Below, in pieces: positions 1 to 41,806 of a DNA stretch of 41,806 bases. A model generated the notes under the pieces. It was not told where the DNA came from and did not search any database. It saw nothing but the letters and a program-made list of their open reading frames with translations. Location of the stretch: positions 1 to 41,806 of the forward strand of contig JAFGEI010000123.1 in the NCBI GenBank assembly GCA_016931695.1, written 5' to 3'. How positions within the stretch are numbered: position 1 is the stretch's first letter; every line of letters begins with the position of its first letter. This DNA comes from Anaerolineae bacterium. Lineage in GTDB: Bacteria; Chloroflexota; Anaerolineae; B4-G1; DUEL01. A program made the translations under genes and the position numbers.

Positions 1-96
1 CCTGCGAACCCCCCCCTTTTCCCCCTTTCCCTGCTGCAGGAGAGCATCCAATGTTGAAGTGTCCCATTGTCAAGTTAAATCAAAAGGAGGAGGGCG

Positions 97-3000
97 ATGA
101 AAGGTAGTCGGATACTTGTCTCTGTGGCCCTGGGGGTCACGCTGTTATTGGCCATGCTGGCCCTGCTGGCGGATAGGGAGCCGTCGCAGGCCCAGGCCGG
201 GGGCAGCGTCATCCGCGTCTATCAATATGGCACCGACGCTCCCGGATGCGGTGGCGAGGGGGACCCTTGCGCCACCATCCAGTACGCCGTCGACCAGGCG
301 CTGGACGGCGAGGAAATCTGGGTCGCCGCCGGCACCTATAGCGGTGTGCAGGCCCGACCAGCCCCGCCGGGCTATCCCGGCCCGGCAGTCATTACCCAGG
401 TGGTCTATATCAGCAAGACCGTCACCATCCGCGGCGGGTACGACGTTACCTTCGCTGGGCCGCCCGACCCATCCTTTTTCACCACCACCGTCGATGCCCA
501 AGGAGAGGGACGTGTACTGTTCATTGCCGGCGACATCAGTCCCACGGTCGAGGGACTGCACATCACCGGTGGCGACGCGGCGGGGCTGGGCGGGCATGGC
601 GCTGACGAGTGCGGCGGCGGCTTGTACGTCTTTGACACCCCGGCCGTGATCCGCAATAACACCTTTAACGGCAACACAGCCAGCGCGCGCGGCGGCGGCT
701 TTTTCATCCGCGGCTGGGACAGCGCTGCCCTGCTGGAGGAGAACGATTTTTACAACAATACAACAGATTCTATGGGGGGAGGGGGGTACCTGCAAGACAG
801 CCCGGCCACTGTCCGTGGGAACACCTTCTTCTCCAACACTGCCGGCTTTGACGCCGGGGCAATGTATGCCAACTATAGCACGCCCTTGCTGGAGGGGAAC
901 ATCTTTGTCCGTAACAAGGCCACTGCACACCATGGCGGCGCGATGTATATTCGCTTCAGCACCGCTACTCTCATCGACAACGTTTTCACCGCTAACTGGG
1001 CGCAAGGCGGCGGCGGTGCCCTTTACCTGTGGGGCGGCAACTGCACCTTGATCAACAATGTTATGGTCGATAACGAGATCGACTGGGGGCATGGCACCGC
1101 CCTGCACGTCGAGGCCGGCTCCCAACGGCTGCTGCACAACACCATCGCCCGGAATCACGGTGGCTACGGCACGGCGATCATCGTCCGCGATTCGTGGGGC
1201 AACCCGGCGGACGTGGTCATCACCAACACGATCATCGTCAGCCACGAGGTCGGTGTCCACGTTGCCTTGCCTACCTCCAACACCGCTGAGCTGAACGGCG
1301 TGCTCTGGTACAGCAACACGACCAATATCGAGGGGGACGGTACCTTCACCGTGACCTACGCCATCACCGGTCACCCGGCCTTTGCCAGCGACGGCTACCA
1401 CATCGCGCCGGGATCGGCGGCACGGGATGCAGGGATCGACAGCGGCGTGCTGCGCGACATCGACGACAGCCGGCGCGACGACTTTCCCGACATCGGCGCC
1501 GACGAGTTCGCCTGCTGGGCGCGGCTGGCGAGCAGCGGCGTCGTCTACGACACGGTGCAGGAGGCAGTCGACGCCGCGCCCGATGGCGACTTGGTGCAGG
1601 TGGCGGGCTACTGCGTCGGCACCCACTCCCGCGCCGGGATACAGCAGGCGGTCTATCTCAGCAAGACCCTCACCGTTCAGGGTGGCTACACCCCCACCAA
1701 CTGGAGCCTGCCGCCCGATCCCCTCGCCAACCCGGCCACGCTGGACGCGGTGGGGACGGGGCGCGTCTTTACCGTCATCGGCGATACCAACCCGACGATC
1801 GAGGGGCTGCACGTCACCGGCGGCTGGTTGGCCTGGCCCGAGAGCGGCGGCGGCTTTTCTGTCATCTCGGCCGCGGCGACGATCAGCGACTGCTGGATCT
1901 CTGGCAACCGTGCCGCAGCGGATGGAGGCGGGGTATTCCTGTTGTACAGCCCCGCCACCCTCATAGGTAATACGATCTTTGACAACCGCGCCGCCATCGG
2001 CGGTGGGGTATCGCTCGTCTTGAGCCCGGCCACGTTGCGGGAGAACGTCATCACCGGCAACCGGGCCCAGGAGGACGGCGGCGGGGTGGCGAGTTGGGAC
2101 AGTGATATTGCTACCTTGGATGACAATGTTGTCTGCGATAACAGCGCTTATATGGGCGGCGGGATGTGGATCCAGGAAAGCAGCGTGGGGAGTTTTGACC
2201 GCAATACCATCTGTGACAACCGGTGCAGTGGACTGGGCGGTGGGGTCATATTCTATATTGTTTCAACATCGATGAACGACAACGTCGTTTCCGGCAACGT
2301 CGCCGACCCCGGTAGCGTAGGCTGGGGCGGGGGGATCCTGCTCTTTCGGACCACCATCACCGCTACCGCCAACGTGATCTCGGGTAACGTCGCTTTCAGC
2401 GGCGGCGGCCTCTATGCCTATCTGCCCAACACCATCACCCTCGAGTCGAACCTCATTCGCGATAACCGGGTCGTTGGCTCAGGCGGCGGGCTCGTTATGG
2501 TGCAGAGCTATAGCACGCTCAACGGGAACGTCATCGTCAATAACAGCGCCTCTCAAGGGGCAGGGGGGATCCGTATCCGCTACGCCGGCATGACGATCGT
2601 CAACGGCGTGATCGCCGACAACGACGGCGGCGGCATCTCTGCCAACGAGACGACCCTGGACGTACTGCACACCACCATCGCCTGCAACGGGGCATATGGG
2701 ATCTATGTCGAATCCGCGCCGGGCCAGTACACCACCGTCGCTATGACCAACACCATCTTGGTCAGCCAGACGACGGGCCTCGTGATGGATGACGGCTGCA
2801 CGGCGACGCTGGAGTCGACCCTCTGGTACGGCAATGGGCAGAACTGGGGCGGTGGGGGGATTATCAGCCACACTAACGATTACACCGGTCATCCCGCCTT
2901 TGTCGATCCCAACGGGGGCGACTACCACCTCGCCGGGGCCAGCGCCGCCATCGACATGGGGATCGACGCCGGCCTGTTCTACGATTTCGACGGCGACTCC

Positions 3001-3720
3001 CGTCCCCTTGGCGGCGGGTTCGATCTCGGCGCTGACGAGTACCTCGCTACCGGTCTCCAGTTTGTCCCGGACCGGGCGGGGACCGCTGATCCCGGCACGA
3101 CCGTTGTCTACCACCACATCCTGACCAACACCGGCAGCCTCAGCGACACCTACGATCTCACCCACAGCAGCAGCCAGGGATGGACAGTGGCGTACGGCAC
3201 GCCAGTCACCGTCGATCCGGGGGATGCGGTGACCGTGTTGGTCAGCGTCACCCTGCCGTCCGGTGCCATCAGCGGCACGGTGGATGTGGCCGTCATCACC
3301 GCTACCTCCCAGGCGGAGCCCAGCTTGTTCGCTGCCGTCCACGATACGACGATGGTGGCCTGTCTCCCCGGTGTGCAACTGGGCCCTGACGGCAGCGCCC
3401 TGGCCGAACCCGACATGGTGGTCACCTACACCCACGTCCTGACCAACAGTGGCAACTATACCGACAGCTTTGACATCAGCCACGCCAGCAGCCAGGGTTG
3501 GACGGTGAGCTACACCCCCCTCTTCCTCCTGGGCAGGGGGCAGACGGCGACGTTGGTGGTCAGCGTCACTGTGCCCGTCGATGCCAGCAACGGCATGGTC
3601 GACACCACCATCGTTACCGCCACCTCCCAGGCTGACCCGGCCGTCTTTGACACCGTCACCGACACGACGATGGTCGGGCAAGCGCTGCGGATCTATTTGC
3701 CGCTGGTCGTGAAAAACTAG
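97..3720 (+). CDS. Secreted duplicated parallel beta-helix protein
   Basis: A 1207-residue exported protein. An N-terminal signal segment (charged MKGSR, a Leu/Val/Ala-rich stretch to about residue 25, then SQAQA) precedes two homologous right-handed beta-helix domains, about residues 37-470 and 480-980. Both open with an A-T-I-Q-Y-A or T-V-Q-E-A-V helix-cap motif and carry many G-N-x-x-x-x-N-x-A-x-x-G-G-G rungs. Two repeats of about 100 residues follow (about 987-1085 and 1093-1190), each with VLTNSG- or ILTNTG-type and SSQGW motifs, like the extracellular beta-sandwich repeats of surface proteins. The protein ends in IYLPLVVKN, an ending I recognise from exported Chloroflexota proteins. The start is supported by AAAAGGAGG at 82-90. 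The fold resembles pectate-lyase-like proteins but I see no catalytic signature, so substrate and activity are unknown. The stop codon lies inside the repeat element that follows. Confidence 0.9.
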   Translation: MKGSRILVSVALGVTLLLAMLALLADREPSQAQAGGSVIRVYQYGTDAPGCGGEGDPCATIQYAVDQALDGEEIWVAAGTYSGVQARPAPPGYPGPAVITQVVYISKTVTIRGGYDVTFAGPPDPSFFTTTVDAQGEGRVLFIAGDISPTVEGLHITGGDAAGLGGHGADECGGGLYVFDTPAVIRNNTFNGNTASARGGGFFIRGWDSAALLEENDFYNNTTDSMGGGGYLQDSPATVRGNTFFSNTAGFDAGAMYANYSTPLLEGNIFVRNKATAHHGGAMYIRFSTATLIDNVFTANWAQGGGGALYLWGGNCTLINNVMVDNEIDWGHGTALHVEAGSQRLLHNTIARNHGGYGTAIIVRDSWGNPADVVITNTIIVSHEVGVHVALPTSNTAELNGVLWYSNTTNIEGDGTFTVTYAITGHPAFASDGYHIAPGSAARDAGIDSGVLRDIDDSRRDDFPDIGADEFACWARLASSGVVYDTVQEAVDAAPDGDLVQVAGYCVGTHSRAGIQQAVYLSKTLTVQGGYTPTNWSLPPDPLANPATLDAVGTGRVFTVIGDTNPTIEGLHVTGGWLAWPESGGGFSVISAAATISDCWISGNRAAADGGGVFLLYSPATLIGNTIFDNRAAIGGGVSLVLSPATLRENVITGNRAQEDGGGVASWDSDIATLDDNVVCDNSAYMGGGMWIQESSVGSFDRNTICDNRCSGLGGGVIFYIVSTSMNDNVVSGNVADPGSVGWGGGILLFRTTITATANVISGNVAFSGGGLYAYLPNTITLESNLIRDNRVVGSGGGLVMVQSYSTLNGNVIVNNSASQGAGGIRIRYAGMTIVNGVIADNDGGGISANETTLDVLHTTIACNGAYGIYVESAPGQYTTVAMTNTILVSQTTGLVMDDGCTATLESTLWYGNGQNWGGGGIISHTNDYTGHPAFVDPNGGDYHLAGASAAIDMGIDAGLFYDFDGDSRPLGGGFDLGADEYLATGLQFVPDRAGTADPGTTVVYHHILTNTGSLSDTYDLTHSSSQGWTVAYGTPVTVDPGDAVTVLVSVTLPSGAISGTVDVAVITATSQAEPSLFAAVHDTTMVACLPGVQLGPDGSALAEPDMVVTYTHVLTNSGNYTDSFDISHASSQGWTVSYTPLFLLGRGQTATLVVSVTVPVDASNGMVDTTIVTATSQADPAVFDTVTDTTMVGQALRIYLPLVVKN

Positions 3721-3929
3721 TACCTTTTCAACATGGTTTTGATACGTCATTCTGAGCCCGGCTTTTTTGGTCATCACTCATGATAGACCACATCAGGGCG
3801 AAGAATCTCGTTTTTCTCTAGAAAACACGCTGTTATGCCCAAAACGAGATTCTTTGTCGCTCTGACCGCTTTGCGGTCTCTGGCTCCTCAGAATGACAAT
3901 TTGTCAAAATCGCCTTGAAAAGGTACTAG
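3717..3929. mobile_element. MITE-like inverted-repeat element, copy 1
   Basis: A 213-bp element bounded by perfect 15-bp terminal inverted repeats: CTAGTACCTTTTCAA at 3717-3731 and TTGAAAAGGTACTAG at 3915-3929. Inside are a second inverted pair (GTCATTCTGAG near 3747, CTCAGAATGAC near 3888) and a central hairpin built from AAGAATCTCGTTTT and AAAACGAGATTCTT. It has no coding capacity. A second copy lies in the opposite orientation at 35581-35747. The upstream beta-helix gene takes its TAG stop from the left terminal repeat. No transposase is nearby, so it would be non-autonomous. Confidence 0.75.
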
Positions 3930-3944
3930 CGCCACTGAGGTGAT

Positions 3945-4307
3945 ATGAATCTATCTCCCTATCGCGAACAGGTGCTGGAACATTACCGGAACCCGCGTCA
4001 CCGGGGCCGGTTGGCGTCGCCCGACCGGGTCGGTGAGTTGGACAACCCGGTCTGCGGCGACCAGGTGCGGATCGAGCTGCAGATGGACGGGGAAACGGTC
4101 GCCGGCATTGCCTTTGACGGCGAGGGGTGTGTCATTGCCATCGCCGCCGCCTCGATGCTGGCCGAGTACGCGCACGGCCGCAGCGCGGCGGAACTGCGGG
4201 CGATGTCGCAGCAGGACGTGCTCGCCATGTTGGGGGTCGAGCTGGGCTATTCCCGCAGCCGCTGCGCGCTGCTGGCGCTCGAGGCTCTGCAGGCAGCTCT
4301 GGGGTAA
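3945..4307 (+). CDS. sufU: SufU/NifU-like iron-sulfur scaffold protein
   Basis: A 120-residue protein of the NifU N-terminal/SufU family, which receives sulfur from a cysteine desulfurase during cytoplasmic Fe-S cluster assembly. The family ligands are present: Cys37 and Asp39 in NPVCGD, Cys62 in GEGCVIA and Cys107 in SRSRCALLALE. It is shorter than the usual 140-150 residues. SufU proteins normally carry an 18-21 residue insert between the second and third cysteines, and that part looks compact here. Start ATG is preceded by GAGGTGAT. It stands alone between the repeat element and a terminator with no sufS or sufBCD next to it. Its product would serve the many Fe-S proteins encoded further along. 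Confidence 0.85.
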   Translation: MNLSPYREQVLEHYRNPRHRGRLASPDRVGELDNPVCGDQVRIELQMDGETVAGIAFDGEGCVIAIAAASMLAEYAHGRSAAELRAMSQQDVLAMLGVELGYSRSRCALLALEALQAALG

Positions 4308-4312
4308 GTTGG

Positions 4313-4347
4313 AAGATGGGCCAGAGTTGAACTCTGGCCCATCTTTT
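4313..4347. terminator. Rho-independent terminator, probably bidirectional
   Basis: A near-perfect palindrome (GATGGGCCAGAG ... CTCTGGCCCATC, about 16 bp per arm with a very short loop) is followed by TTTT on the plus strand. It lies 5 bp after the sufU stop and before the end of the converging NTPase gene, so it can close both transcripts. Confidence 0.8.
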
Positions 4348-4362
4348 CTCCTCTTCTTCCCT

Positions 4363-4872
4363 CTACTCCTCTATCATCCCGGCGATAATCTCGGGAAGCT
4401 GATTCCGGTTCTCCGGCGTTGCTTTCAGCACGGTGGCGGAAGTGGGTAGGAGAAATTGCACGTCGGTTACTAATGCAGGGCGGACGACGGCCAGGGCCAG
4501 CCGGAATCGCTCGCCGTGAAGGAGGTCCAGCGCGTTGCGCCACCCTTCCCCCCGCCGGATCTCTAACGGCCCGATTTCGTCGACCACGAACAGGTCGCAC
4601 GGCAGGGCCTGGGCCAGCAGCCGGCTGCCCCAAGCCAGCACGGCGGGGTCGAATGTGTAGCGGCCCTGCCGGACCCCCGCAGCGGACGTGGTCAGGCGCC
4701 GCTCCGCTCCGCTCCGCACATCGACGGCAATGCGGGCGCCGCTTTCAGCCCGCACGGTGAGAATCCCCCCGCAGGTCAGCCCTGCATCGCGGGCGCGGGC
4801 GATGGTCTTGCGGCAGACGGTCGTCTTGCCGACCCCCCGCTCACCGCTGAGGATGACGATCCTGGTTTTTAT
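4363..4872 (-). CDS. THEP1-type nucleoside-triphosphatase, apparent ATA start
   Basis: P-loop NTPase of the THEP1 (COG1618) family. The Walker A motif is GERGVGKTT near residue 11 and the Walker B motif is LFVVDEIGPLE. Family members are usually about 170-180 residues, and the reading here gives 169. There is no ATG, GTG or TTG in frame upstream of the Walker A motif. The first usable start codon, GTG at 4755, would remove the P-loop. The best start I can find is ATA at 4872, placed 6 nt after AAAAGGGG and 16 nt after the copA stop. Either translation starts at this rare codon or the base call there is wrong. It is the last gene of the copper operon. Cellular role unknown. Confidence 0.7.
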   Translation of the reverse strand: MKTRIVILSGERGVGKTTVCRKTIARARDAGLTCGGILTVRAESGARIAVDVRSGAERRLTTSAAGVRQGRYTFDPAVLAWGSRLLAQALPCDLFVVDEIGPLEIRRGEGWRNALDLLHGERFRLALAVVRPALVTDVQFLLPTSATVLKATPENRNQLPEIIAGMIEE

Positions 4873-4888
4873 GGGCCACCCCTTTTCC

Positions 4889-7345
4889 CTAGCGCATCCT
4901 CCGCGGCAGGCGCAGCGGCAGCAGCAGCGACGAGCTGACGACGCTGACGCTGCTAAAGGCCATGGCCAGCGCGGCCAGGGCGGGGTGGAGCTGGCGCAGG
5001 AAATCGGGCGCCGCCGGCAGCAGGGCCAGCGCCCCCGCCGCCACCGGGATGAGGATGACGTTGTAGAAAAAGGCCCAGAACAGGTTCTGCTTGATCGTCT
5101 GCATCGTGGCCCGGCTGAGGGCCAGCGCCTGCGGCACGGCCCGCAGGTCGCCGCGCATCAGCGTCACGTCCGCCGTCTCCATGGCTACGTCAGCGCCGGT
5201 GCCGAGGGCAATGCCGACGTCGGCCTGGGCCAGCGCCGGGGCGTCGTTGATGCCGTCGCCGACCATCGCCACGCGCCGGGGGACCGCCTGCAGCCGCTTT
5301 ACTTGCTCCGACTTGTCTGCCGGCAGCACCTCGGCGATCACCTGGTCGATGCCCACTTCCGCGGCAATGGCCTCGGCGGTGCGCCAGTTGTCGCCGGTGA
5401 GCATCACCACCTCCAGCCCCAGCCGCTTGAGCTGCGCTACGGCCTCGGTCGACCCTTCTTTCAATGTATCGGCGATGCCGAGCAGCCCGGCCACCGTCCC
5501 GTCGACCGCCACCGCGACGACGGTGCGCGCCTGTGCCTGCAGCCGCTCCACTTTGCCCGCCAGGTCGCCCAGCGGGGCACCGCCGGCCTCGATCCAGCCG
5601 GGCTTGCCGACCCACACCTGCCGCCCGTCGACGACGGCGCGGATGCCCTTGCCCGCCGCCGCTTCGAATGCCTGCGGGTCGGCCAGGGACAGCCCGCGGG
5701 CCTCCGCCTCGTCCACCACTGCCCGTCCCAGCGGGTGCTCGGAGCCGCGCTCCGCGCTGGCGGCCCAGCGGAGCAGTTCCGTGGGTGTCAGGCCCGCGCT
5801 GCTGGCGACGACCTGGTCCGTCACCGCGGGCCTGCCGGCGGTGATCGTTCCCGTCTTGTCCAGCACCACCGTCTGCAGCCGGTGGGCGGTCTCGAGCGCG
5901 GCGCTGTTCTTGAAGAGGATGCCCATCTCGGCGCCGCGGCCGGTGCCGACCATGATCGCGGTCGGCGTCGCCAGGCCCAGGGCGCAGGGGCAGGCGATGA
6001 CCAGCACCGCCACCAGGCGGATCATGGCCGCGGTGAACGCACCCCCGATCGCCCACCAGGCGGCAAAGGTGAGCAGGGCGACGAGGATGACCGCCGGGAC
6101 AAAGAACCCCGCCACCTGGTCGGCCAACCGCTGGATGGGCGCCTTGCTGCCCTGGGCCTGGCGCACCAGGCGAATGATCTGGGCCAGGGCGGTCTCGGCG
6201 CCGACCCGCGTGGCGTCGAACTTGAGCAGCCCGTGCTGGTTGACCGTCGCGCCGACGACCGGGTCGCCGGGGCCCTTGTCGACCGGCAGCGGCTCGCCGG
6301 TGAGCATGCTCTCGTCGACCGCCGAGCGGCCCTCGACGACGACGCCGTCGACGGGGATGCGCTCGCCGGGCCGCACGAGAACCCGGTCGCCCACCTGCAC
6401 CGCATCGACCGGTACGTCCATCTCCGTTCCATCCCGCACCACCCGCGCCGTCTTGGGCTGCAGCCCGATCAGCTTTTTGATGGCCGCGCCGGTCTGTCCC
6501 TTGGCCCGCGCCTCCAACAACTTGCCCAGCTTGATCAGGGTGATGATCACGGCCGCGGTCTCAAAGTAGACGTGCTGGCCCTCGGGCCGGAAGAGCAGCA
6601 CGACGATGCTAAAGAGGTAGGCGATGGAAGAGCCCATCGCGACCAGCACGTCCATGTTGGCGCTGCGGTTGCGCAGGGCGTGGTAGGCGCCGACGTAATA
6701 ATCCCATCCGGTGTAGAATTGGACCGGCGTGGCGAGGGCGAGAAACAGCCAGTCGACCCAGGCGGCGTGGGCCCAGTGGCCGGCGAGTCCCAGGTCGCGG
6801 GCCATGCTGAGCAAAAAGAGGGGCAGCGAAAAGGCGACGCCGACCCAGAACTTGCGCTTTTGGTCGTTGATCTCGGCCCGGCGGGCCTGTTCCTCGGCGT
6901 CCTCCAGGTCTTTTGGCACGGCGGTCTGCACCACGCCGTACCCCGCCCGCTGCACCGCCTGCACCATCGCCGCGACGGAGGCGACGCCGGGAACGTATTC
7001 CACGGCGGCCCGTTCGGCGGCCAGGTTGACCGCCGCTTCCAGCACGCCGTCTACCCGCTGCAGCGCCCGCTCAATGGCCGCGGCGCAGTTGGCGCAGCTC
7101 ATCCCCGTGATCGGCAGTTCGATGCGCGCCGTCACTACGCCGTACCTGGCTTCCTTTACGCGCTCGACCAGCTGGGCCGGGCTGACCACTGTGGGATCAA
7201 AGACGACGTGTGCCTGCTCGGTGGCGTAGCTGACCGAGCTGTCAGCCACGCCCGGCGCCTTTTTCAGACCGCGCTCGACGGTCATGGCGCAGTTGGCGCA
7301 GGTCATGCCGGTGACGGGCAGGGTGAGATGGTTCGATTCGGACAT
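4889..7345 (-). CDS. copA: Copper-translocating P-type ATPase
   Basis: An 818-residue P1B-type ATPase that exports Cu(I) across the inner membrane. Two N-terminal heavy-metal-associated domains carry GMTCANC (Cys16, Cys19) and GMSCANC (Cys84, Cys87). They are followed by the membrane CPC motif in [12 protein letters not shown] (about residue 452), the phosphorylation loop DKTGTIT (about 496), an HPLGRAV nucleotide-binding motif and the hinge GDGINDAP (about 697). The reading frame stays open further upstream, but MSESNHLTL is the true start: it opens the first metal-binding domain and has GGAGG 5 nt upstream. The gene follows copZ by 14 nt and belongs to the CsoR-controlled operon. The N-V-I-L-I-P segment near the C-terminus agrees with copper specificity. 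Confidence 0.95.
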
Positions 7346-7359
7346 GCGGGCCTCCGGTG

Positions 7360-7566
7360 TTACGCTCCTGCCGGGTAGTTGATCTCCGCCAAGAGCTCCT
7401 GGATCCGCTCCCAGCTTGCCGGCGCCTCCCACTCGACGGTGACGGTCTTGGTGACGGGGTCCCCCGCCACGCTTTGCACGCCCTCCAGTGCGCCGACCTC
7501 TCGCTTGATGGATGCGACGCAGTGCGCGCAGTGGATGTTTGGAACCAGAAACGTTTTGCTTGCCAT
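7360..7566 (-). CDS. copZ: CopZ-like copper chaperone (HMA domain)
   Basis: A 68-residue single heavy-metal-associated domain protein with the metal site H-C-A-H-C ([10 protein letters not shown]) near residue 13. Such chaperones bind Cu(I) in the cytoplasm and pass it to the metal-binding domains of CopA, encoded next. An upstream extension of the same frame is not real: [10 protein letters not shown] starts after GGAGGAGG. The motif CAHC is less common than CxxC variants such as CGHC but keeps both cysteines. Confidence 0.85.
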
Positions 7567-7594
7567 CGAAATAGACCTCCTCCACGCCGAACAA

Positions 7595-8155
7595 TTATCG
7601 CTTGAGAATCGGTCGAAAGCTCTGGCGCATCTTGGCCAGCTTGGGCGCGACGACGGCCTGGCAGTATGGCTGCCAGCTGTTGTGTTGGTAGTACTCCTGG
7701 TGATAATCCTCTGCGCGATAGAAAACGTCAAGGGGCGTTACCTCGGTCACGATGGGGGAGCGCCAAACCTGGGCGGCTTCCAGTTGTCGAATCGTCTCTT
7801 CCGCCGTTGCCTTTTGCTCTGCCGAGTGGTAGAAAATGACCGAGCGGTACTGCGGACCCACGTCGGCTCCCTGGCGATTCAGCGTCGTCGGATCGTGGAT
7901 GGCGAAAAAGACCTCCAGGATTTTGGCGAACGGGATCGTCGCCGGATCGAAGGCAATCTGCACCACCTCGGCGTGGCCGGTCGTCCCGCTGCAGACCTGC
8001 TCGTAGGTTGGGTCAGGCAGCGTCCCTCCCGCATAGCCCGACTCGACGCGCTGGATGCCGTCCAACGCGGCAAAGGCCGCCTCCAGGCACCAGAAACAGC
8101 CCCCACCCAGGGTAGCGACCTCGAGCCCATTTTCCTTTACGCGTTGTTGATCCAT
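7595..8155 (-). CDS. msrA: Peptide-methionine (S)-S-oxide reductase MsrA
   Basis: A 186-residue MsrA, which reduces methionine-S-sulfoxide in proteins. The catalytic motif GGCFWCLEA gives Cys20 as nucleophile and Cys23. Other family signatures are GYAGG, GHAEVVQ and QYRSVIFYH. It starts 3 nt after the csoR stop and precedes copZ, so it is transcribed with the copper-efflux genes. This fits repair of methionine oxidised during copper stress. It uses Cys, not Sec, at the active site, although this genome appears to use selenocysteine elsewhere. Confidence 0.95.
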   Translation of the reverse strand: MDQQRVKENGLEVATLGGGCFWCLEAAFAALDGIQRVESGYAGGTLPDPTYEQVCSGTTGHAEVVQIAFDPATIPFAKILEVFFAIHDPTTLNRQGADVGPQYRSVIFYHSAEQKATAEETIRQLEAAQVWRSPIVTEVTPLDVFYRAEDYHQEYYQHNSWQPYCQAVVAPKLAKMRQSFRPILKR

Positions 8156-8158
8156 TTT

Positions 8159-8434
8159 CTACCTCATTGCGGCCTCAAAGAGCGCCATCATCTCGCGGAT
8201 GACCCGCTCTCTCTCGGCGGGGTCGTCGTCGCGGATGGCAGTGGTCACACAAGTGTGGAGGTGATGCTGCAACACCATGTTGCTCACCTTTTGCAGCGCC
8301 CGCTGCACGGCGAGGATCTGGTTCACGACATCGATGCAGGACTCGGCGTTCTCCACCATCCGCTCGACGCCGCGAACGTGGCCCTCGATGCTCTTGAGCC
8401 GGTTGACGAGCTGGGTCGTGATTTGCTCTTCCAT
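8159..8434 (-). CDS. csoR: CsoR-family copper-sensing repressor
   Basis: A 91-residue all-helical metal-sensing repressor of the CsoR/RcnR (DUF156) family. The Cu(I) ligand set Cys33-His58-Cys62 has exactly the spacing of the C-H-C fingerprint of copper sensors (SCIDVV and QHHLHTC). In this family Cu(I) binding releases the protein from DNA and turns on efflux. It is the first gene of the operon csoR-msrA-copZ-copA-NTPase and lies just downstream of a strong promoter and a GC-rich dyad, so it is probably self-regulated. The start has GGAGGGGG upstream. Confidence 0.92.
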   Translation of the reverse strand: MEEQITTQLVNRLKSIEGHVRGVERMVENAESCIDVVNQILAVQRALQKVSNMVLQHHLHTCVTTAIRDDDPAERERVIREMMALFEAAMR

Positions 8435-8448
8435 CCCGATCGCCCCCT

Positions 8449-8464
8449 CCCCCCTCGGGGGGGG
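8449..8464. promoter_or_regulatory. Candidate CsoR operator
   Basis: A dyad of six C, TC, then eight G lies between the -10 box and the csoR ribosome-binding site. CsoR operators are GC-rich dyads with runs of C and G around an AT-containing centre, so this is the natural site for autoregulation. The assignment rests on position and symmetry only. Confidence 0.55.
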
Positions 8465-8476
8465 AATTGTATGATA

Positions 8477-8505
8477 ATTGTATCATAAATGAGCGTAATT
8501 GTCAA
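8477..8505 (-). promoter_or_regulatory. Sigma-70 promoter of the copper operon
   Basis: Read on the minus strand: TTGACA (8505-8500), a 17-nt spacer, TACAAT (8482-8477). The -35 is a perfect consensus and the -10 differs at one base. Transcription would begin near 8470, placing the candidate CsoR dyad just downstream. Confidence 0.8.
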
Positions 8506-8544
8506 GTTTTGCATACGCCCAGCGGCCAAGTCGGCGTTTCCGAC

Positions 8545-8562
8545 GGGGATCTGACGATCCCC
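8545..8562. terminator. Hairpin in the copper/glycan intergenic gap
   Basis: GGGGATC, TGAC loop, GATCCCC, 40 bp past the methyltransferase stop on the minus-strand side. A 7-bp perfect stem but no U tract, so it could be a weak or factor-dependent terminator. The rest of 8506-8601 shows nothing recognisable. Confidence 0.3.
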
Positions 8563-8601
8563 TCCGAGCAAGAACTGGCTGTTCATTTCGGTCGCGATGC
8601 A

Positions 8602-9516
8602 CTAGCGGGCAGTCTTTTGCGCGTACATGGTGAACAGATCCAACGTGTTGACCGCCACCGTCTTGCCCTGCAACTGCAGGCGGTTGACCCCCCACTCTAC
8701 CAGCCGCCCCACTGGCGGCCACAGCGCCGCGAGTCGCCCGGCCAAATAGCCGAGCCGGAGATAGCGGCCCTGCGTGTGGGCCTTGACGACCTCGAAGCCG
8801 GCCTTTTCCACCATCGTCCGCAGCGTCTGGCGGGAAAAGTAGACAATGTGCATCTCCATCAAAAAGGGCCAGCGCTCCCCCATCAGCCGCGCCGTGACGC
8901 TGTCGATGTCCATGGTGTGAATCACCACCAGTCCCCCTGGTTTGACCAGCTCCCACACCTGCCGCAGCTCGGCCATCGGGTCCGCCAGGTGCTCGATCAC
9001 GTCCCACATGGTCACGACGTCGAAATAGGCCGGGGGCAGCTCGGCGGTCGCCGTCGTGCCGGGAATGACGCGCAGGCCCCGCGCGCGCGCCTGCTCCACC
9101 GCCCAGCGCGAGGGTTCCACCCCCCAGGCCTCCCAGCCGTGCCGCGCGGCGATCTCGACAAAGACGCCGACGTACGCGCCGACGTCGAGCAGGGCGCGCC
9201 CCTTCGGCGGACCGGTGAGCTGTTCCAGCGGGATCAGGTGATTCTCGAACGTCAGCACCCGCCCCTCGCGCTCCTCGATGTACAGCGGGTCCTCGACAGC
9301 CGTGTACGTCTCCAGGATCGCCGTCTCTTCCAGCTGCGGATTGGTGTAGATGAAACCGCAGCGGCGGCATTGGACGATGGTCGAATGAACGCCATAGCCG
9401 CTGTTGGTGCAGCGGTAAGCCAGCCAGGCCTCGGGGGACTGATCCACCGGCAGGGTGCTGGGGAAGCGCACCCGCGCGTCGTTGGCGCCGCAAAGGTTGC
9501 AGGCGACCTCTTTCAT
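8602..9516 (-). CDS. SAM methyltransferase with N-terminal zinc-ribbon
   Basis: A 304-residue class I SAM-dependent methyltransferase. The N-terminus holds two metal-binding pairs, CNLC and CRRCGFIYTNP, as in the family acting on nucleotide-sugar-linked or glycan substrates. The SAM-binding motif is LLDVGAYVGVF, followed by GVEPS and FDVVTMWDVIEHL. The ATG at 9516 overlaps the stop of the preceding glycosyltransferase gene in an ATGA junction, which favours this start over a GTG 18 nt upstream. Its place at the end of the glycan operon suggests a sugar or lipid-linked glycan substrate. The exact acceptor cannot be told. Confidence 0.8.
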   Translation of the reverse strand: MKEVACNLCGANDARVRFPSTLPVDQSPEAWLAYRCTNSGYGVHSTIVQCRRCGFIYTNPQLEETAILETYTAVEDPLYIEEREGRVLTFENHLIPLEQLTGPPKGRALLDVGAYVGVFVEIAARHGWEAWGVEPSRWAVEQARARGLRVIPGTTATAELPPAYFDVVTMWDVIEHLADPMAELRQVWELVKPGGLVVIHTMDIDSVTARLMGERWPFLMEMHIVYFSRQTLRTMVEKAGFEVVKAHTQGRYLRLGYLAGRLAALWPPVGRLVEWGVNRLQLQGKTVAVNTLDLFTMYAQKTAR

Positions 9517-10238
9517 CAGCCGTCTCTTCCCCACAGCCGGGCCCAGGCGAGGCGGAGCACGGTCTGTTGCGCGCGCAGGATCTCGTGCCGCGAAATTTTG
9601 GACTGGCCCAACTGCCGGTTGTCGAAAACGATCGGCACCTCGCCCACCTGCCAGCCCCGCCGCTGCGCCCGGTAGAGCATCTCGATCAGGAACGAGTAGC
9701 CGCTGGAGCGAATCTCGTCGATGCCCACCGATTCGAGCACCTCCCGGCGGTAGCAGCGAAACCCGGCGGTCGTATCCCGTGCCCGCAGTCCGAGCATGGT
9801 GCGGGCAAAGCCGTTGGCCCCCCAGCTGAGCAGGATGCGCGGGGCGGTGCAGCCGCTCGCCCCGCCCCCCGGCACGTAGCGCGAGCCGATGACCAGGTCG
9901 TAGCCACGCGACGCTTTTTCCAGCATCGCCGGGATGTAGCGGGGGTTGTGGGAAAAATCAGCGTCCATGGTCAGGACATGGTCTGCCCCTGCCGCCAGCG
10001 CCTGCCGAAACCCGGCGACGTAGGCCGTCCCCAGGCCCAGCTTGCCCGGGCGGTGGATGACCTGCACGCGTCCCCCGCTCTCTACTGCCAGCGCATCGGC
10101 CAGCTCGCCCGTGCCGTCCGGCGAATTGTCGTCGACGACAATGATTTCTAATCCCACCGGCAGGTCGAGCAGTTGCCGCACCAGGGACGCGATGTTTTCT
10201 TTCTCGTTATACGTGGGAATGATGACGATTGCTTTCAA
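9516..10238 (-). CDS. Polyprenyl-phosphate sugar transferase (DPM1-like GT2)
   Basis: A 240-residue soluble family-2 glycosyltransferase resembling dolichol/polyprenol-phosphate mannose synthases. Signatures: IIPTYNEKENI near the N-terminus, VVDDNSPDGT, the metal-binding TMDADFSHNP, and SGYSFLIEMLYRA. It lacks the C-terminal membrane segments of some relatives. It would charge a polyprenyl phosphate with a sugar (often mannose or glucose) from a nucleotide donor. GT-C membrane enzymes such as those encoded upstream could use that product. The stop overlaps the methyltransferase start by 1 nt. Confidence 0.88.
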   Translation of the reverse strand: MKAIVIIPTYNEKENIASLVRQLLDLPVGLEIIVVDDNSPDGTGELADALAVESGGRVQVIHRPGKLGLGTAYVAGFRQALAAGADHVLTMDADFSHNPRYIPAMLEKASRGYDLVIGSRYVPGGGASGCTAPRILLSWGANGFARTMLGLRARDTTAGFRCYRREVLESVGIDEIRSSGYSFLIEMLYRAQRRGWQVGEVPIVFDNRQLGQSKISRHEILRAQQTVLRLAWARLWGRDG

Positions 10239-10246
10239 AGCAGCTC

Positions 10247-11386
10247 CTATATCGGCAGTGCGCTCTCGTTGAGCACCAGCGCCAGCGTCGCCAGCCAGAA
10301 AAAACTCCAGCTCAAGATGCGCCGGGAGCGGCGCAGCCCACCGTAGAGCAGGGCCGCGGCGACCAGGCCGCTGGCCAGCCGGGCCATCGCCAGCGGCTCC
10401 CGCCAGGTCGAAAAGGGCAGAAAGGGCAAAATCGCGGCCTGCATCAGCAGGATAGTTACCCAGGGGTGCCGCCGGCGGCGCACCAGGTCGCGCAGCGACG
10501 CTGCCACCGCCCAGACCGTCGGCAGCAAGAACAGCGGCCCCTCAACGGCCAATAGCAGCCAGAAAGCAGGCCAGCTCTCCATTGCCACCCGCCCCAGTCC
10601 CATGAAGGGGATCGCCTCGAAGGGGGTCGCCATCGCCCCGCCAGAGCCAACCCCGGGTTCTCCCAGCCAGGCCCAGAGGGCTCCCTGCCAGGCGGCAAAG
10701 GGCAGCCCGACGAGAAGGCCCAACTGGACTGCTTCCCGCCAGCGGCGTTCCAGGGCCAGGTGGAGCAGCAGCCCTGCCGCGGCGACCAGGGCGGTCTCTT
10801 TGGCCAGGGCGGCCAGGGCGAGGAGCACCGCCGAAGACAGGTGGCACGCGGCAGGTGACGTTTTCTCCCTCTCTTGCAGCCACAACGCTCCCTGCACAAG
10901 TCCCACCGCCAGCGGCTCGGCCAGGTCGAGGCGCAGCCCGGCAACCAGCCCCCCATAAAGGCCGTAGACCAGGGCGTACCACGGCGATGCGCCCCGCGAG
11001 ACCAGCAGCTTTTCCGTCGCCCATGTCCCGGCCGTCAGCGCCGCCACGTTCACCGCCACCAGGGTCCAGCCCACGGCCTGGCCCTGACCCAGCGCCAGGG
11101 CCCAGGCCAGGAGCGGGTAGAGGATCCGCTGGTAGCGGTAGGATGGCGCGTCGCAGTAGCGCCAGCCCTGCAGCGGATCGCGAGCGATAAAGTAGGCGAA
11201 TTGCCCGTCGTATCCCTGGGTTCCGCCGGGGTCTCCCGTGGCATAGCGGCTGCCCACCAACGCAAAGGCCAGCGGGTCCCCGTCAAAGCGGGCCAGGGTG
11301 ATCCCGACATATACCAGGGCGAGCAGCAGCACCACCGTCCAGGGACGGAACCCCCTGCTCATCCGCTTTGCCCACGTCCTTTTCAT
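10247..11386 (-). CDS. Polytopic membrane protein of cell-surface glycan assembly
   Basis: A 379-residue protein with about eight hydrophobic segments. It begins with a positively charged stretch and a first membrane span (VVLLLALVYVGITLA), then GYDGQFAYFIARDP and YRYQRILYPLLAWALALG. That pattern resembles the AZOBR_p60025-type family linked to cell-surface glycopolymer formation, and more distantly GT-C transferases. The ATG at 11386 is preceded by GGGAGC and lies 13 nt after the YfhO-like stop, so the longer N-terminal extension is not needed. Function beyond envelope glycan synthesis is unknown. Confidence 0.7.
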   Translation of the reverse strand: MKRTWAKRMSRGFRPWTVVLLLALVYVGITLARFDGDPLAFALVGSRYATGDPGGTQGYDGQFAYFIARDPLQGWRYCDAPSYRYQRILYPLLAWALALGQGQAVGWTLVAVNVAALTAGTWATEKLLVSRGASPWYALVYGLYGGLVAGLRLDLAEPLAVGLVQGALWLQEREKTSPAACHLSSAVLLALAALAKETALVAAAGLLLHLALERRWREAVQLGLLVGLPFAAWQGALWAWLGEPGVGSGGAMATPFEAIPFMGLGRVAMESWPAFWLLLAVEGPLFLLPTVWAVAASLRDLVRRRRHPWVTILLMQAAILPFLPFSTWREPLAMARLASGLVAAALLYGGLRRSRRILSWSFFWLATLALVLNESALPI

Positions 11387-11399
11387 CTGCTCCCTATGG

Positions 11400-13712
11400 T
11401 TACTCGTCGCCCCCAGGCGGGAGGGGGCGCGGTTTTCCCCTGCCCCGCACCGCAAACAGGCCGGCCAGCAGCAAGACAGCTCCCAGGCTGATCCATCCCC
11501 CGGCGCGTACCGTCGCTGGCCGGTAGGTCATCTCTACCGCCGACTGTCCCGCCGGCAAAAAGAGCGCCCGGAAAGCGTGGTTGGCGCGCAAGAGGGCTGC
11601 CTCCTCCCCGTCGACCGAAGCCTGCCAGCCGGGGTACCAGGTATCTGCCAGGACCAGGTAGCCGGGTTGATCCAAGACGACGTCTATTGTAACGCGGTTG
11701 GGAGCATCGTGCAAGGTTATGGAGGATGCGGCGGGCGGGTCCGCCGCCGGGGCTGCTGGCAGGCGGCCTGCTGCCGCTGCCTGGACGAGCACGCTATCGG
11801 CGGGGTCAAAGCCGGGGTCGCTGAGGGCCGCCAGCACGTCTGCGGCCGGGAGCTGGCGTGCGGCGGGGACAATCCAGGCTCGCCCGAGAGCCTGGGGGAG
11901 GGCGGTGACGTGCACCTCGGCATCCATCGCGGCCGTGACGAGGTGGGTGACGCCCAGGGCGGGCAGGAGGTGCGGCGCCCGGTCTGCCGCCTGCGCCGCT
12001 TCGGCGGCCCAGCTGACCAGCAGCGGGTCAAAGTTGTTGGCTGAAGCGATGCCGTCGAGCATGCCGACGTTGGGCAGCTGCGCCTCGCGCAGCGACCACC
12101 AGAAATCGAGGTTGGGCGGGCCAAAGCTGTCGAAGCGAAAGTAACGGCTGAATTTCAGATCGTATCCCGCCTCCGGGCGGCCGGCAGGGGGCCAAAAGAC
12201 CCGCGGCGCGTTCTCCGCTGCCTCGAGCTGCGCCGCCGTCGCACTGCGACCCTGGTAGAGCGCCCGCTCCACCGACGGCGCCAGTCCCCAGCCGAAAACG
12301 AGCAGGTCCAGCAGCAGCAGTCCGACCGCCGCCGCCCGCCAGCCGGCAGTGTCCCGCCGTGCCAGGAGCAGTGCCCCAACTGCCGCGAGGGTGATTCCCA
12401 GGCGGACCGTCGCCCAGCCGAAGGAGGCGCGGATACCCGGCGCGACGTGGGGAGCGGCGAGCCCGCCCAACACCGCCGCCGCGCCGACGACGAGGCCCAA
12501 CGTCCCCCGTTTCCGGTCGCCCGGGCCCCGGCGCCACTGCTGCGCGCCGAGCCCTGCCAGCGCCGCCAGCGCGAGCTCCACCAGGGCCAGCCAGCGGGAG
12601 GGCGCCTGGAAAGCGTCGAGGCCCGGGACGTGATCGAACAGCCAGAGAAAGAGCGGGTTGTGGCGTCCCAGGGCGAGGAAAAAGCCGCCGCCCAACACGA
12701 CGGCCCAAAACCCGGCCATGCGGCGCCAGGGCGTCCTGCGCCGCAGGACGCTCAGCGCCGTCGCTGCCAGCAGCAGCGGCAGCAGGCCGACGTAGGCCGC
12801 GTCCTCCCAATAGTTGCCATAGCCCCAGTAGCCGCCGCGGGCGGGATTGCCAAACAGGTCTGGGGCGGCGAGGGTCAACAGCCGCCAGGGCCAGAAGGAA
12901 TAGACCAGGCCCGCCTCCCGCTCCACGCCCGCTGCCCGCTGGGAAAAGCGCAACAGTTCCGCGGTCGGCAGGATCTGCGCGGCGGCGAGGGCGAGGCCGA
13001 GGGCCAGGGCGAGGAGGGCGAGCGGCAGCCGGCGGCGGGCCGCGGTGGGTGACAGACGGCAGGCGACGTACGCCGCAAGGAGCAGCAGGCCGTAGGCGGC
13101 GGTCTGGGCGTGACCGGCAAGGAGGCCCAGGCCGAGGGCGAGCCCGAGCCAGAGGGTGTCGCGCAGCCGGCCCGCCCGGACCAGCCGCTCCGCCCGCCAG
13201 AGCCAGATCGGGATCCAGGGAAAGGTGACGGCGATGCTGGGAAAGAGACCGGCGCGGGCGACGAGAAAGCCGCATCCTTCCAGGGCCAGCCCCGCTACCA
13301 GGGCCGGGAAGGGGTCCAACCCCGCCGCGCGCGCCCAGGCGTACATTCCCAGGCCGGTCAGCGCCAGGTGGAGGGCGACCGTCCAGCCCAGGGCGACGTC
13401 CGCCGGGATGAGCAGCGCCAGCCCGTAGAGGGGGTAGAAAGCGCCGGTCTGGTAGTTGGCGGCCAGCGGCGCCCCGCAGCCGGCGAGCGGGTTCCACAGC
13501 GGCAGGTGGCCGCTGCGCCACATCTCGGCTGCCAGCCGCTGCCAGGGCACAAACTGGAGGAGCGGGGTGCCCCAGAAGAGGGACTCGCCGGCAAAGAGCG
13601 GGCGCCAGAGCAGGAGCAGGGGCAAGAGAATGAAGGGGAGGAGGGGCGCGCTGCGCGCTGCAAATGGCGCGATCCAGACAGGCCCGCCGCTCTTGTCCCG
13701 TTTCCTGCTCAT
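11400..13712 (-). CDS. YfhO-family membrane protein
   Basis: A 770-residue multi-spanning protein of the YfhO family, members of which are proposed GT-C-type enzymes glycosylating envelope polymers. Family features: an early motif FVPWQRLAAEMWRSGHLPLWNPLAGCG, cut here into FVPWQRLAAE and LPLWNPLAGCG, then YQTGAFYPLY. About a dozen membrane spans follow, then a soluble C-terminal beta domain near residues 600-730 containing YLVLADTWYPGW, and a final span. The start ATG at 13712 overlaps the preceding gene's stop as ATGA. The acceptor and donor cannot be deduced. Confidence 0.85.
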   Translation of the reverse strand: MSRKRDKSGGPVWIAPFAARSAPLLPFILLPLLLLWRPLFAGESLFWGTPLLQFVPWQRLAAEMWRSGHLPLWNPLAGCGAPLAANYQTGAFYPLYGLALLIPADVALGWTVALHLALTGLGMYAWARAAGLDPFPALVAGLALEGCGFLVARAGLFPSIAVTFPWIPIWLWRAERLVRAGRLRDTLWLGLALGLGLLAGHAQTAAYGLLLLAAYVACRLSPTAARRRLPLALLALALGLALAAAQILPTAELLRFSQRAAGVEREAGLVYSFWPWRLLTLAAPDLFGNPARGGYWGYGNYWEDAAYVGLLPLLLAATALSVLRRRTPWRRMAGFWAVVLGGGFFLALGRHNPLFLWLFDHVPGLDAFQAPSRWLALVELALAALAGLGAQQWRRGPGDRKRGTLGLVVGAAAVLGGLAAPHVAPGIRASFGWATVRLGITLAAVGALLLARRDTAGWRAAAVGLLLLDLLVFGWGLAPSVERALYQGRSATAAQLEAAENAPRVFWPPAGRPEAGYDLKFSRYFRFDSFGPPNLDFWWSLREAQLPNVGMLDGIASANNFDPLLVSWAAEAAQAADRAPHLLPALGVTHLVTAAMDAEVHVTALPQALGRAWIVPAARQLPAADVLAALSDPGFDPADSVLVQAAAAGRLPAAPAADPPAASSITLHDAPNRVTIDVVLDQPGYLVLADTWYPGWQASVDGEEAALLRANHAFRALFLPAGQSAVEMTYRPATVRAGGWISLGAVLLLAGLFAVRGRGKPRPLPPGGDE

Positions 13713-15316
13713 TCCGTCTCTTCCGCGACTTGCAAGATCGCGTATTCCCCGTCCTGGTAGACCAGCTCGAGGTACGGCGCGCCGCGGGGGTCGAAATCGC
13801 CCAGGGCCTGGGTGGGGGGATCCCAAAAGACCCAGTCGATCTGGTACTCGGCCAGGAGCTCCCGGCGCCAGACGTCGCTGGTGGCCGGGTCAAAGAACCG
13901 GGCCACCAGCCGTTTTTTCTCCGCACAATTGACGCTTTCCGGCCCGTGCCCGACAAAGACCCGCGCGCCGACGCGGACCGGCAAATAGTTGCCGGTCTCG
14001 TAGGCGGCCAGCACCACGTCGTCCGCCTGGACCCGGTCGTTCAGCCAGTCCAGCGCGGCGACTTCGCGAATGTCGCGAAAGATCGGCGGCGATTGCAGCG
14101 TCACGGCCAGGCAGCTTCCTCCCACCAGCACGCCGTTGGTCAGCGACAGTACGACGAGCAGCGGCAGCGTGATCGCCTGCAGCCGGGTTCCCGGCCGTGC
14201 AAGCCCGACGACCCCGCGGGCCGCCAGCAGGCTCAGCGGTATCTGCACCCCTTCCACCAGCCGCCGTTGCACGTTGACGGGCAGGTAGGCCAGCAGGGGC
14301 ACGACGGCGATCCAGGCCAGCATTGTCCAGCCTGGCCCTTCCTCGCGCCAGGTCCGGCGAGCGGCCAGCGCGCCCAGCGCCAGCAAGAGGCCAAAGGCGG
14401 CCAGGTAGTGCAAGGGGTGGGGGGAGCGGATCAGGTTTTGCGCCGCCCAGGAGGCATAGACGGCGTCGCTGGCAAAGACCCAGACGCTGTAGAGGACGAC
14501 CGGGGCGGGAATCAGCAGCGGCAGCAGGGCCAGCCGCGCTTCCCGCCACGGCAGCCGGCGCTGCCGCAGCGCCAGCGCCAGGCCCATCGCGCCCGTGACC
14601 GCCCACGCCACGGCGAGGTAAAAGGGGAGGATGAGGCCCATCAAGAACCATGCCAGGCCGGCCAGGATCGAAAACCGCGCAGCGCGGCTTGTGGGGGAGA
14701 ATGAAAGGAGCCCCCAGGCCCGCAGGAGAAAGAGGATGCCCCACAGGAACAGCGTCCGCGCCAGGGCGATGTGAGGCAGGGTGTAGAGGACGAGAAAGGT
14801 GAACCCTTCCGGGAGGATAAAGTCGAGGGGCAGGCTGCCCAGCCAGCCGGACTGGCCGAGCAGCATCAGCAGCCAGCCGAATCCGCCGCCAAAGGCGACG
14901 AACAGAAAAGCCATCTGCCGCTCGCGCCGGTCGGCGGTAAAGGCGGCCAGGAAGCGGTAGACGGTGAGCAGGAGCCCGGTTCCGAACAGCCACCGCGCCG
15001 CGTGGTAGGTGCAAACGATGCGGCTGGTCAAGTCCATGCCGGGCAGACATGCCGCGGCCTTTCCCAGCAGCAGGTAGAAGAGATAGAAAAGGGTGCCGGA
15101 ATGGGGCTCGGGAGTGTAGGAGACGTGGAACAGCCAGTCCCCCTCCGCTCCGCGCCGCATCTTGGCCAGGTAGGAATAGATATCCTCGACGGCGATGACA
15201 AAGCCGCCGAAAACCCGCGTCTCGGTCTGGAGGACCAGGCCGAGCAGGTAGGGGATCGAGGTGAGCAGCAGCGCGACGGCGCTCACGACCAGGACCCACT
15301 TCCATTCCTTGCTCAT
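13709..15316 (-). CDS. Polytopic GT-C-like membrane protein, paralog A
   Basis: A 535-residue membrane protein with about ten to twelve hydrophobic segments and a soluble C-terminal tail containing VVLAAYETGNYLPV and VFVGHGPESVN. It is clearly related to the next gene upstream: both carry a D-x-x-S-Y-x-A-K-M motif after the first span, a Y-T-x-E-x-H-x-G motif and LFYLFYLLLG. This layout resembles GT-C glycosyltransferases in which an acidic residue in the first extracytoplasmic loop is catalytic. ATGA overlaps at both ends indicate tight translational coupling in the glycan operon. No defined family name can be given safely. Confidence 0.7.
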   Translation of the reverse strand: MSKEWKWVLVVSAVALLLTSIPYLLGLVLQTETRVFGGFVIAVEDIYSYLAKMRRGAEGDWLFHVSYTPEPHSGTLFYLFYLLLGKAAACLPGMDLTSRIVCTYHAARWLFGTGLLLTVYRFLAAFTADRRERQMAFLFVAFGGGFGWLLMLLGQSGWLGSLPLDFILPEGFTFLVLYTLPHIALARTLFLWGILFLLRAWGLLSFSPTSRAARFSILAGLAWFLMGLILPFYLAVAWAVTGAMGLALALRQRRLPWREARLALLPLLIPAPVVLYSVWVFASDAVYASWAAQNLIRSPHPLHYLAAFGLLLALGALAARRTWREEGPGWTMLAWIAVVPLLAYLPVNVQRRLVEGVQIPLSLLAARGVVGLARPGTRLQAITLPLLVVLSLTNGVLVGGSCLAVTLQSPPIFRDIREVAALDWLNDRVQADDVVLAAYETGNYLPVRVGARVFVGHGPESVNCAEKKRLVARFFDPATSDVWRRELLAEYQIDWVFWDPPTQALGDFDPRGAPYLELVYQDGEYAILQVAEETE

Positions 15317-16833
15317 CGCCGGTAAATCGTCGTGTCTCGAGTGGCGAACAGTATTTCGCCGGCAGGGGGTAGGCCCAGCGCCTGCTCCCGCGGGCCGTAG
15401 AAAAAGTAATCCACCCCCACGGTTTCGAGCCAGGCATCGCTGCGCGCTCCAGCCCAGTATTGCTTGACCTGCGTTTCTCGCCGTGCTGCGTCCACTGTTT
15501 CGAAGGGATGGCCGTAGACGACCCGCTGGCCTGCCCAGGCGGGGATGAACATCCCCGTCTCGGGAGCGCAGAGGACGACGGCATGGTGGGGGACGTGGTC
15601 GCGCAGCCAGGCCATGGCCTCCCACTCGCCGTCGCTCAGGTAGAGCAGCGGGTATTCCCCCACTGCTGCACCGACGCCGAGGAGGAGCAAAAAGAGAGGG
15701 GTGAGGGCGGCGAGGGCGACCAGCAGCACGGTCGACAGCGACCGTAACCGTCCCCGCCAGCGGCGTGCCAGGTGTTCCCAGCCCAATCCCGCCAGCGACC
15801 CCAACGCGATTCCCAGCCCCAGGCTGAGGCGGCGGGCCAGGTCGATGGGCAAGGCCAGTCCCACCACCGTCGCCAGCAGCCAGCCCAACAGCAGTCCGTC
15901 GGCGTCCTTTCGTCGTCGAAAGGCGCCGATCGTCCCCGCCAGCGCCAGCGGGCCGACCAGCCCCCAACCCAACAGCCAGTCCCACAGCGGCGGCGAAGGG
16001 GTCTGGTTCTGGGCGCTCCACGCTGCCAGCAGGGGGTCGGCCTGCAGGGCCCAAAGGGCATAGATGGAGTAGGGCAAGGCGAGGAGGACCGCCAGTCCCG
16101 CCCAGATGATACCGCGCCAGGGAACCCGCCGGGTGCGCAAGATGCGGGCCAGCCACGCCCCGCCGAGCCCGCCCGCCAGGGGAACCAGCGCAAAGGGCTG
16201 GATGGCGCTCAGCAGGACCATCGCGCCGACCATGGCCAGGCCGGCGCGATGGTCGGCGTCGGCCCGCAGGCCCCAGTGAGCGGCCCAGGCCAGCAGCGCC
16301 ATGGCAACGGGAAAGTGCGCGTTGGTGAGTGCGGCGGCAAAGGGATAGGCCTCGACCACCCACAGGTCGGGCGTTTCCCGCCCCAAGGGGGCGATCAGCC
16401 ACCCCAGGCCCGCGCCGAGGGTGACCAGCAGGACGAGCAGGCGCCGCTGGCGCACCGTCTCGCCGAGATGCGCGACCAGGCGGTAGAGGCCAAAGAGAAA
16501 GGCGATGCTGCCGGCTGTCCGCACGCCGTGGTAGACGGCGAGATGGGGCAACCCGGTCCAGCGGACGAGGTGTCCCAGCAGCAGGTAGAAGAGATAGACC
16601 GGCGCCCCCGCGTGCGCTTCGTGGGTGTAGGTCAGCTGGAAGCGCCACGACCCGGCAGCGCCCAACTGCATCTTGGCGATGTAGCTGTGTCCGTCCAGGG
16701 GGTTATAGACCAGGCCGGTAAAGTGGGCATCCGGCGGCGTCGCGAGCCAGGCGACCAGGTAGGGCAGCCACAACGCCATCACTATGGCGAGTGCAAAAAC
16801 GGCAACCCAGCGCCATTCCCGCTGTTCGACCAT
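15313..16833 (-). CDS. Polytopic GT-C-like membrane protein, paralog B
   Basis: A 506-residue multi-spanning protein, tandem paralog of the gene after it. The shared loop motif reads DGHSYIAKMQLGAAG, followed by YTHEAHAGAPVYLFYLLLG. The C-terminal soluble tail contains VVLCAPETGMFIPAW and VYGHPFET, matching paralog A. The loop position and charge pattern suggest a GT-C type glycosyltransferase working on the outer face of the membrane. It is the first gene of the glycan operon. The ATG has a G-run immediately upstream and a candidate extended -10 only 7 nt away. Confidence 0.7.
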   Translation of the reverse strand: MVEQREWRWVAVFALAIVMALWLPYLVAWLATPPDAHFTGLVYNPLDGHSYIAKMQLGAAGSWRFQLTYTHEAHAGAPVYLFYLLLGHLVRWTGLPHLAVYHGVRTAGSIAFLFGLYRLVAHLGETVRQRRLLVLLVTLGAGLGWLIAPLGRETPDLWVVEAYPFAAALTNAHFPVAMALLAWAAHWGLRADADHRAGLAMVGAMVLLSAIQPFALVPLAGGLGGAWLARILRTRRVPWRGIIWAGLAVLLALPYSIYALWALQADPLLAAWSAQNQTPSPPLWDWLLGWGLVGPLALAGTIGAFRRRKDADGLLLGWLLATVVGLALPIDLARRLSLGLGIALGSLAGLGWEHLARRWRGRLRSLSTVLLVALAALTPLFLLLLGVGAAVGEYPLLYLSDGEWEAMAWLRDHVPHHAVVLCAPETGMFIPAWAGQRVVYGHPFETVDAARRETQVKQYWAGARSDAWLETVGVDYFFYGPREQALGLPPAGEILFATRDTTIYRR

Positions 16834-16840
16834 CCCCCCT

Positions 16841-16849
16841 ATTGTAGCA
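16841..16849 (-). promoter_or_regulatory. Candidate extended -10 of the glycan operon
   Basis: TGCTACAAT on the minus strand, an extended -10 box, with no good -35. It ends 7 nt before the first ATG, so the transcript could be nearly leaderless. Confidence 0.35.
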
Positions 16850-16885
16850 CAGAGCGGGAGCTAGTGGTAGGGCGCTTTCCGTGAA

Positions 16886-18169
16886 TTATCCGCGATATTG
16901 CGAGGGGTTGGGTGCTTTACCCATCGACCATGCGGCCCACAGGATGCCGACCAGGGTAGCGGCAGCCAGGAGCAGGAGGGTCGAAGCCATCGCCAGGACC
17001 AGCAGGCCGAGTACGCCCATCAGGACAGTGTTGTCTACAAACCCGATGCCGACGATACCGGCCAGGGCGACGCCAAAGGCCAGGCCGTTCCAGGTGCCGT
17101 GGATGCCCGTCGCGCCCACAAAGGCGAGGAGCGTCCGCAGCGGCCGTCGTTGGACCCACAACTCTCCCCATCCCCAACCCATCAAGCCGCTCGTCGCGCA
17201 GTGCATCAACGTTGCGGCCAGCCGCATCAGCACGCCAGGCCCCCAGATCTCGGAGATGACCGCGCCGTTCATCAGGTTCTCGGCCAGGCTGAATCCGGCC
17301 CCGGATGCCACGCCAAGGAGAAAGGCCCGCGCCGGGGTAGGACGCAGCCACCGGCCAGCCAGGCCGACGCCCAGCGTTTTGGTAGCTTCTTCGATCAGGG
17401 GCGTGAGGGTGGAGACAAAGAGCAGGGCGGCGATCATCGCCGCCGGAGACAGCAGGGCGAGCAGCGCTTGCGGATCGTCGAGAATGCCCGGGTCTTGGAA
17501 TTGCTCCAGCAGTGCCTCCAGTTCCCCCATCCCGCCGGGGATCAGGCCGAGGGCGATGGCAGCGGCGACCAGGCTTGCCACTGCGGCCAGTTCCAGCACC
17601 AAGGCCAGCGAGGTGCCGAGCGACGCGCCGCCGACCAGCCCGGCGGTGACGTCCCGCAGTGTTCCCCCCCGGCCGCGCAGCAGTTTGCCCACGATGCTCA
17701 AGACCAGCAGCGGCAAAAGGATCATGACCAGGGTGTTGAGGGGTGGAAGCAAAAAATTCAGCGACAGGTCGAGGAGCGAGAGGGTAAAGCCGGCCATCAG
17801 CAGGGGGATAAAAATCAGCCACAACAGCCCCGGCCGCCGCGGGTTGAAGGGGTAGGAGGGGAGGTTCTTCCACACCCGCCAGCCGACGACGAACGATGCG
17901 CTTCCCAGACCGGTGCCGAGGACGGTCAGCGCCAACCCTTGCTGAATCGTCGGCCCGTCCAGCGCGCCGTCGCGGAGCAGGTACACAATCACCAACAGCA
18001 GCGGACTCGTGACCAGGATCAAGGCGGCGATGGTGACGCCGGCGATCGCCGCTACCAGCCCGAGGGTCTGGCGAAGAGAAGGCGAGGAGGACGGAAGGGT
18101 GACTCCCCCGCCGTCCTCCTCTAACCGGATCATCCGTTGTTCTCCGTTCTCCAGGCCCGCCCTGTTCAT
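16886..18169 (-). CDS. PrsW-family intramembrane metalloprotease
   Basis: A 427-residue polytopic protein of the PrsW/CAAX-protease-like superfamily. The family's conserved elements are in order: Glu260-Glu261 in PLIEEATK, Glu297 in SLAENLMNG, His323 in LMHCATSGLMG and His357 in GIHGTWN, each in or next to a membrane span. PrsW in Bacillus cleaves an anti-sigma factor; the substrate here is unknown. The N-terminal half (about residues 35-250) holds about six further membrane segments. The ATG at 18169 overlaps the stop of the selenoprotein gene as ATGA, so the two are one transcription unit and may act on the same envelope stress. Confidence 0.8.
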   Translation of the reverse strand: MNRAGLENGEQRMIRLEEDGGGVTLPSSSPSLRQTLGLVAAIAGVTIAALILVTSPLLLVIVYLLRDGALDGPTIQQGLALTVLGTGLGSASFVVGWRVWKNLPSYPFNPRRPGLLWLIFIPLLMAGFTLSLLDLSLNFLLPPLNTLVMILLPLLVLSIVGKLLRGRGGTLRDVTAGLVGGASLGTSLALVLELAAVASLVAAAIALGLIPGGMGELEALLEQFQDPGILDDPQALLALLSPAAMIAALLFVSTLTPLIEEATKTLGVGLAGRWLRPTPARAFLLGVASGAGFSLAENLMNGAVISEIWGPGVLMRLAATLMHCATSGLMGWGWGELWVQRRPLRTLLAFVGATGIHGTWNGLAFGVALAGIVGIGFVDNTVLMGVLGLLVLAMASTLLLLAAATLVGILWAAWSMGKAPNPSQYRG

Positions 18170-19452
18170 CGCTCCTCGATGACGATGGTCACGATGATGT
18201 CGCCGGGAGGCGCGTTGGGGTCGCCGGGATCGCGCGGAGAGATACTTTGCAGCACGTCGAACCCATCGATCACCTGGCCGATGATGGTGTAGCGACCATC
18301 CAATCCCTCCTGCGGAGCAAGCGTGATAAAGAACTGGCTGCTGCCGGTATTGCTTCCGGCGTTGGCAATGCCGATGACGCCGACGTCGGTATAGCTCAGG
18401 TTGGGATCGATCTCGTCGTCGCACTGGTAGCCTGGCCCGCCCCCTCCGGTTCCCGTCGGGTCGCCCGCCTGGACGACGAAACCGGGAATGACGCGGTGGA
18501 AAGTGACGCCGTCGTACCAGCCTTCCTGGGCCAGAAAGACAAAGCTGTTGACGTTGGCCGGGGCGCTGCTGGCGTACAGTTCGGCTACAATGTCGCCCTG
18601 CTCGGTCCGGATCGTAGCGATGTACGTTTTTTCCGGCTCGATCACCTGGGGCGGCGGGCTGGTGTATTGCCGGTCTTGGAGAAGCAGCAAGCGGATATAG
18701 GCGTCAAACCCCTGGTAGCTCAGGCCCCACTGACCGCTGGGGTACATGTAGCCGTTCATGATCAGCGTTGGGGTGCCGCCCAGTCCCATGTTCCGGGCAT
18801 CCTGATCTTGGGCTAGGACCTTTTCCTCAAAGGTGCCGTTTTCCATGTCGGCGGTAAACTGGTCGGCGTCCAGGCCCAGTTCAGCCGCGTATCCAGCCAG
18901 GATGTCGATCACCTGGTCGGCGGGCGCCCGGCTCCATTCGGACTGGCGCGCAAAGAGCGTGTCGTGCATTTCCCAGAATGCCCCTTGGGCGCCGGCCGCT
19001 TCAGCCGCCTGGGCGGCAATGCGAGATTGGGGATGGATGCTGATCAGCGGAAAGTGACGAAAGACAACGCGCAGGTTGTCGCCATGCACGTCTAACAGAC
19101 GTGCGATCGCAGGCTCGACGCCCGCGCAGCCCGGTCACTGAAAGTCCGAATACACGACGATTGTGACCGGCGCGTCGTCAGGGCCCCGGCTCCAATCGTC
19201 CTCCGTGACGGGTGGAAAGCCGTCGATCGGCTGGCCAAAGAAAGGGGCTGCCCGACAGCCCGCCAGGCTGGGTTCATTGGGGGCCGCCGTATCATTGGGG
19301 AGATTTGTGGCCTCCTCCTCCGTCGCCGACTCGGTCGGCGGCAAAGTCGGAAGGGTAATTGGGACGTTGCTCTCGGGGGTGACAGGTGAGCCGCTGCAGC
19401 CGACCAGGGCAACGAGCAAAATTCCAATCATTGGAATCCATACTTTTCGCAT
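18166..19452 (-). CDS. Selenocysteine DsbA-like/cyclophilin fusion lipoprotein
   Basis: A 428-residue protein read through an in-frame TGA at 19137-19135. Residues 1-19 form a lipoprotein signal ending in LVGC (Cys19), so it should sit on the outer face of the membrane. A Thr/Pro/Glu-rich linker follows. The DsbA-like thioredoxin domain begins near residue 90 with VTIVVYSDFQ, then the TGA-encoded residue 106, Pro107, Gly108, Cys109. This is the place of the CxxC motif in DsbA-type proteins, giving U-P-G-C. The cis-proline segment GGTPTLIMNG is at about 225-234. A cyclophilin-type peptidyl-prolyl isomerase domain fills about 277-428 (FHRVIPGFVVQAGDP, SQFFIT). Both halves are in the same frame with nothing missing. 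The start has GGAGGAGG upstream and PrsW follows by an ATGA overlap. The predicted job is disulfide chemistry plus proline isomerisation in folding of exported proteins. A nonsense mutation is the alternative, but the TGA falls precisely on a catalytic Cys. Confidence 0.85.
19086..19125 (-). promoter_or_regulatory. Candidate SECIS region of the DsbA-like selenoprotein
   Basis: Two hairpins follow the TGA. The first, 19125-19109, is GCGGGC, loop GTCGA, GCCTGC, with the loop G 16 nt after the TGA, inside the range accepted for bacterial SECIS elements. The second, 19104-19086, has a perfect 8-bp stem GCACGTCT / AGACGTGC and loop GTT, about 39 nt after the TGA. The first fits spacing rules better; the second is the stronger stem. 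Confidence 0.6.
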
Positions 19453-19513
19453 TCTAACCTCCTCCAGCGTAATCAAGGGCTCGACTGAAAAGGCTGGCAG
19501 TCTGCCGCAAAGA

Positions 19514-19636
19514 TAACTGCTCAGCCGGTCGCCCCTGGATGCGCTCTCTCCTTGTCGAGGAAGAACATCCAGGCGAGTATTTGATCCAACGGGCTCCCTG
19601 ATCCAACGGATCAAGTACGAGCGGCCTGAGCAGTTA
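19514..19636. repeat. Inverted-repeat element in the leader of the selenoprotein operon
   Basis: Perfect 11-bp terminal inverted repeats, TAACTGCTCAG (19514-19524) and CTGAGCAGTTA (19626-19636), enclose 101 bp. The interior has a second pair (GTATTTGATCC, GGATCAAGTAC, one mismatch) and TGATCCAACGG twice directly. It fills most of the 365-bp gap 19453-19817 and has no coding capacity. It could be a MITE-like insertion or a structured leader. Confidence 0.55.
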
Positions 19637-19697
19637 CACTCCTGTGAAGCCTTGACGTCCTTGCGGTGAAAGTCATTTTTCAGGAGAGCGAGAGTTT

Positions 19698-19727
19698 ATT
19701 GTACCATGATTTGGCAAAATCAGCCAA
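19698..19727 (-). promoter_or_regulatory. Candidate promoter of the selenoprotein-prsW operon
   Basis: Minus strand: TTGGCT (19727-19722), an 18-nt spacer, TGG directly before TACAAT (19703-19698), giving an extended -10. It would make a leader of about 240 nt that contains the inverted-repeat element. Confidence 0.5.
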
Positions 19728-19756
19728 CAATTTGCAGCGGGACGAACATCTTCAGA

Positions 19757-19785
19757 TTGACAGCCTGCCAGTGCCGTGGTAGAAT
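19757..19785 (+). promoter_or_regulatory. Sigma-70 promoter of the tRNA cluster
   Basis: TTGACA (19757-19762), a 17-nt spacer and TAGAAT (19780-19785), with TGG before the -10 box. It lies 32 bp before the first tRNA. Confidence 0.85.
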
Positions 19786-19817
19786 GAACATGCCGGGGGG
19801 TGCCATCCCCCGCACTC

Positions 19818-19903
19818 GGAGGGATGGCCGAGTGGACGAAGGCGGCGGTCTTGAAAACCGCTGTGACCAAGTGTCACCGGGGGTTCGAATCCCTCTCCCT
19901 CCG
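19818..19903 (+). tRNA. tRNA-Ser (anticodon TGA)
   Basis: An 86-nt class II tRNA. The acceptor stem GGAGGGA / TCCCTCC is perfect, the anticodon loop is CTTGAAA, the variable arm is long and the T arm carries GGTTCGAAT. The discriminator base is G as in serine tRNAs, and CCA is not encoded. It reads UCA and UCG codons; it is not a suppressor of UGA. Confidence 0.95.
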
Positions 19904-19921
19904 CAGATAGTTGAATAGCCG

Positions 19922-20008
19922 GGGGAGGTGCCAGAGCGGTTGATTGGGGCTGCCTGCTAAGCAGTTGTGGGGGAAACTCCACCCAGGGTTCGAATCCCTG
20001 CCTCCCCG
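19922..20008 (+). tRNA. tRNA-Ser (anticodon GCT)
   Basis: An 87-nt class II tRNA with acceptor stem GGGGAGG / CCTCCCC, anticodon loop CTGCTAA, a long variable arm, T arm GGTTCGAAT and discriminator G. CCA is not encoded. It reads AGC and AGU. It follows the first tRNA-Ser by 18 bp. Confidence 0.95.
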
Positions 20009-20015
20009 CTGACGT

Positions 20016-20092
20016 GCCCCCGTGGCTCAGATGGATAGAGCGTCTGGTTGCGGACTAGAAGGTCGCAGGTTCGAGTCCTGCCGGGGGTACCA
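20016..20092 (+). tRNA. tRNA-Arg (anticodon GCG)
   Basis: A 77-nt tRNA including an encoded CCA. The acceptor stem is GCCCCCG / CGGGGGT, the D arm contains ATGGATAGAGC typical of arginine tRNAs, and the anticodon loop is TTGCGGA. An unmodified GCG (rather than the usual ACG read as inosine) restricts it mainly to CGC and CGU. It is the last gene of the cluster and is followed 3 bp later by a terminator hairpin. Confidence 0.93.
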
Positions 20093-20095
20093 AGA

Positions 20096-20123
20096 GGCCG
20101 GCGCAACTGCGCCGGCCTTTTTT
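20096..20123 (+). terminator. Terminator of the tRNA cluster
   Basis: GGCCGGCGC, AACT loop, GCGCCGGCC, then TTTTTT. The T tract touches the 3' end of the converging tmRNA gene. Confidence 0.9.
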
Positions 20124-20507
20124 GGTGGAGATGGCGGGAGTCGAACCCGCGTCCGAAGAATTCGTTCAGAGATTTCTACGAGTATAGTCGGCGCTTTTTT
20201 CTTGCCTGGGGAGTCGCGGCCGACCGCGCTGCACCCAGGCCCAGCCGATGCGTCTTGAGCCGCTCTATCGGCGTCCGGCAGCCGCACGCTGGCATTTATG
20301 ACACCCGACCCCCGACCCACCAGCGCGAGGCCGGAGGGGGCGGGAGCGCTCGCAAGCGCTCCTTTTTCCTTTCACCGCCTTAGGCGGCTACGGGAATTGC
20401 TGCCCAATTGTTGGCACTTTTGGGTTTTTGCTCTGTTGTTAACGGGGCCGGAGCCCCCCGACTCGCCATCTCTGACTAGCCTTCCCCGTCGAAGCCATTT
20501 CATCCCC
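20123..20507 (-). ncRNA. ssrA: tmRNA (ssrA)
   Basis: One-piece tmRNA of about 385 nt. The 5' end GGGGATGAAATGG followed by TTCGACGGGG and the 3' end with GGTTCGACTCCC, CATCTCC, A and encoded CCA are canonical; the two ends pair as the acceptor stem. The tag reading frame (20415-20380) encodes ANNWAAIPVAA followed by TAA, ending in the -AA degron recognised by ClpXP-type proteases. It rescues stalled ribosomes with SmpB. Confidence 0.95.
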
Positions 20508-20519
20508 ACGGGCACAATT

Positions 20520-20548
20520 ATCCTACCACACGATGGGGAATCTGTCAA
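20520..20548 (-). promoter_or_regulatory. Sigma-70 promoter of ssrA
   Basis: Minus strand: TTGACA (20548-20543), a 17-nt spacer ending in GTGG, and TAGGAT (20525-20520). It lies 12 nt before the mature tmRNA 5' end and directly after gyrB. Confidence 0.8.
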
Positions 20549-20585
20549 TTAAAGATACCTCGACAATGTGCCATTGTCAAAATAC

Positions 20586-22529
<1,944 letters not shown>

Positions 22530-22559
22530 TCATCGCGGGCCGAGCCCATCGTTGCCACT

Positions 22560-22568
22560 ATTCTACCA
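22560..22568 (-). promoter_or_regulatory. Candidate extended -10 of gyrB
   Basis: TGGTAGAAT on the minus strand, preceded by a weak -35. The same GTGGTAGAAT string occurs at the tRNA promoter and, with one change, at the ssrA promoter. The rest of the 150-bp gap 22512-22661 shows nothing recognisable. Confidence 0.5.
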
Positions 22569-22661
22569 CATGTAATGGGTCGGGAAAAGGATGGGGCGTG
22601 TAGCGGGAATTGCTCACCGCGTTGAACCTGGCGGGGACGGCAATGTTCTTGTGCCTGGGCC

Positions 22662-23270
22662 TTAGCGGCGGTCAGCCAGGAGGGTTTGTGCTGCTTCCCA
22701 TTCTTCCGGCGTGTTGACGTTGCGAAACGAGTGCAGCTCGGGGTCGATCGGGCGCAGGTCGTCGACGGACACGTAGCGCACTCGTACCTGGGGGAAAAAA
22801 GAGACGACGCGGCGCGCCCCGGACCGGACCGCCGTCTCTATTGCCGGGAGACAGGTGCGCCGGTAGGCCGCGTGGAGTGGTTCGACCCACTCGCCGCGGC
22901 GCAGCACCGCCGCGTCGACCCCTTCGGCCCAGCCGACAAAAGCGCTTAGGAGCGCCGGGTCGACGAACGGCATGTCACAGCCGACGGCGAGCGTCACCTC
23001 GTAGGCCGCTGCCGCCAGCCCGGCGTGCAGCCCGCCCAGCACGCCCACCCCCTGGAAGCGGTCCTCCACCACCGGAACGCCCCGGCCCGCGTACAGCTCC
23101 GCGTTCCCTGCCACCACCAGCACCTCGGCGCAGACCCGGGCCATCCGTTCGACGACGACGTCGATCAGCGTCCGGCCATCCAGCTCCAGAAAGGCCTTGT
23201 TGCGCCCCATCCGGCGGCTGGATCCGCCGGCCAGCACGACCCCGGTCACGGGCAGTTCGTCCACGCTCAT
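22662..23270 (-). CDS. mobA: Molybdenum cofactor guanylyltransferase MobA
   Basis: A 202-residue nucleotidyltransferase that attaches GMP to molybdopterin to form the MGD cofactor. The signature VVLAGGSSRRMGRNKAFLELDG (here split as VVLAGGSSRRMGRNKA and FLELDG) is at residues 11-32, followed by GVGVLGGLHAGL and the metal-binding VGCDMPFVD. The C-terminal SFRNVNTPEE is typical. The ATG overlaps the hypA stop by 4 nt. It lies downstream of fdhA, whose product needs a bis-MGD molybdenum or tungsten cofactor, so the genes form a functional set. Confidence 0.92.
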   Translation of the reverse strand: MSVDELPVTGVVLAGGSSRRMGRNKAFLELDGRTLIDVVVERMARVCAEVLVVAGNAELYAGRGVPVVEDRFQGVGVLGGLHAGLAAAAYEVTLAVGCDMPFVDPALLSAFVGWAEGVDAAVLRRGEWVEPLHAAYRRTCLPAIETAVRSGARRVVSFFPQVRVRYVSVDDLRPIDPELHSFRNVNTPEEWEAAQTLLADRR

Positions 23271-23608
23271 TCGACCTCGATACTTTCAATCAACAATTCT
23301 TGCCCGCCGATGGCTTCGGGGCGCAATTGGTGGCAGAGCGGGCAGGTCCAATCGGCGCCCTGCGGCTCGTACGTCGCCCCGCACGCCTGGCAGCGAAACT
23401 GGGCCGGCGTCCGCCGAAAGACCAGTTCCGCCCCTTCAGCCAGCGTGTCCTTGCTGACAAAGTCAAAGTAGAACTGGACCGATTCGCCGACGATGCCGGA
23501 GAGTTCGCCGATGACGATATTGACCCGCTGAACCCGGCTTGCCCCGGCCTGTTCGGCGTGGGTCAGGACGATCTCGAGCACGGATTGGGTTACTGAGAGT
23601 TCGTGCAT
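23267..23608 (-). CDS. hypA: HypA-family nickel metallochaperone
   Basis: A 113-residue HypA-type protein, which delivers nickel for [NiFe]-hydrogenase maturation. The N-terminal MHEL supplies the nickel ligand His2, and the structural zinc site is Cys73, Cys76, Cys89 and Cys92 (CQAC and CPLC). No hydrogenase or other hyp gene is in the window, so its client must be elsewhere or its role differs. The region before the ATG is a palindromic repeat and offers no clear Shine-Dalgarno sequence. Confidence 0.88.
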   Translation of the reverse strand: MHELSVTQSVLEIVLTHAEQAGASRVQRVNIVIGELSGIVGESVQFYFDFVSKDTLAEGAELVFRRTPAQFRCQACGATYEPQGADWTCPLCHQLRPEAIGGQELLIESIEVE

Positions 23609-23617
23609 TAAATGAGC

Positions 23618-23688
23618 TACGCAATACGCAATACGAGATATTTCGTGTTTCGTATTGCGTATTTCGTATTGCGTATTTCGTATTGCGG
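23618..23688. repeat. TACGCAATACG-type palindromic repeat A
   Basis: Units of ACGCAATACG on the left arm face CGTATTGCG and CGTATTTCG units on the right, forming a long imperfect hairpin between fdhA and hypA. The first base past it begins the fdhA stop region. Confidence 0.75.
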
Positions 23689-23689
23689 A

Positions 23690-25771
23690 TCACGTCACCG
23701 GCTCCACCTGCACCGCGCAGACCTTGAACTCTGGGATGCCCGAGTCGGGGTCGAGCGCGGCGTGGGTCAGCACGTTGGCGGCGGCCTCGGCAAAGTGGAA
23801 GGGGATAAAGACAACGCCGGGCCGGATAGCGGGCGTGACGCGCACCGCCAGCTCGATCTCGCCGCGGCGGCTGGCGACCCGCACCCGTTCCGCGCCGTCG
23901 AGGCCGATCCTGGCTGCATCGTCGGGGTGCATCTCTACGTAGGCCTCGCGCACCTCCTGCGCTAGCTTTTCGGTCCGCCGGGTCATTGTGCCGGTGTGAA
24001 AGTGGAACATGAGCCGCCCGGTGGTCAGGGTGAAGGGATACGCTTCGTCCGGCAGCTCGGCCGCCGCCTGGGAGTGGATGGCGTGGAAGCGGCCCAAGCC
24101 GCGGCTGAACTTGCCCTTGTGCAGGTAGGGCGTGCCGGGATGGTCTGCCGTCGGCACGGGCCACTGCAGCGAACCCTCCCGTTCCAGGCGCTCGTACGAC
24201 ACCCCGCCATAGATGGGGGTCACGGGGGCAATTTCGTCCATGACCTCGGCAGGAGAGGCATAGTTCCAGGTTTCAGGTTGTAGGTTGGGAACCTGGAACC
24301 TGGAACCTGAAATCATCATCTGTGCCAGTTCGCAGATGATCTGCCAGTCGGGCTTGCTCTCGCCCAGCGGCTCCACCGCCTTTTGCACCCGCTGGACGCG
24401 CCGGTCGGTGCCGGTGAAAGTGCCATCCTTCTCGGCGAACGACGTCGCGGGCAGGACCACGTGGGCCAGCTCTGCTGTCTCGGTGAGAAAGATGTCTTGC
24501 ACGACCAGCAAGTCGAGCTGTTCCAGGCAGTGTCGCACGTGGTTGATGTCGGGATCGGAGAGCAGGGGGTTCTCGGCCATCACGTAGAGAGCGCGGACGT
24601 TCCCCTGCCCGGCCCCTTCGATCATCTCTGTCACCGTCAGCCCAACCTGGTCGTCCAATCCCGCCACGCCCCAGGCCTGTTCGAATTTCTCCTTCACCTC
24701 TGGCGCGGTGACGGCCTGGTAGCCGGGGTAGACGTTGGGCAGCCCGCCCAGGTCGCACGCGCCCTGGACGTTGTTCTGCCCGCGCAGGGGATTGACGCCG
24801 CCGCCGGCGATGCCGACGTTGCCGGTGAGCATGGACAGGTTGGCGCACGACTTGACGTTGTCGGTCCCCGTCGTGTGCTGGGTGATGCCCATGGCGTAGA
24901 GGATCGCCGCTGGCTTGTGCTGCGCATAGAGCCGCGCCGCTGCCCGCAGGTCGTCCGCCGGGATGCCGCTGATTTCCTCCACCTTTTCCGGCGGATATGT
25001 CATCACCACCTGGCGTAGTTCCTCGTACCCCTCGGTCCGCTCCTGGACGAACGACGCGTCTTGCAGCCCCTCGGCGATGATGACGTGCATCAGGCCGTTG
25101 AGCCAGGCGACGTTGGTGCCCGGACGAGGGCAGAGGTAGAGGTCGGCCAGGCGGGCCATCTGGGTCTGGCGCGGATCGACCACGATGACCTTGGCCCCGC
25201 GCTGCTGGGCTTCCATCACGTGGCTGGCGACGAGCGGATGGGCCTCGGTGGTGTTGGAGCCGATGATGAGGAAGCAGTTTGTGTGCGCGCTGAACTCGGG
25301 CACCGAGTTGGTCATTGCCCCACTGCCGAAGGCGGCGGCCAGACCGGCCACCGTGGGGGCGTGTCAGAGACGGGCGCAGTGATCGATGTTGTTGGTGCGG
25401 ACGATGGTGCGGGCGAGTTTTTGCAGCAAATAGTTCTCTTCGTTGGTGCACTTGGCCGAAGCAAGAAAGCCGATGCTCTGCGGGCCGGATGCGGCGTAAA
25501 TGGCGCCCATCCGCTCCGCTACCAGCTGCAGCGCCTCGTCCCACGAGGCCTCGCGGAACCCCTCTCCCTGGCGGACGAGCGGCGTCGCCAGCCGGTCGGG
25601 GTGCCTGACGAACGACGCAACGTTCCAGCCCTTGATGCACAGGCTGCCCCGGCTGATCGGATGCTGGGGGTCAGGGAAAACCCCCACGATTTCGCCGTCC
25701 AGCACCTGGAGGTTGATCGCGCAGCCGCAGCCGCAATAGATACAGGTGGTCCGTACGTTCTCGTATTGCAT
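23690..25771 (-). CDS. fdhA: Selenocysteine formate dehydrogenase catalytic subunit
   Basis: A 693-residue molybdopterin oxidoreductase that oxidises formate (or reduces CO2). An N-terminal [4Fe-4S] site uses Cys10, Cys13, Cys17 and Cys45 (CIYCGCGC, SLCIKG). The in-frame TGA at 25366-25364 is residue 136 in NNIDHCARL-U-HAPTVAGL, the exact position of the Mo/W-ligating selenocysteine (Sec140 in E. coli FdhF). Molybdopterin-binding motifs follow (GSNTTEAHP, GGGVNPLRGQNNVQGACD). The C-terminal dinucleotide-binding domain has LTTGRLMFHFHTGTMTRR. A GTG one codon upstream is an alternative start. Downstream are hypA and mobA; upstream are a FlxC-like Fe-S protein, MvhD and HdrABC, pointing to a formate-coupled Hdr complex. 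Residues SGSRFQVPNLQPETW near 485 are encoded by a palindromic insert. Confidence 0.92.
24264..24305. repeat. Palindromic insert inside fdhA
   Basis: TTCCAGGTTTCAGGTT (24264-24279) and AACCTGGAACCTGGAA (24290-24305) pair over 16 bp with one mismatch around a 10-nt loop. The segment is translated in frame and adds about 15 residues in a surface region of FdhA. Confidence 0.65.
25334..25352 (-). promoter_or_regulatory. SECIS element of fdhA
   Basis: Reading from the TGA: 11 nt, then GGTGGCC, loop GGTCT, GGCCGCC. The loop G is 19 nt after the TGA. The GGTCT loop is the same as in the E. coli fdhF element, the site bound by SelB. Confidence 0.8.
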
Positions 25772-25795
25772 CACTCGTGCTCCTTCCCGCGCCGT

Positions 25796-26614
25796 TTACA
25801 GCAATTGATCCTGGCCATGCACCATCCCATCTGCCAGCGTCAGCGAGAGGGGCGGGGCGGCGGCAATGTCGGCCCCCGGTTCATAGCCCAGCAGCTCGCC
25901 AATGTCCCGCCGCATCAGGTCGTAGAGCACCGTCAGCGGGATGTGCGCCGGGCAGACCAGCTCGCATTGGCGGCAGGCGACACAGCGGGACGCCATGTGC
26001 ATGGCCCGGACGAGATGGAACATTGGGAACGGCGGCGCCAACATTCCCGCTTCGACCCACAGCGGGTCTTCGAGCGCGCAGGCTTCACAAAAACATTCCG
26101 GGCAGATATTGCGGCAGCCGTAGCACTTGATGCACTTGGCAAACTGCTGCTGCCAGAAAGCGCGCCGCTCTGCCAGCGACATTTCCTCATATTGGGCGAC
26201 GAGGGGGTTCGGCGGCGCGCCCGCCACCGGCACACCCACGACCATCGCCTGGGGCCAGCCGGCGGTGTCCGGCGCCGGAGCGGCGCAGTAACATTCCGCC
26301 GCCTGCTCGGCGCTGCAAGTAAATCCCACCAGGTACAGGCGCTCCGGGTCGATCTGGTTCCGTTTCGCCATCTCGACCAGGGCGCGTGCGTCGCAGCCGC
26401 GGGCCACGACGCCAAAGCGCGCCTCGGGGTAGCGTTTTTGCAACATGGAGACGACGGAGGGCAGCGGATAACGGGGTTCCAGCACCAGCTGGGAAAGGTC
26501 GTCGCCCTCCCGGAAGAGATAGGGGGCCGTTCCCACCGCCGTTTGTCGCAGCGCAACGACCCCGGCCAATTCCGGCAGCTTTTCTGCTACGAGCTTGCAT
26601 ATTTGTTCGCGCAT
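25796..26614 (-). CDS. FlxC-like [4Fe-4S] protein of the formate-Hdr module
   Basis: A 272-residue Fe-S protein. The C-terminal half carries CIKCYGCRNICPECFCEAC, here a run of closely spaced cysteines near residue 165, and a ferredoxin motif CVACRQCELVCPAHIP near 220. The N-terminal half has VVARGCDARALVEM, also seen as VVVKPCDSRTINVL in the FlxC-like protein at 40504-41364, so the two are paralogs. The ATG at 26614 has GGAG 6 nt upstream and is preferred over a GTG 12 nt earlier. It sits between mvhD and fdhA and probably carries electrons between formate dehydrogenase and MvhD/HdrA. Confidence 0.78.
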   Translation of the reverse strand: MREQICKLVAEKLPELAGVVALRQTAVGTAPYLFREGDDLSQLVLEPRYPLPSVVSMLQKRYPEARFGVVARGCDARALVEMAKRNQIDPERLYLVGFTCSAEQAAECYCAAPAPDTAGWPQAMVVGVPVAGAPPNPLVAQYEEMSLAERRAFWQQQFAKCIKCYGCRNICPECFCEACALEDPLWVEAGMLAPPFPMFHLVRAMHMASRCVACRQCELVCPAHIPLTVLYDLMRRDIGELLGYEPGADIAAAPPLSLTLADGMVHGQDQLL

Positions 26615-26626
26615 CCTCAACTCCAC

Positions 26627-27043
26627 TTACCAGCCATCCTCTGCCAGCGGGCCCAGCGCCCGTACCGCCTCGACGAATTCTTGGGTTACCTGGGCAAACC
26701 TGGGCGCCTCGGCCGACGAGACCCAGTCCAGGCGGAAGCGGTCGGGGTGGATGCCCACGTAGCTGAGCAGGTTGTGCAACAGGGGCATGCGCTTGATGGT
26801 GCGGTGGTTGCCGCTGATATAGTGGCAGTCGCCGATGTGGCAGCCCAAAACCAACACCCCGTCCGCTCCGGAGCGAAAAGCGCGCAGCACCATCTCTGGC
26901 GACACCCGTCCCGAGCACATCACCCGGATTGGCAGCACGTTGGCCGGGGAAGGCATGCGCGCGACCCCGGCGTTGTCCGCCCCGGCGTAGGAACACCAGT
27001 TGCACAGGAAGGCGACGATTTTAGGTTCGAAAGTGTCGGTCAT
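26627..27043 (-). CDS. mvhD: MvhD-type [2Fe-2S] electron-transfer subunit 1
   Basis: A 138-residue MvhD/FlxD family protein, which binds one [2Fe-2S] cluster and links an electron donor to HdrA. Conserved cysteines occur in FLCNWCSYAGAD, RVMCSGRV and VLGCHIGDCHY. The start has GAGGT 4 nt upstream. It directly precedes the FlxC-like gene and follows a four-helix-bundle gene that separates it from hdrA. A close paralog lies at 34931-35356. Confidence 0.9.
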   Translation of the reverse strand: MTDTFEPKIVAFLCNWCSYAGADNAGVARMPSPANVLPIRVMCSGRVSPEMVLRAFRSGADGVLVLGCHIGDCHYISGNHRTIKRMPLLHNLLSYVGIHPDRFRLDWVSSAEAPRFAQVTQEFVEAVRALGPLAEDGW

Positions 27044-27051
27044 AGATACCT

Positions 27052-27088
27052 CGTATGTTGCGTATTGCGTATTGCGTAGCGCGTATTA
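27052..27088. repeat. TACGCAATACG-type repeat B
   Basis: CGTATGTTG, CGTATTGCG twice and GCGTATTA in tandem, between mvhD and the four-helix-bundle gene. The TAA stop of that gene is the last bases of the repeat. Confidence 0.65.
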
Positions 27089-27586
27089 GGTCATTGGTAC
27101 GTCAATGAGCAAGCCGGCCAGTCTTGCGTTGCTATCATCCAGCGAATAGGAAGGGACCACCTGGTAAGTGATGTCCCCTTCGGCTGCCTTGAAACCCCGC
27201 TCGCTAGGGATGATGGTCAAGAGCAAGCGAATGATGTTGGTCAACAGATCGAGGCGGTGCGTGAGAACAGGGGAAGGCAGGACATGACGCCCTTGATAAT
27301 ACCACGTGCGAGCCTCGCGCGCGGAGCCCAAGGCATACTCGTAGAACCGGGCCTGATCTCTGCGAGAGCGCCGGCTGTACCCTTCAGCAATGTTCGCACC
27401 GATAGATCCAAGAGCCCGGTATAGCTGATCCGCCAGACTGCGAGTTCGCTGATCCTGCATCAACCTGGAGACATCATTCCATCCCAAATCGCCCGCAAAG
27501 AGAGCCAGGCGATACACCTTCATACGCCATAACGGATCAGCGGTCAGCTCTGCCGGAACACTTTGTAGCCACTCTTCGTAGTTCAT
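27086..27586 (-). CDS. Four-helix-bundle protein (S23/IVP family)
   Basis: A 166-residue protein of the 23S-rRNA intervening-sequence/four-helix-bundle family. Signatures are VYRLALFAGDLGW, SLADQLYRALGSIGANIAEGY and FYEYALGSAREARTWYYQG, including the highly conserved S-I-G-A-N-I-A-E-G. The family function is not established; members turn up in genomic islands and next to repeats. It interrupts an otherwise conserved mvhD-hdrA order and is flanked on both sides by TACGCAATACG-type repeats, which suggests it arrived as an insertion. ATG 27586 has GAGGT upstream. Confidence 0.85.
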   Translation of the reverse strand: MNYEEWLQSVPAELTADPLWRMKVYRLALFAGDLGWNDVSRLMQDQRTRSLADQLYRALGSIGANIAEGYSRRSRRDQARFYEYALGSAREARTWYYQGRHVLPSPVLTHRLDLLTNIIRLLLTIIPSERGFKAAEGDITYQVVPSYSLDDSNARLAGLLIDVPMT

Positions 27587-27598
27587 CCCGCTACCTCT

Positions 27599-27670
27599 AT
27601 GCAATACGAAATACGCAATACGCACTACGGAATACACTTACTACGTATTGCGTATTGCGTAGTGTGTATC
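27599..27670. repeat. TACGCAATACG-type palindromic repeat C
   Basis: GCAATACGAAATACGCAATACG faces CGTATTGCGTATTGCGTAG across a short loop (arms given as 20 nt or less: ATACGCAATACG and CGTATTGCGTATT). The right arm encodes the last residues of HdrA (HYAIRNT) and its TAG stop. Confidence 0.75.
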
Positions 27671-29638
27671 TTGTACTGTGGCAAACTCTTGCAACAGTCC
27701 ATCGATCTGCGCCACAATCTCCTGGTCGGTAAAGTGCAGCGCGGTGATGGCGCCCGACGGGCAGGTAGCGACGCAGGTGCCGCAGCCCATGCAGAGAGCG
27801 GCATTGACCTCGGCCTTGCCGTCGGCGTTGCGGGCGATGGCGCCGTAGGGACAGGTCAGGATGCACTCGCCGCAGCCGACGCACTGCGCGGCGTCCACCA
27901 CGGCGACGGTGGGGGAGATGGTCACTTCGCCCTGGTTGAACAGGCGCACCACCTCCAGCGCCGCCGCTCCCGCGTGGGCGACCGTATCCGGCACGTCCCG
28001 CGGCCCCTGGCAGCAGCCGGCCAAAAAGACCCCTGCCGTGGCGGTCCCCACCGGCTGCAGCTTGGGGTGCGCCTCGGCGAACCAGCCGTCGGGCGTGCGG
28101 CCCAGGCCGCAGAGAAACGCGACCCGGCTGGCGTCAGGCTGGGGCTCGACGGCCGAGGCCAGGATTACCAGGTCGACGTCGACCGCGACCAACCGTCCCA
28201 GGTCCGCGTCCTCGCCCTTGACCCGCAGCTTGCCGTCCGCCAGCACCTCCACCTCGGCCCCGCGGCCGCGCACAAAGGTGATCCCTTCTTCTTGCACGCG
28301 CTCGTAGAACTCTTCGTAGGCCTTGCCAAAGGCGCGCATGTCCATGTAGAAATCATAGACCTCGGCGCCGGTCTTGTCGTGGACCTGGTGGGCGTGCTTG
28401 AGCGAGTACATGCAGCAAAAGCGGGAGCAGTATTCGTGCGCGTGGTGGTCCCGGCTGCCGATGCAGTGGAGGATTGCCACTCGCTTGGGTTTCTCTCCAT
28501 CGGCGGTGACGATCTCGCCGCCGGTGGCGCCAGTGGCGCTGCTCAGCCGCTCGAACTGCAGCCCAGTGATGATGTTGGGCGAGAGGCCGTAGGAATACTG
28601 CGGCAGCAGGGTGGGGTCCCACATGGCAAAGCCTGTGGCGACGACAATGGCGCCCACGGCCACGTCGAGCAGCTTGTCCTGCTGCTCATAGTCGATAGCG
28701 CCGGTGGGACAGGTTTTCTCGCACAGTTTGCACTTGCCCCTGGTGAAAAAGGTACAGTTTTCGCGGTCGATCACCGGGATGTTGGGGATGGCCTGGGAGA
28801 AGGGGGTATAGATTGCCTTGCGCTGGCCCATGCCGGCCCCGAAGGCAGTGTCGAGCACTTTTTTGGGGCACTTTTCCTGGCACAGGCCGCAGCCGGTGCA
28901 GAGGTCCGCGTTTACCGACCGCGCCCGCTGGCGGATGCGGACGGCAAAGTTGCCCACGTATCCCGAGATTTCTTCGACCTCGCTGTAGGTCAGGAGGGTG
29001 ATGTTGGGATGCCGACCGGCATCCATCATTTTTGGCCCGAGAATTCATATACTACAGTCGAGGGTGGGAAAGGTCTTGTCGAGCTGGGCCATGCGCCCGC
29101 CGATGGACGGTTCGCGTTCGACCAGGTAGACCGGGTAGCCGGCGTCGGCGATAGAGAGGGCGGCCTGGATGCCGGCGATGCCCCCGCCGACGATCAATGC
29201 GGCCTGCTCCACCGGCTCGCGGCGCGCTTCCAGCGGCTGGTGGTGGGCCACCCGCGCCACCGCCGCGCGTACCAGGCGCTGGGCCTTGTCCGTGCCCGCT
29301 TCACTGTCGCGCACCGCCCAGGAGACGTGCTCGCGGATGTTGGCCATCTCGAAAAAGTAGGGGTTGAGCCCGGCGCCTGCCAGCGCGCGGCGAAAGGTCG
29401 GCTCGTGCATGCGCGGCGTGCAGGAGGCGACGACGACGCGGTTGATGCCGTGCTCGCGGATGTCCTGCTGGATCATCTCCTGCCCCGGCTCGGAGCACAT
29501 GTACTTGTACTGGCGGGAGACGACCACGTGGGGCAGCGCCGCCGCCATCTCGACCACCGCCGGTACGTCGACCGTGGCCGAGATGTTGATGCCGCACTCG
29601 CAGATATAGACACCGATTCGAGGTTCGTCACTTTTCAT
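27641..29638 (-). CDS. hdrA: Selenocysteine HdrA, copy 1 (flavin subunit of heterodisulfide reductase)
   Basis: A 665-residue HdrA read through an in-frame TGA at 29047-29045. HdrA carries the bifurcating FAD. The N-terminal domain has YICECG and [10 protein letters not shown], then the FAD motif [18 protein letters not shown] and [25 protein letters not shown] with Sec198. In Cys-type homologs this site reads LDCSAC. Four [4Fe-4S] motifs follow: [11 protein letters not shown] (about 247), CKLCEKTC (about 303), CVGCGEC (about 586) and CMGCGTC (about 616). Sec in HdrA is known from methanogens and some bacteria. It lies upstream of mvhD and fdhA and downstream of hdrB and hdrC, the order of a formate-linked Hdr complex. 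The last residues are encoded by repeat C. Confidence 0.92.
29008..29023 (-). promoter_or_regulatory. SECIS element of hdrA copy 1
   Basis: GATGCC, loop GGTC, GGCATC, with the loop 28-31 nt after the TGA. The identical hairpin occurs at the same distance in the second hdrA. Confidence 0.75.
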
Positions 29639-29668
29639 ACGTCACCGTCTCCTCAACGACCAGGCAAG

Positions 29669-29724
29669 TACGCACCACGAAACGCGCACTACGTGTCACG
29701 TGTTGCGTGGTGCGCGTTGTGTAT
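29669..29724. repeat. TACGCACC/GGTGCGCG palindromic repeat D
   Basis: ACGCACCACGAAACGCGCAC faces GTTGCGTGGTGCGCGTTGTG. It lies between hdrA and hdrB; the HdrB stop and its last dozen residues (HNAHHATRDT) are inside it. A diverged relative of repeats A to C. Confidence 0.65.
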
Positions 29725-30579
29725 CTTTTCCAGCACCGGCCGCGCTGGCGTGACCAGCCGCCGCAGGCCCAATTTCTCTTCCGGCAGCCCAAACGCCAAC
29801 CCCATCAACTGGGGCAGGAATAGCACCGGGATGCGCACGGGTTTGCCCAAAGCGCCAGAGACCTTGTCCTGGTAGCTGTCCAGGTTAACGTGGCACATTG
29901 GGCAGACGACGGCGATACAATCGGCCGGGAGGGCCGCCTCCAACACCGCCCCCGCCATAGACAATCCCACTTTCTGCTTGGTCATCACCAGCGACGTGCC
30001 GCAACAGGAGGCCTCGCGGGCGTGCCGGTGGACCGTCGCTCCCAGTGCCTCCAGCAGAGCGATCATCGATGTCGGGCGTTGATCGTCGTCAAAGGGGCTG
30101 AACGGGCGCACAGTCTGGCATCCATAATAGGGCGCAACGGTCAAACCCTCCAGCGGGCGCTGAACTTTTTCTTTGATGGCCTCCAGTTCGATGTCGTTTG
30201 CCAGGACGTCCATCAGGTGACGTGGCCGGATTGTACCGTGATAGGTCAATCCCTCCACCTCCAATGCCTGGTTGATCGTCTGCAATCTTTTGGGATCAGC
30301 GGCGGCCTCCACAGTACGACAAAAGTTGGTGTAGCAGGCACTGCATACGGTGAGCAGATCCCGTCCATCGGCGATCTGTTCGGCCAGGGCCAGATTGCGG
30401 GCGGGCATCACCGCGCCCAGGAGGTCGCTCATCACCGCGGCGACGCTGGCCCCGCAGCAGGTCCAATCCTCCAACTCTTCCAACTCCACGCCCAAGGCCT
30501 CCAACACCGCCAGCGTCGAGTGGAGATACTCGAGCGCCGTTCCTTCTTGAGAGCAGCCGGGATAGAACGTGTATTTCAT
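29689..30579 (-). CDS. hdrB: Heterodisulfide reductase subunit B
   Basis: A 296-residue HdrB with two CCG domains, which hold the non-cubane [4Fe-4S] clusters that reduce disulfides. The first is Cys9 (FYPGCS), CC at 41-42 (WTCCGAS) and CSAC near 79. The second is YGCQT, ASCCGTS and CPMCHVN. The first copy matches the family (CX31-38CCX33-34CXXC). The start has GGAGGGACGG upstream and the gene overlaps hdrC by 4 nt. The last dozen residues come from repeat D and are not family sequence. Catalysis would take place on whatever disulfide docks with HdrB. Confidence 0.92.
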   Translation of the reverse strand: MKYTFYPGCSQEGTALEYLHSTLAVLEALGVELEELEDWTCCGASVAAVMSDLLGAVMPARNLALAEQIADGRDLLTVCSACYTNFCRTVEAAADPKRLQTINQALEVEGLTYHGTIRPRHLMDVLANDIELEAIKEKVQRPLEGLTVAPYYGCQTVRPFSPFDDDQRPTSMIALLEALGATVHRHAREASCCGTSLVMTKQKVGLSMAGAVLEAALPADCIAVVCPMCHVNLDSYQDKVSGALGKPVRIPVLFLPQLMGLAFGLPEEKLGLRRLVTPARPVLEKIHNAHHATRDT

Positions 30580-31142
30580 TTCCGTCCCTCCAGCTCGGCC
30601 ACCCGTTCAAAGAGGCGGTCGAGGCGCCCCTTGCCAAAGGTAGGCAGCTCCAGTTTGACCTTGCCACGCAAGAAGAGAATGGGCCCCAGCTTGATATAGC
30701 CCAGCGCGCCCAGCGGATTGGAGCTTAGGATAAAGCGCATCATGAACTCCATCTCGCGCATGCGCCCATAGTGGCGCATGACGTAGGCAAAGGAGCGGTA
30801 AAAGGCTGCGCTCGCCCGCGAGCGGACCAGCCCGCGCTCCATCGCCATCTCCTTGAGCCGGGTGATCGTCTCGGTGAGCGGAATCCCACGCGGACAACGC
30901 ACCTGGCACTGGTAGCAGAGGCTGCACAGCCACATGGTCTTGGAGTGCATGATCTCGTCGACCAGGCCCAGGTTGACCATGCGCCACATCCGCCGTGGGC
31001 TGACATCCATTGCGTGGGCGGCAGGACAAGAAGCGGAGCACGTACCGCACTGGATGCAGGAGAGCATCTCCTCCCAGCGTCCCGGCGTCACCTGCTGGGC
31101 CAGGGAACGATCGAGGGTTGTCAGATCAAGTACGTCAGCCAT
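30576..31142 (-). CDS. hdrC: Heterodisulfide reductase subunit C
   Basis: A 188-residue HdrC, the Fe-S subunit passing electrons from HdrA to HdrB. Two [4Fe-4S] motifs: CIQCGTCSASCPAAH (about residue 29) and CSLCYQCQVRCPRG (about 73). The C-terminal part is helical with a weakly hydrophobic stretch near residue 140. Start ATG follows GAGGT. The 71-bp gap to the lipoate-ligase stop upstream shows nothing recognisable. Confidence 0.92.
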   Translation of the reverse strand: MADVLDLTTLDRSLAQQVTPGRWEEMLSCIQCGTCSASCPAAHAMDVSPRRMWRMVNLGLVDEIMHSKTMWLCSLCYQCQVRCPRGIPLTETITRLKEMAMERGLVRSRASAAFYRSFAYVMRHYGRMREMEFMMRFILSSNPLGALGYIKLGPILFLRGKVKLELPTFGKGRLDRLFERVAELEGRK

Positions 31143-31213
31143 AAGCTATACCTCTTGGTGCGCTACACTTGACCGCGCCGCGGCCGCAGCGACCGGAACG
31201 CGCTGAGGGTCGT

Positions 31214-32251
31214 TTATCCAACCACCTGGGCAAAATCGGCCGGGGTCACGCCCGGGCTCTCGACTGCCTGCTCGGCGTAAAAGCGGGCGGCGGTTTCTTC
31301 GACCTGGTCGATCCGTTTCCCCGCCAACGCCGCTTCCAGGTCGCGCAGTGCCTCGGCCGGGAAGAAGAAAAAGTCGCCCGAGATCTCGACGTGGCGGATG
31401 ACCTTTTCCTCCACCTCGATTGTGGCGCGGATCAGGCCGCCGGGCGCCTTGTGCATCTTGTGCCGCACCTCGACGCCCTCGCGGACCTTGACCGTTCGGC
31501 CCGCGCCGGGACGACCGCGGCGGAGCAGCCACTCGTCGGAGAGGAACTGGGGCGCCAGCTCGTCCGCCTTGGCCCGCCACGCTGCGTCCACCGTCCGCTG
31601 TTCCTCCATCGGTCCGAGCAGGGCGGCAAATTTGTCCGCCATCAGCGTCCACAGATCCTCCGTCGGCGGCACGTCCGCGACCTCCCGCTTGATCGTCGAC
31701 AGGTTTTCATAGATCGTCTTGTAGACCTTGTCGCGGAATTTCTCGTCGGGCACCTTGAGCACGCGGGCCATCATTTCGTAGTCAAAGTCGACGATCAGGT
31801 TGCCGACAAAAATGATATAGTCGCCGATCTCGGCCACGCCGGTGCCCGAGACCTTGCGGTTGTTGGCGACAATGTCGTTAACCGGCTTGTATTCGGCCGG
31901 GATGCCCAGCGCGCGGTAGGCCTCGATGGGGGGTTGGAGGAAGCGGCGGTAAAAGGCCTCTTTGCCGGTGGGGACCAGCGGGTTCTCCTTGTGGATGACC
32001 AACTGCCAGAACAACTGCTGGCCGTCGAGATAGACGCCGCCGCCGCCGACCTCGCGGCGAAAGACGGGGATGCCCGCCTCGCGGCAAAAGGGCAGGTCCA
32101 CCTCCTGCTCGGCGTCCTGAAAGTAGCCGAGGCAGACGTAGGGCGAAGCCGGCGAGAGCAGGATCAGCCCTTCCCGGTCCAGCCGCGGCAGGGCGTGGTA
32201 GAGCAGTTGCGAATCTTGCCATGTGACGGTTTCGAGTCGGTAAAGTTTCAT
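31214..32251 (-). CDS. lplA: Lipoate-protein ligase
   Basis: A 345-residue LplA-type ligase that activates lipoate or octanoate with ATP and attaches it to a lysine of a carrier protein. Motifs: RREVGGGGVYLD (family RRxxGGGxVYHD), FWQLVIHK, KVSGTGVAEIGD with the lysine that contacts the adenylate, and a C-terminal accessory domain (about residues 255-345). ATG 32251 follows AAAGGTAG; the longer N-terminal extension has no family similarity. It lies inside the Hdr cluster, 2.2 kb from a gene for a GcvH-like lipoyl protein, which is its likely acceptor. Similar pairs occur in the sHdr sulfur-oxidation system. Confidence 0.9.
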   Translation of the reverse strand: MKLYRLETVTWQDSQLLYHALPRLDREGLILLSPASPYVCLGYFQDAEQEVDLPFCREAGIPVFRREVGGGGVYLDGQQLFWQLVIHKENPLVPTGKEAFYRRFLQPPIEAYRALGIPAEYKPVNDIVANNRKVSGTGVAEIGDYIIFVGNLIVDFDYEMMARVLKVPDEKFRDKVYKTIYENLSTIKREVADVPPTEDLWTLMADKFAALLGPMEEQRTVDAAWRAKADELAPQFLSDEWLLRRGRPGAGRTVKVREGVEVRHKMHKAPGGLIRATIEVEEKVIRHVEISGDFFFFPAEALRDLEAALAGKRIDQVEETAARFYAEQAVESPGVTPADFAQVVG

Positions 32252-32265
32252 TGTTCTACCTTTAG

Positions 32266-33474
32266 CTACTCTTCCATCTGCCGCGCGACGAACTCGACCA
32301 GGTCCATCGTGCGGACGCGGACCTTTTCCTGGCGAGCGGCTCCGGCCAGCGTGCGCACGCACTGCTGGCAGGCGGAGAGCAGGTACTTGGCCTCGACCGC
32401 CGCCGCCTGCGCGATGCGGTTCTTGCCCACCGCCGCCGACAGTTCCTTGTCGGCCATCTCCACGTCGCCGCCGCCGCCGCAGCAGAGAGAGTATTCGTGG
32501 TGATGCTCCATCTCGACGAAATTGACCCCCGGAATCGCCCGGATGACGTTGCGCGGCGCGTCATAGATGCCGCTGGTCCGCCCCAGGTCGCAGGGATCGT
32601 GATAGGTCACTGTCTCTTCCAGCGGCTTGAAGGTCAGTCGGTCGACGATCTGCGCCAGCAGCTCGGTGGCGTGGAGGACCTCAAAGCCCAGCGGCTCGCC
32701 CAGCAGGTGCGGGTACTCGTCCTTCCAGGTGTGGTAGCAAGAGGGGCAGGTAGCGACCAGTTGCCTGGCGCCGGTTCGCCGCACCGCCTCGACGTTGTGG
32801 CGGGCCATCTCTGCCGTCGCGTCTCCCATCCCGGCGATGGTCAGCGGAAAGCCGCAGCACCATTCCTTCCCGCCCAGGGTCATGTAATCGACCCCGGCTC
32901 GTTCCATCACCTTGACCAGGCTCTGCGGGATCGAGTAGGACTGGGGGTAGAAAGAAGAGACGCAGCCGACGAAATAGACCGTCTCCGCCTGCGTTTTTCC
33001 GCCCACGCCGGCGGGAATCTCGGGCAGGTTCTGGCTCCAGATCAGGCGGTTCTCGTTATCGTCCCCCGAAATGTTATAGTGGGCGGCCAGCGTCTGGCGC
33101 AGGTGGTCCAGCGCCGGGGGATAGACGCCCCGGTCGACCAGTTCCGCGCGCATGGCGATCCACATGTCCCGCGTGCGGATGTGGACCGGGCAGACGATGG
33201 CGCAGCGCCCGCAGAGGGTGCAGTCGTAGGTGCCGAGGGAGTGGCCCTCCAGCGCCGCCGGGTCGGGCTCGCGGGCGCCAAAGAGGCGCGCCAGCAGCCC
33301 CCGCTCGCGACGGACAAAGCGGCGCACTGTTTCGATCTTGCGCAGAGGAGTGATCGCGTCCAGTTCGGATTTGGCCTCAAAGGTGGGGCACCAGGTCACG
33401 CACTCGCCGCAGCGCGTGCACGCGTCCAGTTCCATCAACTGCTGGAAGGTATATCGAAGCTCGGGGCTAGACAT
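32266..33474 (-). CDS. HdrD-like (Fe-S)-binding protein with two CCG domains
   Basis: A 402-residue protein combining HdrC- and HdrB-type parts, as in HdrD and related oxidoreductase subunits. N-terminal [4Fe-4S] motifs are CTRCGECVTWCP (about 19) and CTLCGRCAIVCP (about 86). Two CCG domains follow: VGCVSS, EWCCGFP, CPSC and DPCDLGR, LCCGGGG, CQQC. The start has AAAGGAGG and the stop lies 14 nt before lplA. It overlaps by 8 nt the upstream gene for a haem membrane protein, an HdrE-like partner. Together they would move electrons between quinol and a disulfide or another thiol carrier. Confidence 0.85.
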   Translation of the reverse strand: MSSPELRYTFQQLMELDACTRCGECVTWCPTFEAKSELDAITPLRKIETVRRFVRRERGLLARLFGAREPDPAALEGHSLGTYDCTLCGRCAIVCPVHIRTRDMWIAMRAELVDRGVYPPALDHLRQTLAAHYNISGDDNENRLIWSQNLPEIPAGVGGKTQAETVYFVGCVSSFYPQSYSIPQSLVKVMERAGVDYMTLGGKEWCCGFPLTIAGMGDATAEMARHNVEAVRRTGARQLVATCPSCYHTWKDEYPHLLGEPLGFEVLHATELLAQIVDRLTFKPLEETVTYHDPCDLGRTSGIYDAPRNVIRAIPGVNFVEMEHHHEYSLCCGGGGDVEMADKELSAAVGKNRIAQAAAVEAKYLLSACQQCVRTLAGAARQEKVRVRTMDLVEFVARQMEE

Positions 33475-34300
33475 GGGCGCCTCCTTTCGCCGTGCCGTGG
33501 GCTGTCTCGGCTTGAAAGTGGTTCACCGTCGCCGACAACCCGCCGGCAATGACGTGCATGAACTTGGAGTAGGGAATCGTGACAATGACCAGCGAGGTCA
33601 AGATGCCGTGGCCCACGTACAGCCACTCGACCAGCAGGTCCCACGGCAGCGGCAGGCCGGCAAACAGGCGCGCCAGCGGATAGCCGACGAAGGACAGGTA
33701 GAGCAGCCCCTCGGCGTGGCTGGAGTTGAGGCGGACGATCTCGGCGATCCAACCAGAGAGCAGGATCAGCCCCAATCCAATGACCATCCAGTTGTCCATA
33801 GGGCCGGTGCGCAGTTGGGAGGTGCGGGAAAAGTAGCGGCGGATGACGAAAAAGAGAAAACCGGCCGTCATCATCACCCCGCCCACTTCGTTCAAGATCG
33901 CCGTGACCGGGTGATCGGCGGTGTACCACATCGAGACCCAGGGGATGTGTCCCAGGTGAAAGACGTGGTACAACACCTTGTCGGCAATTGCGGCGATGCC
34001 CGACATGGACATCAACAGCATAAAGCCGGTGAGCAGCAAAAAGTGGCTCAACCAGCGCCAGCGGTTGGTCTGCCACAGGCGGCGGTTGAACCAGGCTTCG
34101 GTGACGAAGGATTTGACCAAGCGGGGCAGTTGGGCGCTAAAGATGGTCGCCAGCGTCGTTTGGAGCAGCGCGCCCACCTTGCTGCGTCCCGCTCCTTCCA
34201 CCCGCCCCCGCAGCCAGACGCCGATGACGTCGGCCATTCCCAGCAGGAAGAGCCCCATGAGCGGCAGGTGAATGAGCCAAAAAATGTTCTCTGCGTTCAT
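33467..34300 (-). CDS. HdrE/NarI-like b-type cytochrome membrane subunit
   Basis: A 277-residue membrane protein with about six hydrophobic segments, similar to the gamma subunit of respiratory nitrate reductase and to HdrE. Histidines suited to haem ligation lie in WLSHFLLLTGF (about residue 86), YTADHPV and WLYVGHGIL. It is encoded with an 8-nt overlap before the HdrD-like gene, the arrangement of HdrED, DsrMK and TmcBC-type quinone-interacting modules. It should anchor the complex to the membrane and exchange electrons with menaquinone. GGAGAGGTGA precedes the start. Confidence 0.8.
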   Translation of the reverse strand: MNAENIFWLIHLPLMGLFLLGMADVIGVWLRGRVEGAGRSKVGALLQTTLATIFSAQLPRLVKSFVTEAWFNRRLWQTNRWRWLSHFLLLTGFMLLMSMSGIAAIADKVLYHVFHLGHIPWVSMWYTADHPVTAILNEVGGVMMTAGFLFFVIRRYFSRTSQLRTGPMDNWMVIGLGLILLSGWIAEIVRLNSSHAEGLLYLSFVGYPLARLFAGLPLPWDLLVEWLYVGHGILTSLVIVTIPYSKFMHVIAGGLSATVNHFQAETAHGTAKGGAHV

Positions 34301-34350
34301 TACGATAACTCACCTCTCCAAGATTTGGCACACAAAAACGACCCTGCTGA

Positions 34351-34440
34351 AGAGACAAGGGGACAAGGCAATATGGAGACACAGTGACAGGCTGTTAGTA
34401 TTGTCGCCTTGTCTCCCTGTCACCTTGTTTTCTTGTCTCT
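34351..34440. repeat. Palindromic repeat E (GACAAGG/CCTTGTC type)
   Basis: AGAGACAAGG at the left end faces CTTGTCTCT at the right, with inner pairs GTGACAGG and CCTGTCAC. It fills the middle of the 188-bp gap between the GcvH-like and HdrE-like genes. No promoter or coding signal is visible in the gap. Confidence 0.6.
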
Positions 34441-34488
34441 CAGTAGAGTCGAAAATAGTCAGGGATTCAGAAGGCGCATGGGTCCGAT

Positions 34489-34920
34489 CTAGCCAATCAG
34501 GTCCTTGAACTTTTCCGCCTCGCCCTCGATAAATTCCTTGAATTCTGGCGAGTCGGCTTTCCACAGGTTGTCCAGTTCACCCGCGTCGGTCATTTCGATC
34601 TTGACCAGCCAGCCGTCTTCAAAGGGCGACTCGTTGATGATGTTGGGTTCCCATTCCAGTTCCTCGTTGACCTCGAGCAGCTTGCCGCTGACCATGGCTG
34701 GCACGCGGCCGACCCACTTGCCCGACTCCATGGACATAAAGGTCTGCCCCTGTTCCAGGTCGCGCCCCACGGGCGGGCTCTCGACAAACACGATCTCCTG
34801 GGCAATCTTTTGCCCAAAGTCGGTCAGGCCCTGCACGACGACGTTGCCCTCCACGCGGGCCCAGTTGTGCAGCTTGTCGTAGTAGAGATTGTCCGGGAAT
34901 TCGATGCCAGCGATATTCAT
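34489..34920 (-). CDS. GcvH-like lipoyl-carrier protein
   Basis: A 143-residue protein of the glycine-cleavage H fold. The lipoyl lysine is Lys68 in SMESGKWVGRV, in the hairpin of the barrel-sandwich domain. Residues before and after (LYYDKLHNWARVEG, SGKLLEVNEELE, GWLVKIE) match the H-protein pattern. No glycine-cleavage genes are present; it lies between mvhD and an HdrDE-like pair, and a lipoate ligase gene is 2 kb away. This context matches the lipoate-binding proteins (LbpA) of sHdr systems better than glycine catabolism. AGGAGG precedes the start. Confidence 0.85.
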   Translation of the reverse strand: MNIAGIEFPDNLYYDKLHNWARVEGNVVVQGLTDFGQKIAQEIVFVESPPVGRDLEQGQTFMSMESGKWVGRVPAMVSGKLLEVNEELEWEPNIINESPFEDGWLVKIEMTDAGELDNLWKADSPEFKEFIEGEAEKFKDLIG

Positions 34921-34930
34921 GTCATACCTC

Positions 34931-35356
34931 CTAGAACTTTGATTGGTTCTTCCACACCGTCTCCATTGGGGGCAGCCCGCGCAGCGCCTCGGTAAACTCG
35001 CGCACGGTCTGGGCGAACAGCTCCCCCTCCGAAGACGAAACCCATTTTACCACAAAACGCTCCGGTTCGATACCTGTGAACGAGAGCAGCGCCTGCAGCA
35101 CCGGCATGCGGCGCGCGGTGCGGTGGTTGCCCGTGGCATAGTGGCAATCGCCGATGTGACAGCCTAGCACCATCACCCCGTCGGCCCCTTCGCGGAAAGT
35201 GCGGATGACCAGTTCCGGCGCCACCCGCCCCGAACAGGGGACGCGAATGATCTTGATGTTGGGCGGGTATTTAAACCGCGAGGCTCCTGCCAGGTCCGCT
35301 CCGGCATAGCTGCACCAGTTACAGAGAAAACCGACGATTTTGGGTTCGTAGGTCAT
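34931..35356 (-). CDS. mvhD: MvhD/FlxD-type [2Fe-2S] electron-transfer subunit 2
   Basis: A 141-residue paralog of the MvhD at 26627-27043. Conserved cysteines are in FLCNWCSYAGAD, RVPCSGRV and VLGCHIGDCHY. It lies 10 nt upstream of the GcvH-like gene and, across a repeat-filled gap of 407 bp, downstream of the second hdrA. It is the likely FlxD, joining FlxABC to HdrA. The start has a G-run about 4 nt upstream. Confidence 0.88.
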   Translation of the reverse strand: MTYEPKIVGFLCNWCSYAGADLAGASRFKYPPNIKIIRVPCSGRVAPELVIRTFREGADGVMVLGCHIGDCHYATGNHRTARRMPVLQALLSFTGIEPERFVVKWVSSSEGELFAQTVREFTEALRGLPPMETVWKNQSKF

Positions 35357-35428
35357 AATTCCCCCATTAATCTCGAGTTTGGCACTTTTGTCACTTGCCT
35401 GAGTGCAAACATCAGCTATATGTCATTC

Positions 35429-35579
35429 GGGTGCGTTTCATTTCGGTTGCGGAGAGACTTTGGAAGTCTTCATCTTCAGCCAGGACTTGGCAAAAGCGAC
35501 TTGAAATCACCTCAAAAGCCGTTGGATAGAGTATTTTTGAGACTTCCGAAGTCTTGTCTAACTTGTTTGAAACACACCC
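35429..35579. repeat. Inverted-repeat element with GACTTCCGAAGTC core
   Basis: GGGTGCGTTTCA (35429-35440) and TGAAACACACCC (35568-35579) are 12-bp terminal inverted repeats with one mismatch. Each side holds a small palindrome, AGACTTTGGAAGTCTT near 35455 and GAGACTTCCGAAGTCTT near 35540. It has no coding capacity and abuts the truncated copy 2 of the MITE-like element. Together the two fill the gap 35357-35763. Confidence 0.6.
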
Positions 35580-35580
35580 A

Positions 35581-35747
35581 TGTCATTCTGAGGAGCCCAA
35601 AGGGCGACGAAGAATCTCGTTTTGGGCATAACAGCGTGTTTTCTAGAGAAAAACGAGATTCTTCGCCCTGATATGGTCTATCATGAGTGATGACCAAAAA
35701 AGCCGGGCTCAGAATGACATATCAAAACCATGTTGAAAAGGTACTAG
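35581..35747. mobile_element. MITE-like inverted-repeat element, copy 2, one end lost
   Basis: Reverse-oriented copy of 3717-3929. TTGAAAAGGTACTAG is intact at 35733-35747, and the inner GTCATTCTGAG / CTCAGAATGAC pair and the AAGAATCTCG hairpin are nearly identical to copy 1. The other terminal repeat and about 35 bp are missing and are replaced by the end of the adjacent inverted-repeat element. Confidence 0.72.
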
Positions 35748-35763
35748 ACCGTATTGGCCTTGT

Positions 35764-37734
35764 TCAAAGTTCAATCGTCTCTTCCAACTTCATCGTGTAC
35801 ATCGCCCCCAGCATCTCTGCGATCAACTGCCGGTCGGTAAAGTGGCGCAGGGTGATCGCCTTAGAGGGGCAGGTGGCAGTGCAGGTGCCGCAGCCCTTGC
35901 ACAGCACCTCGACCACGTGGGCTACACCCTGTTCTTGCAGGAACTCGATCGCGGTGTAGGGGCAGGTCTGGATGCACTGCTGGCAGCCGACGCACATCAT
36001 CGGGTCGACTACGGCGGTGGCGGCTTCGACCTTGACCTCTTCCTGGCGGATGATGGAGAGGATGCGCGCCGCTGCCGCTGAGCCCTGGGCAACGGAATCG
36101 GGAATGTCCCGCGGCCCCTGGGCGCAGCCAGCGATAAAGACCCCCTCGGTCATTGTCGCCACCGGGTCGAGCTTGGGATGTCTTTCTTTGAACCAGCCGT
36201 CGGCGTCGAAACTGATGCCAAACAGGCGCGCCACCTCGGGCGCGTCGCGGCGGGGCTCCAGCCCCACGCTGAGGATGACCATGTCGACCGGCAGGCGCAT
36301 CTGTCGGCCCAGCGCCTTGTCCTCCACATAGACCGCCAGCCGGCCCTCCTCGGGCAGGACCTCGGAGGGGCGCCCGTTGATGAAAATGACTCCCTCGCCC
36401 TGCAGGCGCTTGTAGAATTCTTCGTAGGCCTTGCCCGCGGTGCGCATGTCGATGTAGCATTGGTAGATGCGGGCCCCGGTTTTGCCCTTGACCAAGTGGG
36501 CCAGCTTGAGCGAGTACATGCAGCAGACCTTGGAGCAGTAGCCGTGATAGTTTTCGTCCCGGCTGCCGACGCAGTGGATGATGGCGATGCTCTCTGGTTT
36601 CGTCTTCCCGTCCCGCAGCACGATTTTGCCGCCGGTCGGGCCGGAGCCGCTGAGCATGCGCTCGGCCTCCATGCTGGTAAATACGCCGGGCAGCCGTCCG
36701 TAGCCGTAGGCGGTGATGCGCCGGGCGTCGAAGGGATCGTAGCCGGTGGCGAGGATGACGTTGCCTACCACGACCTCGATGATCTCGTCCTGCTGCTCGT
36801 AATCGATGGCGCCGGTGGGACAGACCGTTTCACAGAGCTTGCACTTGCCCTTGGTAAAAAAGATACAGTTCTCGCGGTCGATCACCGGGTAGGAGGGCAC
36901 CGCCTGGGCGAAGGGGCGATAGATCGCCTTGCGCTTTCCCAGGCCGACCTCGAACACGTCGTCGACGACCTTTTTGGGGCACTTTTCCTCGCACGCGCCG
37001 CAGCCAGTGCACAGGTCCTCCTTGATCGAGCGGGCCCGCTTGCGGATGCGGACGGTAAAGTTGCCCACGTACCCCGAGATACCTTCTACCTCGCTGTAGG
37101 TCAGGAGCGTGATGTTGGGATGCCGACCGGCATCCATCATCTTGGGGCCGAGAATTCAGGCACTACAGTCGAGAGTGGGAAAGGTCTCGTCGAGCTGGGC
37201 CATGCGCCCGCCGATGGTCGGTTCCCGTTCCACCAGGTAGACCGGGTAGCCGGCGTTCGCCAGCTCCAGGGAGGCCTGGATGCCGGTGATGCCGCCGCCG
37301 ACGACCAGCGTCGCCGGCTGGATGGGCACGGTGTTGACAGTCAGCGCCTGGTGATGGCGCACCCGCAGCACTGCCGCCTCGACCAGGGCCTTGGCCTTTT
37401 TTGTCGCTTCCGCCCGGTCGTCGTGGACCCAGGAGCACTGCTCGCGGATGTTGGCCTGTTCGAAGTAGTAGGGGTTGAGCCCGGCCGCCGCCACTGCCCG
37501 CTGAAAGGTCGGTTCGTGCATGCGCGGGGTGCAGCAGGCCACCACCACCCGGTCGATGCCCTGCTCGCGGATGTCTTGCTGGATCAGTTCCTGGCCCAGG
37601 CTGGAGCACATGAACTCGTAATCGCGGGCCACGACGACGTCCGGCAGGCCAGCCGCCCACTGGGCGACTCCCGCGCAGTCCACCATCCCGGCGATATTGT
37701 TCCCACAATGGCAAATATAGACGCCTACTTTCAT
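35764..37734 (-). CDS. hdrA: Selenocysteine HdrA, copy 2
   Basis: A 656-residue HdrA read through an in-frame TGA at 37158-37156. The Sec site is LDCSA-U-ILGPKM with Sec193, identical in position to copy 1 and to LDCSAC in Cys-type homologs. FAD motif VGGGITGIQASLELANAG; Fe-S motifs CTGCGACEEKC, CKLCETVC, CVGCQQC and CKGCGTC. The start has GGAGGAGAGG and overlaps the ArsA-like stop as ATGA. This copy is encoded with FlxA-, FlxB- and FlxC-like genes and so belongs to a NAD(P)H-linked Hdr-Flx complex, while copy 1 goes with formate dehydrogenase. HdrB and HdrC are present only once here and may be shared. Confidence 0.92.
37119..37134 (-). promoter_or_regulatory. SECIS element of hdrA copy 2
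   Basis: GATGCC, loop GGTC, GGCATC, 22-37 nt after the TGA; identical to the element in copy 1. Confidence 0.75.
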
Positions 37735-38666
37735 CCGTCCTCTCCTCCGAACAGGAACGCCTCGATCTCTTGCAGCCGTTCGACTCCCTTGACCTCGTAG
37801 GGCAGGGATGGCATCTGGATCAGGGTCGCCCGCTCTCCATACTCCTCGCGCAACATCTGGACGTAGGGTTGCTGCATCTCCATCCGCTGGCGGTGAAAAT
37901 CGCAGTCCGGCTGGGCAATGACGCCGTTGACGACGATGTGGCGGACGTCCAGCCCGTGCTGGGCCAGCTCGCTGATCACCCGCCGGCTCTGATAGACCCC
38001 CAGCGCCTCGGGAATCGTAACCAGGATAAACTCGACATTGTCCGGGTCGCTGAAAAAGTCGATCACCTGCCGTGCCAGCTCTGTCCAGCCGGCAATGATC
38101 TCGGTGAAGGGGGTCTTGGACAGGTTGAACGTATCCCGCACCTCCAGGTAGACGCGCGGGGCGAGGCGCAGGTGCTCCAGGAAGCGCTGCGGCAGGCCCA
38201 GCAGCCGCAGCGTGTCGCCGGCGGGCGCGGTATCCCAGACAATCATCTGATAATCCTTGTGGATGCGCTCCAGGATATAGTCGAGCATGAACTCTTCCTG
38301 GATGCCCGGGGCCATGGCCACGTAATCGACCACCTCGTCGTAGGGCATGTCGATCATCGCCGACAGCGCCTCATAGACCTCGGGGCCAAATTTCTTTTTC
38401 CAGCGCCGCATCACTTCGTCGGGGTCGATCTCGAGGGCAAAGAGATTTTCCACCCCCGCCACGGGCGTCTCCTGGCAGCCGATCTCGGTCTCAAAGATGT
38501 CCGACAGCGAGGGGGTCAGGTCGCTGGAGATGATCAACGTCCGCCGCCCCTGTCGGGCATAGTGGAGCGCCGTGCCGGCCGAGGAAGTGGTCTTGCCGAC
38601 CCCGCCCTTGCCGCCGAACATGAGCACGCGCTTGTTGGTTTGGTCTAGGGAAGCTAGAGAATTCAA
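37731..38666 (-). CDS. ArsA/Get3-like P-loop ATPase
   Basis: A 311-residue ATPase of the ArsA/Get3 (SIMIBI) class. The deviant Walker A is FGGKGGVGKTT (about residues 17-27). The switch region is IVWDTAPAGDTLRLLGLP, where the family has D-T-A-P-T-G-H-T-L-R-L. The N-terminal part SSDLTPSLSDIF also matches. No arsenite efflux genes are nearby. It is translationally coupled to hdrA on one side and starts with TTG directly after the flxA stop. A role in assembling or inserting a cofactor or membrane-bound partner of the complex is possible but unproven. Confidence 0.8.
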   Translation of the reverse strand: MNSLASLDQTNKRVLMFGGKGGVGKTTSSAGTALHYARQGRRTLIISSDLTPSLSDIFETEIGCQETPVAGVENLFALEIDPDEVMRRWKKKFGPEVYEALSAMIDMPYDEVVDYVAMAPGIQEEFMLDYILERIHKDYQMIVWDTAPAGDTLRLLGLPQRFLEHLRLAPRVYLEVRDTFNLSKTPFTEIIAGWTELARQVIDFFSDPDNVEFILVTIPEALGVYQSRRVISELAQHGLDVRHIVVNGVIAQPDCDFHRQRMEMQQPYVQMLREEYGERATLIQMPSLPYEVKGVERLQEIEAFLFGGEDG

Positions 38667-39506
38667 CTATAAAAATCCTTCCAAAAACTCTTTGATCTCG
38701 TACTGCCAAAAGACCGGGCCGTCGATGCAGACGAACTTTTCGCCCATGTTGCACCGACCGCACTTGCCGATGCCGCAGTGCATGCGCGCCTCCAGCGTGG
38801 TCAGCATCTGTTGCGGGGTAAAGCCCAGCTTTTGCTGCGTCAGGAAGGCAAAGTGGATCATGATCGGCGGGCCGCAGGTGATGGTGACAGTGTTGTCGAT
38901 CTGTGGCGCGACCTGTTCCAACAGTTGGGTGATCAGGCCGACGTTGCCGCTCCAGTTCTCGTCGCCGCGGTCGACGGTGACGTGGAACTCGGTATCGGGC
39001 GCGGCGCGCCACTCGTCGAACTCGTCGGTAAAGACGAGCAGGTCGGGGCTGCGCGCGGCCCAGAGGATGGTCAGGTGGCCGTAATCGTCCCGGTTGTCGA
39101 GGATGGTGTGGATGACGGGGCGCAGCGGCGCGCCGCCGATGCCGCCGCCCAGAATGACGACGTTGCGGCCCTTGATCTCTTCCATTGGGAACCAGTTGCC
39201 CAGCGGACCGCGCACCCCCACCGGGTCGCCCACCTCCAGCCCGTGCAGGGTGTGGGTGACGTGGCCCAGGGCGCTGACGGCGAACTCGAGGTAGGGGCCG
39301 CGGCCGGAGGCGAGGCCAAAGGGCGCCTCGCCGGCGCCAAAGGCGGAGAGGAAGGCGAACTGGCCCGGCCTGTACCCGGCCGCCGCCGCCTGCCCTTCCG
39401 TCTCGGCCATCTCGACCTGGAAGAGGCGGATACCGGTCGCCACGTCCCGAATCCCAGCCAGGCGGCCGATGAACGGGCGCATCGGATTGCTGCCATTTCC
39501 GCTCAT
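38667..39506 (-). CDS. flxA: FlxA-like FAD/NAD(P)-binding oxidoreductase
   Basis: A 279-residue ferredoxin-NADP reductase-type protein. It has the FAD-binding YRPGQFAFLSAFG and GVRGPLGNWFP, an NAD(P)-binding VVILGGGIGGAPLRPVI, CGPPIM and a C-terminal [2Fe-2S] motif CGIGKCGRCNMG followed by VCIDGPVF. This is the architecture of hydrogenase gamma/AsrB/FlxA subunits that take electrons from NAD(P)H. The start overlaps the FlxB-like stop as ATGA. Confidence 0.87.
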   Translation of the reverse strand: MSGNGSNPMRPFIGRLAGIRDVATGIRLFQVEMAETEGQAAAAGYRPGQFAFLSAFGAGEAPFGLASGRGPYLEFAVSALGHVTHTLHGLEVGDPVGVRGPLGNWFPMEEIKGRNVVILGGGIGGAPLRPVIHTILDNRDDYGHLTILWAARSPDLLVFTDEFDEWRAAPDTEFHVTVDRGDENWSGNVGLITQLLEQVAPQIDNTVTITCGPPIMIHFAFLTQQKLGFTPQQMLTTLEARMHCGIGKCGRCNMGEKFVCIDGPVFWQYEIKEFLEGFL

Positions 39507-40507
39507 CCGTCACTCCTTTCCGCTACGCCGCGCATCACCTCGGTGATGTCGATGTCGACCGGGCAGGAGACAATGCAGCGCCCGCAGCCGACACAGCCCA
39601 GCGGCCCAAAGTCCTCGGGGTAGTAGCAGAACTTGCAAAAGAAGCGGTTGCGGATGCGGCCCGGCTTGGTGGGGCGGGAGTTGTGCCCGCCGGCGGCGCG
39701 GCGGTAGTTGGTGCTGGTGCAGGCGTCCCAGACGCGGATGCGCTCGGAGCAAGTGAGGCCCGGCTGCACCGACGTGACGCGGTCGACGACGTCGAAGCAG
39801 CGGCAGGCCGGGCAGACGTAGGTGCAGATGCGGCAACTCAGGCAGCGCTCGCCGTGCCGCTGCCACATCTCGTCCTCAAAGAGCGTGCGCCAGGCTTGGG
39901 GAGGGGCCACCGGCACTATCTCGCCATCCGCCTGCGAGGGCGGCGGTTCCCCCTTTTTTTCTTGCAGCTCGAGCCCGGCCAGCAGCGCCGCGCCCTTTTC
40001 GGTGACCACCTGCACGGCATAGCCGCCATCGACCTCCCGCAGCAGCAGGTCGAGGTGATCCGCTGCATCCGGCGCGCCGCCGACGGAGGTGCAGAAGCAG
40101 CCCTCCCACATGCGCGGGCAGGCCAGGCCGACCATCGTCGTGCGCTCGCGCTGGCGGCGGTAGGCCGCGTCGACCGGCTCCTGCTGCAAGAACAGGGCGT
40201 CGATCACCGCCGCGCCGTGGGCGTCACAGGGGCGAAGGCCAAAGAGGACCTGTTTTCTCTCTGGGACTATTTCCTCTAACGTCATTTCTTTGCCCCGCTG
40301 CTCGATCTGCAGCAGCACCTCTGTCGCCGGGAACAAATAGTCCTTGGCCGACATCTCGGGCCGCTGGTACTCGAACAGCACTCCGGCGCTGGAGGCGACG
40401 GGACGGTACAGGACGTGCCCCTCCACGTCGCGAGGGGCAACCAGGTCCACCTCTTGGGCCAGCTGGTCGAGCCAGACCCGCAGCGCATCTTGCGTCACGA
40501 ATTTCAT
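39503..40507 (-). CDS. flxB: FlxB-like [4Fe-4S] subunit (AsrA/HydB family)
   Basis: A 334-residue Fe-S protein of the sulfite-reductase subunit A/hydrogenase beta type. The N-terminal domain includes LFGLRPCDAHGAAVIDALF. Two ferredoxin-type motifs sit near the C-terminus, CLSCRICTYVCPACRC (about residue 222) and CVGCGRCIVSCPVD (about 307), with CKFCYYPEDFGPLGC just before the latter. It passes electrons between FlxA and the Hdr part. ATGA overlaps join it to flxA and the FlxC-like gene. Confidence 0.85.
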   Translation of the reverse strand: MKFVTQDALRVWLDQLAQEVDLVAPRDVEGHVLYRPVASSAGVLFEYQRPEMSAKDYLFPATEVLLQIEQRGKEMTLEEIVPERKQVLFGLRPCDAHGAAVIDALFLQQEPVDAAYRRQRERTTMVGLACPRMWEGCFCTSVGGAPDAADHLDLLLREVDGGYAVQVVTEKGAALLAGLELQEKKGEPPPSQADGEIVPVAPPQAWRTLFEDEMWQRHGERCLSCRICTYVCPACRCFDVVDRVTSVQPGLTCSERIRVWDACTSTNYRRAAGGHNSRPTKPGRIRNRFFCKFCYYPEDFGPLGCVGCGRCIVSCPVDIDITEVMRGVAERSDG

Positions 40508-41364
40508 ATCGGCGAACCCTCCTCGCCCAGCTCAAATAGGAGCGGGGCCAGGGTCTCTTCCCGCCCGGCGCGGTAACCGTACAACGTCTCGACTTCGCGC
40601 GCCAGCCGCCGGTTGAGCAGGCGCAGCGGCAGGCCCATCGGGCATACCCGCTCGCACTCGTCGCACCCGACGCAGCGGCCAGCCAGGTGGAGCGCCCGGC
40701 CCAGGTGAAAGATGTACTTGCCTGGCATCTCGACGCCGGCGTCGACCCACAGCCCGTCGTCCCGCTCGAACATGCAGGTGGTACAATAACAGCCGGGGCA
40801 GACCTGGCGGCAGGCGTAGCAGCGGATGCAGCGGTCGAACTCGTGCAGCCAAAAGGCCAGCCGCTCCGTCGGCGGCAGCGCCTCGACGTGGGCCAGGTCG
40901 GCGTCGTCGTCCGCCGCAACGTCGACGTCGGGCGGGCTGCCGATCAGCACGTCATAGACCACCGGCGTCCGCTCGGCGCAGTGCACGCAGCGCGGCAGCG
41001 GTGCGCCGCTCTCGTCGACCATGCCGTCGCAGGTTACGCCGATGACCGTGGTCCGCTCCCGCTCGATCTGCCCCTCGGCCAACAGCACGTTGATCGTGCG
41101 GCTGTCGCAGGGCTTGACGACGACGGCAACGCGGGGGGGAGCCTCTCCGCGCCGGGCGGGCTTTTTCTTGTCGTGGAGATAGGTCGCCAGGTTGTGTACG
41201 GCGCGCGTACTCCAGACCAGCCGCTCCGCCTCGCCCGCGTCGTAGATGAACGCCGGGCGCACGCCTCCCCGAGGGCTGGCCTCGTACCCGATCACGCAGT
41301 CGACCTGGCCCTCTTGCAAGAGCTGGCGGGCCGTTTCTCGTATTTTTTGACCGATATCGTTCAA
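40504..41364 (-). CDS. flxC: FlxC-like [4Fe-4S] subunit
   Basis: A 286-residue Fe-S protein from the TTG at 41364, which has AGGGAG 8 nt upstream; a TTG at 41385 would add seven residues but lacks a good site. It contains VVVKPCDSRTINVL, CVHCAE, a cysteine-rich CIRCYACRQVCPGCYC (about residue 185) and CVGCDECERVCPMG (about 238). It is the paralog of the FlxC-like protein beside formate dehydrogenase. It is the first of the flxC-flxB-flxA-arsA-hdrA run joined by overlaps. Confidence 0.82.
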   Translation of the reverse strand: MNDIGQKIRETARQLLQEGQVDCVIGYEASPRGGVRPAFIYDAGEAERLVWSTRAVHNLATYLHDKKKPARRGEAPPRVAVVVKPCDSRTINVLLAEGQIERERTTVIGVTCDGMVDESGAPLPRCVHCAERTPVVYDVLIGSPPDVDVAADDDADLAHVEALPPTERLAFWLHEFDRCIRCYACRQVCPGCYCTTCMFERDDGLWVDAGVEMPGKYIFHLGRALHLAGRCVGCDECERVCPMGLPLRLLNRRLAREVETLYGYRAGREETLAPLLFELGEEGSPI

Positions 41365-41397
41365 CTGCTTTCTCCCTGCTGCCAACTGTAGACCTGG

Positions 41398-41806
41398 TTA
41401 TTCTGGCGATGCGCCGTCTGCTGCTTGTCCGGCGGGGTCCGGCGACGCGCATGTGCCGTCGCTGCCGCGATAGTTGGGAAAGGTAACGGTAAACGTGGTC
41501 CCTTTCCCCAGCTCACTGCTCACTTCGATTTGCCCCTGGTAACGCTCCACCAGGTCTTTGACGATAGCCAATCCCAACCCCGTGCCGGCAATCTCGGAGG
41601 CGCGGACGTTGGGTGCGCGATAGAACTCTTCAAAGAGGTGTGGGAGTGCTTCTGGCGGGATGCCAACCCCCGTGTCCGCGACCCGGACCCAGACCTGTTC
41701 GCTCCTTTGTCCCGGTACGCCGGGGCTTTGTCCCGGAGTACCGGGGCTTTGTCCCGGAGTACCGGGGCTTTGTCCCGGAGTACCGGGGCTTTGTCCCGGA
41801 GTACCG
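41398..41806 (-). CDS. Histidine kinase, C-terminal part (cut by window edge)
   Basis: The last 135 or so codons of a sensor histidine kinase. The catalytic ATPase domain is clear: VRVADTGVGIPPEALPHLF (G1/F boxes), FYRAPN, GTGLGLAIVKDLVE (G2 box) and GKGTTFTVTFP, ending at a TAA. The N-box, phosphorylated histidine and sensor domain lie outside the window. Just before the G1 box, tandem GQSPGTP heptapeptides are inserted. The gene ends 33 nt before the FlxC-like start on the same strand, so it may control or be co-transcribed with the flx-hdr genes. Confidence 0.88.
   Translation of the reverse strand, partial: GTPGQSPGTPGQSPGTPGQSPGTPGQSPGVPGQRSEQVWVRVADTGVGIPPEALPHLFEEFYRAPNVRASEIAGTGLGLAIVKDLVERYQGQIEVSSELGKGTTFTVTFPNYRGSDGTCASPDPAGQAADGASPE
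41706..41806. repeat. In-frame 21-bp tandem repeat in the histidine kinase
   Basis: Three identical 21-bp units (41727-41747, 41748-41768, 41769-41789), a partial fourth running off the edge and one diverged unit (41706-41726). The unit encodes GQSPGTP on the minus strand and keeps the frame whatever the copy number. There are no spacers, so it is not a CRISPR array. Confidence 0.9.

Follow-up and report, generated by a model that had tools for sequence, protein, structure and literature searches.

A candidate selenocysteine-containing lipoprotein of Anaerolineae that joins a DsbA-like domain to a cyclophilin

Accounts of DsbA-like proteins carrying selenocysteine (Sec, U) go back to 2006 or earlier (PMC1794560), and the accessible text of several genome and metagenome surveys describes DsbA-like selenoproteins (pfam01323, UxxC) in which Sec takes the first position in a DsbA-type CxxC and which have both Sec and Cys homologs (PMC2398784, PMC1794560, PMC9312934). 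The protein described here likewise has a candidate Sec at that position and both kinds of homolog, whereas the fusions named in the same text of these surveys involve Prx, Prx-like proteins, a UGSC-containing protein and SelD, and none of them is with a cyclophilin. The family NF041057 (Rcas_1661 family), listed as a 'DsbG-like protein' with UxxC in the accessible part of a 2026 review (PMC13188914), is likewise a thioredoxin-like (seleno)lipoprotein; its model is matched by every one of the 60 sequences in alignment A1, and related genomes (G699, G372 and G475, for example) hold over-cut-off members with one in-frame TGA. It is the nearest family and clearly related to our protein, which reaches 114.3 bits at full length and 101.5 bits over residues 60-428, below the cut-off of 190; the model has 247 positions, its match covers only residues 11-237, and it is without a cyclophilin. 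For the DsbA-like domain, the nearest solved structures include BdbD of Bacillus subtilis and the corynebacterial DsbA/TsdA/MdbA proteins, at 19-25% identity; the matched chains, as described, are without a cyclophilin, and we take these proteins to hold Cys rather than Sec. Finally, Etrx1 and Etrx2 are thioredoxin-fold surface lipoproteins working with CcdA, whose sequences relate them to the C-terminal domain of DsbD and not to DsbA; as lipid-anchored thioredoxin-fold proteins fed by CcdA they offer a model, by analogy only, for the electron supply of the fusion, and the accessible part of the source mentions neither Sec nor a cyclophilin (PMC3914529).

The first-pass annotation of this locus had proposed a new selenoprotein. 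This holds for the fusion to a cyclophilin, of which we recognised no description in the open-access literature, mostly judged by listings, with subscription papers mostly, and preprints, outside the search; it does not hold for Sec-containing DsbA-like proteins as such, which, like NF041057, were already known. The part for which we found no description is the cyclophilin fusion and its spread in the class, Sec DsbA/DsbG-like proteins being known.

The window analysed here is a 41,806-nucleotide stretch of DNA from an Anaerolineae genome assembled to 3.87 Mb in 236 contigs (93% complete). On its minus strand, at 18166..19452, lies the gene of the candidate Sec-containing lipoprotein, with GGAGG immediately 5' of its ATG. 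Translation confirmed that the frame from 19452 to 18166 has the TGA at 19137-19135 (codon 106) as its sole internal break, as had been claimed; read through with this codon taken as Sec, it gives 428 residues, and the second TGA of the frame (18168-18166) is the terminal stop. The alignment of this protein holds 111 homologs of like architecture, itself included. A signal peptide with the lipobox LVGC (residues 16-19; 19396..19452, minus strand) was recognised by eye and ends in a putative lipidated Cys19; by this lipobox the window protein is presumably a bacterial lipoprotein. The lipobox column holds Cys in 104 of the 111 homologs, the seven others being L081, two U rows truncated at a contig edge and four Cys forms. 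Residues 84-249 (18706..19203, minus strand) match Pfam Thioredoxin_4 (PF13462; 80.7 bits, cut-off 23.2) and form the DsbA-like domain, in which codon 106 (19135..19137) is surrounded by YSDFQ-U-PGCAG, the candidate Sec taking the first position of U-P-G-C and Cys109 (19126..19128) that of the resolving Cys. Thr227-Pro228 (18769..18774) belong to the cis-Pro loop, Pro228 being presumably cis from family membership. Residues 280-411 (18220..18615) match Pfam Pro_isomerase (PF00160; 134.4 bits, cut-off 21.7), a cyclophilin-type peptidyl-prolyl isomerase domain, so that the three parts assigned earlier by reading the sequence, lipobox, DsbA-like domain and cyclophilin, were all borne out.

A two-domain model (residues 60-428) has a mean pLDDT of 95.9. 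By using Foldseek on the whole model, we retrieved cyclophilins and large complexes holding them, with no DsbA-type entry in the best 50 rows, and the DsbA-like domain was for this reason folded and searched alone. The AlphaFold model of this domain (pLDDT 94.9) finds BdbD (3eu3) as its nearest solved fold, with an E value of 6.8e-10 and TM scores of 0.76/0.82; by sequence the domain is closest to 3gyk, corynebacterial DsbA/TsdA and BdbD. The Thr preceding the cis-Pro does not tell an oxidase from a reductase: solved DsbA proteins with Thr there exist, by the titles of the T-to-V mutants 3f4s and 3hz8, and Thr-cis-Pro was dropped for this reason as an argument for an isomerase.

To place the fusion among its relatives, we scanned 400 genomes from the phylum and 396 from the class. 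Among the matches listed, full-length fusions came from the class only, and matches outside the class start at residue 238 at the earliest, that is, they cover the cyclophilin alone. In the class scan, 147 of the 396 genomes matched at E 1e-62 or better, G515 and G498 by the cyclophilin only among the matches listed; no relative came up in the viral contigs searched. We sampled all listed fusions that carry an in-frame TGA (55 loci in 54 genomes) together with a selection of the rest, so that homolog counts do not reflect natural frequencies. The alignment of 111 loci, which leaves out the cyclophilin-only locus L062, has TGA at codon 106 in 55 homologs (hereafter U forms), TGC or TGT in 37 (Cys forms) and another residue in 19 (S 9, D 4, A 3, T 2, E 1). 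The TGA thus stands at the first Cys position of a CxxC, as had been read from the window, and besides the expected U and C there is a third group. Cys109 is present in 55/55 U forms, 36/37 Cys forms and 14/19 of the others, some of which may carry a relocated pair, C102-C109. All 55 U forms keep P107, C109, R132, H133, P135, L136, T227 and P228. On the cyclophilin side, R320, F325 and Q328, which we take to be the catalytic Arg, Phe and Gln by the positions of cyclophilin A, are present in the window protein and kept in 45, 46 and 45 of the 55 U forms; each of the three is lost in 9-10 of them, and the isomerase may be dead in some U forms.

A second copy of the fusion, also with TGA, lies at C11 in the same genome, at 51% identity. 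Nine named relatives have the Sec form (L131, L133, L134, L137, L139, L144, L152, L157 and L162), all of them metagenome-assembled by their record titles, 47 of 80 loci having been looked at; Bellilinea caldifistulae (L146) has the Cys form. On a tree built without the columns around codon 106, the U label needs nine changes, eight of which are forced by well-supported branches, and the interchange of Sec and Cys has therefore been repeated.

The genes for Sec insertion were looked for in the same genome, and all are present over their cut-offs: selA (558.6 bits), selB (351.8), selD (369.8) and a tRNA-Sec with anticodon TCA (66.7 against a cut-off of 47). Within the window, fdhA and two hdrA genes are also split by TGA, in the contexts HCARL-U-HAP and LDCS(I/A)-U-ILGP, which we take to be the usual Sec positions of these genes. 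Across the family, selA does not separate genomes with U forms from those without, being over the cut-off in 40 of 44 U genomes (absent or fragmentary in four) and in 32 of the 36 non-U genomes tested, so that Cys forms live in selA-bearing organisms too. A general reassignment of TGA was considered and rejected, since the fusion gene and other genes of the window, fdhA and the second hdrA among them, use TGA as their stop, and homologs carry Cys at codon 106.

Downstream of the TGA, a bSECIS-like hairpin, GCACGUCU-GUU-AGACGUGC, is predicted at 19086..19104 on the minus strand, and the loop-first G that had been noted earlier is indeed present at 19104-19086. Counted with the 5-nt loop UGUUA, its spacing from the UGA is 37 nt, at the upper limit of the published bSECIS constraints (re-coded by us, stem minimum 5); the stem is of 7 and the energy -10.0 kcal/mol. 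A second, UGA-proximal hairpin (19108..19126, minus strand) comes from the predicted fold alone. The single-sequence fold of this 57-nt segment of the window is unremarkable (z -1.38, with 19 of 200 shuffles as good), and the evidence for the hairpin is for this reason comparative. A strict test, using the published bacterial SECIS constraints in our own coding with a minimum stem of 5, is passed by 40 of 55 U forms, 4 of 37 Cys forms and none of the 19 others, while resampling synonymous codons of the U set gave on average 3.6 hairpins and at most 9 over 40 rounds. The strict test misses 15 of the 55 U forms, and three placements of the hairpin were found in the family, at 37, 23 and 16-17 nt from the UGA. 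At spacing 37 (loops UGGUA, UGUUA and similar), a stem of at least 5 is present in 39/55 U forms versus 2/37 Cys forms; spacing 23 accounts for 11 further U forms, and spacing 16-17 is found, for example, in L114 and L117.

Both main placements show covariation. In 36 sequences with spacing 37, 94.4% of the cells are paired and five of eight pairs change on both sides, compared with 28-61% paired when the partner is slid; in 11 sequences with spacing 23, 92.2% are paired and four of seven pairs change on both sides. These percentages are high by selection, the rows having been picked for having a stem, and stronger evidence comes from how varied the compensating pairs are. In the same columns, 23 Cys forms are 47.8% paired, which is the level of shuffles. 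A combined test, whose geometries were fixed after looking at the data, finds the hairpin in 52 of 55 U forms and 4 of 56 non-U forms. The hairpin follows the TGA on independent branches: of eight tree-independent pairs, an average of 6.8 have the hairpin together with U and about none show the reverse (median p 0.016, range 0.008-0.22). The exchange of TGA and Cys, the Sec machinery and the hairpin support the earlier proposal of Sec at the attacking position of the CxxC, and the fusion gene very probably encodes a selenoprotein, with Sec as the predicted residue 106.

The reading that we favour, and hold to be moderately probable as a whole, is that of a Sec lipoprotein acting as a tethered thiol-disulfide exchanger and proline isomerase, leaning toward reductive or isomerising use through CcdA. 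The UGA at codon 106 would be read as Sec by means of the in-frame SECIS hairpin about 37 nt downstream, and the cell's own SelA, SelB, SelD and tRNA-Sec would serve the insertion. After export the product would be lipidated on Cys19 and anchored to the outer face of the membrane, where Sec106 would attack and Cys109 resolve in disulfide exchange between the DsbA-like domain and client proteins. The joined cyclophilin would isomerise prolines of the same clients, making the protein a tethered folding factor of two activities. The sequence itself shows the frame, the exchange of Sec and Cys, the covarying hairpin, the domains and the Sec machinery; from these we infer Sec insertion, export, lipidation, both activities (the oxidoreductase-isomerase function proposed earlier), the partner and the direction of electrons. 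For this last step, CcdA-fed reductive or isomerising use appears somewhat likelier than net oxidation, because VKOR and DsbB were not found in the protein's own family while a CcdA/DsbD-type protein usually was: of the six U genomes of that family that were tested, none yielded VKOR or DsbB and five yielded DsbD_TM. In assemblies of 85-100% completeness a missing VKOR or DsbB says little, and the protein may have another partner. Over all 46 genomes tested, VKOR turned up in 31, DsbB in 15 and DsbD_TM in 40 (36 over the cut-off).

Of all the steps, the direction of electron flow is the least secure. In the main rival the protein is a selenoprotein whose Sec domain works as a net oxidase in the manner of DsbA or BdbD, inserting disulfides and being re-oxidised by a quinone reductase or a small oxidant. 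We regard this as rather unlikely. The nearest solved folds are indeed of the DsbA type (BdbD, then 3gyk and the thiol-disulfide oxidoreductases of Corynebacterium diphtheriae), and VKOR occurs in those 31 of the 46 genomes. Against this rival stand the six own-family U genomes, all without a detected VKOR or DsbB, and the arrangement in several genomes (G208, G276, G462 and G641, for example), where VKOR adjoins a different, stand-alone DsbA-like gene, so that the fusion is not the linked partner of VKOR there.

A second rival, which we consider distinctly improbable, gives the redox site an accessory part: the protein would be mainly a binding or scaffold chaperone, or a partner of PrsW, whether it has Sec or Cys or has lost both. 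Directly downstream of the fusion, at 16886..18133 on the minus strand, is a gene for a PrsW-family intramembrane metalloprotease (PF13367; 41.1 bits, cut-off 23.5), and of the 59 homologous loci (out of 111) with at least 1000 nt of downstream DNA, 34 have a PrsW gene downstream in the same orientation. By residue at 106, these are 13 of 14 loci with another residue and 12 of 22 with Cys, but only 9 of 23 U loci. The 19 homologs with S, D, A, T or E at 106 keep the lipobox, the DsbA-like part and the cyclophilin in spite of lacking the attacking residue, and this suggests, from the conserved architecture, that redox chemistry at 106 is not the only conserved role and that something beyond the redox site is also kept. 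The invariance of P107, C109, R132, H133, T227 and P228 in all 55 U forms speaks against a merely accessory site, as does the relocated pair that some of the 19 may have.

The integrity of the frame was also evaluated. In all 55 TGA loci the frame stays open for 302-333 codons past the TGA, and the final stops are TAG in 22, TAA in 19 and TGA in 14. Comparing the window's gene with L063, dN is well below dS upstream of the TGA (0.31 and 1.13), downstream of it (0.29 and 1.06) and in the linker and cyclophilin (0.19 and 0.75). With 55 loci sharing a TGA at the same codon and dN well below dS, the fusion frame is, on this comparative evidence, more than chance. That the UGA acts as an ordinary stop, or reflects a sequencing error, a pseudogene or a split gene, leaving a 105-residue lipoprotein and a separate protein from GTG 19089, is hardly credible: an open reading frame from that GTG exists mechanically, but the TGA is common to 55 loci, 37 others have Cys in one open frame, purifying selection acts on both sides, and a start at GTG 19089 would lose the UxxC.

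Beyond the single gene, it is possible, although we advance it only tentatively, that the family is a class-wide envelope folding module of the Anaerolineae, with a Sec/Cys exchanger and a cyclophilin on one lipid-anchored chain and often forming a quality-control unit with PrsW, in which the SECIS has been rebuilt at three distances (about 37, 23 and 16-17 nt) and Sec at a single codon has repeatedly been gained (or regained) and lost. The family offers Sec, Cys and redox-site-lost versions of a single protein by the dozen, which makes testable both the benefit of Sec over Cys in an extracytoplasmic thiol-disulfide exchanger and the way in which a SECIS arises, moves and decays within a coding sequence. 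It also provides this lineage, whose six tested own-family U genomes yielded no VKOR and no DsbB, with a candidate disulfide pathway.

Outside the redox site, Cys66 is present in 71 of the 111 rows and always together with exactly one of Cys344 (38 rows) or Cys266 (33 rows), which looks like two alternative structural disulfides, C66-C344 and C66-C266. The three columns partition perfectly in the 111 rows, over few independent events (4, 1 and 3 changes).

Among homologs of the fusion, three forms with a Cys codon at position 106 (loci L073, L084 and L085) are nested among the Sec forms, which carry TGA there. The SECIS-like hairpin of the 23-nt spacing class keeps 6 of its 7 pairs in L073, and the GGT loop is retained in L084 and L085; together with the nesting, these remnants argue that the three are likely recent Sec-to-Cys changes in which the SECIS element is decaying. 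A cysteine is found instead at position 102, in the motif YC(D/E)F, in 14 of the 19 homologs that have neither U nor C at 106 (for example L028, L033, L036 and their relatives, genome family f2), and C102-C109 may perhaps represent a relocated pair.

Elsewhere in the protein, every row of the 111-row homolog alignment that has C66 also has one, and only one, of C344 (38 rows) and C266 (33 rows); all three cysteines are absent from 40 rows. An alternative structural disulfide could possibly join the N-terminal segment to the linker or to the cyclophilin.

The fusion occurs twice in the genome of the window: the other copy (L049, contig C11, positions 2637-3704) is also a Sec form, and its hairpin is in the 23-nt placement as opposed to 37 nt. 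Downstream of this copy a PrsW (intramembrane metalloprotease family) gene was looked for and not found; an ECF-sigma-like gene was noted by eye nearby on the opposite strand. In the same genome, the selD match over the cut-off (L017, contig C191) is itself interrupted in frame by a TGA shortly after it begins (TTAAG-U-AAKM), suggesting that selD probably encodes a selenoprotein too.

In other Anaerolineae genomes (e.g., genome G664, contig C3, and G519, contig C393), stand-alone DsbA-like genes, some with in-frame TGA, adjoin VKOR, and frames of ~650-750 aa contain two or three tandem DsbA-like matches.

Within the window, in-frame TGA codons also occur in fdhA and two hdrA genes (25366-25364, 29047-29045 and 37158-37156, minus strand), in the contexts HCARL-U-HAP and LDCS(I/A)-U-ILGP, and the predicted fold of fdhA places a GGUCU loop 18 nt past the UGA. 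Genes of the Hdr, MvhD and formate dehydrogenase types form a long minus-strand cluster (23690-41385), which includes a lipoate ligase gene (31214-32362) and, by eye, a GcvH-like protein (34489-34920); its hdrA and mvhD-like genes are duplicated.
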